Below, piece after piece: positions 1-64,000 of a DNA stretch of 64,000 nt. Within the stretch, counting starts at the first letter, position 1; each line of letters starts with the position of its first letter. The stretch covers positions 2,824,001 through 2,888,000 of the forward strand of contig NZ_CP133548.1 in assembly GCF_031198435.1 (NCBI RefSeq), given 5' to 3'. The notes beneath the pieces are model-generated. The model made no database searches and was not told the origin of the DNA. It saw only the letters and a program-made list of their open reading frames with translations. The DNA comes from Pleionea litopenaei. GTDB taxonomy: Bacteria > Pseudomonadota > Gammaproteobacteria > Enterobacterales > Kangiellaceae. Made by a program: the position numbers and the translations under genes.

Positions 1-1002
1 GTATCCTTCTAGTTTTGCTTGATCTAAACGTTGCGAGAGTGTTTCGAAATCTTGTTGATTGGGAGTACCAAAGCGTAGCGCTTGGTTATTATCGCATAAT
101 CGAACATAAACCCCGAGCTTGCATAATTGATCCCACATGACCGGCGCATTCTGTAACCTAATGGTTTGAAATAAACTCGTCCCTTTGGGTTCACAACGAA
201 AGTGCATCTTTAATAAATCGACAAGTTGCTGACTTAATGCCATTAAACGATAACGATGATCATCTTGCCAACTGGAATCGAGCAAGGCGCAGATCGCTAT
301 ATATTCACTAACACCTGAAATACACCATGGACCTAAGTATTGATTTAAGTTATCTAAAAATCTGCTTTCGGCAACCACAAAGCCAACTCTAAGCCCTGCC
401 AATCCGAAAAATTTACCCAGCGACCTAAGAACTATTGTCGAGTTATTAGCCTGACTAACCATAGAGTCGCTGTGGAACTCTGCATCGATAAATGCTTCAT
501 CGATAATACACCAGCCACCCTGTTCTTCTGTTTTACTTGCAACCTTTTGTAACTGAGACGATGAATATTTTTTTCCAGTAGGGTTATTCGGATTAATGAT
601 GACCACGACGCAGGGGCCGTCGATTTTAATATCGTCGATATCATCATAATGTTTAATCGAATAACCATTATTACTCCATGCAGCCTCGTGTTCTTTGTAT
701 CCCTCTGTTGGTAAAAACACCAAAGTAGATGAGTTGAGTCTTTTTCTTAAAACGATGGGAAGGGCTTTAATAGCAGATTGGCTGCCAGCAACCGGTAGAA
801 TGTTCGTCACTTTATAATAAGCCCGAGCGGCCTTTATCAATTGCTTCTCATTATCTGGAAGTCGTCGGAAATAACGTGAGGGAATCTTTGGAATAGGATA
901 AGCAACGGGACTAATGCCTGTTGATAAGTCAATCCACTCTCGATCAAACTCATGATACTCTTGTTGTATAGTTTCTAATTGACCGCCGTGACGTAGACTC
1001 AT
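1..1002 (-). CDS. cobD: threonine-phosphate decarboxylase (partial, C-terminus off window)
   Basis: Fold-type I PLP enzyme that makes (R)-1-amino-2-propanol O-phosphate, the nucleotide-loop linker attached by CbiB (Salmonella CobD, called CobC in Pseudomonas). The reading frame is open from the start codon to the window edge, so the C-terminus is missing. It begins MSLRHGGQLE and contains the PLP-lysine segment SLGKFFGLAGLRVGF near residue 190 and the NPNNPTG motif. An in-frame ATG twelve bases upstream is an alternative start. It lies 60 bases after cbiB on the same strand, as expected for the last part of the cobalamin unit. The family call is firm; the pathway role follows from the neighbours. 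Confidence 0.88.
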   Translation of the reverse strand, partial: MSLRHGGQLETIQQEYHEFDREWIDLSTGISPVAYPIPKIPSRYFRRLPDNEKQLIKAARAYYKVTNILPVAGSQSAIKALPIVLRKRLNSSTLVFLPTEGYKEHEAAWSNNGYSIKHYDDIDDIKIDGPCVVVIINPNNPTGKKYSSSQLQKVASKTEEQGGWCIIDEAFIDAEFHSDSMVSQANNSTIVLRSLGKFFGLAGLRVGFVVAESRFLDNLNQYLGPWCISGVSEYIAICALLDSSWQDDHRYRLMALSQQLVDLLKMHFRCEPKGTSLFQTIRLQNAPVMWDQLCKLGVYVRLCDNNQALRFGTPNQQDFETLSQRLDQAKLEGY

Positions 1003-1062
1003 AACACCATCCATATTTTATTTTTTGTTGTTCACCTTCATTACGGGTGCCAAGTGGTCAAT

Positions 1063-2040
1063 TCATATGACGAGCATTGAATAATAGAAAATAACCAGTA
1101 ATAGGCTATTTAATAGGATCAATCCTAATAACAATCTTTTTACAGAGCATTTAACCAGTTGAATGATTCTAAAAATATCATTTACCGTTGCTTGTCTACC
1201 TGCTCCCAAATAAGTCGATGATTGGTAACGTCCGAAATAACTTGAAGATCCACCCAGTTGAAGACGTAATTTAAAGGCACCCGCAGCCATTACCCATCCA
1301 CCATTTAAACTCTTATAGTGTTTAGCTTGTTGAGCTACTTTAGTGAAGGGTACCTTTTGCCCTGGCGCTAGTGAAAAAAGTAGGGCCGTTAATTTGGCAC
1401 TAGGCCAGCCTAGCCAATCATCGACCCTCGCAGCAAACCAACCAAAATTAATAAACCGTTGATTGCGATAGCCCCACATAGCATCTAACGTATTTGATAG
1501 TCGATGCAATATCGCTAACGGTGCACCACCAATAGCAGCGTAAAACAGACTCGCCGTTACCGCATCATGACTGTTTTCTAATACCGACTCACAAACAGCA
1601 CGGCTGATTTCTTGGCCTGAAAGCGAATCAGTATCTCTGCTTACCATTTTCGCGCATTGTTTTCGCGCTTCGTCTAGCTGCTGCTTTTGCAAAGGTGCTG
1701 CAACGGCAAGGGCATGTTGAACTAAGCTTTTATGTCCTATGCAAAGATACACGAGAATGGGATCGGCTAGAATGGTCCAAGGCCAATACCAATGTGCTAG
1801 GAGTAAACTTAATGGAATCGGTAAAACTAAACCGCACCAACATAGAAAACCCGCACCTTTGCTGACCGCCGAAAGCGAACAGCGGTTAAATCGATGTTCT
1901 AAATAATTTGCGCAATGACCAAACCCAATCAGTGGATGCCACCGTCGTGGTTCTCCAAGGATCAAATCTAATAGCCAACCAACCGTTGCAAAGACCAAAG
2001 AGAACAGTTGCAACATCAGTATTTTAGTTACAAAGATCAT
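1063..2040 (-). CDS. cbiB: adenosylcobinamide-phosphate synthase CbiB
   Basis: Inner-membrane enzyme that condenses adenosylcobyric acid with aminopropanol phosphate to give adenosylcobinamide phosphate (CbiB; CobD in Pseudomonas naming). The 325-residue protein has the family N-terminus with the GEPRRWHPLIGFG stretch, several hydrophobic segments and a hydrophobic C-terminal helix. The length is normal for the family. The ATG overlaps the stop of the upstream phosphatase gene as ATGA, indicating translational coupling. The substrate amine is made by cobD just downstream. Confidence 0.93.
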   Translation of the reverse strand: MIFVTKILMLQLFSLVFATVGWLLDLILGEPRRWHPLIGFGHCANYLEHRFNRCSLSAVSKGAGFLCWCGLVLPIPLSLLLAHWYWPWTILADPILVYLCIGHKSLVQHALAVAAPLQKQQLDEARKQCAKMVSRDTDSLSGQEISRAVCESVLENSHDAVTASLFYAAIGGAPLAILHRLSNTLDAMWGYRNQRFINFGWFAARVDDWLGWPSAKLTALLFSLAPGQKVPFTKVAQQAKHYKSLNGGWVMAAGAFKLRLQLGGSSSYFGRYQSSTYLGAGRQATVNDIFRIIQLVKCSVKRLLLGLILLNSLLLVIFYYSMLVI

Positions 2041-2618
2041 GCAATGCTCTGAAAGCGATGTGATTGATGATCAAACAAAAGTGTTAAAAACTGGCCATTC
2101 CCATATTGACTGTAAGCATCACAAAAAGTCTCTTGGGTAAAAAGTGCGCACAGACTTCTAATTAAATCGCCATGAGTTACGACCAAAACGGTTTGTTGCT
2201 TGTGTTGAAAGGCAAGCGACTTTAGAGCATTAAGGATGCGCTGTTGAGCTTGCAAAGCCGACTCACCATTGGGTGGCGGTGTATCGGTCACTTGCTTAAA
2301 AATTTCACTAAAATTTTTATGTGTCTGAACCTCTTGGTATAAACGACCCTGCCAATCACCAAAATGTCGCTCCTTCAATGCGTCCAATACTTCGACATCT
2401 TGATGACAGGTTGCAGCAAAGGTCAAAGCCGTTTGATAAGCTCGGTTTAAAGGAGAGGAGTAAATTCTTGAAATATTATAACAACCAAGCGCTTGTGCTA
2501 ATTTTTCGGCTTGCTCTATTCCCGTTGCAGATAGTGGACTATCAAGCTGACCTTGCAGTCGTTGTTCTTTATTCCACAGGGTTTCTCCATGGCGAGCCAG
2601 TAAAATTTTAGTATGCAT
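2037..2618 (-). CDS. cobC: histidine phosphatase, probable alpha-ribazole phosphatase (copy 1)
   Basis: Phosphoglycerate-mutase-like phosphatase of about 193 residues. The catalytic RHGE motif lies near the N-terminus in LLARHGETLWN and a second histidine is in VVTHGDLIRSL. In this setting it may dephosphorylate alpha-ribazole phosphate or adenosylcobalamin phosphate, the CobC step. A GTG nine bases upstream is an alternative start; I prefer the ATG. It sits between btuB and cbiB, with a perfect hairpin in the btuB-cobC gap. A second phosphatase of the same family lies at 7656-8303, so which of the two is the true CobC is unclear. Confidence 0.8.
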   Translation of the reverse strand: MHTKILLARHGETLWNKEQRLQGQLDSPLSATGIEQAEKLAQALGCYNISRIYSSPLNRAYQTALTFAATCHQDVEVLDALKERHFGDWQGRLYQEVQTHKNFSEIFKQVTDTPPPNGESALQAQQRILNALKSLAFQHKQQTVLVVTHGDLIRSLCALFTQETFCDAYSQYGNGQFLTLLFDHQSHRFQSIA

Positions 2619-2638
2619 AGCGTTCACTCAAAAGACTT

Positions 2639-2660
2639 CCAGCGAGGCATTGCTCGCTGG
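2639..2660 (-). other. intercistronic hairpin between btuB and cobC
   Basis: Perfect 8-bp inverted repeat CCAGCGAG / CTCGCTGG with a 6-base loop, in the short gap after the btuB stop. No run of T follows on the minus strand, so it is not a classic terminator. It could stabilise the upstream message or partly uncouple btuB from the downstream genes. This is inference from sequence only. Confidence 0.5.
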
Positions 2661-2672
2661 CGAGACGTACAT

Positions 2673-4493
2673 TTAAAAGTTAGCGTAGGTGACCGTTAAA
2701 TAAGCTTCACGTTGGATAGGCGTATAATTATTCAAGCTTTGAATATCTTCATCACTTAAATTATTAATTTTTAACTGCATTGCTAATCGATGACTGATTT
2801 GGTAATTGAGTCCAATATCAATAGACGAGTAACTATCGAGCATAACTGCTCCGTCAGGTCGTTCACCGGTGTATTTAACGATGGCAAACCATTCTAATTG
2901 AGACTGGTTATAAGTGATTTGGTAGCTAGCAAGTTGTTTTGCCCGTCGATTAAGTTGTCTATTGGATTCGTTATCTTTCGCATCAACGTAAGTTGCTGCG
3001 ATTCGATGATTAAAATTATTTTGTTGAAAATCGACACTAATATCGGTGCCCTTGATGGTTGCGCTATTGACATTGACCGGTTGATAAAAGAAATTGGCGT
3101 CGGCTTGCCAATCAATCAAGTCGTCTATGTCATTATCATAGACACTGATGGATAGCCGTGTATCGGCATTGTTCCACTTCACTAATAGCTCATTCGATTT
3201 CGCATACTCAGGTTTTAACAAAGGGTTGCCTGAAGAGTAAAGACCAGAAGGGTAGTAGAGATCATTAAACGTTGGCGCTTTAAATGCTTCTGCGGTTGAT
3301 ACGGCTACTAACCAATGCTCATTTGGCCGATAACCTAGGCTTAAATTATAGGTTGTTTCGGTATCAACATTTTCAACGTCGTCATAGCGCAAACTAATTT
3401 CACTTGAAAACCGAGCAACTTGAAAAATTGAATTAATAAATGCGCTATTGGTAAATCGTTCGGTAGTCGCATAATTGGTTGATGACTGCGCAACTTTGTC
3501 TTCAAACCATTCAAGACCTCCAGTCAATTGCCAGTGGTCGTTTATTTTCCTTCCGATACTACCACTGGCTTGATTTCTTTCCGTTTCGAAAATACCGGCC
3601 ATCGCTCTAGTGATGCCATTTCCATAATCAATGGAATGATCCAAACTATGTCTAACCGCGAGTTCCGAATTCCAATCATTTTCTTGATAAATATAGCGAA
3701 TATTGAGCAGTGTATTCTCAAAGTCTGACTCGTTGCTTCCGCCATAGGCATTGTCATATTCTGAGTTACCGCGCGTATGTCTTAGCGTCCAGTCCAAAGC
3801 AAGAACGTTAGATAAACTGTAATCACCTTTAATTGCGGCGGCCACTCTTCGATACCCATCGTCATCCGGTTCAGCGCTTTGTAGAACATCGAATCCTTCG
3901 CTCGCTTCACTGCTAACCGTTATGGTATTTTGAATTTTCTCATTACCAAAACCAACCGCTAAATGTCCGCTTTGAGCATGATGACTACCTGCGGTTAAGT
4001 TCACTTGATATTCTTGATGTCCCAACCGTCGAGTAAAGATTTGTATAACGCCTGAAATGGCATCGCTTCCCCACAACGAAGCTCTGGGGCCTTTAACAAA
4101 CTCAATGCGTTCAATCAGCGCAACAGGAATAGCATTGATTTCTTTAACGCCTAGCGTGGCTGAACCAACTCTTACTCCATCGATCAATATCAAAGTATGT
4201 CCGTTATTTCCGCCACGGGTATAAACGCTTGATGCTTGTCCATGTCCGCCACTGCGAGTCACGTCGATGCCAGAGAAGGTCTCTAATAAATCTGTCACCG
4301 ATACGGGATTGATCTTTTCTATATCTTGTCTTGATAACACTTCAATAGCAGCAAGCGCATTGGTTGCGTTTTGCATACTTCGATTAGCGGTTACCGTAAT
4401 GGTTTTATCTTTCGTGTCCATTGGTGGCAAGTCGTCTGCAAAAGCGGTTTGTAGTGCTGACGCTAAAAGTGTGATTGTGTAAATATTTTTCAT
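2673..4493 (-). CDS. btuB: TonB-dependent vitamin B12 receptor BtuB
   Basis: Outer-membrane receptor that moves cobalamin and other corrinoids into the periplasm, using energy from TonB. The 606-residue form starts MKNIYTI at an ATG preceded by GAGGAAACC. A signal peptide ends near LQTAFA, then a TonB box (DKTITVTAN) and a plug domain with RGGNNGHTLILIDGVRVG and SLWGSDAISGVIQIFT. The beta-barrel ends in phenylalanine, as outer-membrane proteins usually do. A GTG farther upstream would add eight residues before the signal peptide and is unlikely. A cobalamin riboswitch lies immediately upstream, which makes the B12 assignment strong. Confidence 0.94.
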   Translation of the reverse strand: MKNIYTITLLASALQTAFADDLPPMDTKDKTITVTANRSMQNATNALAAIEVLSRQDIEKINPVSVTDLLETFSGIDVTRSGGHGQASSVYTRGGNNGHTLILIDGVRVGSATLGVKEINAIPVALIERIEFVKGPRASLWGSDAISGVIQIFTRRLGHQEYQVNLTAGSHHAQSGHLAVGFGNEKIQNTITVSSEASEGFDVLQSAEPDDDGYRRVAAAIKGDYSLSNVLALDWTLRHTRGNSEYDNAYGGSNESDFENTLLNIRYIYQENDWNSELAVRHSLDHSIDYGNGITRAMAGIFETERNQASGSIGRKINDHWQLTGGLEWFEDKVAQSSTNYATTERFTNSAFINSIFQVARFSSEISLRYDDVENVDTETTYNLSLGYRPNEHWLVAVSTAEAFKAPTFNDLYYPSGLYSSGNPLLKPEYAKSNELLVKWNNADTRLSISVYDNDIDDLIDWQADANFFYQPVNVNSATIKGTDISVDFQQNNFNHRIAATYVDAKDNESNRQLNRRAKQLASYQITYNQSQLEWFAIVKYTGERPDGAVMLDSYSSIDIGLNYQISHRLAMQLKINNLSDEDIQSLNNYTPIQREAYLTVTYANF

Positions 4494-4529
4494 GGTTTCC
4501 TCAATAAGTGCGCCCACCGCGCATATTAT

Positions 4530-4549
4530 GATTAAGCCTTTGCTTAATC
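4530..4549 (-). promoter_or_regulatory. perfect hairpin in the btuB leader
   Basis: Perfect 8-bp inverted repeat (GATTAAGC, loop of four, GCTTAATC) between the riboswitch aptamer and the btuB start. No U-tract follows, so it is not an obvious terminator. It may be part of the expression platform that controls access to the btuB ribosome binding site about 30 bases downstream. Confidence 0.45.
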
Positions 4550-4559
4550 TTTACTTCAT

Positions 4560-4682
4560 AATCTGTTGGCCGGTCTCCGGGCTAAAGTCACGAACGACTC
4601 ATTACCGTTGCGGGGGCAGCGATGGGATCTCACCATCTTCCCGTTACAATTCGATTCTTCGTCAAATCACCAAACAGGCTTT
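4560..4682 (-). promoter_or_regulatory. cobalamin riboswitch upstream of btuB
   Basis: On the minus strand the core GCTGCCCCCGCAACGG (4605-4620) and the B12 box AGCCCGGAGACCGGCC (4568-4583) are both present in the right order. A closing helix pairs CTGTT (4673-4677) with AACAG (4563-4567). This is the conserved cobalamin aptamer. It starts only about 40 bases after the btuF stop, so it can act as an internal switch inside a longer transcript as well as a leader. Repression of btuB, cobC, cbiB and cobD when adenosylcobalamin is plentiful is expected. Confidence 0.93.
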
Positions 4683-4722
4683 TGTTTTCAGTTATTGTAA
4701 TGTCCCGTAACTGAGTCGAGAT

Positions 4723-5583
4723 TTAGCGAGCCGAATTAATCGCCTCACAAAGTTGCTCTAGTCCATCGAGCGCCCGTGGCGTAAATCGATGTAGAATATC
4801 GCCATGAATAACAAAAAGGCGATTGTGTTGTACTGCGTGTATTTCAGGCCATTTATCCCAAATTTCCTGCTTACCCAAAGCGGAACCCGAATGGTGAGGG
4901 ATTATAATGACATCGGGGTTTTTCATGACCACCGACTCCATTGATACCACCGGATAATCACTGTCACTTTCGTTAAAAATATTTCTTCCGTTACAGTCTC
5001 GTATCATTGAAGATATCCAGCTTTTGGGTCCTAGTGTTCGTAAAGGATCATGCCAAAGTTGATAAAAGACTTTTACGGGTTTACTCGATTGATAGCGAGT
5101 GACTATTTTGTGGTATCTTTTATCGAGCTTTTCAACCAGCTGTTTCGCATTGTTTTGTAGATCAGTTGCGTCTCCGAGGCGTAGCAAATCTTTGCTGATA
5201 TCCGAAATATCCTTTGGCTCGGTATAAAACATTGTATATCCCAAAGATTCTAGTTTTCTAAGGTCGTCTTCTTTGTTGGTTCCTCTCGATGCAACTATTA
5301 AATCGGGATCGATCGCTATGATTTGTTCAAGCTGCACGCCAGTATAGCTACCAATACGAGGAATGGATTTAGCGGACTCTGGGTAATCTGCGTATTCAAC
5401 GGTTCCTTTAATTCTGTCGCCCGCGCCAATCGCATAAAGCATTTCGACTAGATGAGGTGTTAATGCGATGATTTTTTGTGTTTTAGAATTATCTTTTGAA
5501 GGCGTTTGAGCAGCGATGTTGACCGAAACGGAAACGCTGCTAAGCAAAAAGATAAAATGAGCGACGAGTTTAAAATGTTTCAC
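4723..5583 (-). CDS. btuF: periplasmic cobalamin-binding protein BtuF
   Basis: Periplasmic binding protein that hands corrinoids to the BtuCD transporter. The 286-residue protein has an N-terminal signal peptide (hydrophobic segment ending near NIAAQ). Helical-backbone binding-protein motifs follow: IIALTPHLVEMLYAIGAGDR, IPRIGSYTGVQLEQI and DPDLIVAS. The preferred start is a GTG whose first bases overlap the cobO stop (GTGA) with AGGAG seven bases upstream. A TTG one codon earlier is less well spaced. It closes the btuD-to-cobO gene run and is followed directly by the btuB riboswitch. Confidence 0.92.
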   Translation of the reverse strand: MKHFKLVAHFIFLLSSVSVSVNIAAQTPSKDNSKTQKIIALTPHLVEMLYAIGAGDRIKGTVEYADYPESAKSIPRIGSYTGVQLEQIIAIDPDLIVASRGTNKEDDLRKLESLGYTMFYTEPKDISDISKDLLRLGDATDLQNNAKQLVEKLDKRYHKIVTRYQSSKPVKVFYQLWHDPLRTLGPKSWISSMIRDCNGRNIFNESDSDYPVVSMESVVMKNPDVIIIPHHSGSALGKQEIWDKWPEIHAVQHNRLFVIHGDILHRFTPRALDGLEQLCEAINSAR

Positions 5584-6173
5584 CAATCAACTCCTTTGCG
5601 AGCTTTAATGCCGGCTTTAAATGCATGTTTTATATCTTTGATTTCGCTAACCGTATCGGCCATTTCTCTTAGTTCACTAATCGCTCCACGACCGGTCACG
5701 ATCACCGACTGTTGCTCAGGACGATTTTTCAAAGCCGCCAATACTTCGTCTTTTGGCAAGTAGTCGTAGCCGAGCATATAGGTTAACTCATCGAGTAACA
5801 CCAGGTGATACTGCGGATCATTTAAGAATATTTTGGCTTGTTCCCATACTTCAGTAGCCGCGGCAATATCGGCTTCTCTATCTTGAGTATTCCATGTAAA
5901 TCCGGTGCCCATGACGGCAAAGGGCACGCCATGTTGTTCAAGAAGGTTGCGTTCGCCGCAATCCCATTGGCCTTTAATAAATTGAACAACCGCGGCTTTG
6001 TATCCATGACCCACACAGCGAGCGACCGTTCCAAAACCAGCCGTACTCTTACCTTTGCCATTACCCGTGATAACCAACATGATGCCTTGCTCTATTTGAG
6101 CTTGGGCGACACGGGCATCGACTTTTTCTTTTTGTTTTTGCGCTTTAATTTTATGTTTTTGATTTCTATCCAT
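5580..6173 (-). CDS. cobO: cob(I)alamin/cobyrinic acid a,c-diamide adenosyltransferase CobO
   Basis: Cytoplasmic enzyme that transfers the 5'-deoxyadenosyl group of ATP to the reduced corrinoid cobalt (CobO/BtuR/CobA-Salmonella family). The P-loop GNGKGKST is at residues 37-44, followed by VVQFIKGQW and the LVLLDELTYML segment typical of the family. Length 197 matches. The N-terminus is lysine-rich. The ATG has AGGAG seven bases upstream and lies right after the cobQ stop. It can adenosylate incoming incomplete corrinoids, which fits a salvage cluster. Confidence 0.95.
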   Translation of the reverse strand: MDRNQKHKIKAQKQKEKVDARVAQAQIEQGIMLVITGNGKGKSTAGFGTVARCVGHGYKAAVVQFIKGQWDCGERNLLEQHGVPFAVMGTGFTWNTQDREADIAAATEVWEQAKIFLNDPQYHLVLLDELTYMLGYDYLPKDEVLAALKNRPEQQSVIVTGRGAISELREMADTVSEIKDIKHAFKAGIKARKGVDW

Positions 6174-6174
6174 A

Positions 6175-7659
6175 TTAGGACTCCTGATCCATTGATAGCT
6201 TTAGCAGAGCATCAATATTTAAGTGCTCTTCAAAACAGTCTGCTAAGCGATCCAATTCTTGCATTCGAATTTGGTTCCAGTTGATCGATTGAACACGCTC
6301 GCCTGAGACCCATTGAAGTAGGGAAGAGAGAAACTCAGGATGCTCAAATAAGCCGTGAATGTAAGTTCCAAAAATTTGCTGACAATCAGACACGGCACCG
6401 TCTGGGTAATGGTCACCAAATTGATCGTTAAGTTGACTAAAGGATTTCAGTGGCTCCTGATGAGTTGAGACGCCACAATGAATTTCATAGCCAGTGATCT
6501 TTCCGTGCATGGTGCCCAATGAAAAAGTGCCGGTGATCTGCTTGAGTTGTTTGTTCGGTCGTAATTCAGTGTCTATGGGTAACAAATTTAAACCCTCACT
6601 ACTGCCCGCAGTTGATTCGACGCCCATTGGATCACTGACACTTCGCCCGAGCATTTGATAACCACCACAAATGCCTAAGACTTTTCCGCCGAAGCGTAAG
6701 TGACGTTGTAAATCATGATCCCACCCTTGTTGACGAAATAACGTCAGTTCAGCTCGAACGTTTTTGCTACCCGGTATAATTATGAGGTCTGCCTTTCCTA
6801 ATGAGGAACCTGGGGGTACGAAGGTTAAATTTACCTTTGGGTGCCAACGTAATGGATCAAAGTCGGTATGATTACTGATTCTTGAAAGCACAGGTACTTT
6901 GATCTCAATATTGCCCCGATGATCTTGTTCGTCGACTTGAATGGCATCTTCTGCATCCAGTTTTAAATGGGGTAAGTACGGCAACACACCGAACACTGGT
7001 TTATTGCGATAGGTTTCTAGCCAATCTAAACCCGATTGCAATAAATCCAGTGAACCGCGAAATTTATTGATAATAAAACCTTTAATTCGATTTTGCTCCG
7101 ACGGCGAAAGCAAATCGTGAGTGCCGACAAGGTGTGCAAATACTCCGCCTCGATCGATATCACTGATCAAAACCACCGGACAATTGACCGCTTCGGCAAA
7201 TCCCATATTTGCAATATCGCGTGCGCGTAAATTAATTTCAGCAGGACTACCGGCGCCTTCAATGAGCACGACATCGTATTGTTGCTGCAACCGCCGATAG
7301 GATTCTAAAACGCGATCAAATGCTAACGCTTTGATTGAGCCAAATGTTTGCGCTTCAAGCTCAGACACCACCTGACCATGAATAATGACTTGCGAGCGTT
7401 GATCGCTGCTTGGCTTGAGTAACACGGGATTAAAATCGGTATGTGGCGCTAAGTCGCAGGCGAAAGCTTGCAACGCTTGCGCTCGTCCGATTTCGCCTCC
7501 TTCAGCGGTTACTGCACTATTTAGTGCCATATTTTGTGGCTTAAAGGGAGCGACAGACATACCTCGACGATGCAGTAAACGACACAAACCGGCGACCGTG
7601 ATGCTTTTGCCTGCATCGGAGGTTGTGCCTTGAATCATTAAACCATCGGGTAAAATCAT
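6175..7659 (-). CDS. cobQ: cobyric acid synthase CobQ
   Basis: Glutamine-dependent amidase that converts adenosylcobyrinic acid a,c-diamide to adenosylcobyric acid by four amidations. The N-terminal dethiobiotin-synthetase-like ATPase domain shows IQGTTSDAGKS and FKPQNMALNS. The C-terminal class I glutamine amidotransferase domain shows the nucleophile in LGICGGYQMLG and the histidine in TYIHGLFEH. The ATG overlaps the stop of the upstream phosphatase as ATGA, giving 494 residues; a GTG nine bases upstream is an alternative. Its presence without corrin-ring genes is notable. Confidence 0.95.
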   Translation of the reverse strand: MILPDGLMIQGTTSDAGKSITVAGLCRLLHRRGMSVAPFKPQNMALNSAVTAEGGEIGRAQALQAFACDLAPHTDFNPVLLKPSSDQRSQVIIHGQVVSELEAQTFGSIKALAFDRVLESYRRLQQQYDVVLIEGAGSPAEINLRARDIANMGFAEAVNCPVVLISDIDRGGVFAHLVGTHDLLSPSEQNRIKGFIINKFRGSLDLLQSGLDWLETYRNKPVFGVLPYLPHLKLDAEDAIQVDEQDHRGNIEIKVPVLSRISNHTDFDPLRWHPKVNLTFVPPGSSLGKADLIIIPGSKNVRAELTLFRQQGWDHDLQRHLRFGGKVLGICGGYQMLGRSVSDPMGVESTAGSSEGLNLLPIDTELRPNKQLKQITGTFSLGTMHGKITGYEIHCGVSTHQEPLKSFSQLNDQFGDHYPDGAVSDCQQIFGTYIHGLFEHPEFLSSLLQWVSGERVQSINWNQIRMQELDRLADCFEEHLNIDALLKLSMDQES

Positions 7660-8303
7660 ACGACACACCCAGCGCTATTTAGTTGAACCAGCTTCGGGAA
7701 CATCGTTTTATCTTCGAAATGAAATAAGGACAGCTTGGTAATACTGCCGTAGTCAATGGTAAGACGTTGAAACTGATGGCCGAGCTCGACAGTCATCTCT
7801 AAACACCAAGCGATAAGAGAACGAATAACCCCGGCGTGCGTAATAATCAATGTACTTAATGTCGGACAACCTTGTACTTGTTGACAAAAGCCGTTTACAA
7901 CCCTTTGATGAAATTCTAACAGGGGTTCTCCATCGGGAGGGGTGTGCTTACTTGGGTGCTGAAAGAAGGCGGAACTGTCTTCTGGATAGCGACGGTGGAG
8001 TTCAGCGTAGGTGAGTCCATCCCATGCACCAAAATAACACTCTTTAAGTCGCGAATCGAAGTCGATGGATTGATTAAGTTGATGACCCAGCTTCTCGGCA
8101 AAGGCTGCACAGCGTTGCAACGGGCTCGAAACGATACGCTCAATATCTGAAAGTTGATCACAGGCGACTTGCATTTGTGACCAGCCTAGCTCATCGAGAT
8201 GGCTATCGGTGTGACCGAGCAATGCATTACGTAACTGTGGCTGGCCATGTCGTAGCAAATATATGTGCTGTTCAATCGCTTTGCTGGGTGCTGAGTTAGT
8301 CAT
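7656..8303 (-). CDS. cobC: histidine phosphatase, probable alpha-ribazole phosphatase (copy 2)
   Basis: Second phosphoglycerate-mutase-like protein in the cluster, about 215 residues. The RHG motif is in YLLRHGQPQLRN and the second histidine is in LIITHAGVIRSL. It is embedded between cobU and cobQ, with start and stop codons overlapping both neighbours, so co-expression with nucleotide-loop assembly is near certain. This makes it at least as good a CobC candidate as the copy at 2037-2618. A start two codons upstream is possible, but GAGTGA is better spaced for the chosen ATG. Confidence 0.82.
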   Translation of the reverse strand: MTNSAPSKAIEQHIYLLRHGQPQLRNALLGHTDSHLDELGWSQMQVACDQLSDIERIVSSPLQRCAAFAEKLGHQLNQSIDFDSRLKECYFGAWDGLTYAELHRRYPEDSSAFFQHPSKHTPPDGEPLLEFHQRVVNGFCQQVQGCPTLSTLIITHAGVIRSLIAWCLEMTVELGHQFQRLTIDYGSITKLSLFHFEDKTMFPKLVQLNSAGCVV

Positions 8304-8847
8304 GATCATTCACTCTAGCAGTGGTGGTCGATTTTAACGTTAGTGGACAGCCAGCAACGACGAGTGTGACCTCCGTAGCAATGGCTGCTAATGCTTGATT
8401 TAACCAACCGGCTTGATCAGCAAACTGACGCGACAGCTCTCCCATTGGCACTATGCCGCTCCCGACTTCATTGGAAACGATGACGATAGGCTTTTGGCGT
8501 TTCAGTAACTCGTCAATTAACGCGTCCCTTTCTAGAGTGAATGCTTCCGGATCATGACTGCATAACCAGTTACTCAACCACAGGGTCATACAATCGAGTA
8601 AAATCACGCTGGAATTTTCGTTCGATGCAATCGCCTCTGCTAAATGAAAAGGTTCTTCAACCAGTCGCCAATGGTTTGGTCGACTGAGTTTATGTTGTGA
8701 AATTCGTTCAATCATTTCGTCATCGCCCATGGTGGCGGTGGCGAGGTAGGTCACAGGCTGGTGAGTGTCTTGTGTAAGATTGCTCGCGAGTGTCTCAGCA
8801 AAGTGGCTTTTTCCTGATCTTGCTCCACCGAGCACTAAATGTATCAT
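8296..8847 (-). CDS. cobU: adenosylcobinamide kinase / guanylyltransferase
   Basis: Bifunctional enzyme (CobU in Salmonella, CobP in Pseudomonas) that phosphorylates adenosylcobinamide and then forms adenosylcobinamide-GDP. The P-loop GGARSGKS is at residues 7-14. The conserved SNEVGSGIVP and the ADQAGWLNQALA segments are present, and 183 residues is the normal length. It is the entry point for salvaged cobinamide as well as a step after CbiB. The start codon overlaps the cobS... order neighbour: its downstream partner begins inside its 3' end, and its own ATG overlaps the cobS stop. Confidence 0.95.
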   Translation of the reverse strand: MIHLVLGGARSGKSHFAETLASNLTQDTHQPVTYLATATMGDDEMIERISQHKLSRPNHWRLVEEPFHLAEAIASNENSSVILLDCMTLWLSNWLCSHDPEAFTLERDALIDELLKRQKPIVIVSNEVGSGIVPMGELSRQFADQAGWLNQALAAIATEVTLVVAGCPLTLKSTTTARVNDHD

Positions 8848-9617
8848 TTCACGGCTCCAAATTGAGTGACCAAGACGAGGTAGATAACGATTTCAATAAC
8901 CTGTTGAGTGCAACCAAGCGTGTCTCCCGTAATGCCGCCAAGTTGACGTTGAAACAGCAAAGCGCAAACACCAGTCACGGCAACACAACTGATCATCAAA
9001 GGCAGAAGGGCATCGGGAAAAATCAGTAACGCGGGTGCTGCAATGATTAAATTGCATAGCAACTCGTTAAGCCGCATATGATGAGCGATTGGTTTAGATT
9101 TAGAGGATAACTCTGAGCTGACGTAAGGCATGAAATAAATTAATGCGGATGACATGGCTCGACTTAAAGGATGCGCAACCAGCAAAACCAATGCAATATT
9201 TGGCAAGTGTTGTAAGGCAATGAATTTGGTGGTCAATACGCTCCATAAACCGAGTGCTCCGTAACTTCCTAAGCGCGAATCTTTCATGATGTCGAGTTTT
9301 TGTTCCTTGGTCCAGCCACCACCTAAGCCATCACAGGTGTCGGCCAATCCGTCTTCATGGAAACCTCCAGTCAGAAACAATCCAGCGATCATGGTGAGTA
9401 GAATGGCGAGGCCTTGTGGCAACCAATGACTGAGCGTAAGGAAAATAAGTGCGCTAGCCGCCGCGATGATCCATCCAACGAAGGTGAAATATCGAGCACT
9501 ACTATTGAGCCGCTGCGGGCTGTATTCGAGCTGTTGCGGCATCGGGATTCTAGTAAAGAATCCGATCGCCAACGCCATTAGGCTGATCTGGTGTCGAATA
9601 GGGGCAGCCCAATTCAT
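8844..9617 (-). CDS. cobS: adenosylcobinamide-GDP ribazoletransferase (cobalamin synthase)
   Basis: Polytopic inner-membrane enzyme that joins adenosylcobinamide-GDP to alpha-ribazole or its phosphate, forming adenosylcobalamin (phosphate). The signature HEDGLADTCDG lies near residue 85, followed by KDSRLGSYGALGL. The 257-residue length and the many hydrophobic segments fit the family. The start follows the cobT stop by one base and its own stop overlaps the cobU ATG. Confidence 0.95.
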   Translation of the reverse strand: MNWAAPIRHQISLMALAIGFFTRIPMPQQLEYSPQRLNSSARYFTFVGWIIAAASALIFLTLSHWLPQGLAILLTMIAGLFLTGGFHEDGLADTCDGLGGGWTKEQKLDIMKDSRLGSYGALGLWSVLTTKFIALQHLPNIALVLLVAHPLSRAMSSALIYFMPYVSSELSSKSKPIAHHMRLNELLCNLIIAAPALLIFPDALLPLMISCVAVTGVCALLFQRQLGGITGDTLGCTQQVIEIVIYLVLVTQFGAVK

Positions 9618-9618
9618 G

Positions 9619-10656
9619 TTAAACGCTCACACCGGCCGATTCAAAGCTGGCCATGTCATTGTAGAAGCTGGCTGCTGCTCGCAATAAGGGTATCGCTAAG
9701 GCCGCTCCGGTTCCTTCACCTAGTCTCATTCCTAGGTTTAATAAAGGCGTTCCGCTGAGACTTTTAAGCATACGCTGATGACCCTGCTCATTAGATTCGT
9801 GGCAGAAAACCATATAATCAGCGACATTGGGCGCAATTTTTTGGGCAAGTAATGCGGCTGCCGTGGTGATAAAGCCATCCACTAAAATGACACTTTTGGC
9901 CTCCGCTGTTGCCAACATGGCACCGGCGATCTGACCTATTTCAAAGCCGCCAAGATTGGCCAGTATATCGATCGGACAATGTAACTGTTGAGCATGTAAT
10001 TGCAACGCACGTGCAACGACATTCAGTTTACGTTGCAGCGCTTCATCGGTTATTCCGGTGCCTCGACCAACGCATTCGTCAGCGGGGATTTTTAATAGAG
10101 CGGCCATCATGGCAGCAGCACTTGAGGTATTCCCTATGCCCATTTCACCAAAACCGAGAGTATTACAGCCTTGGCGAAGAAAGGTTTGCGCGATTTCATG
10201 ACCGGCGAGCAACGCCTGTTCTGCTTGTGAGCGTGTCATCGCCGAATGTTGCGAGAAGTTTTGCGTGCCACGAGCGATGGCTTGCTGAATCAAGTCGGGA
10301 TGATCGATCGCCGTCATAATGCCAGCATCGATCACGGAAAGCTCAATTTCAGAACTTCGACAGAAGCAGTTGATGGCCGCACCGCCGTGCAAAAAATTCA
10401 ACACCATTTGCGCGGTAACCGACGAAGGAGCAATACTGACGCCTTCTTCTGCGATTCCATGGTCAGCTGCAAACACTAAAATTCTTGGCGCTTGAATCGT
10501 GATTGAACTTGGCCCAAGAATGGATGCTAATTGTGTTGCGAGTGTTTCGAGCTGGCCAAGAGAGCCAGGCGGTTTTGTTTTCTGGTCGATTCGCATTCGA
10601 ATGGACTTGTCGTGTTGACGATCCAACGATGAAATATTGAAAGAGTCTGTAAACAT
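9619..10656 (-). CDS. cobT: nicotinate-nucleotide:dimethylbenzimidazole phosphoribosyltransferase
   Basis: Makes alpha-ribazole 5'-phosphate from nicotinate mononucleotide and the lower-ligand base. Family motifs include KPPGSLGQLE, FAADHGIAEEGVS and, near residue 314, RLGEGTGAALA with the catalytic glutamate. The chosen ATG (MFTDSFNIS) lies 13 bases after the btuC stop and gives 345 residues, close to family size. A longer reading would overlap btuC and add an unrelated hydrophobic leader. No lower-ligand synthesis gene (bluB) is seen here. Confidence 0.94.
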   Translation of the reverse strand: MFTDSFNISSLDRQHDKSIRMRIDQKTKPPGSLGQLETLATQLASILGPSSITIQAPRILVFAADHGIAEEGVSIAPSSVTAQMVLNFLHGGAAINCFCRSSEIELSVIDAGIMTAIDHPDLIQQAIARGTQNFSQHSAMTRSQAEQALLAGHEIAQTFLRQGCNTLGFGEMGIGNTSSAAAMMAALLKIPADECVGRGTGITDEALQRKLNVVARALQLHAQQLHCPIDILANLGGFEIGQIAGAMLATAEAKSVILVDGFITTAAALLAQKIAPNVADYMVFCHESNEQGHQRMLKSLSGTPLLNLGMRLGEGTGAALAIPLLRAAASFYNDMASFESAGVSV

Positions 10657-10669
10657 AATCAGTGTTAAC

Positions 10670-11704
10670 TTAGTTAATATCGCGTTGACTGCGCGACTTA
10701 AGAATGACAAAAAAGAAAAAACTTCCCACAGCTGAAGTGACAACGCCGACGGGCAACACCTGATGCTCTAGCAATGAGCGAGAAATAACATCGACCCAAA
10801 TCATAAAAGCGCCACCCAGTAATGTGCACAACCACAAAATACGATGAATTTGTGCACCAATTAAAAAGCGACACATATGCGGGATCATTAATCCTACAAA
10901 TCCAATGCCACCAACATGGGCAACCAGCACGGCAGTGATCGCTGAGCAGATGATTAACATAATTAAACGCAATTGGCCGACCGGCACACCCAAGGTGTGA
11001 GCGCTTTCTTCACCCGCTTGAATCGCCGATAACCAACGCCGAAAAAATAAAAAGATAGTGAGGCCGACGATCACAAAAATGTAGGGAAGCCACAGTTCAC
11101 TCCATTGACTGTTTGAGAAACTGCCCATCATCCAAAAAAGTAACGAAGCCGCTATTTCTGGTTTGGAGTAATACAATATCAAACTGGTAAACGCACTTAA
11201 CATAAATGAAACAGCCACACCGGCGAGTAACAAACGTTCGACGTGTGATGCTGCTCGACCGGCAAGCATTAACATGAGCGCAACTGAAAATGCGCCACCA
11301 ATTAGCGCACCAAAAGTCACGGATAAAATTGCACCGGGAACCAATGCCATAACAGTGACCGCCCCTAAAGCTGAGCCAGATGAAATACCAAATAAGTAAG
11401 GATCAGCAAGTGGATTTCTTGTTACGCTTTGTAAAATCGCGCCGCAAATGGCTAAGCCAGAACCGGTAACCAATGCCATCAAGATGCGAGGAAATCGAAT
11501 TTCCCAAATGATTCGCTTTTCAATGGCCGTTACATTGCAAGCGCTATTGCAGGTAAGCGCTTGGTAGACTTGCGACAATGTTAATTCAACACTGCCACTC
11601 GCTAAAGCCAGCGCAAAAGTCAGTAATAGAAATATTGCAGCAGCGATCACTATGCTGGTGTAGTGAAGGCTAAAGCCATGCTGTTTGACAGCGTGATAGC
11701 TCAT
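10670..11704 (-). CDS. btuC: corrinoid ABC transporter permease BtuC
   Basis: FecCD-family inner-membrane permease, 344 residues, with about ten hydrophobic segments. The family motifs RNPLADPYLFGISSGSALGA and GGIGFVGLMIPHMCR are present, the latter being part of the coupling region to the ATPase. Its ATG overlaps the btuD stop (ATGA). The family also carries siderophores; the assignment to B12 comes from the riboswitch, btuF and the surrounding cob genes. Confidence 0.92.
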   Translation of the reverse strand: MSYHAVKQHGFSLHYTSIVIAAAIFLLLTFALALASGSVELTLSQVYQALTCNSACNVTAIEKRIIWEIRFPRILMALVTGSGLAICGAILQSVTRNPLADPYLFGISSGSALGAVTVMALVPGAILSVTFGALIGGAFSVALMLMLAGRAASHVERLLLAGVAVSFMLSAFTSLILYYSKPEIAASLLFWMMGSFSNSQWSELWLPYIFVIVGLTIFLFFRRWLSAIQAGEESAHTLGVPVGQLRLIMLIICSAITAVLVAHVGGIGFVGLMIPHMCRFLIGAQIHRILWLCTLLGGAFMIWVDVISRSLLEHQVLPVGVVTSAVGSFFFFVILKSRSQRDIN

Positions 11705-12489
11705 GACGGCTTAGCCAAATTAAAGGTAATTCTTTGCCCATCATGAAATGGATGCGAATCAACGGCACTACTCACCCCAAACACATCAGCAATATGTTTT
11801 TCACATAAGACTTGTTGTTTGTCACCATCCGCAACGATTCGACCATGATCTAAAAGTATCAAGCGATCGCAAAATGCGGCCGCTAAGTTTAGATCGTGAA
11901 TACTCACGATAACGGTAATCTTTAATGAGCGTGCTAAATGTAAAACTTCTAGTTGATGGCGAATATCAAGGTGATTCGTTGGCTCATCCATTAACAGCAC
12001 TTGTGGCTGTTGCACAATCGCTCTAGCAATCATTGCGCGTTGTTTTTCGCCGCCCGATAAACTATTGAAGTTTTGTTCTAATTTATCGTTTAAATCGACT
12101 TGCTTGCAGGCCTTTACGACACGATCTCGATCGTCACTGGTATCGAAGTCCAATAAACCCTTGTGTGGAGTAAGTCCCATGGCGATGACGTCAAATACTG
12201 TTAATTCGAATTGGTTTGGGGGTTCCTGCAATACAACCGCCACTTTTTGTGCAAGTTGTTGTCTTGAATACTCAGCAAGGGATTTTTGTTGAAAGGCTAG
12301 AGTCCCGCGGGTGGGAGTGATCTTTCGATAAAGGCAGCGCAACAGCGACGACTTACCGGCACCATTAGGGCCTATCAGGCCGACAAACTCACCCTGACCA
12401 ATCGCAAAGCTTAAGTCATTAAGAATAAGTTTATCTTGTACCTGCCAAGATAAATGTTGTGCGGTATAAACCGGATGTTCGACTGCCAT
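11701..12489 (-). CDS. btuD: corrinoid ABC transporter ATP-binding protein BtuD
   Basis: ATPase of the corrinoid importer, 262 residues. Walker A GPNGAGKSS lies near residue 40, the signature LSGGEKQR near 145, and Walker B VLLMDEPTNHLD. It is the first gene of the riboswitch-controlled run. Its Shine-Dalgarno sequence GGAGT, six bases before the ATG, sits in one arm of a small hairpin (12495-12512), which suggests translational control by the riboswitch. Confidence 0.93.
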   Translation of the reverse strand: MAVEHPVYTAQHLSWQVQDKLILNDLSFAIGQGEFVGLIGPNGAGKSSLLRCLYRKITPTRGTLAFQQKSLAEYSRQQLAQKVAVVLQEPPNQFELTVFDVIAMGLTPHKGLLDFDTSDDRDRVVKACKQVDLNDKLEQNFNSLSGGEKQRAMIARAIVQQPQVLLMDEPTNHLDIRHQLEVLHLARSLKITVIVSIHDLNLAAAFCDRLILLDHGRIVADGDKQQVLCEKHIADVFGVSSAVDSHPFHDGQRITFNLAKPS

Positions 12490-12494
12490 TTTTA

Positions 12495-12512
12495 CTCCGA
12501 AAATGGTCGGAG
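12495..12512 (-). promoter_or_regulatory. Shine-Dalgarno-sequestering hairpin of btuD
   Basis: On the minus strand CTCCGA, a 6-base loop and TCGGAG form a perfect 6-bp stem. The 3' arm contains the GGAG ribosome binding site of btuD, and the ATG follows six bases later. It is well placed to act as the output stage of the riboswitch at about 12620-12785. The pairing is visible in sequence; the regulatory role is inferred. Confidence 0.6.
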
Positions 12513-12619
12513 CAGGGAGAGGGTGAAGCGGTAATCAGGAGTCAAAACGTGAGACAGGTCTGTTTAGCGCAGCACCGAGTAGCCCGCTCGGAAAATACTG
12601 ACGTAAAGCACTCTAAGGG

Positions 12620-12785
12620 CGTTACGTTTACGGCAGGTCTCCTGACTTACAGAGTTTGCCTCCAGGCCCCTTCCCAAACACCTACACGTGCTCAGTGGAG
12701 TCGCCTTTCGCTCTGTTTACAGTTGCGGGTACAGTCACGGATTTTCACCGTGTTCCCTATTAAGTGCAAAGCACACCGAAATCTG
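12620..12785 (-). promoter_or_regulatory. cobalamin riboswitch upstream of btuD
   Basis: The minus strand shows the conserved order of a cobalamin aptamer: AATAGGGAACACGGTGAA, then AATCCGTGACTGTACCCGC followed by AACTGTAA, and the B12 box AAGTCAGGAGACCTGCC at 12632-12648. Between them lies a variable arm. It heads the btuD-btuC-cobT-cobS-cobU-phosphatase-cobQ-cobO-btuF run. About 130 bases separate the B12 box from the btuD start, including a hairpin over the ribosome binding site. Confidence 0.96.
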
Positions 12786-12791
12786 GGGGCG

Positions 12792-12819
12792 AGTATAACA
12801 CACACCGATGCCAACCCAA
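12792..12819 (-). promoter_or_regulatory. probable sigma-70 promoter for the btuD operon
   Basis: Minus strand -35 TTGGGT (12814-12819) and -10 TATACT (12792-12797) with a 16-base spacer. A TG one base before the -10 makes it an extended -10. Transcription would start just before the riboswitch aptamer, which is the expected geometry. AT-rich tandem repeats lie directly upstream. Confidence 0.6.
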
Positions 12820-12855
12820 ATCTCATTTTTGAATTTAAATCTCATTTTTGAATTA
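12818..12855. repeat. tandem 19-bp repeat, two copies
   Basis: Two adjacent 19-base units beginning AAATCTCATTTTTGAATT differ at one position. They fill the space between the stop of the thioredoxin-like gene (12859) and the -35 of the btuD promoter, so they could act as an AT-rich UP element or a duplicated regulator site. Confidence 0.8.
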
Positions 12856-12858
12856 GTA

Positions 12859-13419
12859 TCAGTTGGCGACCATGGACGCAGCAATATTAGCCGCTTGGGC
12901 GATGTCTTGATCCCACGTTAGATGAGGGCGCTCAACAATGCGCAAAAGCTCATGCTTCGACTCACCGGTCACTATTAAAGTGGGTGTATATCGAATTTTT
13001 AGCGATTGTCCCAGTTCGCCTTTGATTTTTTTGTCGTAACCAACATCGACGAGATGTAAGGTTAGGTTGGGGTTATTGGCCTGTTTTAATAGTTTAATTA
13101 TCAAGGGTACTTCGCGTTCGCTGTCGTGACACCAGGTCCCATAAACTAGCCAAAGAGTGAGTGGTTGCTTTATCGATCGCAGTCGAACAATGGCTTCTTC
13201 CGACGGTGTGTATTCTTGATACTTAGACTGAAACTTCCCGTACTTTTTTAGTAATTGATCCGCTGTGAGGTATCGCTCACCGGAGGATATAGAACCTTTA
13301 TTTGAAGCAGTCTCTTTGGCTAAATGTTCGGGTGGTTTGCCTGCTTGAACGTGAACCGACTGACAACCGAAGGAGATGCTTAGTAGTAGTACATAAAAGA
13401 GAGTGGTTAAAATTTTCAT
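12859..13419 (-). CDS. thioredoxin-fold lipoprotein
   Basis: Secreted lipoprotein of 186 residues. The signal peptide ends in a lipobox (ISFGC, Cys19), so it is probably anchored to a membrane on the periplasmic side. The C-terminal half is a thioredoxin fold: LTLWLVYGTWCHDSEREVP, then a strand-loop with the conserved cis-proline region IRYTPTLIV. The active site is CHDS, a single-cysteine variant instead of CxxC, so a classic dithiol oxidoreductase reaction is unlikely. The gene precedes the cobalamin unit on the same strand, with no clear terminator between. Substrate unknown. Confidence 0.72.
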   Translation of the reverse strand: MKILTTLFYVLLLSISFGCQSVHVQAGKPPEHLAKETASNKGSISSGERYLTADQLLKKYGKFQSKYQEYTPSEEAIVRLRSIKQPLTLWLVYGTWCHDSEREVPLIIKLLKQANNPNLTLHLVDVGYDKKIKGELGQSLKIRYTPTLIVTGESKHELLRIVERPHLTWDQDIAQAANIAASMVAN

Positions 13420-13450
13420 AGCGAATATCCAGTTATGCTACAGCAAGTCT

Positions 13451-13966
13451 TTAATGGTTGATGAGATAGTTGTTAGGGTCTAAATAAAACATTTTCTTCC
13501 AGCCTTGAGTTGAGCTATCTACTTTCCAAAAATAGGGCAGTAACGTCACAATGCTAAAATGTACATGGGCTGGTTTGTTGGTTGCGTTTCCAGATTGCCC
13601 CACGGTTCCAATTCGTTCTCCAGCTGTGACCAATCTAGGATTGGCATTCGAAAATGATTCGAGGTGAGCATAGTAAGAGAGTTTAAACTCGGGTCCTAAT
13701 ATCATTATAACCTTCCCGCCTTTGGCCAGTTGCCCTCGGAAGACAACGATGCCATTGTGCGCCGCCACGACAGGCCGACCTTTGTTCGCGAAAATATCGA
13801 TGCCCCTGTGGGTCACTGAACTTCCCCAAGGTTCAAACCAAAAGGTTTGCGTATTCCAGTCGTCTTTGGAGGCTCCTTCAACGGGTATTTGCCAATGCTG
13901 CGGTAAAACAAAAATTAAAAAAATAACAATACTAATGCATCCATAAATGACATGACGTTTACGCAT
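13451..13966 (-). CDS. M23-family metallopeptidase (LytM domain), membrane anchored
   Basis: Peptidoglycan endopeptidase-like protein. The N-terminal hydrophobic helix (about residues 6-22) is a membrane anchor or signal. The LytM domain has the first zinc ligands in HRGIDIFA, glycine-rich strands, and the HVHFS motif near the C-terminus, so all key residues look intact. The chosen ATG (MRKRHV) starts two bases after the VOC gene stop and gives 171 residues; starts further upstream within the VOC gene (ATG and TTG) are possible. A role in cell-wall remodelling is expected from the family. Confidence 0.82.
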   Translation of the reverse strand: MRKRHVIYGCISIVIFLIFVLPQHWQIPVEGASKDDWNTQTFWFEPWGSSVTHRGIDIFANKGRPVVAAHNGIVVFRGQLAKGGKVIMILGPEFKLSYYAHLESFSNANPRLVTAGERIGTVGQSGNATNKPAHVHFSIVTLLPYFWKVDSSTQGWKKMFYLDPNNYLINH

Positions 13967-13967
13967 A

Positions 13968-14357
13968 TTAGTTTTGTGTTGCTTCATTATTGAAGACTTC
14001 AGTCGAGTGCAGCGCAATGGTATTACCTTCGCTGTCTAGAATAATTGCTCGAGAGCCATGGGGACCAATAGAATGCGGTGGCGTCAGAACTTTGCCACCG
14101 AATTCAGCGACTTTTTTTACCGCCTCGGCAAGTCTTTGATCAACGTTAAAGTAAATCAGTGTGCTGTCATTTAATGGTTGAAAATCTGCCTTAGGGACAA
14201 GGCATCCTGACACGTCGTTGCCTTGATGTTCGAACACTGCGAAACGAAAAGATTCGAATTCTTCAATTTGGCATTTGCGATCAAGCACCGCTTGGTAAAA
14301 TGTTACCGATCGATCTAAATCTTTGACGCCTAAATCAATCCAAACGAACTGGTTCAT
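13968..14357 (-). CDS. VOC-superfamily protein (glyoxalase/bleomycin-resistance fold)
   Basis: Small 129-residue protein made of one pair of beta-alpha-beta-beta-beta units, with N-terminal FVWIDLGVKDLDRSVTFYQ and C-terminal SRAIILDSEGNTIALHS. This resembles the family often described as glyoxalase-like or PhnB/YdeN-type VOC proteins. The reaction is unknown. The ATG is preceded by AAGGA eight bases away; an upstream TTG would overlap the neighbouring gene. Confidence 0.8.
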   Translation of the reverse strand: MNQFVWIDLGVKDLDRSVTFYQAVLDRKCQIEEFESFRFAVFEHQGNDVSGCLVPKADFQPLNDSTLIYFNVDQRLAEAVKKVAEFGGKVLTPPHSIGPHGSRAIILDSEGNTIALHSTEVFNNEATQN

Positions 14358-14380
14358 GTTTTTTTCCTTATGATGCTTTA

Positions 14381-14896
14381 TCAAGAGTCCTTTTTAGATT
14401 GACCTGAAGACATGCGATCCATTAAAGCGAAAAGTACACCTGCAATAACAAAAACAGAAAAAATAATAACCATCCATAACACCTGCGTATGAGAGTAGTT
14501 ATTAATATCTAAATAAACTTTAAGCAATTCTATCGCTGAAATAGCCGCGATGGAGCTGATAACTTTAACCTTTAATGAGGAAAAGCCGACTCTTCCTAAC
14601 CAACTTGGTCGCTCTTGCTGATTCTTAATATCCACACGCGACACAAAACTTTCGTAACTACTAAAAACAATAATCACTAATAAATTGGCCATCAAACATA
14701 AATCAACGAGCGTCAATACCTTTAAAACAAGCGTACTTTCATCGAGGCTAAAGACTTGCGGAACTAATAAAATCAAATCTTCGAAAAAGCGGAGCAGTAA
14801 AAGAAGAACCGCAATGATCAAGCCAACATAGAAGGGGGCAAGTAGCCAGCGCGAAGAAAACAATCGTTTCTCAAATCCGTGTTCTATGTGCTTCAT
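14381..14896 (-). CDS. UPF0114 membrane protein (YqhA-like)
   Basis: 171-residue inner-membrane protein with four predicted helices. It closely follows the pattern of E. coli YqhA: SSRWLLAPFYVGL at the N-terminus, LVDLCLMANLLVIIVFSSYE in the middle and the conserved SSLKVKVISSIAAISAIELL segment. Function unknown for the family. ATG with GAGAGG eight bases upstream. It is followed without a clear gap by the VOC gene and preceded by a tiny membrane protein gene. Confidence 0.88.
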   Translation of the reverse strand: MKHIEHGFEKRLFSSRWLLAPFYVGLIIAVLLLLLRFFEDLILLVPQVFSLDESTLVLKVLTLVDLCLMANLLVIIVFSSYESFVSRVDIKNQQERPSWLGRVGFSSLKVKVISSIAAISAIELLKVYLDINNYSHTQVLWMVIIFSVFVIAGVLFALMDRMSSGQSKKDS

Positions 14897-14915
14897 AGAA
14901 GAACCTCTCGTCTAT

Positions 14916-15125
14916 TTAACGTTTTTGCAACAATGGAATAGTCCAGTTTAGTAAAGAGCCCACCGCTACAATTAAGGCTCCAGCAATAAATAATTGCAGG
15001 TTTAGTGTCGCAGATATCCAAGCAAGGTTGAAGTATTGATGACAGAAAGTAGGAATGATCAACACAAAACCAGCGACGTAACAAATAAGTGCTAAAAGGG
15101 GAGGTCTGCGAAATTGAAGTTTCAT
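14916..15125 (-). CDS. small two-helix membrane protein, unknown function
   Basis: A 69-residue protein with two hydrophobic helices separated by a short polar loop. I do not recognise the family. Its ATG overlaps the stop of the DUF1285 gene (ATGA) and it ends just before yqhA-like, so position and coupling support it as a real gene even though it is short. A competing reading frame on the same strand lacks comparable hydrophobic pattern. Confidence 0.62.
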   Translation of the reverse strand: MKLQFRRPPLLALICYVAGFVLIIPTFCHQYFNLAWISATLNLQLFIAGALIVAVGSLLNWTIPLLQKR

Positions 15126-15670
15126 CAATCAATGCACCCCAATGAAAAGGATTCGCCGCAACTTTCGATCACAAGGTGAGTGCGGCCACCCTGTTCAACA
15201 GTTTGAGCGTTTTCAACCAGTTGGTAGAAGACATTTCGATGGATAAGTGCGTGCAAATTATCTCTTACTTTTACATAAGGAGACGGCTCGCCAGTGATTG
15301 GATCTTCAATGACCCAAATAGGATGATCAGCGTCGACGGTAAACTGATGGTCAAGGTTATCGGTGAATATGATGGTGGGTAGCTGGTTTACGTGTTGAAT
15401 TTCCATAAGAACGACAATAAACGGAGCATCGTCGACTTGAATGCCAATCTTCTCGACGGGAGTCACCAGAAAATAGTTATCTTTTTCTTTTCGCAGAACC
15501 GACGCAAACAACTTAACCAATGCTTGTCGGCCAATTGGTGTGCCCATGTAAAACCAACGACCATCGCGCTTTATCACCATGTCGATATCGCCGCAAAATG
15601 GCGGGTCCCACTGATCAACTGGAGCGCCTGAAGGTTGCTTTAGTTGTTGTTGAAGCGTTTGTAGATCCAA
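15125..15670 (-). CDS. DUF1285 domain protein
   Basis: Conserved proteobacterial protein of unknown function. The hallmark start of the domain is WDPPFCGDIDMVIKRDG followed by YMGTPIGRQALVKLF, then FLVTPVEKIGIQVDDAPF, and near the end DNLHALIHRNVFYQLVE. I place the start at a TTG (MDLQTLQQQ) with AAGGAA six bases upstream, giving 181 residues, typical for the family. A TTG 90 bases upstream would add a cysteine-containing extension and is less likely. It is divergent from alkB. Confidence 0.86.
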   Translation of the reverse strand: MDLQTLQQQLKQPSGAPVDQWDPPFCGDIDMVIKRDGRWFYMGTPIGRQALVKLFASVLRKEKDNYFLVTPVEKIGIQVDDAPFIVVLMEIQHVNQLPTIIFTDNLDHQFTVDADHPIWVIEDPITGEPSPYVKVRDNLHALIHRNVFYQLVENAQTVEQGGRTHLVIESCGESFSLGCID

Positions 15671-15804
15671 TACTAATTCCTTGAGTTGCGCCAGCGATTC
15701 GATAATGAATGCGATGTCGATGCAAGAGAGGCACTTGCCACAAAAGTATATTTTAGCCAATATTGGAACCTAAGGTACAGGAGCTCAAGGTACGGGATCA
15801 AATT

Positions 15805-16971
15805 ATGTGGACGAAAACCTTTCGCAGTGACAGTGGTGATACTTATGTCGATCACAAGCGAGGACTCTGGCTAATCTCTTTGCTTATTCCAATGATGACT
15901 TTGCTTGGGCCTTTTGGCTACTTAATGTCTGGCAATGAGTGGGTCTTGGCCATTCCTATTGTGGTTTTCTATGGGCTCATTCCGCTGCTCGATAAAATCA
16001 TCGGCGAAGATACCAGTAACCCTCCGGAGTCGATTGTTCCACAATTAGAAGCGGATCCCTTTTATCGTCTGATTACTTTTCTTTTGGTCCCTATGTTGGT
16101 AGCTGGATTTGCGTTTACCGCATGGTTCGCCGTTAACCAACCATTATCAACTTGGGGTTGGATTGCGGTCGTCGTGAATAATGGATTTTTGTGTGGTTAT
16201 GCGATTAACCTTGGTCATGAAATGGGTCATAAGACATCACTATATGAGCGTTGGGCAGCCAAGGTTTCTTTATCCTTAGCCGCTTATGGACATTTCAACG
16301 TCGAACACAACCTTGGTCATCATGCGACGGTGGCGACGCCAGAGGACTCTGCGTCTTCAAAGCTGGGTGAATCGATTTATGGCTTTTTTTGGCGAGAATA
16401 TCCAGGCGCCTTTGTGCGCGCGTGGCGTTTAGAGGCAAAGCGGTTGTCGCGACGAAAACAGTCAACGTGGAATTGGAACAATGAGGTTTTGCAAAGTGTC
16501 ATTGTGGCCTTAGTTATTTATGGCACCATCGTTTTATGGTTGGGAATAGAGGTGCTACCTTTCTTATTAGCGACGGCACTGTGGGGAGGCTTTCAGCTAA
16601 CGTCGGCCAACTATATCGAGCACTATGGTTTGCAGCGTAAGCGCATGGACAATGGTCGATTTGAATTGTGTAAGCCTTGCCACTCATGGAACAGTAACTA
16701 TTTACTTTCGAACTGGTCGCTCTTTCACTTGCAACGTCATTCCGACCATCATGCTTACCCAATGCGACGCTATCAAAGCTTGCGTCATTTCGATGAGAGC
16801 CCACAACTTCCCGCGGGGTATTACACGATGTTTTTGCTCGCCTACTGTCCCCCTCTGTGGTTCAAAATAATGGATCCTCTGGTCTTGAAACATGCGCAGC
16901 AGGACCTTGAACGGGTCAACGTCTTGCCGCAAAAAAAACAGCTGTATGAAGCCATGATTCAGCGTGCTTAG
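15805..16971 (+). CDS. alkB: alkane 1-monooxygenase AlkB
   Basis: Integral-membrane non-haem di-iron hydroxylase that oxidises medium-chain n-alkanes to 1-alkanols, using electrons from rubredoxin. The histidine boxes are intact: HEMGH (residues 138-142), EHNLGHH (167-173) and RHSDHH (311-316). The diagnostic NYIEHYG is at 269-275. Several membrane helices occupy the N-terminal half. The ATG at MWTKTF gives 388 residues; a TTG 42 bases upstream is possible. No rubredoxin gene is seen nearby. Products could feed into the fadBA beta-oxidation genes a few kb away. Confidence 0.94.
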
Positions 16972-17225
16972 TGCTTTTTTATCCAGTAACAGTAAGGAAC
17001 CTCTAGGGTTTCTGATGCGAGCAATTGGTGATCCATAAACTGGCAAAATTTTGGTATATCACGAGTCGTTGAGGGATCATCGGCAGTCACTTTTAAGATC
17101 TCACCAGAATTGAGTTCTCGTATGGATTTTCGAATCATCATTACGGGTTCTGGGCAAATGAGCCCAAGAGCATTTAACTCTTTATCGACCACTATGTCTT
17201 GTGGTGAATTGCTGGCGTTTGGCAT
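16968..17225 (-). CDS. tusA: TusA-family sulfur carrier
   Basis: 85-residue sulfurtransferase/sulfur carrier. The active cysteine is in the family motif [16 protein letters not shown] near residue 24, and the two-strand, two-helix pattern ([18 protein letters not shown]) is intact. In E. coli TusA relays sulfur for tRNA 2-thiouridine and other pathways. The gene is convergent with alkB and the two stop codons overlap. No other tus genes are in the window, so TusA versus a close paralogue cannot be separated. Confidence 0.85.
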
Positions 17226-17401
17226 AAATTCCGCCTCGGAAAACTGGGTTCATCGTGCACTGGATGCAAACCAAGATGTCGAATTTGGAATGCACACTAT
17301 TCATCGCTGATTATAATAGATTCTTGTGATGGTCTAAATGGTCTCTAGTGCATTAGGTGGCGTTTTAGTCGAGGTCCAGCTAGCCACCATTCGGTCATAC
17401 T

Positions 17402-17902
17402 CTAATCAAATAAGGTTTGTTGTTCTTGGTTGAGTAAAGGATAGAGCACGTCGACGACTTGCTGGGTTTGCCGTGTTTCTTTGAGTCGAATCTTCATATG
17501 TGATTGCCGCAACTGCAGCATTTGTTGAGTGGTAAATGACTCTTGTGTTTGTTTAAGTTGACGCAACTGTTGGCGCCGCTTGATCCGGTTTTCAACTTGC
17601 TCAAGCAGTGTGAGCTTGAGTTTGTTCCAAGCCGGTTGTTGTTCAGGCGTCAAGTTTAGGTGTGCTGCGAGAGTTTCGAGTCGTTGCTCAGCCTGCTCGC
17701 GTTTTTGTTGGAAGGCTTGTGAGAAGTAATCAATGAATTCTTGATCGGCAAAGTTCTCGTTGAGTTCGTTGATGGCATGCGCAAAGCCGCTGCCGAACAA
17801 TAGGCTCAAGCAACTTAGCCGGCACAGCCAAGCACGCCGGAACTTCGACCATGAGCTATCGATGGTGAAAAGGTCTTTTGATCGTTTGAGTTTCCTTGGC
17901 AC
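17402..17902 (-). CDS. Spy/CpxP-like periplasmic protein (LTxxQ motif)
   Basis: 166-residue exported protein. After a basic N-terminus there is a signal peptide ending near GSGFAHA. The mature part is almost all helix, with the LTPEQQPAWNKL motif (LTxxQ) and a glutamine- and arginine-rich coiled region. These are features of the Spy/CpxP family of periplasmic chaperones and regulators of envelope stress. Start is a GTG with AAGGAA five bases upstream. No CpxRA-type genes are adjacent. Confidence 0.68.
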   Translation of the reverse strand: MPRKLKRSKDLFTIDSSWSKFRRAWLCRLSCLSLLFGSGFAHAINELNENFADQEFIDYFSQAFQQKREQAEQRLETLAAHLNLTPEQQPAWNKLKLTLLEQVENRIKRRQQLRQLKQTQESFTTQQMLQLRQSHMKIRLKETRQTQQVVDVLYPLLNQEQQTLFD

Positions 17903-18015
17903 CTTATTTCCTTAGTGACTGATTAATCCATTGATCGTGATGTGGCCGTATACCTATGTCGGCTCGATTGTCTCCTGCTGACACATTTGTCTCAAGCAAT
18001 CACGATAGTCTCCTG

Positions 18016-18054
18016 TAAAAAGAGGGTTTAACTCAATTCTCGTTTAACCCTCTT
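18016..18054 (-). terminator. rho-independent terminator after the symporter gene
   Basis: Minus-strand stem AAGAGGGTT / AACCCTCTT (9 bp, loop of about 17 bases) followed by a short T run, about 70 bases after the symporter stop. The long loop lowers confidence. Confidence 0.55.
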
Positions 18055-18123
18055 CTAGTCTATCGCTTCTATCGATACTGCACTGTGTAATTTGACACAG
18101 TTACTGTGCGTCTTAATGCCAAT

Positions 18124-19581
18124 TTAGCTTTCTGAAACAGGATCCGCCATTGTTTTGTCGGGCACATTTTTGTTAGGTATCACCAAGCTAACCACAATCA
18201 TGGCAATGATCGCGGCAAAAAAACCGTAGAAATGCGGTGGTATCGGTGAGTCTGTGAGAATAAACTCCAGCGGCAACCAAACCAGTAAACCGGCAACAAT
18301 GGAGGCGATGGCGCCAGCGTTACTGGAGCGCTTCCAATAAATTCCTGCCACTAAAGGAACCAGTGCCATGACTAAAGTGACTTTGTATGCACTTTCTACC
18401 ATATGATGAATGCTGGTTTGTTGCTGCAACGACCATAACGAATAGCCGACAACCAAAAAGCCGAATGCCAAGACGGTCGCTCGCATTAACCACAATAACT
18501 GTCGATCGTTGAAGTTTTTATTGTGAATAAACGGTCGAATGACATTTTCTGAAATGGTGACAGCGGGAGCAAGTAATGCACCACTGGCGGTACTCATAAT
18601 GACGGATAGAAGTGCCCCAAAAAATATTACTTGAGCATACAATGGCATGTGTCCGATGATAAAACTTGGCAATACCATTTGTGGATCTTGCTCGCTGATG
18701 CGACTCATCGCTTCTGGCTCAACGATGAAAGCGGCGTAGGCTAAAAATAAAGGTACAGCAGCAAAGGCTAGGTAAGCGATTCCACCGAGAATAGAACCCC
18801 AAACGGCTATTGATTCCGTTTTTGCAGAGTTCGCTCGTTGAAAAGTATCTTGTTGAGGTATCGAGCCTATGCCCATGGTGAGAAACCCGGCGGTGAAGGT
18901 TATGATGGAGGCCCAGGTTAACTCAGGCCAGAATTCAAATTTTCCTGCAGCAGCAGCATGCTCAACCACCGGAGAAACTCCACCGGTTAAGTCAGATACC
19001 AACACCGCAATCCAAATTAATCCGGCAACAATCACGATCATTTGAACAAAGGTCGTGATCGCTACCGACCACATACCGCCGAACAAGGTGTAAACTAAAA
19101 CGATGGCTGCGCCAATAACAACACCTAGCGGCATACCAATGGCACCATCGGTTAATACATTTAACACTAATCCTAACGCTGTGATTTGAGCAGATACCCA
19201 ACCTAGATAACTGATGGCTATGGCTAGCGCGACAGCGACCTCAACATTCTGCCCAAAACGATTACGATAAAAATCGCCAATGGTTAATAATCCTTGTCGA
19301 TATAGCGGGCGAGCGAAAAACAAACCAAAGAAGATCAAGCAAAAGGTAGCACCGAAGGGATCTGAAATGAGTCCGCCTAAGTTTTCTTCGACGAAGGTAC
19401 CAGGAATACCTAATACGGTTTCTGCACCAAACCAGGTTGCAAACACCAAAGCAACCACCACTGATATGGGTAGATGTCGTCCGGCATTCACGAAATCTCG
19501 AGAGTTATTGACCTTGGTGCCACCATAGATTCCAAGGGCGAGTGAAAGCACCAGATACACAATTACAAAGCCCAATAACAT
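18124..19581 (-). CDS. sodium:solute symporter family protein
   Basis: 485-residue inner-membrane transporter of the SSS family, with about thirteen hydrophobic helices. Family features include ATWFGAETVLGIP early, GGMWSVAITTFVQM in the middle and SVIMSTASGALLAPA later. It probably couples Na+ entry to uptake of a small solute; the substrate cannot be read from sequence. ATG with GGGAG nine bases upstream. It stands alone, with no paired sensor or short subunit. It differs from the PutP-like transporter at 47053-48456. Confidence 0.85.
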   Translation of the reverse strand: MLLGFVIVYLVLSLALGIYGGTKVNNSRDFVNAGRHLPISVVVALVFATWFGAETVLGIPGTFVEENLGGLISDPFGATFCLIFFGLFFARPLYRQGLLTIGDFYRNRFGQNVEVAVALAIAISYLGWVSAQITALGLVLNVLTDGAIGMPLGVVIGAAIVLVYTLFGGMWSVAITTFVQMIVIVAGLIWIAVLVSDLTGGVSPVVEHAAAAGKFEFWPELTWASIITFTAGFLTMGIGSIPQQDTFQRANSAKTESIAVWGSILGGIAYLAFAAVPLFLAYAAFIVEPEAMSRISEQDPQMVLPSFIIGHMPLYAQVIFFGALLSVIMSTASGALLAPAVTISENVIRPFIHNKNFNDRQLLWLMRATVLAFGFLVVGYSLWSLQQQTSIHHMVESAYKVTLVMALVPLVAGIYWKRSSNAGAIASIVAGLLVWLPLEFILTDSPIPPHFYGFFAAIIAMIVVSLVIPNKNVPDKTMADPVSES

Positions 19582-19696
19582 AACCAAGCGCTCCCATCAG
19601 TCGCAGCGTAAAAAGGGGCTAATATAATTCAGATTGCGGTTGTTTTGCGAACAATAAATTCGTTCGTTACGGACAAATTAATTAATGGAGAGAAAG

Positions 19697-19724
19697 TAGA
19701 GTCCCTGAAAGATCAGAGACTCTA
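19697..19724 (-). terminator. probable terminator after fadA
   Basis: Minus-strand stem of about 11 bp with one wobble pair (AGAGTCTCTGA / TCAGGGACTCT) and a short loop, 21 bases after the fadA stop, followed by a pyrimidine-rich tract. Weak U-tract. Confidence 0.6.
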
Positions 19725-19744
19725 ATGGAGGATTAACGAGCTAG

Positions 19745-23079
<3,335 letters not shown>

Positions 23080-23197
23080 GTTATTGACTCCATCCTGTAC
23101 AGAGAAAGTGAAAAACCTCTTATGATCAGAGGCTTATAATTTTGATTCGGTTCAGTATGCACCTTTTTGGTACACTATTGCACTGCATTAAAGCTTC

Positions 23198-23225
23198 ATA
23201 GTAACACAGTTAACTGGTCAGACAA
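23198..23225 (-). promoter_or_regulatory. candidate fadBA promoter
   Basis: Minus-strand -35 TTGTCT (23220-23225) and -10 TACTAT (23198-23203), spacer 16 bases. The -35 lies inside the FadR-like operator, the geometry of a repressed promoter. The leader to fadB would be about 115 bases. Confidence 0.5.
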
Positions 23226-23228
23226 GTG
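23212..23228. promoter_or_regulatory. FadR-like operator
   Basis: Sequence AACTGGTCAGACAAGTG is close to the known FadR site (core TGGTCNGACC / palindromic ACTGGTCNGACCAGT). It sits over the -35 of the candidate fadBA promoter, consistent with repression of beta-oxidation relieved by long-chain acyl-CoA. The match is read directly; that this organism has FadR is inferred. Confidence 0.65.
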
Positions 23229-23414
23229 GTTGATCAGTCGCCGCGTTTTACGTCTGACGAAGTTCCAATAGCTTAGCCAAGCTCTATGATTAGGTAAATC
23301 CTAAAAATGAATATTCAGTAGGGTTTGGGGTGTGTAGAACCCTGCTTATTCCAGCGCGATAGTTCCACTGTGCCTGTCAAATCGGAGGGTGGTTTTCCCG
23401 GCTATAGCATTCTG

Positions 23415-23420
23415 TATAAT
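23415..23420 (+). promoter_or_regulatory. candidate -10 element for pepQ
   Basis: Perfect TATAAT about 65 bases upstream of the pepQ start. The -35 is weak. Confidence 0.35.
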
Positions 23421-23486
23421 GTGCCCTGGTTTATTTATTCTAGTGTTGGTTGTTTTTTACAGCTGACCCATGGCAAAAGGTGTTTT

Positions 23487-24815
23487 ATGGCAATGATTAT
23501 CGAGACTGGCTATTCACAACATATTGAGGCGCTACTCAAGCGCTACCAACAGTTGTTGGCTGAACATAATTACGATTACCTAGTGATTCCTTCCGGTATG
23601 CCCATTCGAAAATACCTTGATGACATGGATTACCCATTTAAAGTTAATCCGCACTTTAAAGCACTGCTTCCGCTGACCGATCATCCACATTGTCAGATTA
23701 TTATTCCTCAGACAGGAAAACCTCAGTTGCTTTATTATCAGCCAGTTGATTTTTGGCATACAGTGCCGGCGGATCCCAGTGGTGCTTACACCGAGTTCTT
23801 TGAGATCCAATTAATTGCCCGCCCCGAGCAAGCATTACCTTTAATTCCTAAGGACGGGCGCGTGGTTTTGATGGGTCGAAAAGAAGGTGTGTTGGAGGCC
23901 GTTAGTTTTTCAGCACAAAATCCAGAGTCACTGGTTTATCCTTTGTATTGGGATCGCGCGTATAAGTCGGCTTATGAAGTTGAATGCATCTGGCAAGCCA
24001 ACCGACTCGCGGCAAAAGCGCATAACGCAGCGCGTGACGAGTTTTATCGAGGTGGAAATGAGTTTTCAATCAATAATGCCTACTTAGTGGCCGCCAATGC
24101 GTTAGAAAATGACATGCCCTATGGGAATATTGTCGCACTGAATCAGAATGCGGCTATTTTGCATTACACCGACTGTCAACGGACCACTCCGAACAAACAT
24201 TTTTCGTTTTTAATCGATGCTGGGGCTGAAGTGAATGGCTATGCGTCAGACATCACGCGTACCTATTCCTACGCAAAGAATGATGAATTTGCCGACCTTA
24301 TTCAGGCAATGGATGAGATGCATTTGAACTTGTTAGAACAGATCAAGCCGCAACAATCTTACGTTGATTTACACGTACAAGCGCACCATCGTATTGCTGA
24401 CATATTAAAACGCTTTGATTTTGTTACAGCATCGGCTGACGCACTGGTTGAATCTGGCGTTTCAAGTGCATTTTTCCCGCATGGTTTAGGGCACCAACTA
24501 GGCTTGCAAGTGCACGATGTTGGCGGTCATCAAAGTGAGAAAGCGGGGGGCACAACACCACCTCCGCAAGAGCATCCGTTTCTACGTAACACGCGAACGA
24601 TCGAGCAGCATCAGGTGTTAACCGTTGAACCGGGTTTGTACTTCATTGACAGTTTACTAGATGATGTAAAGCAAACGGATCTCAATGATGCGATCAATTG
24701 GGAAAAGATAAATCAGTTTAAAGTCTTTGGTGGCATACGTATCGAGGATGATATTTTAGTCACCGCAGATGGGCATCGTAATTTAAGTCGCGAAGCCTTT
24801 GCTGAAGTTGAATAA
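23487..24815 (+). CDS. pepQ: Xaa-Pro dipeptidase PepQ
   Basis: M24-family dinuclear-metal peptidase that hydrolyses dipeptides with C-terminal proline; the family includes the organophosphorus acid anhydrolases of marine Alteromonas. Metal ligands are visible in LIDAGAEVNGYASDITRTY (two Asp), FFPHGLGHQLGLQVHD (His), LTVEPGLYF (Glu) and FGGIRIEDD (Glu). The ATG with AAGG six bases upstream gives 442 residues, the normal length. A longer N-terminal extension is not supported. It is followed by yigZ after 11 bases. In E. coli pepQ and yigZ also adjoin the fadBA genes. Confidence 0.95.
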   Translation: MAMIIETGYSQHIEALLKRYQQLLAEHNYDYLVIPSGMPIRKYLDDMDYPFKVNPHFKALLPLTDHPHCQIIIPQTGKPQLLYYQPVDFWHTVPADPSGAYTEFFEIQLIARPEQALPLIPKDGRVVLMGRKEGVLEAVSFSAQNPESLVYPLYWDRAYKSAYEVECIWQANRLAAKAHNAARDEFYRGGNEFSINNAYLVAANALENDMPYGNIVALNQNAAILHYTDCQRTTPNKHFSFLIDAGAEVNGYASDITRTYSYAKNDEFADLIQAMDEMHLNLLEQIKPQQSYVDLHVQAHHRIADILKRFDFVTASADALVESGVSSAFFPHGLGHQLGLQVHDVGGHQSEKAGGTTPPPQEHPFLRNTRTIEQHQVLTVEPGLYFIDSLLDDVKQTDLNDAINWEKINQFKVFGGIRIEDDILVTADGHRNLSREAFAEVE

Positions 24816-24826
24816 ACGGAAAATAA

Positions 24827-25438
24827 ATGGCTGGTTATTCGGTTCCTAAGCAAAATGTAGAGGTGGAAGAGGTTATTAAAGGTAGTCGATTTATCACCCG
24901 ATTGGTGAATGTCGATACGGTCGACAAAGCGAAAGGCTACCTAAAATCTTTGCGTGAACAAGAACCAACGGCAACGCATCATTGTTGGGCTTATATCGTT
25001 GGCAATCCTCAGTCAACAACCCTGATTGGTTGTTCAGACGACGGAGAGCCGGCAGGCACAGCAGGTAAGCCGATGCTCAATGTGCTGCAACATTCCGACG
25101 TTGGTGATTTAATAGCCGTTTGTACGCGTTATTATGGCGGTACCAAGTTAGGAACCGGTGGACTCGCTCGCGCCTATGGTGGCGGTGTAAAACTCGCGAT
25201 GGAACAGCTTGATACTTGCGAGAAAATCAATAAAGTAGAACTTGTTTTAAATGTTGCGTATGAGTGCGGGAAAGATCTCGAGCATATCGTCGCACAATAT
25301 GATGCAGAAATTTTAAATACCGAGTATCTTGAGGCGGTTGAATATAAAATGCTTCTTCCGAGCGAGAATCGTGATCCGTTAGAACAACAATTAGAATTAA
25401 GATTTGGAGACAAAATACAATGGAAATTTATCCAATAA
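24827..25438 (+). CDS. yigZ: YigZ/IMPACT-family protein
   Basis: 203-residue protein with the N-terminal UPF0029/Impact domain. Motifs are THHCWAYIVG, CSDDGEPAGTAGKPML and CTRYYGGTKLGTGGLARAYG, followed by the smaller C-terminal domain. The molecular function is not settled in the family. It is 11 bases after pepQ and overlaps the start of sirB2, so it is part of one unit with them. Confidence 0.93.
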   Translation: MAGYSVPKQNVEVEEVIKGSRFITRLVNVDTVDKAKGYLKSLREQEPTATHHCWAYIVGNPQSTTLIGCSDDGEPAGTAGKPMLNVLQHSDVGDLIAVCTRYYGGTKLGTGGLARAYGGGVKLAMEQLDTCEKINKVELVLNVAYECGKDLEHIVAQYDAEILNTEYLEAVEYKMLLPSENRDPLEQQLELRFGDKIQWKFIQ

Positions 25439-25794
25439 CCAAACATATTCATATGATGTTTGCAGGTCTGTCCCTTTTGGGATTCGTTATTCGTGGGTAT
25501 TGGATGATCAGTGGCTCCAAGATGTTAAACGCCAAACCAGTGAAAATACTACCGCATATCATCGACACAGTCCTGCTGATATCGGCAGTGGTTTTAGTGA
25601 TTGTTACAGGCTACTACCCACTAAAGTTTGACTGGGTTACTTTGAAGATACTTTTGCTTGTTGCCTATATTGTTCTTGGGACATTCGCCCTAAAACGTGG
25701 GAAAACAAAAACGATAAAAATTGTGGCTTTCGTTTTAGCGTTAGTAACCTTCTTTGCAATTTACGGGACGGTTATTCATAAACCAAGCTTCTAA
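25420..25794 (+). CDS. SirB2-family membrane protein
   Basis: 124-residue inner-membrane protein with four helices. It matches the SirB pattern: ITKHIHMMFAGLSLLGFVIR near the start, KILPHIIDTVLLISA in the middle, then WVTLKILLLVAYIVLG and FALKRGKT. Function unknown. The start codon lies inside the end of yigZ, with GGAG ten bases upstream. Confidence 0.88.
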   Translation: MEIYPITKHIHMMFAGLSLLGFVIRGYWMISGSKMLNAKPVKILPHIIDTVLLISAVVLVIVTGYYPLKFDWVTLKILLLVAYIVLGTFALKRGKTKTIKIVAFVLALVTFFAIYGTVIHKPSF

Positions 25795-25807
25795 ACTAGT
25801 TCAGACT

Positions 25808-26041
25808 ATGAAAGCCGCTTTTGATGTCAAATCTTTAGTCAGGCCAGCAATATTGTGCTCGATAACTTGGTTTGCGTTTTATTTTTTAAACCAAAGTATT
25901 GCTCAACTAGGGTCGAGCCAAGAAGATTATATCGTCGATTATGCGACTTATTTATTGGTCGCAAAATGTTTGATTATTGGTGGGATCCTAATCCATGCGA
26001 TTCTTTCTGGTGTTATAAACTCGAGTACTTCCATCAAATGA
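25808..26041 (+). CDS. small membrane protein, unknown function
   Basis: 77-residue product starting MKAAFDVKSL, with two hydrophobic helices (about residues 13-27 and 47-66) around an acidic loop. I do not recognise it. It follows sirB2 by 13 bases on the same strand and is followed by another unknown gene, so it fits the local operon. The ribosome binding site is weak. Confidence 0.5.
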   Translation: MKAAFDVKSLVRPAILCSITWFAFYFLNQSIAQLGSSQEDYIVDYATYLLVAKCLIIGGILIHAILSGVINSSTSIK

Positions 26042-26051
26042 GATCGTAACT

Positions 26052-26519
26052 GTGATTGAAACTATTAATCGATTATTTTCTACATTATCAAGTGCTGCAA
26101 AAACAGCGAAAGCCTTACAAAAGTTGATCAGCGATGTTGATGGTGACGAGCGTGTACTACTCGAAGAGATCAAAGAAAATGCGGGTCTCTGTTGGTTAGT
26201 AACTCAACGAGAAATTGAGCCTAATCGCATTATTCAAGAGTTACAAACGGCTGAATACGATCGAATTATTAAAACGGATTTCGATATCAATCGCCTTAAA
26301 AGAACAAAATTGAAAGAGAGTAAGCGGTATAAAGGAACAGACTTAGAAGTATTTATCGGTAAGTCAACCGCCGATTTAGTCGAAAATATTTACGATCGAA
26401 TTAAAGAGTTAAAGCGAATTCATCGAATCGATCCAGAAATTAAACGTATACGATGGCAAGTTCGATTCAGCAATCTTCATAAGCGAATTTTGTTGTTGCT
26501 TGAACACCTTAAAGGCTAA
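26052..26519 (+). CDS. hypothetical protein
   Basis: 155 residues, soluble, rich in Arg, Lys, Glu and Ile, mostly helical. It begins at a GTG (MIETINRLFSTL). No signal, membrane helix or known motif. Its last 11 bases overlap the convergent ogt gene. It is the last gene of the pepQ-to-here run. Function not assignable. Confidence 0.6.
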   Translation: MIETINRLFSTLSSAAKTAKALQKLISDVDGDERVLLEEIKENAGLCWLVTQREIEPNRIIQELQTAEYDRIIKTDFDINRLKRTKLKESKRYKGTDLEVFIGKSTADLVENIYDRIKELKRIHRIDPEIKRIRWQVRFSNLHKRILLLLEHLKG

Positions 26520-26982
26520 TCATAGATTGCTCTAAGTTAAGCAACTGTTGTTTTAATTGAATACCACCGGCATAGCCAGTTAATGAGCCATTTTTCCCTA
26601 TCACTCTGTGGCAAGGGACAATAATCGCAATCGGGTTTTGACCATTGGCTGCACCAACCGCACGAGCAGCTGTGTGATTATTGAGCTGTATCGCGATGGA
26701 TTGGTAAGAAACCGTATGGCCGAAAGGAATCGAACACAACGCTTTCCAAACGTTTTTCTGGAAGGGTGTTCCGTTCATATTTATCGGTAAATCGAATTCG
26801 AATCGCTGAGAATTAAAGTATTCTTCTAATTGCTTCTTGCATTGATCAATTAGAGGATGAGTCCTCTTCTGTTGAAAATCGGTAAATTTAATTTCTTCGA
26901 TAGCATGCTCTGATGAGCGTATCGAAAACTTACCGAATGGACTCTCAAAAGTATCTTGATAGTAATTCGTTTGAATCCTCAT
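26509..26982 (-). CDS. ogt: methylated-DNA--protein-cysteine methyltransferase
   Basis: Suicide repair protein that takes the methyl group from O6-methylguanine onto its own cysteine. The active-site motif IIVPCHRVIGKNGSLTGYAGG type is present (PCHRVIG), along with AARAVGAANGQNPIA and the N-terminal ferredoxin-like part. At 157 residues it is the single-domain Ogt/MGMT type. It follows the Ada-AlkA fusion gene by 12 bases, a sensible alkylation-repair pair. Confidence 0.94.
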   Translation of the reverse strand: MRIQTNYYQDTFESPFGKFSIRSSEHAIEEIKFTDFQQKRTHPLIDQCKKQLEEYFNSQRFEFDLPINMNGTPFQKNVWKALCSIPFGHTVSYQSIAIQLNNHTAARAVGAANGQNPIAIIVPCHRVIGKNGSLTGYAGGIQLKQQLLNLEQSMISL

Positions 26983-26994
26983 AGAAGTGTCCTA

Positions 26995-28371
26995 TTAATT
27001 AAGTTGTCGCCAAAGCTGAAACGTTAAGTAAGAACGAAAAGGTTGAGCATGACTTGGCGAGTTAATCAGTGAGACCTTCTTTAACGCATTTTTAACGCCG
27101 AGATCGGATGCTAACCAGATATCACTGTCACTTAAGCCTCGCATTTTGAGGTAGTCGATGGTCCAAGGGCCGATGCCTTTGATGTCCGATAATCCAATTA
27201 AAGACTCGTTAAAGTCATTGATAAACCAGCGTGCGAAATTTCTCAGGGTTTCTTTTCTTGCTAAAGGCATTTTTAAGAAAGCGAGTTCTGAATCGGCTAT
27301 TACCTGTGGTGCTGGAAATAGGAAGTGATCGTGAAATGGAGAACCTAGGTTAGTGACTATTTTAGACACTAACTTATGCGCGGCACTGACCGATACTTGC
27401 TGTCCGCAAATAGCGCGAACTCCCGCTTCAAAGATAGACCAGACACTAGGAATGCGCAGACCGGAGTGAATCTCAGCGCTCGGCATTACTTGGCCAATGT
27501 ACCGTTCAATGGTGAAACTGTCACTATCAAGATCAAAGCAGCGACGAAGGTGGTTGGTCAGTCCAAAAATATCCTTCAACTGTTCGCTATCAATGACAAC
27601 ATTCAAACAATGTTGTTTTGTATTCTGACTTACTTTAATAATGCCATGAGTCGACTGATATGCAAATGTTCGGCAATAAACGTTATCTTCGACCCATTCC
27701 AAGCCTTCAACACAACGCATCTTTAAAAACTCAAACATCGCAACCCAGTCGAACGGTGGTCGATAAGCGAGCTGCAACGTCAATGATGTTTCTTTGCCTT
27801 GTACTCTGCGTATTTGTGAGGGAGGTATGGTCATTATTTTCTTGAACACTTCATTAAACCTTCGAACACTGTTAAAGCCGCTCGCAATAGCAATTTCGTG
27901 GATGGGTAGGTGGCTTTCATGAAGTAACTTCTTAGCTAATAGACATCGTTGATGTTGCGCATAATAAGTAGGCGTTATACCAAGGTGCCGTTTAAATAAC
28001 TGACGTAAATATCGATCGCTAATTCCTAGCCGACTGGCAAGCGTGCTGATATCTCCTTCATTTAAAGCACCTTCATCAATCAGTTTTAGCGCTCTTATTA
28101 TCGTGGTGTCAGTACCTTGCCAAGCGGGAGAGCTGGGAGCTGAATCAGGTCGGCACCGTAAACAGGGGCGAAATCCAGCCTGACTTGCTCCGATAGCTGA
28201 ATCAAAATAGGTGACATTTGACTCTTTTGGAGGAGAAGCAGGGCAGATCGGTCGACAATAGATTCCCGTTGTTTTAACGGCGATAAAAAAGCGACCGTCG
28301 AAACGAGCATCACGAGCTAAACGTGCTCTTTGGCAGGTCATCGTATCGAGTTGGCTGGCTTCAGTTTTCAT
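26995..28371 (-). CDS. Ada-like regulator fused to AlkA DNA glycosylase
   Basis: About 458 residues with three modules. The N-terminal Ada zinc domain has the four cysteines in GIYCRPICP and FRPCLRCRP; the first is the methyl-phosphotriester acceptor in Ada. An AraC-type helix-turn-helix follows (ISTLASRLGISDRYLRQLF, then IHEIAIASGFNSVRRFNEVF). The C-terminus is an HhH-GPD glycosylase with LSDIKGIGPWTIDYLKMRGL and the catalytic Asp in WLASDLGVKNAL. It probably both senses methylation and removes 3-methyladenine. It contains no Ada C-terminal methyltransferase, which is supplied by ogt next door. A GTG 24 bases upstream is an alternative start. Confidence 0.9.
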   Translation of the reverse strand: MKTEASQLDTMTCQRARLARDARFDGRFFIAVKTTGIYCRPICPASPPKESNVTYFDSAIGASQAGFRPCLRCRPDSAPSSPAWQGTDTTIIRALKLIDEGALNEGDISTLASRLGISDRYLRQLFKRHLGITPTYYAQHQRCLLAKKLLHESHLPIHEIAIASGFNSVRRFNEVFKKIMTIPPSQIRRVQGKETSLTLQLAYRPPFDWVAMFEFLKMRCVEGLEWVEDNVYCRTFAYQSTHGIIKVSQNTKQHCLNVVIDSEQLKDIFGLTNHLRRCFDLDSDSFTIERYIGQVMPSAEIHSGLRIPSVWSIFEAGVRAICGQQVSVSAAHKLVSKIVTNLGSPFHDHFLFPAPQVIADSELAFLKMPLARKETLRNFARWFINDFNESLIGLSDIKGIGPWTIDYLKMRGLSDSDIWLASDLGVKNALKKVSLINSPSHAQPFRSYLTFQLWRQLN

Positions 28372-28531
28372 GATTCTATTGTAAGCTAAACTCACGTATG
28401 AGCTAGCGGTTTTCGGAACTCAATGTGACTCGAGTGCAGCCAGCTGATTCTCGAACTGAATGCAATAAGTCTATCTAAAAAGCTCCGGTTAACGTAAAAG
28501 AAGACATGTCTAATTCTTGGAATAACTCGGC

Positions 28532-29182
28532 TTGAAGTACTACTCCACGTTACCGTTAACCGCCTTGATAGTAATTATTGGCTTAAGTGTATTAATTGAA
28601 TACTCGATTGTGCCTAGCGGAAGTGAACTGTTAACGATGCTTCGAAACGCAGATACGATGCCGATTTATTGGTTATTGTTTTTGATTATCCTGCTAGAAG
28701 CGATTATTTATGTTGGTTTCTATTTCCCTGGGCAATTCTTCGCAGTGATTATTGTCGTGATAGGTGAATCTACACTTGGCAGTATTGTTAACTTAACATT
28801 AATTATGGTCGCTGCTGCTACCTTGGCTTCATTAATAAACTACAGCCTTGGCCGCTATTTCTTGGCAAACCGACAAGCAAATTCGATTGAAAGCGAATCG
28901 TCGAATTCTATCGAGTGGCGAAAATTACTGCCGGCAATGATACACATCAACGCACTTGCATTTTTTATGTTCAATCACGGCTCGAAGAAAGGGTCGCGTA
29001 AAATTGTATGGGCTTCTGGTCTTATTAATTTACCTTACTATTTATTCCTCGTAGTGGCGACGTCTCTACTCAGCGAACAAGTGATGAAGATTGCAGAAAG
29101 CACCTTCTTAATAGTCGCACTGGTGAGTCTGTGGCTCGGGGTGGCAATGTTTTTCGATTGGCGAAAATACCGAGCGTCATAA
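28532..29182 (+). CDS. DedA/VTT-like membrane protein
   Basis: 216 residues with about five hydrophobic helices. The segment LEAIIYVGFYFPGQFFAVII resembles the DedA re-entrant motif, and a later NHGSKKGSRKIVWASGLINLPYYL resembles the second half of the family core. DedA proteins act in lipid-carrier or phospholipid handling. The start is a TTG; no ATG is available near the front. The assignment is by pattern only. Confidence 0.6.
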   Translation: MKYYSTLPLTALIVIIGLSVLIEYSIVPSGSELLTMLRNADTMPIYWLLFLIILLEAIIYVGFYFPGQFFAVIIVVIGESTLGSIVNLTLIMVAAATLASLINYSLGRYFLANRQANSIESESSNSIEWRKLLPAMIHINALAFFMFNHGSKKGSRKIVWASGLINLPYYLFLVVATSLLSEQVMKIAESTFLIVALVSLWLGVAMFFDWRKYRAS

Positions 29183-29191
29183 GTTAGTGAT

Positions 29192-30559
29192 CTAATCAAA
29201 TAACGGCATTAAAGCTGTGTACAGCGCTTCAGGTATTCGTTGTTTCGACAATTTTGCACACACTTGATGCAGCTCTTTTTGTTGTGACTTTTCTAAATGT
29301 TCTATCGATTTCTGAAAGTCTGTCGCATGAATAGAAAGCGAGCGTCGGTCTGCGTGAGTCAACTGAGAGATTTGTTGATAGCAAAACAAAAAACGACCAA
29401 TAATGACATAAGGAAAATTTTTATGAATGATTGGTCCATAATGCGCAGTAAATCCGCCTAAAGGAAGCCCTTTAACTTTTAGATTGACGATTTTATCGGA
29501 TGCAAAGTAGGCACTGCTACCGCCTAACAATCCGCCGCCGATGGCTCCTAACATAAAACTATGACCTGCAACGGCGAGATCGACGGCAGCACCACTAACT
29601 GCACCAGCAACGGCAGCGGCAATCACTAATTGCTTTTTATTGAGTCCCCAAGCGTACCAGTGATCACAATCAAAGAGATCCGGTGGTAATTCTAGCTGTT
29701 GTATTGAAAATTCCGTATTTAAGTGAGCATAGTTTGCGAGTAACTCTTGTAAGGCTAAGGATTCTCGTTGCTTAATATCGCTTGTAAAACGCTTCTGTAA
29801 TATTGGCTCAATTGTCTTTGCCTGATCTTCTGTAAGAACCTTCTGCTCTATTTCATGGGTGCAAACGTCGGTTAACAGCCGACATAATAAATTAACGCTA
29901 TTGCGTTTTCTTTGTTCGAAGTTTTCCTGCAAAGCATTTGCGATCTTTTCTAATTGATTTCGCCAAGATGAATTTAAGTGAGCAAATACATCCAGCAGCT
30001 CAATTTGTTTAGTATGATCGGCAAGCATAGGGTTAAATAGGGTTACTGATTTAAAAAATTGATGCAGAGCACGCTCCCACTCATCCACAAAATCACTGTT
30101 TTGAATGGGATTGATTAACGCCATACTCGGCTGACCTGTCCAAAGCAGAATTTCCATTTCCGTCTCATAACTCTTCGAATAAGGACGTGAACCATCGACC
30201 ACGTAAAGGATTGCTGCACCTTGTACAATGGGTGTTAATAACTCAACTTCATCGGGAAATTGTTGCTGACATTCTGGGTCATCAATGAATTGGCGTAATG
30301 TGGCTAAGCGCTGACTTGCATCACCACAGCGTTCCTTTAGCCAAGTTAATACTTTTGTCGGTCGTTGGAACCCCGGTGTATCGATCAGTTCATAACTTCC
30401 TTGAGCCGTACTAATCGTATATCGTGTGGCTTTTTCGGTGGTACGGCTGCGATGGCTAATCGCAACGGCATCATTTTGTGCAAGTGTCGCCACGATTGAC
30501 GACTTTCCTTTGTTTGGGTGACCAACCACTGCAAATACTGGCATTGTTGTGTCTTTCAT
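29192..30559 (-). CDS. membrane-associated GTPase with DUF3482
   Basis: 455 residues. The N-terminal Ras-like GTPase domain has a P-loop variant GHPNKGKSS, the switch threonines in SRTTEKATRYT and the G3 motif IDTPGF. The usual NKxD base-specificity motif is replaced by NPIQNSD. The C-terminal DUF3482 part has a glycine-zipper-like hydrophobic segment around residues 315-350 (AVAGAVSGAAVDLAVAGHS). Its ATG overlaps the stop of the DUF2868 gene, a common pairing of these two families. Function unknown; a membrane stress or transport role is possible. Confidence 0.78.
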   Translation of the reverse strand: MKDTTMPVFAVVGHPNKGKSSIVATLAQNDAVAISHRSRTTEKATRYTISTAQGSYELIDTPGFQRPTKVLTWLKERCGDASQRLATLRQFIDDPECQQQFPDEVELLTPIVQGAAILYVVDGSRPYSKSYETEMEILLWTGQPSMALINPIQNSDFVDEWERALHQFFKSVTLFNPMLADHTKQIELLDVFAHLNSSWRNQLEKIANALQENFEQRKRNSVNLLCRLLTDVCTHEIEQKVLTEDQAKTIEPILQKRFTSDIKQRESLALQELLANYAHLNTEFSIQQLELPPDLFDCDHWYAWGLNKKQLVIAAAVAGAVSGAAVDLAVAGHSFMLGAIGGGLLGGSSAYFASDKIVNLKVKGLPLGGFTAHYGPIIHKNFPYVIIGRFLFCYQQISQLTHADRRSLSIHATDFQKSIEHLEKSQQKELHQVCAKLSKQRIPEALYTALMPLFD

Positions 30560-31704
30560 TATGACATTGTGTCCTGTGCCGATGAGTTCTCTGAGGTGTT
30601 ATTGAACGGTGGTTGAAACATATTCCATTGCGTCAGTTGTGCGGTGAAGCGTTGCCACTCTTCACAGTCTTTTTCTTCGAGCTCTATGACGTTGTTATGC
30701 TTAAAGTCGATCGGGTAAAGGAATCCATTATGTTCCTTTAAAAAATCTTCAAGCTCTCCAATTGGGGGTTCCCAAGCTTTGACCAATACGAGCAACGAGC
30801 GTTCTGTTTGATCGGGTGTGAGGTCGCTTATTTCGATGAGCGGAAAATTCTTGATAGCCGAAACGTTAGAGAGTTCTTGTTGAGAAAATTCAGCCCAATT
30901 AACCACACATAATTCATTGGGCAATTCATGAACAATGTCTGCATGAACAAAAGACGTTGATGGCGTTTTTTGATGACGATTGATCGTTTGTTTTAATTGC
31001 TGCTCAAAATCATTCTTGATTTGTTGTGCGATGATCCAGCGAATCGGCAGTATCATAATTAGGCGTAATAAGAGTGAATAACACAATTGTGTCGCGAGAA
31101 TGAATTTCCACCAGTGACTAAATTCCGGATTAGCAGAATTAGGGACCATGAGTCGATTGTCTTGCGTAGCGATCAATAGTGAAAGATCAGGCTGGGCTTC
31201 TGACCAGAATTGCCAAGGCGTGGCCAGCCATTTTAAGAAAGGATGAATGTCTTCAGGAGACAATATAGTACTTCGCCACACAAAATTTACATCACTGCCA
31301 AGTAGTAACAATAAAAATGTAACTAACCCTCCGCAAGCATAGAATATGGCTGCGTATTGGCCTTGAATGAACAGCCAATGTCGGTCTATTTTTAATTGTT
31401 GCATTTGACGCAGCGTTTGCCTTTGAGCATTGCTGAGTAAGGGCAGTTTAACCACTAGGCTGGCAAAGCTAATGCCACGCTTAGTCATTAATGTGATCAT
31501 AGAAAGTAGCGCTGTTATTAAGGGTATGAAAACAAAAATAAAGAGTAAGTAGAATAAATTGACGCGGCCAAGTTGATCGCCACTGACAATGCTGAAGCTC
31601 AAAAAACAGCCCACTACAAACCCAGATAATGCTATCGGCCAAACTAACTTTAAAGGAGAAAAACCGGATGTAAGTGTTGTTGAATGAATGCTCAAGCAAT
31701 GCAC
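30559..31704 (-). CDS. DUF2868 membrane protein
   Basis: 381-residue membrane protein with helices near residues 20-45, 45-70, 118-140 and 205-230, then a soluble C-terminal part. It is the usual partner of the GTPase/DUF3482 protein, and the two genes overlap. Start is a GTG with an in-frame stop two codons upstream; a TTG three codons in has better ribosome-binding-site spacing. It seems shorter at the N-terminus than the family members I recall. Function unknown. Confidence 0.72.
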   Translation of the reverse strand: MHCLSIHSTTLTSGFSPLKLVWPIALSGFVVGCFLSFSIVSGDQLGRVNLFYLLFIFVFIPLITALLSMITLMTKRGISFASLVVKLPLLSNAQRQTLRQMQQLKIDRHWLFIQGQYAAIFYACGGLVTFLLLLLGSDVNFVWRSTILSPEDIHPFLKWLATPWQFWSEAQPDLSLLIATQDNRLMVPNSANPEFSHWWKFILATQLCYSLLLRLIMILPIRWIIAQQIKNDFEQQLKQTINRHQKTPSTSFVHADIVHELPNELCVVNWAEFSQQELSNVSAIKNFPLIEISDLTPDQTERSLLVLVKAWEPPIGELEDFLKEHNGFLYPIDFKHNNVIELEEKDCEEWQRFTAQLTQWNMFQPPFNNTSENSSAQDTMS

Positions 31705-31776
31705 CTGTTAATTATCGATGTCAGATGCATTATAGCGAGATGAACGAGGGATTGCGAAACGCCGAAACGTAACAGA

Positions 31777-31812
31777 AGTTTTTAATAGCGGCTCCTTGTG
31801 AAGCCGCTAATG
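31777..31812. other. inverted repeat between beta-barrel and DUF2868 genes
   Basis: AGCGGCT(CC) / AAGCCGCT arms around a short loop. No T run follows in either direction, so it is at best a degenerate terminator for the beta-barrel gene. Confidence 0.35.
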
Positions 31813-31818
31813 TTAGAG

Positions 31819-32337
31819 TTAGAAGTGAACGGCAAACTCTAATCCTGAAAACCAGTCTTGATTGTCGGTCAAGTAGAGTCCATCTATGTACCGATAGCGC
31901 GAAAATACTCGTATATCGACATTATCAGTGGATAGACCAACCCCCGCACCCATAAAAAAGTCAATCTCATTCCGGTCTTCGTCGTAATAGTAGTAGTCGT
32001 GATGACGATCGTCGTAGACCAACATCTCACCAATATCGATACCAGCTTCCATGTAAATCTGAATGTCTGAAAACAGCCCAATTCTAGCGAAGCCTTCCCA
32101 AGCGCCATAATTATCAACATAGCCATCGAAATCGGTGATTTCCGCCCGTGAAATACTGGTTCCAAGTTGGAAGCCTAAATGACTATGGGGATCGGAGAAC
32201 TGGCTGTAAAGGTTGAGAGAGGTAATATCGCCGATATCTGCAAATTCTCGGCTGACCGACATACCAAAGGTGTTTTCAGCGGAAGCTGAGTTAAATAAGG
32301 CGCTGAAAAGCGCAAAGGCTAAGATAAAGCGATGCAT
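31819..32337 (-). CDS. small outer-membrane beta-barrel protein
   Basis: About 172 residues. A signal peptide (MHRFILAFAL to NSASA) is followed by alternating hydrophobic strands typical of eight-stranded barrels and ends in HF. One predicted loop is unusual: VYDDRHHDYYYYDEDRNE, with two His, four Tyr and several acids. The ATG has GAGAG about six bases upstream; another ATG lies 12 bases earlier. Function unknown; it resembles OmpX/porin-family-like small barrels in layout only. Confidence 0.68.
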   Translation of the reverse strand: MHRFILAFALFSALFNSASAENTFGMSVSREFADIGDITSLNLYSQFSDPHSHLGFQLGTSISRAEITDFDGYVDNYGAWEGFARIGLFSDIQIYMEAGIDIGEMLVYDDRHHDYYYYDEDRNEIDFFMGAGVGLSTDNVDIRVFSRYRYIDGLYLTDNQDWFSGLEFAVHF

Positions 32338-32502
32338 GGTGTCTCTCATTTCAGGATTATGTTAAGGCAAGTTTAGTTGAATATAGCTGAACGAAATCTT
32401 AACCGGCGCAGGAAGGATAAATGATAACTTGAGATAGCCAATACTATCTGCGACTATAAGTTAGAGGGGTTTTATTCGGCGTCAGACCGAAACTGGAAGG
32501 AT

Positions 32503-34251
32503 ATGAGTAATTCAAACGATACGAAAGCGACTCAAGCAATGGAGTCAGCTGCTGCGACTGCTGGTAGCCGGCTGACGCAGCTCGCGCAACGGTTGCAATC
32601 TCAACAAACAACCGATGGGTTTGCTAAGGCCCGAGAAGATGTTAATCGAGCGCTAGCCGAAAAGAAAATTATTCTCAATAAACGCTTTGTTCTACAAGAA
32701 ACACTTGGATCAGGCGGAATGGGAACCGTGTATCTCGCCCAAGATTTGCGAAAAGTTGAGGCGACCGATCTTAATCCTTACGTCGCGATCAAAGTACTTA
32801 GTGGAGATTTTAAAAATCATCCGGATGCTTTTATCGCTCTGCAACGAGAGGCCAGTCGCTCTTCTAATCTATCGCACCCAAACATTGTAACGGTTTACGA
32901 TTTTGACCGAGATAATGACACCGTTTACATGACGATGGAGCTGCTTCAGGGTGAAGATTTAGATGCATTAATGCGACGTAAGCAACCGATGGGACTTGAT
33001 AAGTCAGAAGCGAAGAAAATCGTCTTAGACTACTGCCGAGCGCTGAATTACGCTCATCAAAAAGGCATCATTCACTGTGATCTTAAACCCGCAAATATCT
33101 TTATCACCGCTGAGGGCGCTAAAGTCTTGGACTTTGGTATCGCGCGGCTCGCTCGAAAAACAGCTGACCATTTTGATGCCGGCAAAATCGGAGCACTGAC
33201 ACCCGACTACGCATCTCCTGAGATGTTTGAAAATGCTCCGCCCGATCCTAGAGATGACGTGTTCGCTGCTGCGGTCATCGCGTATGAGCTATTTGCCGGA
33301 AAACATCCTTTTGATAATAAATCCGCCATGACCGCTAAGACTTTAGGCATGCAGCCAGAACCTATTAGTGGACTTAATAAGCGAGAGTGGAAAGCACTTA
33401 GCCAGGCTTTGGCGCTCGATAAAGAACAACGAACACCTTCGATCATCGCCTTTATAAAGCAACTGGCTGGTAGTAAAAAGCAACCTTTGATTTACACAAC
33501 CGTGGCATTGTCGTTAGTCACTCTATCAGTCTTGGGCTATTCAATCTTTAAAGCACAGCAGCGCAGTCAGAAAATTGAGTCGACGATATCTGAACTGAAA
33601 AATTGCCAGTCATCGGGTAATTTTGAGTGTGTCGTCGATCAGGCGAACACTTTGCTAGGATTAGAGCCAAATGATGAGTTTGCCAAGGCCGCTTTAGAGA
33701 ATGCAAAATTATCCTTGATTGCGCAGCAACAACAGTTAGCCATTGAAAAGTTGCTTAACAAGGGTAAGCAGTGTCTTGAGCAGCATAATTTCGTTTGTAT
33801 TGATGAGATCTATTCAGACATTATTAAGCTAGACTCAAGTAATGTTGCCGCGACTGAGTTAAAGACACAGGCAATGGAACTTCAGCAAGCGTTGCAAACC
33901 CAATTTACTGAGTTACTCTCTGAGGCTGCGGCCTGTTTCGATCGCAAGCAATATCAATGCGCTAAAGAAAAAGCAAATGAAGCTCTGGCCATCTTGCCGG
34001 GAGACGCTCTTGCTCTTGCAATGATAAGAGATGCAGAAAATGCGGTTATGATTCAAGAACAATCACTAATAAAAGCGCAAGCGATGGTTGCAGAGGGGCA
34101 ACAGTGTTTCGATAAATTCGACTATAGTTGTGCTATTGCAAAGGCGGAATCAGCCATGGCATTTATTGAGAATTATTCTGAAGCTGTAAATTTAAAGCGA
34201 CGTGCAAAAGCCGCGATTGCAAAAGCAAAAAAAGATATCCGAATTGACTAG
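32503..34251 (+). CDS. membrane Ser/Thr protein kinase with cysteine-repeat periplasmic domain
   Basis: 582 residues. The Hanks-type kinase domain has GSGGMGTVY (69-77), VAIK lysine 97, alpha-C region LQREASR, HCDLKPAN (191-198) with catalytic Asp193, and DFG 210-212. The residue before the catalytic Asp is Cys, not Arg, so this is a non-RD kinase. A membrane helix spans about 328-349. The remaining 230 residues contain four helical repeats of 54-57 residues, each with a Cys-x7-Cys pair (368/376, 424/432, 478/486, 535/543), arranged like TPR or Sel1-type units. The gene is followed directly by a lipoprotein gene and may act with it. Confidence 0.88.
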   Translation: MSNSNDTKATQAMESAAATAGSRLTQLAQRLQSQQTTDGFAKAREDVNRALAEKKIILNKRFVLQETLGSGGMGTVYLAQDLRKVEATDLNPYVAIKVLSGDFKNHPDAFIALQREASRSSNLSHPNIVTVYDFDRDNDTVYMTMELLQGEDLDALMRRKQPMGLDKSEAKKIVLDYCRALNYAHQKGIIHCDLKPANIFITAEGAKVLDFGIARLARKTADHFDAGKIGALTPDYASPEMFENAPPDPRDDVFAAAVIAYELFAGKHPFDNKSAMTAKTLGMQPEPISGLNKREWKALSQALALDKEQRTPSIIAFIKQLAGSKKQPLIYTTVALSLVTLSVLGYSIFKAQQRSQKIESTISELKNCQSSGNFECVVDQANTLLGLEPNDEFAKAALENAKLSLIAQQQQLAIEKLLNKGKQCLEQHNFVCIDEIYSDIIKLDSSNVAATELKTQAMELQQALQTQFTELLSEAAACFDRKQYQCAKEKANEALAILPGDALALAMIRDAENAVMIQEQSLIKAQAMVAEGQQCFDKFDYSCAIAKAESAMAFIENYSEAVNLKRRAKAAIAKAKKDIRID

Positions 34252-34266
34252 GTGAGGTTAACTATT

Positions 34267-34884
34267 ATGATCAAAAATCATCAACTACCCATAGCGGTGT
34301 TTGTCTGTATAACACTGGCCTTAACTTCGGGTTGTAAAAGCAAACATTTAAAAACAATTGGAGCCATTATCGCTGTCGGAGTGGCGGCTAAAATAATTTA
34401 TGATATGGTCATCGCTCAACGCAGTGAGCAAACTGAGAACGACCAAAAGGTTGTTGAGAAATACAAAAAAGAATTTAAGCAATTACCTGCTGAACCACAG
34501 TTAATCAATTATGAGTCGTCAATAATGCCGGGTGCAGTTGTCAACCCAGGTAATTCTGTGTCCATTCAATCGAGTTTAGAAGTTGTTCGAGGAAGTACTA
34601 CCGAATTGGTCGAAATTAAAGAAAGAATTACAATTTATGACAATGAAGATCCTACCAAACCATTAAAGAGCTTAGAGAAAGTTATTAATCAAGAGACTCA
34701 AAAATGCGGCGCATTTAAAAATGAATTTACTTTTACCTTGCCGAAAGGAATGCCACAAGGAGTTTACCCGGTAACAACCACGGTTATCGTTGATGGAAAA
34801 GAATTTTCCGCAGTTCAAAATAAAATGCAATTAGTTCAAACTGGCAACTTAATTAACGCTAACGAGTTAATCGCAGCTAATTGA
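34267..34884 (+). CDS. putative lipoprotein, kinase partner
   Basis: 205 residues with a lipoprotein signal (LALTSGC) and a hydrophobic segment right after the cysteine (IGAIIAVGVAAKIIYDMVI). The rest resembles an immunoglobulin-like domain ending in a strand-rich pattern (GVYPVTTTVIVDGKEF). I do not recognise the family. It lies 15 bases after the kinase gene with GAGG upstream of the ATG, so it is co-transcribed; a periplasmic partner of the kinase is a reasonable inference. Confidence 0.68.
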   Translation: MIKNHQLPIAVFVCITLALTSGCKSKHLKTIGAIIAVGVAAKIIYDMVIAQRSEQTENDQKVVEKYKKEFKQLPAEPQLINYESSIMPGAVVNPGNSVSIQSSLEVVRGSTTELVEIKERITIYDNEDPTKPLKSLEKVINQETQKCGAFKNEFTFTLPKGMPQGVYPVTTTVIVDGKEFSAVQNKMQLVQTGNLINANELIAAN

Positions 34885-34912
34885 GACGATAGATTAGTAA
34901 AATACTAGGATT

Positions 34913-34944
34913 AAAAAAGCAGAGTATAATCTCTGCTTTTTTTT
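34913..34944 (+). terminator. rho-independent terminator (bidirectional)
   Basis: AAAAAAGCAGAG, 6-base loop, CTCTGCTTTTTTTT. It follows the kinase-lipoprotein pair and, by symmetry, can also end the convergent gene at 34963-35640. Confidence 0.9.
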
Positions 34945-34962
34945 AATTCTACATTAATACGT

Positions 34963-35640
34963 TTAATCTTGTGGCAGGACCGCTTTTGGTAGGCTGCTAA
35001 AAATGACTTTAGCATCGGATTTAAACAGCGATGATTCTTTTTCTAATACTAATTCATTTGACTCATCGGTGTTAAACTCTAGTTGAGAATCTTTGGATAA
35101 AATGGTAATGGTAGAGGGCTCTTCAAACTCAAATTTTAATTCGTCCATATCAGAAACAAACCAACTCATTGCGCCGGCCATTTCACCGGTAAAGTCATTA
35201 ATATCATCAAGCAACACAAAGAGTTCATAGTAGGTCATTTCCTTTGAACTCGGCGGATTTATTCCAAGATTAATTGAAAAGGTCGCATGATCTTTTGGCT
35301 GATTAACCGTCAGTTTTAATTCGTCATGTTCTAATGGAAAAGAGGGAAGCGTCATCAAGTAACCACTGTCTGTTAAATTATGATCAATGACAACGTCTTT
35401 ACGTTCGTTAGCTTCATTGCTGACAAAGAGTTTCACATCTTGTATTTTTAGTTCGGGGTGATTAAGGACCACATTAGCGTTTAGGTATACCAGTGGAGAA
35501 CGAACCTTGTTTGTTGCAATGTATACAATTTTGTTGATTTCAGAGTAGTCAATCGATCGCTCAATTTTTTCGCTAGCCAATAAATAGCTACTACTGAAGC
35601 TCAAGAAAATTCCGATTGTGAATAGCTTTAATGGTTTCAT
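34963..35640 (-). CDS. exported protein, unknown function
   Basis: 225 residues with a signal peptide (MKPLKLFTIG to LLAS). The mature part is strand-rich and acidic. I do not recognise a family. ATG with AGGA seven bases upstream. It is convergent with the kinase-lipoprotein pair and shares their terminator. Periplasmic location is inferred. Confidence 0.6.
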   Translation of the reverse strand: MKPLKLFTIGIFLSFSSSYLLASEKIERSIDYSEINKIVYIATNKVRSPLVYLNANVVLNHPELKIQDVKLFVSNEANERKDVVIDHNLTDSGYLMTLPSFPLEHDELKLTVNQPKDHATFSINLGINPPSSKEMTYYELFVLLDDINDFTGEMAGAMSWFVSDMDELKFEFEEPSTITILSKDSQLEFNTDESNELVLEKESSLFKSDAKVIFSSLPKAVLPQD

Positions 35641-35730
35641 AAGAAAGTCCTGTGTTCTTTGGTAACCTGTAGAACACAGAACTTTAGAAAAGTTCCTAGC
35701 GACAATTATTAATGTCGGCCTGCAAGAACC

Positions 35731-36594
35731 TTAAACATTGACTGAGCCATATTGTGTTAAGACTCCGCTGCGATAGTCTTGAATGGCCTGTTCTATTTGT
35801 TCGGGCGTATTCATCACAAAGGGCCCCCATTGTACGATTGGCTCGCGGAGCGGCTTACCGATCAAAACTAAGAGACTTGCAGCTCGATCACTGGTTTTTA
35901 ATGTCACTTGCTCACCATCACTAAGAATGGCCATATGCTGCTCTTCAATGTTTTGCTCTTCGACAGTTAGGTTACCATCGAAAACGTAAAGTAGAACGTT
36001 ATAGCCTTGGTTTACTTGGAATCTAAACTCACTATTCGCCTTCACTCTTAAGTCGACTATTGTGGGATCAGTAGAGATCCCGGTAACGAGACCAGCATAG
36101 CGATTAGCGTTTGTTCGCAAATTGCCAGCAATAACTTTAAGCTTCACATTTTCTTCTTCATAAACTGGAATGTCCTCACTTGGAATATCACGATAAGAGG
36201 GCGGCTTTAATTTTTCATCGGCCGGTAAATTCAACCAAAGTTGAAATCCGCGCATTAATCCTTCCTCTTGCTGTGGCATCTCGCTATGAATAATGCCATG
36301 AGCGGCCGTCATCCATTGCACATCACCAGAGTTAAGTAACCCCTGATTGCCTAAATGGTCTTCGTGTAACATTTTCCCATCGAGCATATAGGTGACGGTT
36401 TCGAATCCTCGATGTGGGTGCGAGGGAAAGCCTGCGATATAGTCATTGGCATCATTGCTGTTAAACTCGTCCAACATTAAAAAGGGATCAAACATCGCCA
36501 AGTTTTTTCCAGACATTAACCTTTTAAGCTTAACGCCCGCACCGTCAGAAGCATGTTGGGCGGGAACGACATAACGAACTGTACGTTGACTCAT
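35731..36594 (-). CDS. pirin-family protein
   Basis: 287 residues, bicupin. The metal-binding motif region is FPSHPHRGFETVTYMLDG near residue 55 and the second set is in TAAHGIIHSEMPQ. Some pirins are quercetin 2,3-dioxygenases. The ATG (MSQRTV) has AAGGAGAG just upstream and lies 25 bases after azoR. Co-transcription with azoR suggests a role in quinone or aromatic redox stress. Confidence 0.92.
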   Translation of the reverse strand: MSQRTVRYVVPAQHASDGAGVKLKRLMSGKNLAMFDPFLMLDEFNSNDANDYIAGFPSHPHRGFETVTYMLDGKMLHEDHLGNQGLLNSGDVQWMTAAHGIIHSEMPQQEEGLMRGFQLWLNLPADEKLKPPSYRDIPSEDIPVYEEENVKLKVIAGNLRTNANRYAGLVTGISTDPTIVDLRVKANSEFRFQVNQGYNVLLYVFDGNLTVEEQNIEEQHMAILSDGEQVTLKTSDRAASLLVLIGKPLREPIVQWGPFVMNTPEQIEQAIQDYRSGVLTQYGSVNV

Positions 36595-36619
36595 AGAGCT
36601 CTCCTTTCGCTGGCAACAG

Positions 36620-37222
36620 CTAAGCGGATTGTAACTGCTGGATTTGGTTTTCGGCATCGGCGATTGCTAGGGTTTTAAGATCGTCACCCATATTCAATCC
36701 CTCTGCGTAGATAACATTGATATCCGTGATTCCGAGAAAGTTTAGGAATGTTTTTACGAAAGGTATTTGGGTGTCAATCGGGGTATCTTTATATTGGCCT
36801 CCGCGAGTCGCCAGAATATGTACTTTTTTGTTGAGCAATAGTCCCTCTGGGCCTTTTTCAGTGTATCGGAAAGTCACCCCAGCCCTGGCAATAAAATCAA
36901 ACCAAGCCTTTAACATTGAAGGAACGCTAAAATTGTACATTGGCAAGCCAATCACGATGACATCGGCCCATTGCACATCAGCAATTTGTTGATCGGCATA
37001 AGCCACTTTGTCTTTCTGCTCACCCGAGCGACTGTCTGGATCTTGCATAAGCGCTTGCAGGGTTTCACCGTCGAAGTGCGGAACCGGTTCTTGACCAAAA
37101 TGCTTATGCCTAATTTCGCTGCCTGGATTTTCCAGGGTTAACTTTTCTAACAATGTGCGCGAAAGTTGGCTGGATACGCCATTTTCTGCAAAGATACTGG
37201 ATTCAATATGTAAGATATTCAT
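36620..37222 (-). CDS. azoR: FMN-dependent NADH-azoreductase / quinone reductase
   Basis: 200 residues of the flavodoxin-like AzoR family: IVIGLPMYNFSVPSMLKAWFDF and VHILATRGGQYKDTP are present. Enzymes of this family reduce azo compounds and quinones with NADH. It starts the azoR-pirin unit and is divergent from a LysR regulator, the usual arrangement for an inducible quinone-detoxification pair. ATG with AGGTGA upstream. Confidence 0.93.
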   Translation of the reverse strand: MNILHIESSIFAENGVSSQLSRTLLEKLTLENPGSEIRHKHFGQEPVPHFDGETLQALMQDPDSRSGEQKDKVAYADQQIADVQWADVIVIGLPMYNFSVPSMLKAWFDFIARAGVTFRYTEKGPEGLLLNKKVHILATRGGQYKDTPIDTQIPFVKTFLNFLGITDINVIYAEGLNMGDDLKTLAIADAENQIQQLQSA

Positions 37223-37273
37223 AGCTCACCTTGTGTTTGGTCTGGACTTTCCACTATCATATATTTAATTAAT

Positions 37274-37286
37274 CGATTTTAAATCG
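37274..37286. promoter_or_regulatory. candidate LysR operator between azoR and lysR-type gene
   Basis: Perfect 13-base palindrome CGATTTTAAATCG with T-N-A symmetry, about 55 bases from the azoR start and 100 from the regulator start. Position fits a LysR-type site; no binding data. Confidence 0.35.
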
Positions 37287-37383
37287 CCTATTTTGAATAG
37301 ATACAATCGAAAAATTAAATGAATCAAACGATTCACCTGATAACATCTGACTTATAACATTACGAGCTACAAGGGACGGCACT

Positions 37384-38280
37384 ATGTCTGCGACGCCAAA
37401 AATAACCTTAGAACAATGGGCCTCATTTGTGGCGGTTGTCGATGAAGGAAGTTACGCCAAAGCCGCGGAATTACTAAATAAAAGCCAATCAACCGTGAGC
37501 TATGCTATTTCGCGACTTGAGGAACACCTTGGTGGACAAGTTTTGAAGCTGAACGGCCGAAAAGCAGAGTTAACCGATCTTGGAGAAGTCATGGTTAGAA
37601 AAGCTCGCAAGCTTCTGGATGAAGCCGATGGTATTGAGCAATTGGCCGCTTGTGTTTCTCGAGGTTGGGAGTCAGAAGTGGTGATTGCAGTCGATGTGGT
37701 GTATCCCGTATCGGATGTACTCGAAGCGATAGAAGTGTTCAATGAACGAGGCGAGAAAGCCACCCGGATTCGATTTTTAGAGACGTCGTTATCCGGCACT
37801 GACGAAGCGTTATTTCAAGGCACTGCGGACTTGGTTATTGCGCCTAGAGTTCCTCCGGGATTCATCGGCGAGCAGCTCGATTCTGTTGAGTTTATTGCTG
37901 TCGCTCATAAAGAGCATCCACTGAACCAGCTGGATCGAGCAGTGACTCTTGAAGAGTTAGCGCAGACCCGCCAAGTGGTTATGCGCGATACCGGTATTAA
38001 ACGGCAACAAGATGCAGGGTGGCTGGGTAGTGAGCAACGAATTACGGTCTCTCATTTTTCAACATCGGTTGAAGTCATTCGTCGAAAAATGGCCTTTGCT
38101 TGGCTGCCAAGTGGTTATATTCAAAAAGAGTTAGCCAGCGGAGAATTCAAACCTTTGAATCTTGAGCAAGGTCAACGTCGAACCTTGAGTTTATTTTTGA
38201 TCAATGCGCGGGGAGAAAGGGCAGGACCTGGCGTAAAATTAATGATGAATATTTTTCTTGAGCGAGTTAAGAAAAAGTGA
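37384..38280 (+). CDS. LysR-family transcriptional regulator
   Basis: 298 residues. N-terminal helix-turn-helix (SYAKAAELLNKSQSTVSYAIS) followed by the typical alpha-beta effector domain. It is divergent from azoR-pirin and probably controls them. Its stop overlaps the murI start (GTGA), an odd coupling of a regulator to a cell-wall gene. Confidence 0.9.
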   Translation: MSATPKITLEQWASFVAVVDEGSYAKAAELLNKSQSTVSYAISRLEEHLGGQVLKLNGRKAELTDLGEVMVRKARKLLDEADGIEQLAACVSRGWESEVVIAVDVVYPVSDVLEAIEVFNERGEKATRIRFLETSLSGTDEALFQGTADLVIAPRVPPGFIGEQLDSVEFIAVAHKEHPLNQLDRAVTLEELAQTRQVVMRDTGIKRQQDAGWLGSEQRITVSHFSTSVEVIRRKMAFAWLPSGYIQKELASGEFKPLNLEQGQRRTLSLFLINARGERAGPGVKLMMNIFLERVKKK

Positions 38281-39032
38281 GTAAAGTTTTAGTATTAGAC
38301 TCAGGAATCGGTGGGTTAACGGTTGTAAAGTCAATGAGTCAATTATTACCGAGATTGAGCATTGACTATGTCGCTGATAATTTATTTTTTCCATACGGAA
38401 CGAAGACGCAAGCTGAACTAAAGCAGCGGCTACTTTTTTTAATCGAACGACAACTCCAAAGTAGCGATTATGATGCAATCGTGATCGCCTGTAATTCAGC
38501 CAGCACCTTAGTACTTGATGAAATTCGAAAACAAATTAACTTGCCGATTGTCGGAGTTGTCCCAGCGATCAAACCGGCAGCACAACTATCTAAAAACAAA
38601 AGAATCGGTTTACTGGCAACGGAAGCCACGGTGAATGGCCAATACGTCGATCAATTAATTGAGCAGTTTGCCAATGATTGCCACGTAACAAAGGTTGCAT
38701 CACAACAGTTGGTTTTGCTCGCAGAAATAAAACTACAAGGTTTGCCACTCGACTTTCAATCAGTAGCGGAGATTGTAAAGCCTTTCATTGAACAAAAATC
38801 GGATGTCGTGGTTTTAGGCTGCACGCATTTTCCTTGGTTTAAAAGTGAATTGACTGAGCGGTATCCAGATATTGCATGGATCGACTCTGGCGAAGCGATC
38901 GCGCGACGAGTTTCAGAAATTATTCCGAAAACAGAAGCCTCTCAGGATTCTGAGTTGCAGTTTTTTGCAACTGGCAACCCCTACCAGCGGTCATTCTTAA
39001 GCCAATTTCATTCGATTGAAAAACTAAAATAA
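38277..39032 (+). CDS. murI: glutamate racemase
   Basis: 251 residues. Makes D-glutamate for peptidoglycan. DSGIGGLTV with the catalytic Asp near residue 8, IACNSAS with Cys72, and GCTHFPW with Cys182 are all present. Start is a GTG that overlaps the lysR-type stop. A strong terminator follows. Confidence 0.95.
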   Translation: MSKVLVLDSGIGGLTVVKSMSQLLPRLSIDYVADNLFFPYGTKTQAELKQRLLFLIERQLQSSDYDAIVIACNSASTLVLDEIRKQINLPIVGVVPAIKPAAQLSKNKRIGLLATEATVNGQYVDQLIEQFANDCHVTKVASQQLVLLAEIKLQGLPLDFQSVAEIVKPFIEQKSDVVVLGCTHFPWFKSELTERYPDIAWIDSGEAIARRVSEIIPKTEASQDSELQFFATGNPYQRSFLSQFHSIEKLK

Positions 39033-39060
39033 AAAAGGCCAGAACAATCTGGCCTTTTTT
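39033..39060 (+). terminator. rho-independent terminator after murI (bidirectional)
   Basis: AAAAGGCCAGA, short loop, TCTGGCCTTTTTT. It lies between the convergent murI and DUF4382 genes and can end both. Confidence 0.92.
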
Positions 39061-39089
39061 AGCAACATTGAATGGATCAACAATGAATG

Positions 39090-39980
39090 TTAATTAAAAT
39101 CAACGTCGGTCACCATATCAGTTTCAACAGTAGCATTTAATGACTCAATAAAAGTAATGGAATCATCCGCTTCTGGATCATCATTTTGAGCGTCGCAAGT
39201 TAAGGATAATGTGTACTCTCCTGGTGCTACAAACGCAAACATAAACTCATACGTATTTTCCGAATCATTGTAAGTAACGTTAGCGCTGCTTAGCGGTGGC
39301 GATTCGCTACCCATATCATCAGGGGGCGTATCAGCGTCTTGGAAAAGGTAGACGACACCACCGTCAATGCAAGAAGCTTGCTCCATAGTCGCATTGGCAA
39401 CCGAGCCAGAGATCTCGCCGATTTCAGTATTATCAATGATGCGAAGTGACGGTTTTAAAAGGTAATCGACTTGATTAGATTGCGGATCAACAATCGACTT
39501 ACGTAAGTCAAAGTCGATGGTAAAGTCTGCATCTTGTCCTATCGCTACATTGAAACCTTGATTCAGTTTTAGTCCACTTTGACTGCCACTTGGAACGTAC
39601 AGAGAATAAGTCTCTCCGCCCTCGAAAGAAATGTATGAGTCCATCACCTGATTATCTGCGTTAACTTTAAGGCGAACCCAATTGTAACTTCCCGCGGTGA
39701 CGACTTCTTGAGTTAACAGAGGTTCTGTCGCACCATTTTGTAGAGCGAGCAAGTCGATCTGTCTGGGTTCATCAAAGTCGAATTGTAGCGCTGCCCCTTC
39801 CGTCGGCTTTATTTCGACTCCAGTGAATTCGACAACAACTTCTGTCGCTGAGTCAACGGGTGCATCGGTTAACTTTAAGCTGATGGTTCCATTATTTTTA
39901 TCTGAAGAATCACATCCAACTAGTATTAAAGCGCTCACCATCGAAGATAGTAATAGCGAATGTTTAGCAATGGTTTTCAT
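39090..39980 (-). CDS. DUF4382 lipoprotein
   Basis: 296 residues. Lipoprotein signal (LILVGC). Then a DUF4382 domain: GTISLKLTDAPVDSATEVVV with VEFTGVEIK, and the later strand-rich part. A second beta domain follows. Acidic overall. Function unknown. ATG with AGAGGAG upstream. Confidence 0.8.
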   Translation of the reverse strand: MKTIAKHSLLLSSMVSALILVGCDSSDKNNGTISLKLTDAPVDSATEVVVEFTGVEIKPTEGAALQFDFDEPRQIDLLALQNGATEPLLTQEVVTAGSYNWVRLKVNADNQVMDSYISFEGGETYSLYVPSGSQSGLKLNQGFNVAIGQDADFTIDFDLRKSIVDPQSNQVDYLLKPSLRIIDNTEIGEISGSVANATMEQASCIDGGVVYLFQDADTPPDDMGSESPPLSSANVTYNDSENTYEFMFAFVAPGEYTLSLTCDAQNDDPEADDSITFIESLNATVETDMVTDVDFN

Positions 39981-40218
39981 AATACTCCTCTTGCTTCGGT
40001 CATTGTATGGTCAGTCCAATCGAAAGTTTTGATACCGAATATCTCTATTTAGTGTGAATATTACCAGATTCATTGTATGTTAACTGGTTCGCAAGTTGCA
40101 GGTTTATAACGATAAGGTTTAAAAATAGTAATAGAAATAAGAAGTTATGATAACGGGTAGATGGATGCTGGATATCATGGCGGTTGAATGTTTAAACCAA
40201 GCGCTGAAGTGTGTGGAA

Positions 40219-40249
40219 TAAAAAAGCCCGCAATTCAGCGGGCTTTTTC
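40219..40249 (-). terminator. rho-independent terminator of the coiled-coil gene
   Basis: Stem AAAAAGCCCGC / GCGGGCTTTTT with a 6-base loop, 19 bases after the stop on the minus strand, with a T run on that strand. Confidence 0.9.
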
Positions 40250-40267
40250 AATAATCATTATAAACAA

Positions 40268-41020
40268 TTATTTCTTATCTTTTTTCTCGTCGACCGACTT
40301 TTCGATCAGTTCTACAATCTCGTCATTGATTGCTGGAACTTTAGCTAATTTTTCTTTGTCTTCGACAAGTTCAGCGAGTTGATCAAACTGCTCGTTGGCG
40401 TGCTTGTTAAGCGTACGGTAGTCTTCGATTAACTCAACGGCTTTGGCTAAAATTTCTTTTTGCTCTGCAACCGTTGTTTCGACAGTTTGCTTCTCTTTAC
40501 GAAGTTTCTTGGTGAGATCTTCGGCTGCTTTCTTCGCTTTAGACTCGTCCATTTTTTCCTTTTTCAATGCTTTCATTTTTTTGACAACATTTTCAGGAGT
40601 GTCGGCGAGTACTTTGGTAATTTGTTTAATTTCTTTTTGCTTATCAGCCAATTGTGCTTTGGCTTTTTTCAGCTCGTCAGCCGTTTGGCTGCGATTCGCT
40701 TCCATTGATTGCTCAGCGGCGTCTTTTTCGGCTAACGCTTGCTCTTTTTCTGCAAGTGCAACCTTGGTCGCTTTTTCGGCTTGCTCGATTTTAAGCTGCA
40801 TCTCTGCAATAGCCTGCTCAGCTTTCGCTTGTGCCGCTTTAATCTCGGCTTCCGCATTGTCTGCCAATTTAATGGTTTTGTTGAGAGCCAGTTCAAGCTC
40901 TTCGGTGGTGTATTCTTCAGGTAAACCCAATGCCGTTGCGGCAGTTTGCATCAATACTTGCTTACTGATGGCTAGTTCTTTCCACACCTGTAATTGGACT
41001 TCAACGCTCGCTTGTTCCAA
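40268..41020 (-). CDS. long coiled-coil protein, unknown function
   Basis: 250 residues, almost entirely Ala/Glu/Lys-rich heptad coiled coil from residue 55 to 220, with a small N-terminal domain (TAATALGLPEEYTTEELELA) and a lysine-rich tail. No signal or membrane helix. The start is a TTG with AGGAGA seven bases upstream; there is no better ATG. It resembles cytoplasmic scaffold proteins only in composition. A long antisense frame here is a composition artefact. Confidence 0.7.
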   Translation of the reverse strand: MEQASVEVQLQVWKELAISKQVLMQTAATALGLPEEYTTEELELALNKTIKLADNAEAEIKAAQAKAEQAIAEMQLKIEQAEKATKVALAEKEQALAEKDAAEQSMEANRSQTADELKKAKAQLADKQKEIKQITKVLADTPENVVKKMKALKKEKMDESKAKKAAEDLTKKLRKEKQTVETTVAEQKEILAKAVELIEDYRTLNKHANEQFDQLAELVEDKEKLAKVPAINDEIVELIEKSVDEKKDKK

Positions 41021-41355
41021 TAGATAGTCTCCTATACTGCTTAAAATTTGCGCGGCATAATACAAGAAAAGTGGCTAAATATCCATAAAAGTCGAAAAAA
41101 TAGTCAAAACATTTGTGTTTTTTTATTAAAGGTGATTATTTGTTCACTCGCAAAAGCAGTTTAACTAATTGATATATATACAAATTTGACGGTTCTTTAG
41201 AATTTTTGTCATAAAATAAAAACTAATTAATCCAAGGCTCTTTTGATTTGGATTATGGCTATAAGAGGCACGTTTTAATAAAGTAACCGAGATTTTTAGG
41301 GGAAAACGACTGTTTCCCCTACAAAGGTAGTGACCAAAAGCGCCTAGTTGAGTCT
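41021..41355. other. AT-rich intergenic region
   Basis: 335 bases of AT-rich sequence. A 9-bp perfect inverted repeat TAGGGGAAA / TTTCCCCTA lies at 41297-41321 without a T run in either direction. It must hold the promoter of the coiled-coil gene; no clear -10/-35 pair was identified. Confidence 0.5.
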
Positions 41356-42261
41356 TTAAGAGGGCTTTAGCGGAGAATTTGTTTTGGAAAGATCCGTTAA
41401 TAACTGATCTTTATGTTGCCATAGTTCATTTAGCCAGCCTTGAACTTGTATTCGAGTCTCAGCATTGGTCATATCCCCAACAAGGTAGCTTTTTACCTCA
41501 TGTTGCTCGACAACAACGTTGATTTCTCCGACTCTGCCACATAAGAAATCCCAAAAACTCGGAATGCCTCTGGGATAATGTAAAGTGACATCCAAAACAT
41601 GATGCATTTTGTCACCTAGGATGGATAAAACGGTTCCGACGCCGCCAGATTTAGGCTTTAGCAACTGTGAGTAAGGGCTATTTTGTCGCTGCGATTTTGC
41701 TTCAGTAAAGCGGGTGCCTTCGACAAAGTTCATAACTGAAATAGGAATGTGCTGAAACTTTTCACAAGCCTTTTTGGTGGTCTCTAAATCTTGCCCTTTT
41801 TTCTCTGGATGCTTTTTTAAGTACTCTTTTGAATGTCTTTTCATGAAAGGAAAGTCAAGCGCCCACCAAGCGATCCCGAGAAGAGGAACATAGATCAATT
41901 CTTTTTTCAGAAAGAACTTTAGAAAAGGGATCTTTCTATTGAAAACGTTCTGCAACACATAAATATCGACCCATGACTGATGATTGGCGAGTACTAGGTA
42001 CCAGTCTTTAGGCGAGAGTTTGATGTTCTCTGGCCAAGTGACTTTGATATTTACATGATACTTTGCCATTAAGCTATTCACTGAAATCCAAGCTGAGGCA
42101 CACAAGTTTAGAGCAGAAGAAATTAGATTGCGTATGACAGTGATTGGAATAATGAATTTTAAAATTGAAAGTATGATGATTGGAATCATCCACACGACAA
42201 TGTTTATTGTAAGCAATATTAACCCAATGCCACCAATGAGGTGGCGAAATAAAGCGGTCAT
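41356..42261 (-). CDS. 1-acylglycerol-3-phosphate acyltransferase-like protein (YihG-like)
   Basis: 301 residues with two N-terminal membrane helices and a PlsC acyltransferase core: NHQSWVD (H-x4-D box) and FVEGTRFT (EGTR box), with KSGGVGTVL further on. It resembles the YihG/YihG-like acyltransferases that add chains to lysophosphatidic acid. It lies on the same strand as speA, and a short DUF6489 gene separates them. Confidence 0.85.
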   Translation of the reverse strand: MTALFRHLIGGIGLILLTINIVVWMIPIIILSILKFIIPITVIRNLISSALNLCASAWISVNSLMAKYHVNIKVTWPENIKLSPKDWYLVLANHQSWVDIYVLQNVFNRKIPFLKFFLKKELIYVPLLGIAWWALDFPFMKRHSKEYLKKHPEKKGQDLETTKKACEKFQHIPISVMNFVEGTRFTEAKSQRQNSPYSQLLKPKSGGVGTVLSILGDKMHHVLDVTLHYPRGIPSFWDFLCGRVGEINVVVEQHEVKSYLVGDMTNAETRIQVQGWLNELWQHKDQLLTDLSKTNSPLKPS

Positions 42262-42271
42262 TCGTTTTACC

Positions 42272-42502
42272 TTAAGACTTTTTATTAAAAAGATTTTCCC
42301 AGAAGCTTTTCTGAAGGTCAGCCATTTTTTTCATATCTTCTGGCATAAAGCTTTGCATTAGAGCGACAGGATCGTAGTCTCCAGAGGCTATTTTTTCTTG
42401 CGCGTCTTTTAAAAGCTGTTGGTGAATCTCGCTGACATCTGGCATTCCGAAGAAGCGTCTCCACTCCTCGGGGGTTGCATCTATTTCTAGTTTAACTTTC
42501 AT
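42272..42502 (-). CDS. DUF6489-like small protein
   Basis: 76 residues beginning MKVKLEIDATPEEWRRFFGM with a PDVSEIHQQLL segment. Small, acidic, no membrane helix. The conserved start and length resemble DUF6489 proteins of unknown function. ATG with GGAAG upstream, the start overlapping the speA tail region; it sits between speA and the acyltransferase gene. Confidence 0.7.
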   Translation of the reverse strand: MKVKLEIDATPEEWRRFFGMPDVSEIHQQLLKDAQEKIASGDYDPVALMQSFMPEDMKKMADLQKSFWENLFNKKS

Positions 42503-42504
42503 AA

Positions 42505-44391
42505 TCAATCTTCCAAATAAGTGTAACCAGATAAGCCACTGCTCAGTTCTGTTAAGTACTCTTCAACTTGTTGAGTCGAAAGTTGACTTTCTTGCAATTG
42601 CTGTGCGTATCGCTTCTCTAAGTTGCTGCTATCGAAATGAACTATCGACAGTGCTTCACTAACGGTATCTCCAGGATTTTGCTCGATCTCTTCAATACTG
42701 CCGTCGGCAGCTAGATTGATGTGGACAGTATGCGTATCACCAAAGAGATTATGCAATGCGCCTAATATTTCTTGATACGCACCGACCATAAAAATTCCAA
42801 GTGTCAAAGGCTGATCGTCTTCAATTTCAGGTAAGCGTAAACTGCTTTCTAAAGCATTGCCGTTGACATATCGTTCAATGCGTCCATCGGAATCGCAAGT
42901 GATATCTTTTATGACGCCACGGTAGGTTAACGGACGATTCAGTCCACTTAATGGAATAACGGGAAAGATTTGTCCGACACCCCATGCATCTGGAAGTGAT
43001 TGAAACAGACTAAAATTGCAAAATAACTTATCGGCTAATTTCGTATCGAGTTCACGAAGTATGTCTTGATTACCCGGTATTTCAGGGTTTAACAAGGGAT
43101 AAATTTTTCGGCAAATAGCAAAGTAAAGTTGTTCTGCGCGAGCCCATTCTTCCAACGAGATTGCTTCATGGGTATAAAGCATAAGTGCTTCATTTAAATA
43201 AAAGACACCTGAATGAAAGGCCTCACTGGCTGATTCTTCATCAACTGTTTGATAATGCCGCCAAAGATTTTGTAATACGTTTGCATCGCTATCGAGAACG
43301 GGCTCGGGTTCGGAGAGTCCAGGGGCCTTTTCACGGTCGAACATGTTGGTTACAAGAACGGCGTGGTGTGCGGTGAGCGCTCGGCCAGATTCAGTAATGA
43401 TTTCAGGATGCTCTAGTTTATGTTGATCTAAAACGTCAATGACCGTTTGCACGATGGTGTTTGCGTATTCTTGTACCGTGTAATTAATTGAGTAATAGGA
43501 CGGTGACTGAGTGCCTTCGTAGTCAACGCCAAGTCCACCACCAACATCAATGACGCGAAGAGGTAATCCCATTCGCTTTAATTCGACAAAATAGCGAGCG
43601 CACTCTTTGACGCCTTTACGGATGTCAGTAATTGAAGAAATCTGCGATCCTAAATGACAGTGCAGGAACTGCAAACAATGTGTCATGTTATGTTCTGCAA
43701 GCATTTCTGTCAGTTTGATAAGCTGACTCGGAGACAATCCAAATTTAGATTTTTCGCCACCAGTATCCTGCCAATTGCCTTTACTGATAGCATACATTCG
43801 AACCCTAACGCCCAGTGTAGGTTCGATGTTCATTCTTTTGGCTTCTTCAATCACCAACTCGAGTTCATGCAGCTTCTCTACAACGATATAAACGCGACGC
43901 CCCATCTGTTGTCCGATTAAAGCGGTTCTTATATATTCCCGATCTTTATAGCCGTTACAAACGACGACGCTTTGACGTGGCATATCGGTGCCTAAAACGG
44001 CAAGTAACTCAGGTTTACTTCCAGCCTCTAAACCGAACCGCTCGCCACCATGCTGGACAAGTTCGTTCACCACCTCACGCTGTTGATTAACTTTGATGGG
44101 GTAGACACAGGTAAACTTATTTTGATAACTATTTTGTTCGATGGCGTCCGCAAAAGCTCCGGTAATTTGATCCAATCGATCGCGGAGAATATTGCCAAAT
44201 CGGATAAGCACCGGTAACGGCTTTTCATCCGTTTTTAACTTTTCAACAATGGTGTGCAGTTTATGACTGACATCGTCTCCGCGATGTTGCGATACCAAAA
44301 CCAGATCGCCATCTTTGTCGATATTAAAGAAACCATCGCTCCAAAGTGGAACATTGTAGTTGTCTAAAGCAGAGTCGGATTGATTAGTCAT
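42505..44391 (-). CDS. speA: biosynthetic arginine decarboxylase
   Basis: 628 residues, fold-type III PLP enzyme making agmatine for polyamine synthesis. PLP lysine is Lys100 in TCVYPIKVNQQREVV; HCHLGSQI and the DVGGGLGVDYEG loop follow, and the C-terminal catalytic Cys region is present. ATG well supported. No agmatinase gene is adjacent. Confidence 0.95.
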   Translation of the reverse strand: MTNQSDSALDNYNVPLWSDGFFNIDKDGDLVLVSQHRGDDVSHKLHTIVEKLKTDEKPLPVLIRFGNILRDRLDQITGAFADAIEQNSYQNKFTCVYPIKVNQQREVVNELVQHGGERFGLEAGSKPELLAVLGTDMPRQSVVVCNGYKDREYIRTALIGQQMGRRVYIVVEKLHELELVIEEAKRMNIEPTLGVRVRMYAISKGNWQDTGGEKSKFGLSPSQLIKLTEMLAEHNMTHCLQFLHCHLGSQISSITDIRKGVKECARYFVELKRMGLPLRVIDVGGGLGVDYEGTQSPSYYSINYTVQEYANTIVQTVIDVLDQHKLEHPEIITESGRALTAHHAVLVTNMFDREKAPGLSEPEPVLDSDANVLQNLWRHYQTVDEESASEAFHSGVFYLNEALMLYTHEAISLEEWARAEQLYFAICRKIYPLLNPEIPGNQDILRELDTKLADKLFCNFSLFQSLPDAWGVGQIFPVIPLSGLNRPLTYRGVIKDITCDSDGRIERYVNGNALESSLRLPEIEDDQPLTLGIFMVGAYQEILGALHNLFGDTHTVHINLAADGSIEEIEQNPGDTVSEALSIVHFDSSNLEKRYAQQLQESQLSTQQVEEYLTELSSGLSGYTYLED

Positions 44392-44401
44392 TTAGCTTTG
44401 T

Positions 44402-44878
44402 TTATTCCTCGCAGGTTTGAGTCATTTTTTGTTTGATATTGTGAATAAGCTTATCACGTTCTTGTTCAGATAAATAAAAGCGCTCGCCATTCTCATCATA
44501 ATCGTAGACGACGTCGGCATTTTGAAAATCCTTTAACTCTCGCTTCAGCACTTTGCAGTCTCTAATTCTTTGTTGCTTTTTTTGATAGGCTTGGTCGCGT
44601 TCTGCGACTTTTTCTTCCTTTTTTTCGCGAGTGCTGCTGAGCCACTGATTCGCGGCCGCCATTCGATCACTGGCGGAACGAGCCACCGTGTCTTTTTTGG
44701 CAACTTCTGGCGTGCTGTCGATGATCACCTGCTGCGCTTTTTTCTTGGCGCCTTTGGGTGGTTTGTCGCTGTAATGTACCTTGCCATTCTCATCAACCCA
44801 TCGGTATATCTCGGCACTATGGCCCATTGAAAGTAGCATCATTGCTGTCAGTAATAATATCCATTTATTGAATTTCAT
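44402..44878 (-). CDS. DUF4124 exported protein
   Basis: 158 residues. Signal peptide, then the DUF4124 core IYRWVDENGKVHYSDKPP, then a charged helical tail ending in EE. Function unknown. It precedes speA by 10 bases and is divergent from ubiK. Confidence 0.85.
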   Translation of the reverse strand: MKFNKWILLLTAMMLLSMGHSAEIYRWVDENGKVHYSDKPPKGAKKKAQQVIIDSTPEVAKKDTVARSASDRMAAANQWLSSTREKKEEKVAERDQAYQKKQQRIRDCKVLKRELKDFQNADVVYDYDENGERFYLSEQERDKLIHNIKQKMTQTCEE

Positions 44879-44929
44879 AAGCGTTCCGATATAGTGTGCA
44901 AAGTTATTATTTATCCGTTGATAAGAACC

Positions 44930-45181
44930 ATGATTGATCCCAAGATTATAGATGAAATAAGTGGCAAGATGTCACAATTAATGCCACCTGAGCTGAAAAA
45001 ATTTAGCCAGCAGATGGAACAACAATGGCGTCAAGTTCTGCAATCTCAGCTCTCCAAACTCGAGCTAGTCAGTCGTGAAGAGTTTGATGTGCAAAGCAAA
45101 GTGCTACTCAAAACACGGCAGAAGCTCGAAGTGTTAGAGCAGCAAGTGGCGGAATTAGAACGCTTGTTAAAAGAACAGTGA
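44930..45181 (+). CDS. ubiK: ubiquinone biosynthesis accessory factor UbiK
   Basis: 83 residues, coiled-coil at the C-terminus (LLKTRQKLEVLEQQVAELERL) and the BMFP/YqiC pattern at the N-terminus (DPKIIDEISGKMSQLMPPEL). In E. coli UbiK assists aerobic ubiquinone synthesis in the Ubi complex. The end overlaps the convergent NhaC-like gene by 15 bases. Confidence 0.85.
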   Translation: MIDPKIIDEISGKMSQLMPPELKKFSQQMEQQWRQVLQSQLSKLELVSREEFDVQSKVLLKTRQKLEVLEQQVAELERLLKEQ

Positions 45182-46558
45182 TGCTAACGTGTAACCTGCT
45201 AGGGTTACTGCTCCTGCGGTTAACGCATAAGGTAATTGCGTTTTAACATGGTCTAAATGGTCACAGCCCGCTGCTAGCGACGATACGATGGTCGTATCAG
45301 AAATGGGCGAGCAGTGATCGCCAAACACGCCACCGCCTAAAATTGCTGCAAGAATCAGTTCTGCGGGAATTCCCATGCTTTGTGCAACAGGTATTCCTAT
45401 TGGAATTAATATACCAAAGGTTCCCCAAGACGTTCCGGTAGTAAAAGAGATCACGCCAGCAGCGATAAAAATCATCGGGGTAACCGTCCAAATCGGTAAG
45501 TGCTCACCAATCATTTGCGCGACGAAGGCTCCGGTTCCCAATGCTTTCATACTGCTCCCCAACGCGAGTGCTAATAGCACCGTAGTGACCAGCCCAAGCA
45601 ACCGCCCCATACCTTCAAAGCTCCAGTTGATAAGAGTTTTATGACGTTGTTTTCCTTGAAATTTAAGCAACAAGTAGGCACACAATAGGCCAAGAACCGT
45701 TCCCCACAATACCGCCTTGGAGCCTGAGCCGTTGAGAATGCCCTCGGATAAGCTTACTTGCCAAGGTGAAGCGGAGTTGATTGCTGCCGCCCCGGTGTAC
45801 CACATAAACCCAATAATACTGCCAATCATAGTCCCTAAAGGCAGTAGCATGTAACGCTTGTGGGTTGCTGGCTCTAATTGCTCTAGTGGTACCTCGCGTC
45901 GATGATGTTCAATCCGTTTCATTGGACCATGAACACGATTGGTGAGAACCGTATAAAACACCAATCCGAGCGTTGTCACAGCATAAAAGTTTAGGGGAAT
46001 AGAGCTGAGTAACACTTGGTTGGTTGAAATGGGGTAGTCACTGAGTAGCCCAAGAATGTACGCCCCCCAGGCGTTTAGAACGATCAATACTGATACCGGA
46101 GCGCAGGTAGAATCGATAATAAATGCTAAGCGCTCTCGAGACATGTTGAACTTATCAAACAAGTTACGGGCGAGAATGCCGGACGTTAAAACGCTTAAAT
46201 TGGTTTCTATGAATATTAATATGCCCATTATTGCGGGCAGCATACCGACCTTTCGAGGGGTATTGGCCAATCCTTTATGCGCCACCCACTGGACAAATGC
46301 ACTGACTCCGCCTGATCGTTGAATGAGCATTAGAAGTGCACCAATGAGCAAACTGAAGAGCAAAATTCGAGTATTTCCGGCACTTTGGAAAACCGCTACG
46401 ATGCGCTCTGTCGTATTGAGTAAGCCCAAAGCGATATTGAAGTCCGCAAGCAACCATTCCGCACTGAATATGGCCACCAATAAGGCTAAAATAACTTCGC
46501 GCTTCCAAATAGCCAGTGCTATTGCCAGCACTGGCGGAAGAAGTGTCCACCAACTCAT
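45167..46558 (-). CDS. Na+/H+ antiporter NhaC-family protein
   Basis: 463 residues with about twelve hydrophobic helices. GTSWGTFGILIPIGIP and GDHCSPISDTTIVSSLAAG are the family core. It exchanges Na+ for H+ or a related cation-coupled substrate; some relatives exchange other solutes. Start ATG (MSWWTLLPP) with AGGAAG five bases upstream; an earlier start adds an unlikely polar leader. Confidence 0.88.
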   Translation of the reverse strand: MSWWTLLPPVLAIALAIWKREVILALLVAIFSAEWLLADFNIALGLLNTTERIVAVFQSAGNTRILLFSLLIGALLMLIQRSGGVSAFVQWVAHKGLANTPRKVGMLPAIMGILIFIETNLSVLTSGILARNLFDKFNMSRERLAFIIDSTCAPVSVLIVLNAWGAYILGLLSDYPISTNQVLLSSIPLNFYAVTTLGLVFYTVLTNRVHGPMKRIEHHRREVPLEQLEPATHKRYMLLPLGTMIGSIIGFMWYTGAAAINSASPWQVSLSEGILNGSGSKAVLWGTVLGLLCAYLLLKFQGKQRHKTLINWSFEGMGRLLGLVTTVLLALALGSSMKALGTGAFVAQMIGEHLPIWTVTPMIFIAAGVISFTTGTSWGTFGILIPIGIPVAQSMGIPAELILAAILGGGVFGDHCSPISDTTIVSSLAAGCDHLDHVKTQLPYALTAGAVTLAGYTLASLFF

Positions 46559-46817
46559 TGAGCTTCCTACCGTTTCTTTTCTTATTGGCGCATTGTAAGA
46601 GGAGTCTGAAGTAAACACAAAGCAGGTCGAAGAAAAATCTTTTCAAACTCACTAAAAAGTCGTCAATTCCACTAAGATAAATTAACAGACAACTGTAACT
46701 TATTGTATTTAAGGGGTTTATTTTTTGGCATAAGACTTGTATTGGTTTGGTACAGAGTCGATGAAGGGGAAAGTCTATGGCCTTTTCATCGGTAACCTAC
46801 TGATAAAGGAGAACCGA

Positions 46818-47018
46818 ATGCTTTATTTGATCGTTGGAATTGTTTTAGGTGCTGCATTTCATGAATTTTGGACTGAGCTGTTCTGTTCGGTGAAAAATAA
46901 GATCACTCAATGGACGCAGTCAGAGCAACCGCAAGCGCCTTCCGCTGAACAAAAAGCCGAGGCCCATGAAGCAGAGGTGGTTAGCGAAACTCCACAAACA
47001 GAAGCCAAACCAAGTTAA
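46818..47018 (+). CDS. small membrane-anchored protein
   Basis: 66 residues: one N-terminal hydrophobic helix (LYLIVGIVLGAAFHEFW) then an acidic Ala/Glu/Pro-rich tail. ATG with AAAGGAG just upstream, and a strong terminator follows, so expression is likely. Family not recognised. Confidence 0.65.
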   Translation: MLYLIVGIVLGAAFHEFWTELFCSVKNKITQWTQSEQPQAPSAEQKAEAHEAEVVSETPQTEAKPS

Positions 47019-47038
47019 TCCAGTCACCAACTCTCCAC

Positions 47039-47068
47039 GCCATCTTAAGGGACTAAGATGGCTTTTTT
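47039..47068 (+). terminator. rho-independent terminator after the small membrane protein
   Basis: GCCATCTTA, 6-base loop, TAAGATGGC then TTTTTT. The convergent PutP-like gene ends inside this hairpin, at its loop. Confidence 0.9.
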
Positions 47069-48456
47069 GATCCTAACAGCGCAATGGCAAAGGCGAGAGT
47101 AAAGGGTATCCAGCGTTCGGCGAAATCACCAGGCCAGTTTGGATAATGATTGATAAATACCGTTAAACCAAAACCAACCATCATTGACCACAAAGCGATA
47201 CCGTTATTCATTTGTCGACGCATCAATCGAACGATCAGGATTGGGCCGAAGGCACTGCCTATGGCGTGCCATGCAAATAGCACACGACTAAATATAGCGT
47301 CATCCATATACAAGGCGAGCAGCGTTGCAAATAGGCAAACTCCCAATACGGCGAGCCGAGCGCCTAATACACTGTGGGTTCGTTGGCCGGGCTTTAAGTC
47401 GTAAGCGACTGAGGAAGACACCACTAAAACTTGTGAGTCGGCTGTCGACATAACTGCTGAAAGAACGGCTGCAATCATGATTCCAGCTACCATTGGTGAA
47501 AACAGTGTTTGGGTGACCGCGAAAAACACCGACTCTCCATCGCTAAGAAAGGGAACAATGACCCGACCACTCCAGCCTAAAATTAACATGCCAACGTACA
47601 CAAACATGGCCCAAGTAAGCGCGATAACACGTCCCTGATCGAGACTTCTTTTATCTTTCAACGCCATAAACCGATTAACTACATGGGGTTGACCTGGATA
47701 GCCATTACCGATTCCTAGAAGACCGATGATAAAACCAAGCGCCGCAATGCCGCTGTGTTCACCACTCCAACTGGTAAAACCGATGAGCTGTAACTGTTCG
47801 ATTTTAGTGACCATTTCTCCTAAGCCACCTAGGTGGATCAGTGCAGCGATGGGCAGTACCAAAGCTGTACCTGCCATGAGTAAACCTTGAAGCGTGTCGG
47901 TAACACTGACGGCCCAAAAACCTCCAAGCAAGGTATATATCATAATGATCAGTGCGCCAAGGATGATGGCGTGATTGAAACTTAAGTCGAATACCGAGTT
48001 GAAGCTGGTGCCAGCGGCTTTAAATTGAGACGCAATATAGAAAGTAAACGAAAATACAATGATCATAGTCGCCGCTCGCCGAATGGTCAGTGCCATCGTT
48101 TGATGTGGCTGCGGGACCAATAGATCGGTCAATGTAACCGCCTTCTCAGCTTGGCTGAGTTTTTGAATTCTTGGCGCGAGCCAAAACCAATTGAAACAAA
48201 AACCCAAAAGTACGGACGGCAATAGCCAGATGGCTGAAAACCCCCATAAATAAGCTGCTCCACTGACTCCTAGTAAAGTCCAAGCCGAACTAGAGCTGGC
48301 GCTCGCACTAATGGCGGCCACCCAGGGGCCTAGCTGACGACCCGCAAGAAAGTAGTCGGTGGTCGATTGACTGCGTTTACTTGCCCAAAAGCCAATCAGT
48401 AACAGTATGACTTTGTAAATTACTAGGGTTATTAATACAATAGTGGTGTCGGACAT
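47053..48456 (-). CDS. sodium:solute symporter, PutP-like
   Basis: 467 residues, SSS family with thirteen or so helices. The pattern GGFWAVSVTDTLQGLLMAGTA and AVLSAVMSTADSQVL is very close to the Na+/proline transporter PutP, as is the overall length. Proline is the likely but unproven substrate. The ATG (MSDTTIV) has AAGG seven bases upstream; an upstream start exists. Its stop overlaps the terminator of the convergent gene. Confidence 0.85.
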   Translation of the reverse strand: MSDTTIVLITLVIYKVILLLIGFWASKRSQSTTDYFLAGRQLGPWVAAISASASSSSAWTLLGVSGAAYLWGFSAIWLLPSVLLGFCFNWFWLAPRIQKLSQAEKAVTLTDLLVPQPHQTMALTIRRAATMIIVFSFTFYIASQFKAAGTSFNSVFDLSFNHAIILGALIIMIYTLLGGFWAVSVTDTLQGLLMAGTALVLPIAALIHLGGLGEMVTKIEQLQLIGFTSWSGEHSGIAALGFIIGLLGIGNGYPGQPHVVNRFMALKDKRSLDQGRVIALTWAMFVYVGMLILGWSGRVIVPFLSDGESVFFAVTQTLFSPMVAGIMIAAVLSAVMSTADSQVLVVSSSVAYDLKPGQRTHSVLGARLAVLGVCLFATLLALYMDDAIFSRVLFAWHAIGSAFGPILIVRLMRRQMNNGIALWSMMVGFGLTVFINHYPNWPGDFAERWIPFTLAFAIALLGSKKPS

Positions 48457-48509
48457 CGCTAAGCCTTGATTTTTTCTCAACCCTACCAGCACTGAGTAGT
48501 AATTACTAT

Positions 48510-50444
48510 ATGATCACATTTTCAAACGTTGCATACTCACGAGCGGCAAAACCTCTCGTGACCCGCTTAGATACGACTTTATTTAACGGAGAAAAAGTCG
48601 GAATCGTTGGAGCCAATGGTTGTGGTAAGTCTACTTTGTTTCAGTTGATCCTCGGTGAAATTGCCAGCGATCAAGGTGAAGTAGAACTCTCGGACAAATT
48701 AAGAATTGCGCAAGTAAAACAAGAAACGCCCGGTGTCGCACAATCGGCCTTAAACTATGTTCTTGATGGCGATCAAATCTTACGTAAAACGCAAGCCGAC
48801 TTACGACAAGCAGAGTCTGACAACGATGGACATCGAATTGCCGAATTACATGAAAAGTTAGAAAATATTGGCGCTTATGACGTTGAAGCTCGGGCATCAA
48901 GACTTCTCTACGGTTTGGGTTTCAGTGAAGCGCTTATTCATACACATGTTGATCAGCTATCCGGTGGTTGGCGAGTTCGACTGAATTTAGCGCAAGCACT
49001 GTTAATGCCCTCTGACATCTTATTGCTCGACGAGCCTACCAACCATCTAGATTTAGACGCTGTGTTTTGGCTCGAATCATTTTTAAAGAAATATCCGGGT
49101 ACTTTACTGGTGATCTCTCACGACCGAGACTTTTTAGACGCTTTAGTTGAAAAAATATGGCATTTCGAATCGACCGAGGTTAAATGCTACAGCGGTAACT
49201 ACTCACAATTTTTAAAACTGAAAGCACAACAAGAACAATTGCAAGCAAAAATGTATGAAAAGCAACAAGCTAAAGTAGCGCATTTGCAATCGTTTATTGA
49301 TCGTTTTAAAGCGAAAGCCAGCAAGGCAAAGCAAGCTCAAAGTCGAGTAAAAGCACTTGAAAAAATGGCAAGTGTTGAAAATATTCGCGTCAGAGAACGC
49401 TTGTCATTTGAATTTTTTGACCCGCTACACAAACCGGATCCGCTTCTTAAATTTGAAAAATTGACGGTTGGTTACCAAGACACTTGGATTCTTAATGAGT
49501 TGGACTTTTCCATTCGTTGTGACTCTCGTATTGGACTCCTCGGCCGCAATGGCGCTGGTAAATCGACCTTACTCAAGGCGATCGCGAATACTGAAGTTTC
49601 AATGCTTGGCGAGCGGCAACAAAGCAAAAATTTACAAGTCGGGTATTTTGCTCAACACCAATTAGAACAGCTCAATGGTAAAGCCTCTGCCTTTTCTCAA
49701 ATGCAACAATTAGATGAGCATTTAACGGAGCAAGAGGTTCGCAATTATTTAGGTGGGTATAATTTTCATGGTGACAAGGTTTTTGAGCCGGTTGAATCTT
49801 TTTCAGGTGGCGAAAAGGCGCGATTGGTATTAGCTTTGATGATCTACCAAAAACCCAATTTAATTCTTCTCGATGAACCAACGAATCATCTAGATATGGA
49901 AATGCGAGACGCATTAACTTTAGCTATTCAGAATTTTGCTGGCGCTGTGGTATTGATATCACATGATCGATTTTTATTGGATGCGACGGTTGATGAACTC
50001 TACTTGGTCGACAGTGGACGAGTCTGTGCATTTGATGGAGATACACAGCAGTATCATCAATGGCTAAAGGCGAATCGATGGGGCAGTGGTGAGAATGAAG
50101 CGGTGGAATCATCAACATCGACTAGCATCAGTAGTGTTGATCGCAAAAAACAGAAGCAACTCGAGGCTCAACTTCGGCAGGCAATGGCTCCGTTGAAAAA
50201 GCAACTTCAAACGTCTGAACAGGGCATGGAAAAAATGCAGGTCGAGCTTAACAATATAGAGCAAGAAATGAGTAATCCGGAGTTGTATCAAGAAAAGAAT
50301 AAAGCACTACTCACTCAGCTGATTGCAGAGCAATCGGAAGCAAGAGCAAAACTGGACGCATTCGAAGCAGAATGGTTTGAGCTCCAAGACCAAATTGAGC
50401 AGCAACAGGCTCAGTTGCACGAACAACTTTTAGGTGAACAATGA
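48510..50444 (+). CDS. yheS: ABC-F ATPase YheS
   Basis: 644 residues with two ABC domains and no membrane helices. Walker A GANGCGKST and GRNGAGKST, ABC signatures LSGGWRVRLNLAQALL and FSGGEKARLVLAL, the linker KAKQAQSRVKAL, and a C-terminal coiled coil. The pattern is that of E. coli YheS, a ribosome-associated ABC-F factor. Its stop overlaps yheV (ATGA). Confidence 0.95.
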   Translation: MITFSNVAYSRAAKPLVTRLDTTLFNGEKVGIVGANGCGKSTLFQLILGEIASDQGEVELSDKLRIAQVKQETPGVAQSALNYVLDGDQILRKTQADLRQAESDNDGHRIAELHEKLENIGAYDVEARASRLLYGLGFSEALIHTHVDQLSGGWRVRLNLAQALLMPSDILLLDEPTNHLDLDAVFWLESFLKKYPGTLLVISHDRDFLDALVEKIWHFESTEVKCYSGNYSQFLKLKAQQEQLQAKMYEKQQAKVAHLQSFIDRFKAKASKAKQAQSRVKALEKMASVENIRVRERLSFEFFDPLHKPDPLLKFEKLTVGYQDTWILNELDFSIRCDSRIGLLGRNGAGKSTLLKAIANTEVSMLGERQQSKNLQVGYFAQHQLEQLNGKASAFSQMQQLDEHLTEQEVRNYLGGYNFHGDKVFEPVESFSGGEKARLVLALMIYQKPNLILLDEPTNHLDMEMRDALTLAIQNFAGAVVLISHDRFLLDATVDELYLVDSGRVCAFDGDTQQYHQWLKANRWGSGENEAVESSTSTSISSVDRKKQKQLEAQLRQAMAPLKKQLQTSEQGMEKMQVELNNIEQEMSNPELYQEKNKALLTQLIAEQSEARAKLDAFEAEWFELQDQIEQQQAQLHEQLLGEQ

Positions 50445-50644
50445 AAAAACGATTTATTGCTGGTGCTCAGTGTCCGAGTTGTAGTGAGTTAGACGTCATT
50501 ACGCTGGTAGAGTCTGAGCAAGGTTCTCATATGCATTGTGTCGAATGTGGTTATGAAGAAAACATGACCGATTCTGAGCCGGTAGCAAAGAAGAAGAAGC
50601 CGACAGAACAGATGATTCAGTGGGTAAACATTGACTCTGATTAG
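50441..50644 (+). CDS. yheV: YheV-family zinc-ribbon protein
   Basis: 67 residues starting MKKRFIAGAQCPSC with a second CVECGYEE pair, i.e. a four-cysteine zinc ribbon (DUF2387). It overlaps yheS by four bases, the order seen in E. coli. Function unknown. Confidence 0.9.
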   Translation: MKKRFIAGAQCPSCSELDVITLVESEQGSHMHCVECGYEENMTDSEPVAKKKKPTEQMIQWVNIDSD

Positions 50645-50657
50645 TTGAATTAGTCTC

Positions 50658-50671
50658 GACTTAATCTGACA
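50658..50671 (+). repeat. IS terminal inverted repeat, left
   Basis: GACTTAATCTGACA, exact inverse of the right copy. Confidence 0.9.
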
Positions 50672-50753
50672 CATCAACTTGAAAAAGTGAGAGTTACCCG
50701 TTTTGATTAAAGGTGTCGAATCTTTAAATCAGAACGTTATAGAGGTAACTCTC

Positions 50754-51794
50754 ATGCTACATACTAACAACCCAATCATAAAACACAAAGCTGGTTTACT
50801 TAACTTAGCAGAAGAACTCGGGAACGTATCGAAAGCCTGTAAGGTAATGGGCGTATCACGAGATACATTTTATCGCTATCAAGAACTGGTCGAAGAAGGC
50901 GGTATCGATGCCCTTATCAGCAAGAGCCGTCGCAACCCAAATGTTAAAAATCGCGTTGATGAAGCCACAGAAACAGCGGTTATCAATTATGCCATTGAGT
51001 TTCCGGCACACGGCCAACACCGAACCAGTAACGAGTTGCGAAAGAAAGGAGTCTTTGTATCAGGGAGCGGTGTCCGGTCGATATGGCTCAGGCATGACCT
51101 AGAAAACTTTAAGAAGCGCTTGAAGGCACTGGAAGATAAGGTTGCTAAAGAGGGCATCATACTGACCGATAGCCAAATAGCTGCACTTGAGAAGAAGAAA
51201 AATGATGATGAAGCCTGTGGTGAGATTGAAACAGCTCACCCTGGCTACTTAGGCTCACAAGATACCTTTTATGTCGGTAACCTAAAGGGCGTTGGACGAA
51301 TTTACCAACAAACCTTCATCGACACTTACAGCAAAGTTGCCTTTGCCAAACTCTACACCACAAAAACACCTATTACCGCAGCCGACATACTTAATGACAA
51401 AGTGCTACCTTACTTCCAGCAACATGAGTTACCCATGTTGCGAGTATTAACGGATCGCGGCACTGAGTATTGTGGAAAAGTTGAACATCACGACTATCAG
51501 CTGTATTTAGCAATCAATGACATCGAGCATACAAAGACTAAAGCAATGTCACCGCAAACCAATGGTATCTGCGAACGATTCCATAAAACGATATTGAACG
51601 AGTTCTACCAGGTTACATTTCGGAAGAAATTATACAGTTCACTGGATGAGCTTCAAAAGGATCTGGACGAATGGATAGTTTACTACAATAATGAACGCAC
51701 CCATCAAGGAAAAATGTGTTGTGGACGAACGCCCAATGAAACATTAATTGATGGTAAGAGAATTTGGGCTGACAAAAATCTAGCTCAAATCTAA
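50754..51794 (+). CDS. IS481-family transposase
   Basis: 346 residues. N-terminal helix-turn-helix (GNVSKACKVMGVSRDTFYRY), an integrase catalytic core with the DDE residues in LGSQDTFYVG, VLTDRGTEYC and NGICERFHKTI, and a C-terminal region ending NERTHQGKMCCGRTP. Full-length with no frameshift, so likely active. ATG with GAGG eight bases upstream. Related copies are widespread in marine gammaproteobacteria. Confidence 0.96.
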   Translation: MLHTNNPIIKHKAGLLNLAEELGNVSKACKVMGVSRDTFYRYQELVEEGGIDALISKSRRNPNVKNRVDEATETAVINYAIEFPAHGQHRTSNELRKKGVFVSGSGVRSIWLRHDLENFKKRLKALEDKVAKEGIILTDSQIAALEKKKNDDEACGEIETAHPGYLGSQDTFYVGNLKGVGRIYQQTFIDTYSKVAFAKLYTTKTPITAADILNDKVLPYFQQHELPMLRVLTDRGTEYCGKVEHHDYQLYLAINDIEHTKTKAMSPQTNGICERFHKTILNEFYQVTFRKKLYSSLDELQKDLDEWIVYYNNERTHQGKMCCGRTPNETLIDGKRIWADKNLAQI

Positions 51795-51825
51795 ACTGAC
51801 AGACACCAATTGAAAAACGGGTAAC

Positions 51826-51839
51826 TGTCAGATTAAGTC
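51826..51839 (+). repeat. IS terminal inverted repeat, right
   Basis: TGTCAGATTAAGTC, exact inverse complement of the left copy at 50658-50671. Confidence 0.9.
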
Positions 51840-51893
51840 TGAGCTAGTACAGATTAGTTAAGGCTACGATAATAAAAAGAAAAGGATGTTAAC

Positions 51894-52463
51894 GTGAAAG
51901 ATAAAGAAATCATCGAAACCATTAACGATGTTTTTAAATCAGCAGACTGTCTCTACACTCAGCAAGAAGTGGAGCAGGCCATTAATCAAATGGCGTATCA
52001 AATTAATCATGACTTGGCTGAGGCGAATCCGGTTGTTTTATCCATTATGAATGGTGGATTAGTCTTTGCTGGTCAACTTTTAACCAAGCTTACTTTCCCT
52101 TTGAATATTGATTATTGTCATGCCACTCGATACCGGGGCAAGACTCAAGGTGGAGAGCTGCATTGGAAAGCGCTACCTCAATATGAGTTGCTCGATCGCA
52201 ATGTGTTGGTCGTCGATGATATTCTTGATGAAGGGCACACGCTGATGGCGATTCTCAATGCGATAAAGGCGCAGGGCGCTCGATCGGTTAAAACAGCAGT
52301 TTTGCTGGATAAAAAGCATGATAGAAAGGCCAATCCAACTTACCAAGCTGACTATGTAGGTATAGAAATACCCGATCGTTATGTATTTGGATACGGCATG
52401 GATTTTAACGAATACCTTAGGAATGCTCCAGGCATATATGCCGTAGCCAGCAAGGATAATTAA
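51894..52463 (+). CDS. hpt: hypoxanthine-guanine phosphoribosyltransferase-like protein
   Basis: 189 residues, type I phosphoribosyltransferase. The PRPP loop is VLVVDDILDEGHTLMA; LSIMNGGLVFAGQLL and DKKHDRK are also typical. It converts hypoxanthine or guanine to the nucleotide in purine salvage. Start is a GTG with AAGGA upstream. The IS element lies just upstream and may affect its promoter. Confidence 0.9.
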   Translation: MKDKEIIETINDVFKSADCLYTQQEVEQAINQMAYQINHDLAEANPVVLSIMNGGLVFAGQLLTKLTFPLNIDYCHATRYRGKTQGGELHWKALPQYELLDRNVLVVDDILDEGHTLMAILNAIKAQGARSVKTAVLLDKKHDRKANPTYQADYVGIEIPDRYVFGYGMDFNEYLRNAPGIYAVASKDN

Positions 52464-52475
52464 ACGGGGTTATCT

Positions 52476-52754
52476 ATGAGCGATCAAGACAGTCAGGCAT
52501 CAAAAAGAACCAATCAAATAAAAGAAGTTCCGAGTCATGTGAAAATGATCATGGCATCAATCTCATCCTTTGCAAAAGATGGACGATATTCAGTTGATGA
52601 ATTGGAACGAATAATTACTATCGCTCTCGAAGATGGCGAAGTTGATCAGGATGAGCAGCGAGTTTTACGCTCAATTTTGAGTAAAGCCCGAGATGTACCG
52701 TTTGACGATGAAGTTCGTCCATACATTAATTCATTAACAAAACTGTATTTATAA
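52476..52754 (+). CDS. small acidic protein, TerB-like pattern
   Basis: 92 residues, cytoplasmic, with ALEDGEVDQDEQRVLRSIL resembling the acidic metal-binding segment of TerB-like proteins. No firm family. 12 bases after the hpt-like gene, so likely co-transcribed. Confidence 0.6.
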   Translation: MSDQDSQASKRTNQIKEVPSHVKMIMASISSFAKDGRYSVDELERIITIALEDGEVDQDEQRVLRSILSKARDVPFDDEVRPYINSLTKLYL

Positions 52755-52962
52755 GCGAAGAATAACTTTGTGTAATATTCACGTTTTAAAGGGTAAAGAT
52801 TGCAGTTGTACAGTACATTGAGTAATAGTTGTCGGTTGATGAAGTGGGCGCTAAGTCCCGCTTAAGATACAAAATAATGCTATAGTCATTGCTAAAAGTG
52901 GCAATTGTAAAATGTAGTGGTTGTAAAGCCGAAGATAGGCGGTTTTAACTGGGGAACAAAGA
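52755..52962. other. intergenic region upstream of the first TonB receptor
   Basis: 208 bases. A 7-bp inverted repeat with one wobble pair (AAGTGGG / CCCGCTT near 52842-52864) and a TATAGT near 52882 that could be a -10. No convincing regulator site was recognised. Confidence 0.4.
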
Positions 52963-55563
52963 ATGCGTTCAAGTTGGTTCTGGATGTGTGTTGCATCGAC
53001 CATGTCGCAATGGGTTTACAGCGCAACACCTTCAGAAGATTCGGATCAAGATAAGAAAGTCACAGTCACCGGCTCATTAATTAAGAAAGATGAGAAGGGT
53101 CCGGCGCCTATTCTAACTTTGACCGCCGACGATTTAGCCCGCCTAGGACACACAAATCTGTACGAAGCCTTGATGGCATTGACCGCTCAGACGGGGTCGC
53201 TTTTAGAAGGCGATCAATTTCCTAACGGATTTACCTCGGCAGCTCAAGCTGTCAATTTGCGAGGATTCGGACCTGGGCGAACTTTAGTGTTGGTTAATGG
53301 GCAGCGACTCGCATTAAACCCAACGCCTTACCAAAGTGAAGCTAACTTTTTCAATTTTGCCACGGTACCAACCATCGCGATCGAACGAGTGGATGTATTA
53401 ACCGATGGCGCTTCTGCAATTTATGGATCGGATGCAATTGCAGGAGTCATCAATGTTATTTTACGAGAAGAGTTCGATAATGATGAACTAAGCCTCACTT
53501 ATGGTGATACCACTCGAGGTGGCGGTCGATCGTTAAAAGTTTCTGGCGGAAATAGCTTTCGCAGCTCTGATCATTTGATCACCATTGGGTATCAGTGGGA
53601 GAAGCGTGACCCCATTTTTGCCGAACAAAGAAACTACTTATCTGAGACTAAGCCCAATATATTACCTGTTTCTATAGGTGCTTATGACTTTGTGACTGGC
53701 TTATTTGAGGTTCCAAGCAATGCTGCGTGTGATCCTCATCCTTCCGAGTTAGTCACCGTCGATTCGAATTCCTACTGTTCTCGCGGAACTCGACGAGAAG
53801 ATAGCCTGCGAAATAAAAGAGAAGATGCCTCTATATTCACACATATTGAACTACCGACTAAATATGGACAGTGGTTTATTGACGGTATCTTATGGGATAG
53901 CCAGACGGATGCACGCTCATTTCCACTGTTTTGGGAAGGCTCCATTGATGATCTTTCAGGCAATGCAAATTATGTGTATCGAGAGTTCACTTTCGAAGAA
54001 ACTGGCAATCAAGATAAAAAATTTGATGAACAAAGTTTATCTCTAACGACGGGTTTCAGTGGTTTAGCGTCAAACTTTGATTATCAGGTGACGTTTACTC
54101 TTAGTGAATATGATTCTTATGAATCGTCACGACAATTTCGTAATGACAGCATCGTCAACTTTTTCAACGTTGCCGAAGATATCTTTAACGTTTACCAACC
54201 AAGCGACTTTCAAAACGTTATTGGTACTCGATTCAACGATTCAAATTCAAAATCAATGAATTTGTCTTACTGGATGTCTGGCGATGGCTTTTCCATCAAT
54301 AATCAACCGTCTCGCTATGCATTCATCGCTGAGTGGAACAAAACTCGCTACCGCATCAACGTCGATGAAACCAGTCAAAATTTTGAGTGGTTTGGTTTCG
54401 GAGGTTCGTCTGGAAGGGGAGATCGCGACCGTTATGCCATAGGCTTCGAATGGTTTTTCCCGTTAATGCGAAACGACTCGCTGGGTAAGCTCGACTTAAC
54501 CTTGGCGACTCGATGGGATGATTACCAAGATGACTCAAATGTTGGAAGTGCGAAGACTTGGAAAAGCTCGATGCAGTGGCGTCCAACGGAATCGTTGAGT
54601 GTTAATGCCGTCTACAGCACCAGTTTCCGTGCCCCAGATATGCATTATCTGTTTGCTGACCCAACCATTTACTTCACCGATGTTATTGATGTTTTCCAGT
54701 GCGTTAATGTCGATGGGAATAGCTATCAGGATTGTGAAAATAATTTGAATTACGTGGCGACTTCAACACCGGTAATATGGAGTGGGAACCTTGAGTTAGA
54801 AGAAGAGAAAGGCAGTTCACGGACGTTTGGCTTTTCATACACCGGTATAGAAAACCTAGGCCTGGCGATTGACTGGTATGAAATTGACCTAGAAAACCAA
54901 GTTGGCCTGCAATTGGAGTCACAGTATTTGTTGTGGGAGGCGCAGTGCGACGCAGGTGTAAACTTTACTACCGGTGATGCGGTCGATCCTAACTCTCAAA
55001 TTTGCCAAGACACCAACGCCCGTGTTTTCAGAAATGGCTTTGGTGTGATAGGCATCGTCAATTCACCAGTCAATCGCGCTCTGCGCCGACAAAAAGGGGT
55101 TGAGTTCTCAGCTAACTGGTTTTATGCCGATTCTGACCTGGGCTCTTTTGGCGTTGATTTTAAATATTCAAGAATATTAAAAACAGAAATACAAGAAATA
55201 GCCAGCGAACCGTCAACTTACGAAGGTAACTATCAAAACGATCCGCGCAATGGCGAAGTCAAGTCAAGAACAAACCTGTCGCTTTCTTGGGGAGTCGATA
55301 ACTGGACGACGGCCTTGTCTTGGTATCGTAAAGGTTCTCGAATCAATTTTGACGGTACCGGAAAGATTAATCCCTGGACCATCACCAACCTAATTGTGAA
55401 GAACGAGTTCAACCGGTCACACCGAGTGTCTTTCGTGCTTAGAAACGCATTTGATAAAGAGCCGCCCATTGATCCCTCGCGAATCGAGTGGCCGTATTAT
55501 GACCGCAGTCAATACGATGCGATTGGTCGAGAGTTCTTTATTGAATACCAGTTTTCTTATTGA
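52963..55563 (+). CDS. TonB-dependent receptor (paralogue 1)
   Basis: 866 residues. Signal peptide, TonB-box region KKVTVTGSLI, plug domain with VNLRGFGPGRTLVLVNGQRL and ASAIYGSDAIAGVINVI, then a large barrel ending FFIEYQFSY. The same architecture as the next gene; the two are tandem paralogues. Substrate unknown; the downstream S9 peptidase suggests peptides. Confidence 0.9.
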   Translation: MRSSWFWMCVASTMSQWVYSATPSEDSDQDKKVTVTGSLIKKDEKGPAPILTLTADDLARLGHTNLYEALMALTAQTGSLLEGDQFPNGFTSAAQAVNLRGFGPGRTLVLVNGQRLALNPTPYQSEANFFNFATVPTIAIERVDVLTDGASAIYGSDAIAGVINVILREEFDNDELSLTYGDTTRGGGRSLKVSGGNSFRSSDHLITIGYQWEKRDPIFAEQRNYLSETKPNILPVSIGAYDFVTGLFEVPSNAACDPHPSELVTVDSNSYCSRGTRREDSLRNKREDASIFTHIELPTKYGQWFIDGILWDSQTDARSFPLFWEGSIDDLSGNANYVYREFTFEETGNQDKKFDEQSLSLTTGFSGLASNFDYQVTFTLSEYDSYESSRQFRNDSIVNFFNVAEDIFNVYQPSDFQNVIGTRFNDSNSKSMNLSYWMSGDGFSINNQPSRYAFIAEWNKTRYRINVDETSQNFEWFGFGGSSGRGDRDRYAIGFEWFFPLMRNDSLGKLDLTLATRWDDYQDDSNVGSAKTWKSSMQWRPTESLSVNAVYSTSFRAPDMHYLFADPTIYFTDVIDVFQCVNVDGNSYQDCENNLNYVATSTPVIWSGNLELEEEKGSSRTFGFSYTGIENLGLAIDWYEIDLENQVGLQLESQYLLWEAQCDAGVNFTTGDAVDPNSQICQDTNARVFRNGFGVIGIVNSPVNRALRRQKGVEFSANWFYADSDLGSFGVDFKYSRILKTEIQEIASEPSTYEGNYQNDPRNGEVKSRTNLSLSWGVDNWTTALSWYRKGSRINFDGTGKINPWTITNLIVKNEFNRSHRVSFVLRNAFDKEPPIDPSRIEWPYYDRSQYDAIGREFFIEYQFSY

Positions 55564-55732
55564 AAATCTGGTCTGTTCTGCAAAAAAGTTATAAGTGGTA
55601 ATATCAACACTCGATTAAATGGATGACCTAGTAGACACTTTTGCTGTGATGGGTTATACATTGTGTGGTCGAAAGACTATCTCAAAAAAATATAATTAAT
55701 AGCTATTCAAAAACAACCAGGGAAACTTTGCC

Positions 55733-58618
55733 ATGAAAAGAAATGTATTGGCGAACGCAGTAAAGTTCGCAATCGTTCTTTCTTCGGCAACTTCGTTGCT
55801 TAGCGCGCCGGTTTTTGCCGCTGAAGACGAGGGAGCAGAAGAAAAAAAGAACAAAATTACCGTTACTGGTTCACGGATAAAAAGATCGGAAGTTGAAGGC
55901 GCCTCTCCGGTAATCGTGATCAGTCGCGAAGACATGGCGGCTAAAGGCCATGTAACCGTATTTGATGCGCTGCGAAATCTACCTCAAAATAACGGTTTTC
56001 AATTTGAAGGTCCTGAGTCGCAGTTATTCACTCCAGATGTTCAAACGTTAAACCTTCGTGGTTTTGGTGTTGGAAACACTCTAGTACTTGTTAATGGTCG
56101 TCGCGTCGCGAACTACCCCGCAGCTTATCAATCGAACGCTTCGGTATTTAACTATGGATCAATTCCTGCGGCTGCGATCGAGCGGCTTGAAGTGTTAACC
56201 ACCGGAGCTTCTGCGATTTATGGTTCTGACGCGGTTGCGGGTGTTGTTAACATCATTCTTCGTAATGACGTTGATGAAACCACTTTGACAGCGATTTATG
56301 GTCGCCCACAAGAATCGAGTTCTGGTCAAACACAAATTCAATTTGTAACGGGAAGTACCTTTGATAAAGGGAACATCACCGCGGCGGTCGAGTTTCAAAA
56401 ATTTGACGCGCTTAAAGCTGGCGATTTTGACGATTACGATTCAGATTTAGATTTCCCTTACGGTCAAGGCGTTTTGCTTCGCGACATTATCAACTCAAAT
56501 TATTGGGAATTTTATTGGGGTAGAGATCGTTATGTCGATCCTCTGGCCAATGGCGTTGATCGTTGTGAAACCTTAAACAACGGTTCTGAGCGAGCGTTCC
56601 GTCCAGACTTTGGTTGGTTCTGTGGATCAGACGGTGCTGCAGATACGAATCTTAGAAACAAGAAAGACTCAATATCGTTTATGCTTGATGGCATTTACGA
56701 AGTATCGAACGATCTGAAATTGTTCTCAAATCTTATGTATTACCAAAGTGAGTCAGCCAGTGGTAATCGGTACTTAACGATCAGTCAGGATATTTTAGAT
56801 ACTGACACCATCGTTCCTACGCCTTTCTCTTTTGGTGATTACTACGACTGGTACATCGCTCAACGTCGATTCTCTGCGACAGAACTTCAACGAGATCTTG
56901 ATCAAACCTTCGACGATAAAGCGATTACTTTCAGTGTTGGATTGCAAGGCAATATCGGTTTCCATGATTGGGAAGCTGTGGTGAACTACTCTGCTTACGA
57001 GTCAACTCAGAAAAATCCTTGGTGGAAAGCCGAAAGCGTAATCGATGTATTCTTAGGTGATTACAACGGTATTGGATTCTTTGGCGACAACTGGTGGGAA
57101 GGTAATGGGACCTTTGGTCTCGACACTGACGCATTGTTCCGTCCGTTAGATGATAACAGTCGTGCATTGATTAACGACGCTATTGGCATTCAAGAGTACT
57201 CAAATGAAACCTCTTCGTTGAGCTTCCAAGCTACCTTGACCGGTGAGTTGGGTGAAATGGACGCTGGTGCCATTGGTTATGCGGCCGTGATCGAGCATGA
57301 GCGTCAAGAGCTTGAATACAAGCCTGATGAGCGGTTAACTCAAGCGCCACCTGCTGACTATCTAGTTGGATCAGGATGGTGGGGACTGACCGGTTACACC
57401 GGTATTGGTGATCGCGATCGCTCTGCTGCAGGCATCGAGGTGAGCTTCCCATTACACGAGACTTTCACCTTAAACGTCGCTGGTCGATTGGATCGTTACG
57501 ATAGCTTTTCTTCAGACATCGGAACTCGATTCACTCCGCAGCTAACCTTTGAATGGCGACCTCAAGACAGTGTACTGGTTCGTGGTGGATACGGCGGCAG
57601 TTACCGAGCGCCAGATATGGCAATCACTTACGTGCGTTCAGGAAGCTTCACAGGAGCAACGGACTTAGTTCAGTGTTTCCAAAACGAAGTTGCTTTAGGA
57701 AACAATCCTGATATCAATAATTTTGATACCAGTATTTGTGACGCGCAATCTGTGTTCACGCAACGAGTTGGTCCACAAGACGTTGGTGCTACTCCGTTGA
57801 AAGATGAAACAGGTAATACAATCAGCTTAGGCCTGTCGGTTGATATTAGTGAAACCACACAATTAATCGTCGATTGGAACCGAGTTGAGCTTGAAGACCG
57901 AATTGTTACTGAGTCACCACGTTTAATTCTTGAAGAAGAATTTGAATGTTATCGTGCACAAATCAATGACGGTCCAAACTATGATCCTTCTCAAAGCGTT
58001 GGCCGTTACACCTGTAACGAAATCGATGCGCGTGTTGATCGTGGTTTCGACAACAACACAGGAATTTCTTACTTAACGCGTTTGAATCGTACGCCTTACA
58101 ATTCAGCGAAAGAAATTTTAACGTCTATTGATGCTCGGTTATTGAACTCTTGGCAAACAGAAGCTGGAAACTTCAACTTCGACATCGTTTACAGCAACAT
58201 GAATAAACATTTCTACAAATCTACAAATGAGTCAGATTACTTAGATTTAAGAAATGATATTTACAACGGTGGTTGGGATTTCCGTTCTTCAGTATCGGCA
58301 ACTTTTGGTTATCGTAACGATGGCTTGTCGACTGCGATCACAGCATTCCGTCGCGGTTCAACTGGCGTCTATCGTCCACCAGCAGATCTTGAAGGTGACA
58401 ATGGTCGTGTAGGTCCTTACATTACTTGGAACTACACCTTGGGTTATAATTGGTCAAACGATTTCTCTACGCGTCTTCGTGTAAGAAATGTATTTGACCA
58501 AAAACCACCATCTGACTCTACTTTCTTGTTCTATGATCACCCTTGGTATAATCCTTACACCTATTCAGGTGCGGGAATTGGCCGAGAGTTCTTCATCGAA
58601 GCAAACTATACTTTTTAA
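55733..58618 (+). CDS. TonB-dependent receptor (paralogue 2)
   Basis: 961 residues. Signal peptide (MKRNVLANAV to VFAA), TonB box NKITVTGSRI, plug with TLNLRGFGVGNTLVLVNGRR and ASAIYGSDAVAGVVNII, and a barrel ending FFIEANYTF. Shares the plug and C-terminus with paralogue 1. ATG with GGGAAA upstream. A terminator and then the S9 peptidase follow. Confidence 0.9.
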   Translation: MKRNVLANAVKFAIVLSSATSLLSAPVFAAEDEGAEEKKNKITVTGSRIKRSEVEGASPVIVISREDMAAKGHVTVFDALRNLPQNNGFQFEGPESQLFTPDVQTLNLRGFGVGNTLVLVNGRRVANYPAAYQSNASVFNYGSIPAAAIERLEVLTTGASAIYGSDAVAGVVNIILRNDVDETTLTAIYGRPQESSSGQTQIQFVTGSTFDKGNITAAVEFQKFDALKAGDFDDYDSDLDFPYGQGVLLRDIINSNYWEFYWGRDRYVDPLANGVDRCETLNNGSERAFRPDFGWFCGSDGAADTNLRNKKDSISFMLDGIYEVSNDLKLFSNLMYYQSESASGNRYLTISQDILDTDTIVPTPFSFGDYYDWYIAQRRFSATELQRDLDQTFDDKAITFSVGLQGNIGFHDWEAVVNYSAYESTQKNPWWKAESVIDVFLGDYNGIGFFGDNWWEGNGTFGLDTDALFRPLDDNSRALINDAIGIQEYSNETSSLSFQATLTGELGEMDAGAIGYAAVIEHERQELEYKPDERLTQAPPADYLVGSGWWGLTGYTGIGDRDRSAAGIEVSFPLHETFTLNVAGRLDRYDSFSSDIGTRFTPQLTFEWRPQDSVLVRGGYGGSYRAPDMAITYVRSGSFTGATDLVQCFQNEVALGNNPDINNFDTSICDAQSVFTQRVGPQDVGATPLKDETGNTISLGLSVDISETTQLIVDWNRVELEDRIVTESPRLILEEEFECYRAQINDGPNYDPSQSVGRYTCNEIDARVDRGFDNNTGISYLTRLNRTPYNSAKEILTSIDARLLNSWQTEAGNFNFDIVYSNMNKHFYKSTNESDYLDLRNDIYNGGWDFRSSVSATFGYRNDGLSTAITAFRRGSTGVYRPPADLEGDNGRVGPYITWNYTLGYNWSNDFSTRLRVRNVFDQKPPSDSTFLFYDHPWYNPYTYSGAGIGREFFIEANYTF

Positions 58619-58630
58619 TTTAAAGTAGAT

Positions 58631-58662
58631 GAAAAGGCCGTTCTTTGAACGGCCTTTTTTTT
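58631..58662 (+). terminator. terminator between TonB receptor and S9 peptidase
   Basis: AAAAGGCCGTTC, 3-base loop, GAACGGCC then eight T. The T run ends two bases before the AGGA ribosome binding site of the peptidase gene, so readthrough would be needed or a promoter would have to lie inside. Confidence 0.9.
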
Positions 58663-58674
58663 AGGATTTTTAAT

Positions 58675-60615
58675 ATGAAAAAAGCAACTATTTTAATCGT
58701 TTTACTATTTTCTAGTTTTTTATTTGCTGAAAAGGTTCCAGTAGAACATTTTTTTAAAAACCCAGATATTTCAGATATTAAAGTTTCTCCAAATGGACGT
58801 TACTATGCAGCAACTGTGAATGTTCAAGATGAAAAACAACTAGCCGTTCTTGATTCCAAAACGAAGCAAGTCTTAAATCTATTTGCTTTTGCGAAAGAAA
58901 ACCAAGAGATCGGTGGCTTCGGCTGGTTCAATAACGAAAGAATTTATGCAACCTTGGTCGCAAAAGTCGGTCCATTGGATCAAGCTCGTCCAACGGGCTT
59001 TTTGTTTGCTGGCAATATTGATGGCAGTAAACGAGTTCAATTGTTACCAGAGCCTAGCAAACCAGGTCGTAGTGGTGATCGTCCCCGAGGGTATAATATT
59101 TTAAATACCTTAGGTAAAGACGACCGACATATTCTAATCTCGATGTATGAAGGTCGCTATCAAGTTATTTATAAATTAAATATTTATACTGGATCGAAAA
59201 TCAAAGTCGATAAATCTCCTTATAAAGACATGAGTCTGATTGCAGACCAAACCGGTTTTATCAAAGGTGGTGTTCAATTTGACCGCGATAATCAAAAGAT
59301 ATTTATTCATATTCGAAATCAAAAAACAGACGAGTGGGAAAAGTTCGCAGAGTTTGATGAGAAAAAGATGGGCCTAAGTCCGATTATGTTTAATGGCTCG
59401 GGCGATAAACTATATGTAGAAGTTCGTAATGAAGATAAAAAGAGAGGTATCTACACTCTTAATCTATCCGACAAGTCATTTAATTTAATAAGAGCGGTTG
59501 AAGGCGATGCGGATATTGAAGGATACCTTACGAAATATAATCAAGACAAAGGTACCGATGAGCTGGTTGGTTTCCGTCAAATGCCTGGCCACGTCGTTGA
59601 TACTTATTTAGAACCTGAGTCTGAAAGCGCTACATTCCTTAAGTCACTTGCATCGGTCTTTCCTGATCAAGTGGTTGATGTGTTGAATACGACAGAAGAT
59701 GGAAGTAAATCATTAGTCAAAGTATGGGCAGATACCAATCCTGGAACTTTTTTTGTGTTCCACAACAAAACCTCCGAACTTGAATATTTGTTAGACACGC
59801 TTCCTTGGATAGAGCGTGAAAAGCTTTCCCCAATGGAGCCCTTTGCATTCAAAGCAAGAGATGGGCTCGAAATTAGAGGCTACTTAACTCGTCCATTGAA
59901 TAAGAAAACCAATCTTCCAATGGTTGTTTATGTCCATGGTGGGCCGTATGGGCCTAAAGATGAGTGGGGATATAACTATTCGAATCGTGACACTCAGTTT
60001 TTGGCGAGCCGAGGCTATGCTGTACTGCAAGTAAACTATCGAGGCTCTGGTGGTCGTGGTAGTGACTTTCAATACGATGCTTATCTAAAAATGGGTGCAG
60101 AGATGCAAGATGATTTGACCGATGCAACCCTATGGGCAATCAAAGAAGGAATTGCTGATAAGAAACGTATCTGTATTTATGGAGCAAGCTACGGTGGATA
60201 CGCTGCGATGATGGGTGTCGTAAAAGAGCCCGATTTGTATCAATGCGCAATTGCTTATGTTGGTGTTTACGACATTGCTATTCAAACCGAAGAAAGTGAT
60301 ACTGCTCAAAGTGAGTGGGGTCGCCGATTTTTAAAAGAAGCTTGGAATGCTTACGATGAGGAGTTTGTTCGTCAACGATCCCCCATTTATCATTTAGACA
60401 AGCTTAAAGCCGGCGTGTTTTTGGTTCATGGAGAAGACGATCCCCGTGTTCCTATTGAACAATATGAAGCCCTAGCGAAGGCTTTAGATAAGAAAAAGTA
60501 TCCTTATCAATCTAACGTTCAACCGCTAGAAGGTCATGGTTTTAGAAATGAAAAGAACAATTATGAACTCTATCAACAGATAGAAACTTTTTTAGAAAAA
60601 TTCATCGGTAAATAA
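58675..60615 (+). CDS. S9-family (prolyl oligopeptidase-type) serine peptidase, exported
   Basis: 646 residues with a signal peptide (MKKATILIVL to LFA). N-terminal beta-propeller region with low-level repeats, then an alpha/beta-hydrolase with Ser505 in YGASYGGYAAM, Asp589 in HGEDDPRVP and His621 in EGHGFRN. The type acts on oligopeptides, with dipeptidyl or acylaminoacyl preference. ATG with AGGA eight bases upstream. Placed after two TonB receptors, it suggests uptake and breakdown of peptides. Confidence 0.9.
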   Translation: MKKATILIVLLFSSFLFAEKVPVEHFFKNPDISDIKVSPNGRYYAATVNVQDEKQLAVLDSKTKQVLNLFAFAKENQEIGGFGWFNNERIYATLVAKVGPLDQARPTGFLFAGNIDGSKRVQLLPEPSKPGRSGDRPRGYNILNTLGKDDRHILISMYEGRYQVIYKLNIYTGSKIKVDKSPYKDMSLIADQTGFIKGGVQFDRDNQKIFIHIRNQKTDEWEKFAEFDEKKMGLSPIMFNGSGDKLYVEVRNEDKKRGIYTLNLSDKSFNLIRAVEGDADIEGYLTKYNQDKGTDELVGFRQMPGHVVDTYLEPESESATFLKSLASVFPDQVVDVLNTTEDGSKSLVKVWADTNPGTFFVFHNKTSELEYLLDTLPWIEREKLSPMEPFAFKARDGLEIRGYLTRPLNKKTNLPMVVYVHGGPYGPKDEWGYNYSNRDTQFLASRGYAVLQVNYRGSGGRGSDFQYDAYLKMGAEMQDDLTDATLWAIKEGIADKKRICIYGASYGGYAAMMGVVKEPDLYQCAIAYVGVYDIAIQTEESDTAQSEWGRRFLKEAWNAYDEEFVRQRSPIYHLDKLKAGVFLVHGEDDPRVPIEQYEALAKALDKKKYPYQSNVQPLEGHGFRNEKNNYELYQQIETFLEKFIGK

Positions 60616-60641
60616 AAAAAGGGCCCTTTCGGGCCCTTTTT
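60614..60641 (+). terminator. rho-independent terminator (bidirectional)
   Basis: GGGCCC, tttc loop, GGGCCC, flanked by runs of A and T. Lies between the convergent S9 peptidase and rimO. Confidence 0.92.
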
Positions 60642-61949
60642 CTAAGCATATAAATCGTAATCGTCGGCTGACTGTATGGTAACTTCGACTAAGTCGCCTT
60701 TCTCTAGTTTTTCATCCGTTGTAATATGAACCAGCCCATCAATTTCAGGAGCATCGAAACGGCTTCGTCCAGTCGCGCCTGAGTCAGTAATTTCATCGAT
60801 CAATACTTCTTGTCGTGTCCCTACTTTTGATTGCAATTTGCTAGAACTTATTTCTTGTTGAACGGCCATGAATGTTTCCCAGCGTTGTTGTTGAACGTCG
60901 GGATCGACATGATTAGGTAAGCTATTTGCCGTTGCGCCATCCACGGGGGAATATTTAAAAGCACCCGCACGATCGAGTTGAGCTTCGTATAAGAAGTCGA
61001 TGAGTTGCTTGAAATCATCTTCTGTTTCATCCGGAAAACCTACAATAAAGGTGCTACGGATTGCTATTTCAGGACAAATTTCTCGCCATTGTTTTATTCG
61101 AGTCAGTACCTTTTCACTTGCCGCTGGTCTTTTCATATTTTTTAAAACACGTTGGCTGGCATGTTGAAAAGGTATGTCGAGGTAAGGGAGGATTAATCCT
61201 TCTGCCATTAACGGAATAACTTCGTCAACATGAGGGTAAGGATATACATAATGTAAACGTACCCATGCATCCATTTTTCCTAACTCTTGGCACAATTCTT
61301 TGAAGCGAGTTTTTACCGGAGATCCACCCCAGAAGCCAGTTTTATACTTTACATCAATTCCATAGGCACTTGTGTCTTGACTAACGACTAGCAATTCGCG
61401 AACACCATTGTTTACGAGATTTTCAGCTTCTTGCAATACGCTGCCTATATCTCGACTAACGAGTTTCCCACGCATCGATGGAATGATACAAAAGGTGCAA
61501 TTATGGTTGCATCCTTCTGAAATTTTTAAATAAGCATAGTGCTCAGGGGTTAGTTTTAACCCGGCTGGCGGAACTAGATCCATAAAGGGATCATGCATTG
61601 GAGGAAGCTGCTGATGGATTTGAGAAAGCACTTCATCATAGGCATGAGGTCCGGTAACCGCGAGTACATTTGGGTGCACTTCACGAATAGTATCTTCTTT
61701 AATCCCGAGGCAACCCGTGACAATTACTTTTCCGTTTTCATTTAACGCATCGCCAATGGCATCTAATGACTCTTGTACTGCGGCATCGATGAAGCCACAG
61801 GTGTTTACCACCACTAAGTCGGAATTGTGGTAACTATTGGATAACTGATAACCCTCTGCTCTCAGCTGCGTCATGATTCTTTCTGAGTCTACGGTATTTT
61901 TCGGACAGCCCAAAGATACAAAGCCGACGCTTGGTGGTGATTTACTCAT
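60642..61949 (-). CDS. rimO: ribosomal protein S12 methylthiotransferase RimO
   Basis: 435 residues, radical SAM methylthiotransferase that modifies Asp89 of S12. The first cluster cysteines are Cys15, Cys51, Cys80 (SLGCPKN, NTCGFID, TGCLG); the radical SAM triad is Cys147, 151, 154 in [13 protein letters not shown]; the C-terminal TRAM domain is present. Its start lies within the 3' end of hemY (8 bases of overlap). Confidence 0.96.
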
Positions 61950-63174
61950 GTTCTTTCTCTTGCTCTAACCTTAAATTTAAGGGGACAGTTGTCGTCGATA
62001 TTTCGCGACGGTCTAATACCTGAGTTATTAGGTTTAATATATTTTTATTGGGTTCATCTAAGTGTTGTTTTACATCAAGCAACAGTCTTAGCACTTCTAA
62101 ATCTGGGTGCAGGTTTAATGCTTGCTCCAAATAACTATTGGCTTTTCCCCATAATTCATTTCGATAGCTTAGCTGTCCAAGAGAGAGCAAACATTGCCAA
62201 TCTCGAGCACCTTGCTCTTTAAATGTTTCCGCAAAAGCGAGTTGCGACTTTGCATCTCGTCCATTTGCTTTACCATATCGATAAATTAGTTTTGCGGAGT
62301 AGCGTCGCTTTAGTGCAGTACGCAGTACCATTTCGGCCTCTGCATTTGCGCCAAACTGAATCAGGTAAGTTGCGAAACACTCCACTAAGTCTTCACGCTT
62401 TTGATAGTCACTTTGCAGCTGTTGCCACACTGTTTGTAGATGCTCACAACCTTTGTTCGCTGATGAATGAATAAAGTTGATTAAACATTCTTGTTCTATG
62501 GAACTAAAGACTTCGTTCGAAAATATCTGTTGCTTTTTTAATTGTGGTAATAAGTCGTAGAGCGAAGACCAGTCATTTAATTGTACATAGCACTTCGCCA
62601 GTAATTTCAAAACGTAGGGATGTCGTCGTTTCTGAGACCAAAGTTGTGAAAGCGTTGCTAACGCTTGCTCGTACTGCTCACTTTCAAATTGAAGATCCGC
62701 CTGAGTTACACTAACCGCGATACTGGCGTCTGGTTCCCACTCAGATGCTTTTTGTAAATATAAGTCTCTCGCCTTATAGTTACCTTGTTCTTGGGCAGCT
62801 TTTGCAGCCAATATGTAATTGATCAGACGACTGTCTGATTTTTCATTGGCCTTTTGAAAAAACTGCTCCGCTTTTGTCCAGTGTCCTTCTGTTAGCGCTA
62901 TTAATCCGTTAATGGTTTGTCCTCGAGACTTTTGACTCCCACGTTGCGCCGTCCACCTTTTTACTCGTCGTCCGCTACGCTTTACGGTTAATAGAATCCA
63001 ACTTAAAAAAATCACCGCGATAGTAAAACTGATCAATAAAAATGCGCCCAGCCATAGTCTCATCTCTATGGTTGTTTTTCCCCATGCAATCAAGACATAA
63101 CCGTGTTGGTCTTTAATAATATATGCGAGAACCGCTCCAATAACGATTGCACAAAGAAAGTAAAATAGTCTCAT
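61942..63174 (-). CDS. hemY: HemY, haem biosynthesis-associated membrane protein
   Basis: 410 residues with two N-terminal membrane helices (about 1-20 and 40-64) and a TPR-rich cytoplasmic or periplasmic domain (for example [19 protein letters not shown]). Typical HemY of gammaproteobacteria, function not fully known. Its ATG overlaps the hemX stop (ATGA). Confidence 0.9.
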
Positions 63175-64000
63175 TGAGAGTCTCCGCTTTCTTTAGGGTT
63201 TTGCTGTTCACTCAGCCACTGCATTCGACGTTGCTCTTTTATTTCTTCAATTAACTGGCGAGAAGTTAAGTTCAATTCAATGGAGTTGTCGAAAGACACC
63301 TTCTTTAGTTCAGAGAGTTGATTAAGAATTGACTGCGACGCATCGTCAATTTTGAAATATTGATGGATGATTGACTCACTGAAAGTCAATCGAGAAAGAT
63401 AGTACTCGTTATTATTTTCAAGCACGGCCGTTTGTGCTTGTGCTAGTGCTAATTGAATGGTCGCTTGCAGAATTGCCTTTTGCTCTTTAGTGAGCATTGG
63501 CTGTACTTTATCGTCATGCGTTCGAATCTTTATTGCATCTTCTGTAATCTTTGACATGGTTGCAACAAATCTATCGTACCAGGCTTTATTCTCGACGTTG
63601 GGTAAATCTGCCACATTCTTGAATTGGGGTGCACTGGTCGTGAGCGAAGTAATAGCGTCACTCATACTATTCAATCGAATGAGTACACTGGAACTGTCAA
63701 AACTGGGCAAGGCATCTAGGGTTAATAAATCATTACTAATGGCTTGTCGTAGAGGCGTGAGTTGTAAATCGCCTTCGTCTTTGAGCGTAGCTTCTGCTTG
63801 CATGAGTAAAGCGATGGCGACATCTCGATTATGTTCGAAATAAAGTTTTTCTTGTGCAAGGCGCAGGTAATAGTGAACCTGTTCGAGGACCCATTCTTGT
63901 TTACCCTGGCTGGTCAATAAACGCAATTTATCTTGAGTAGCGACTATTTGTTGCCGTAATAAACCATTCGCGCTTTCTTGCTGAGAAAGCTGTTTTCCTA
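63171..64000 (-). CDS. hemX: HemX (partial, N-terminus off window)
   Basis: The frame stays open to the window edge, so the N-terminal membrane helix lies outside. The visible C-terminal part has QEWVLEQVHYYLRLAQEKLYF and the DVAIALLMQAEATL segment typical of the family, and a long helical region. HemX is membrane-associated and linked to haem synthesis; it is sometimes wrongly annotated as uroporphyrinogen-III methyltransferase. Upstream genes (hemD, hemC) would lie beyond the edge. Confidence 0.9.
   Translation of the reverse strand, partial: GKQLSQQESANGLLRQQIVATQDKLRLLTSQGKQEWVLEQVHYYLRLAQEKLYFEHNRDVAIALLMQAEATLKDEGDLQLTPLRQAISNDLLTLDALPSFDSSSVLIRLNSMSDAITSLTTSAPQFKNVADLPNVENKAWYDRFVATMSKITEDAIKIRTHDDKVQPMLTKEQKAILQATIQLALAQAQTAVLENNNEYYLSRLTFSESIIHQYFKIDDASQSILNQLSELKKVSFDNSIELNLTSRQLIEEIKEQRRMQWLSEQQNPKESGDSQ

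Follow-up and report, generated by a model that had tools for sequence, protein, structure and literature searches.

The window, by which we mean the whole stretch of 64,000 nucleotides analyzed here, carries on its forward strand a gene for a predicted membrane Ser/Thr kinase followed by a gene for a secreted protein, which we refer to as the partner. The features of the two genes are listed below, with the evidence for each in parentheses.

32503..34251, + strand: membrane Ser/Thr kinase of 582 amino acids with a putatively disulfide-stapled, periplasmic TPR stalk (open reading frame, Pkinase match, family alignments)
32689..33459, + strand: Hanks-type kinase domain, predicted cytoplasmic, residues 63-319 (Pfam PF00069 match, Pkinase E 1.2e-43)
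33073..33081, + strand: HCD catalytic loop (non-RD), residues 191-193 (sequence)
33490..33546, + strand: single predicted transmembrane segment, residues 330-348 (hydropathy 1.64)
33550..34248, + strand: predicted periplasmic rod with four TPR hairpins on long helices, residues 350-582 (AlphaFold2 pLDDT 96.7, TPR matches and consensus positions)
33604..33630, + strand: hairpin 1, cysteine pair 368/376 (sequence, stalk alignment, AlphaFold2 model, hairpin count)
33772..33798, + strand: hairpin 2, cysteine pair 424/432 (same evidence)
33934..33960, + strand: hairpin 3, cysteine pair 478/486 (same evidence)
34105..34131, + strand: hairpin 4, cysteine pair 535/543, the most conserved, membrane-distal repeat, with the motif YSCAIAK (alignments, AlphaFold2 model, hairpin count)
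34252..34884, + strand: secreted partner, predicted lipoprotein (open reading frame, homologues beside family kinases)
34333-34335, + strand: putative lipobox cysteine codon of the partner
34498..34833, + strand: predicted Ig-like beta-sandwich domain of the partner

The partner gene abuts the kinase gene without a gap, or follows it by 15 bases when counted from the ATG at 34267, which is the likelier start. The reverse strand carries a gene at 31819-32349 for a secreted-looking protein of 176 amino acids with no Pfam match, found near the module in four of the five genomes of the genus (on the other side in one), and a tight pair at 29192-31704, opposite in strand to the module, encoding a DUF3482 GTPase and a DUF2868 protein.

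Ten cysteines are present in the kinase, two at residues 178 and 192 and eight in its C-terminal half, where they form four C-x7-C pairs. The original prediction had located these pairs at 33604-34131 and at residues 368/376, 424/432, 478/486 and 535/543, all of which is exact, and had described helical repeats of 54-57 residues, in agreement with the spacings of 56, 54 and 57 residues between successive pairs. When eight cysteines were placed at random in a 233-residue stalk, at least four pairs at a distance of eight arose in 3 of 200,000 placements, and among the 57 stop-to-stop frames of at least 150 amino acids in the window this is the only one with at least two CX7C motifs.

Kinase domain and membrane topology

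Counts across the protein family were made on 32 proteins: the window protein, those of 28 loci found by scanning the species genomes of GTDB with the stalk alignment, and L105, L126 and L127. The HxD and DFG motifs are present in all 32, the Gly loop in 29 and the catalytic Lys in 30; the misses are L064 and L105, which are cut at an edge, and L068, whose frame breaks upstream (Gly loop only). The catalytic loop reads HSD in 16, HCD in nine, HAD in seven and HRD in none, such that the non-RD character correctly predicted for the window protein, with HCD instead of HRD at residues 191-193, extends to the entire set. Among the organism's own paralogues, at six loci, four have HRD, and the search pattern found no loop in the other two (L004, L006). 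The cysteine of the HCD loop is not a redox element, since Ser or Ala occupies that position in 23 of the 32 proteins, and it was rejected in that role.

One hydrophobic segment follows the kinase domain in 30 of the 32 proteins, with none over the calling threshold (hydropathy 1.6) in L055 and L065; the segment of the window protein, at 1.64, is just above this threshold. With a single such segment, a cytoplasmic kinase would mean that the repeats lie outside, and because the positive charges that flank it in the window protein are even, three and three, the topology rests on the kinase being cytoplasmic. The extracytoplasmic location originally claimed for the repeats is thus supported by inference from one predicted transmembrane segment.

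Conservation of the cysteine pairs

The eight cysteine columns are invariant in all 29 aligned stalks, where 218 columns are free of gaps and 17 of these are invariant, 8 of them cysteine columns, and the cysteines remain so in stalks with as little as 21% identity to that of the window protein. All eight are likewise invariant in our first family alignment of 14 members, drawn from 17 family proteins in 16 genomes. The three omitted from that alignment, and from the hairpin count that follows, are L022 (genome G008, five CX7C), L025 (a second kinase copy in genome G011, five CX7C pairs) and L024/L026 (genome G016), the frame of which is interrupted and has three CX7C in its longer part.

The 32 proteins contain 148 hairpins, at four, five or seven per protein, and both cysteines are kept in every one of them, as 142 CX7C, four CX8C and two CX12C motifs; no unpaired cysteine occurs in 8678 residues. 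The count took proteins with at least three CX7C, a rule by which no protein was lost. It carries a selection effect, in that the pattern [DN]YSCAIAK, by which the 28 scan loci were retrieved, requires a cysteine in the last repeat; L126 and L127, found through the partner profile instead, keep 5/5 pairs. The original prediction of one cysteine pair per helical repeat is borne out, and the homologue search that it proposed found the pairs kept in all counted relatives. Retention of both cysteines through changes in loop length and in repeat number is as expected of a bonded pair.

Fold of the periplasmic stalk

The TPR consensus describes a helix-turn-helix with small residues at positions 8, 20 and 27 and proline at 32, and in this numbering the cysteines of the stalk hairpins fall at what we take to be positions 11 and 19. 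The 142 exact hairpins fit the consensus (Ala/Gly at 8, Tyr/Phe at 17, Ala at 20 and 27, Pro at 32), and the stalk profile aligns to designed TPRs in register with the cysteines at 11 and 19. A claimed aromatic-x-Cys pattern also stands, with Phe or Tyr two residues before the second cysteine in 123 of the 142, and corresponds to the aromatic residue usual at TPR position 17. In the Pfam search of the stalks, TPR_14 matches 19 of 29 at E ≤0.1 (best E 2.2e-5), and Alkyl_sulf_dimr also matches 19 of 29, with a better best E of 9.3e-10; the same search gave no TPR match in the window's own stalk. Sel1 is absent from the Pfam list of the window protein and from the 25 of 37 families listed for the stalks, and the single stalk, searched by sequence against the PDB, returned one match attributable to chance (E 0.82). 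Judged from sequence, the stalk repeats are TPR units. The original prediction had set against itself the case of ordinary TPRs with cysteines that are not conserved, of which the first half holds, as the repeats appear to be TPRs, but the second does not, as the cysteines are invariant.

The AlphaFold2 model of the stalk, for which the input was the window protein with the 28 scan relatives, has a mean pLDDT of 96.7 and places helices at stalk residues 2-22, 25-38, 43-77, 81-94, 99-131, 135-148, 153-188, 192-205 and 210-229, such that single hairpins are separated by helices of 33-36 residues. In the model the first cysteine of each pair (stalk residues 19, 75, 129 and 186) lies two to three residues before a helix end, and the second (27, 83, 137 and 194) is at position three of the helix that follows. 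Single hairpins can be superposed on the solved TPRs 4xi0 and 5mzu; the whole stalk compared with TPR arrays gives TM scores by query length that are mostly 0.16-0.25, and 0.34 at best, among the 50 matches listed. The model is probably best read as separate TPR hairpins carried on a rod. The placement of the cysteines in the predicted structure, together with their spacing and invariance, fits probable intra-repeat disulfides, and we regard it as very likely that such disulfides form in the hairpins.

The secreted partner

A homologue of the partner is encoded at all 28 scan loci, and directly downstream on the same strand in 27 of them; at the 14 family loci that were retrieved, a set that overlaps the 28, it is beside the kinase in every case. 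The one exception, L059, is in a genome with two kinase copies, where the partner adjoins the other copy. The link that the original prediction drew between the kinase and its adjacent lipoprotein is supported by this arrangement. L059 and L105 represent two MAG genomes in which a second, seven-hairpin kinase copy lacks its own adjoining partner, and the genome of L105 has a single partner match, beside its other kinase copy.

We compared gene families all-against-all, using frames of at least 100 amino acids at the 28 scan loci and the window, and listed the 14 largest clusters. A conserved third gene is rejected: only the kinase and the partner are present at all 29 loci, and among the clusters listed no other family occurs in more than five, save for frames antisense to kinase or partner. 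The kinase is very probably paired functionally with the partner. This linkage is one-sided, with partner homologues found also beside a kinase free of the cysteines (L132, below). A second context for the partner fold is presented by L130 (8794-10751, on a Mycetohabitans megaplasmid) and L131 (5857-8421), where a partner homologue lies beside a zinc-ribbon membrane protein and no kinase is present; this kinase-free context was seen in both such loci read, the zinc ribbon of L131 being below the Pfam cut-off, and there are three further Mycetohabitans plasmid matches besides L130.

No Pfam or NCBIfam family matches the partner above its curated cut-off, and the Pfam matches among 27 partner members are weak, with a best E of 0.012. 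The structural model (pLDDT 85.5) has an uncertain N-terminal helix and an Ig-like sandwich with generic structure matches. By lipobox rules, which were used for calling the partner's lipid-anchor cysteine, a lipobox-like Cys ends the signal sequence in the Pleionea and Aliikangiella members, and is absent from the partners of Cellvibrio, Haliea, Halioglobus and Chromatocurvus, which look soluble and secreted. These comparisons of cysteines and signals used 27 of 29 rows, L055 and L074 being cut at contig ends; one further comparison used 26 rows, with L061, which has an unread residue, also omitted. The 27 rows have no conserved cysteine. A role of the partner as a thiol partner is disfavored, and the extra cysteine of the window partner is not conserved.

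Distribution and a T6SS-linked relative

With the C-terminal half of the kinase as query, and the window organism's own genome counted, matches were found in all five genomes of the genus, in 16 of 40 genomes and three of six genera of the family, and in 14 of 394 genomes of the order sample, all 14 of which belong to the same family. The scan relatives include Pleionea mediterranea, Pleionea sediminis, Aliikangiella coralliicola, A. marina, Cellvibrio, Marinibactrum halimedae, Haliea and Halioglobus MAGs, and Chromatocurvus. The partner profile matches 2 of 369 genomes in the class sample, 3 of 398 in the phylum sample and 5 of 293 in the order of Cellvibrio. The stalk profile matches 28 of the 369 class-sample genomes at E ≤0.001; outside the window genome (G000) and G636 the best E is 3.6e-18, and the one weaker match examined, L079, is a kinase with HRD and TPR-like repeats and no CX7C. 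Kinase and partner form a two-gene module of scattered Gammaproteobacteria that is thin elsewhere. They define a recognizable family of receptor kinases in which the partner gene is constant, distributed sparsely over several gammaproteobacterial groups.

The closest outside pair found is L132 (genome G1242), whose kinase shares 49% identity over 263 residues and whose partner homologue shares 25% over 135 residues (E 2e-18). This pair lies beside TagF and PP2C genes in a T6SS-type cluster (3664-12664), in which the partner homologue sits between two related non-RD (HSD) kinases, the second carrying an FGE-sulfatase domain, and a VipA match is present about 28 kb away on the same contig. The layout is that of the T6SS threonine phosphorylation pathway. 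L132 has one matching TPR that lacks both cysteines, and the local alignment alone is not significant. The presence of a cysteine-free pair in a T6SS-type cluster suggests how a receptor that stands alone and a cassette for secretion control could have arisen from a common source. The single T6SS marker used as a test, VipA, is without a match in the window genome; of 18 genomes that have the stapled module and were tested, 9 have one. The module therefore needs no T6SS, and a T6SS link for the window organism is disfavored.

A probable stapled rod under partner control

The probable explanation, in our judgment, is that the window protein is a receptor kinase resembling PpkA and PknS, in which the rod is permanently stapled by intra-hairpin disulfides and activity is controlled by the partner. 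Its architecture, TPR identity, invariant pairs and gene linkage were computed. A cytoplasmic, non-RD Hanks-type kinase would be joined through one transmembrane helix to a periplasmic rod of four TPR hairpins, in each of which the cysteine at TPR position 11, at the end of helix A, would bond with that at position 19, at the start of helix B. The disulfides would be laid down once by a DsbA-type oxidase and would then act as permanent structural staples, because the hairpins would be isolated on a rod and not stacked into a superhelix; an unstacked hairpin presumably loses much support, so that a staple in each would be sensible. That every pair is kept, in proteins with five or seven repeats as well, is as expected of structural staples, and a structural and not a switching role for the disulfides is highly likely. 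Disulfide formation, the shape of the whole rod, docking, the direction of signaling and the substrates are what we infer. The distal hairpin (YSCAIAKxES), the most conserved, would be the most likely docking site for the partner, a secreted Ig-like protein that is predicted to be lipid-anchored in the window organism, although the chances of docking there are about even. Docking or release could alter the pairing of kinases across the membrane and so switch autophosphorylation, with a periplasmic partner as the switch, as is thought for PpkA.

Two alternatives assign a role to the geometry of the envelope. In the first the rod reaches toward the outer membrane as a tether or ruler, its tip holding the lipid-anchored partner, and what the kinase reports is the spacing of the envelope or the integrity of the outer membrane. 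The long continuous helices of the AlphaFold2 model agree with this, as do the distal repeat being the most conserved and the lipobox-like Cys in the partners of the window and its closest relatives; placed end to end, the five longer helices give an upper bound of about 218 Å (145 residues x 1.5 Å), and excerpts of PMC12607579 identify TssW and TagQ as outer-membrane proteins of PpkA pathways. We nevertheless consider it unlikely, as the soluble-looking partners of Cellvibrio, Haliea, Halioglobus and Chromatocurvus lack that cysteine, and rods of four, five and seven repeats all occur. The second is a checkpoint of oxidative folding or envelope geometry, in which a rod that lengthens by entire stapled hairpins, from four to seven, offers an invariant distal TPR to the Ig-like partner across the periplasm, with the kinase triggered by failure of the staples to form or by withdrawal of the partner. 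This is a doubtful proposal which, if true, would define a class of receptor kinases with disulfide-locked modular length as part of the signal.

The original prediction suggested a disulfide- or redox-sensing stalk. In such a stalk, envelope stress would reduce or reshuffle the disulfides, and with the hairpins loosened the kinase would signal the redox state of the periplasm or a failure of oxidative folding. Eight paired cysteines in an oxidizing compartment, with all counted pairs kept, are compatible with this, and a rod that folds only when oxidized could in principle report a failure of DsbA. The window genome has three DsbA-family matches (L117, L118 and L119), and of the two that were read one has CPGC and the other is lipoprotein-like with CPHC; excerpts of PMC1262709 also describe a kinase with an extracellular DsbA-like domain in another bacterium. 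However, none of the pairs stands out, proteins with five or seven repeats keeping them all, and the partner has no conserved cysteine. The variable residue of the catalytic loop (Ser or Ala in 23 of 32) and the lack of a third gene family in more than 5 of 29 loci, among the clusters listed, weigh against it as well, as does the use of this kind of motif as a staple in solved proteins, according to the available text of PMC12904459. The redox-sensing reading is thus not supported, and is quite improbable; a structural role as staples is more likely for the cysteines than one in redox sensing. A T6SS threonine-phosphorylation kinase (PpkA) with a periplasmic activator, as the L132 kinase and partner homologue beside TagF and PP2C might suggest, is very improbable, given that VipA is unmatched in the window genome and matched in only 9 of the 18 module genomes, and that no T6SS gene family is common to the loci among the clusters listed.

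A partner-controlled, stapled receptor remains the favored reading, and the family makes it possible to test clearly what is sensed by a TPR stalk in the periplasm.

Comparison with known systems

Bacterial TPR kinases have been noted since 2005, according to excerpts of PMC1262709, and PknS (XAC4127) of Xanthomonas citri is an earlier case of a kinase that bears TPRs in the periplasm. In the accessible passages of PMC13147305 it has a cytoplasmic Hanks-type kinase domain, one transmembrane helix and periplasmic TPRs, and its truncated forms without the periplasmic part do not complement. The window protein has the same layout of kinase, transmembrane segment and periplasmic TPRs as PknS and the ECF43-associated kinases. 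In contrast, PknS acts on the sigma factor EcfK and has three Pfam TPRs, and those passages make no mention of cysteine pairs or a secreted partner. PpkA, with RtkS, TagR or TssW, appears analogous as a receptor kinase with a dedicated secreted partner acting from outside: RtkS binds the PpkA periplasmic domain and TagR probably activates PpkA by contact (excerpts of PMC6082577), and TssW binds and places PpkA (excerpts of PMC12607579). It differs in that the window stalk is of putatively stapled TPRs and the window genome has no VipA match.

The hairpins themselves have putative counterparts in Csep1P of Campylobacter concisus and HcpB and HcpC of Helicobacter pylori, which excerpts of PMC12904459 describe as TPR-like alpha-alpha hairpins with an internal disulfide each, at Cys59/68, 97/106 and 156/165 of Csep1P (a CX8C spacing) and at the same place in HcpB and HcpC. 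These are compact solenoids with no kinase, whereas the TPR units of the window protein are 54-57 residues apart on long helices. The disulfides of HcpC are inter-repeat in the excerpts of PMC3851747 and intra-hairpin in those of PMC12904459, a difference that probably reflects where a repeat is taken to start. P58IPK (DNAJC3), an ER lumenal co-chaperone, is likewise a TPR protein of an oxidizing compartment with inter-helix disulfides, Cys248-258 and Cys313-329 (excerpts of PMC3143134), but has only these two, not one per hairpin, and is not a kinase. Helicobacter CagY has Cys-rich helical repeats in which, in the available text of PMC2581425, the bonds matter but are unmapped. The putatively CX7C-stapled TPR hairpin is a repeat unit that could serve in the design of stable repeat proteins.

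A search of PubMed Central by title and abstract, a partial coverage that makes for weak evidence of absence, returned no paper on a Cys-paired TPR kinase. Set beside PknS, PpkA and the disulfide-bonded hairpin proteins, the module appears genuine and conserved, a form of a known type of receptor kinase that has apparently not been described before.
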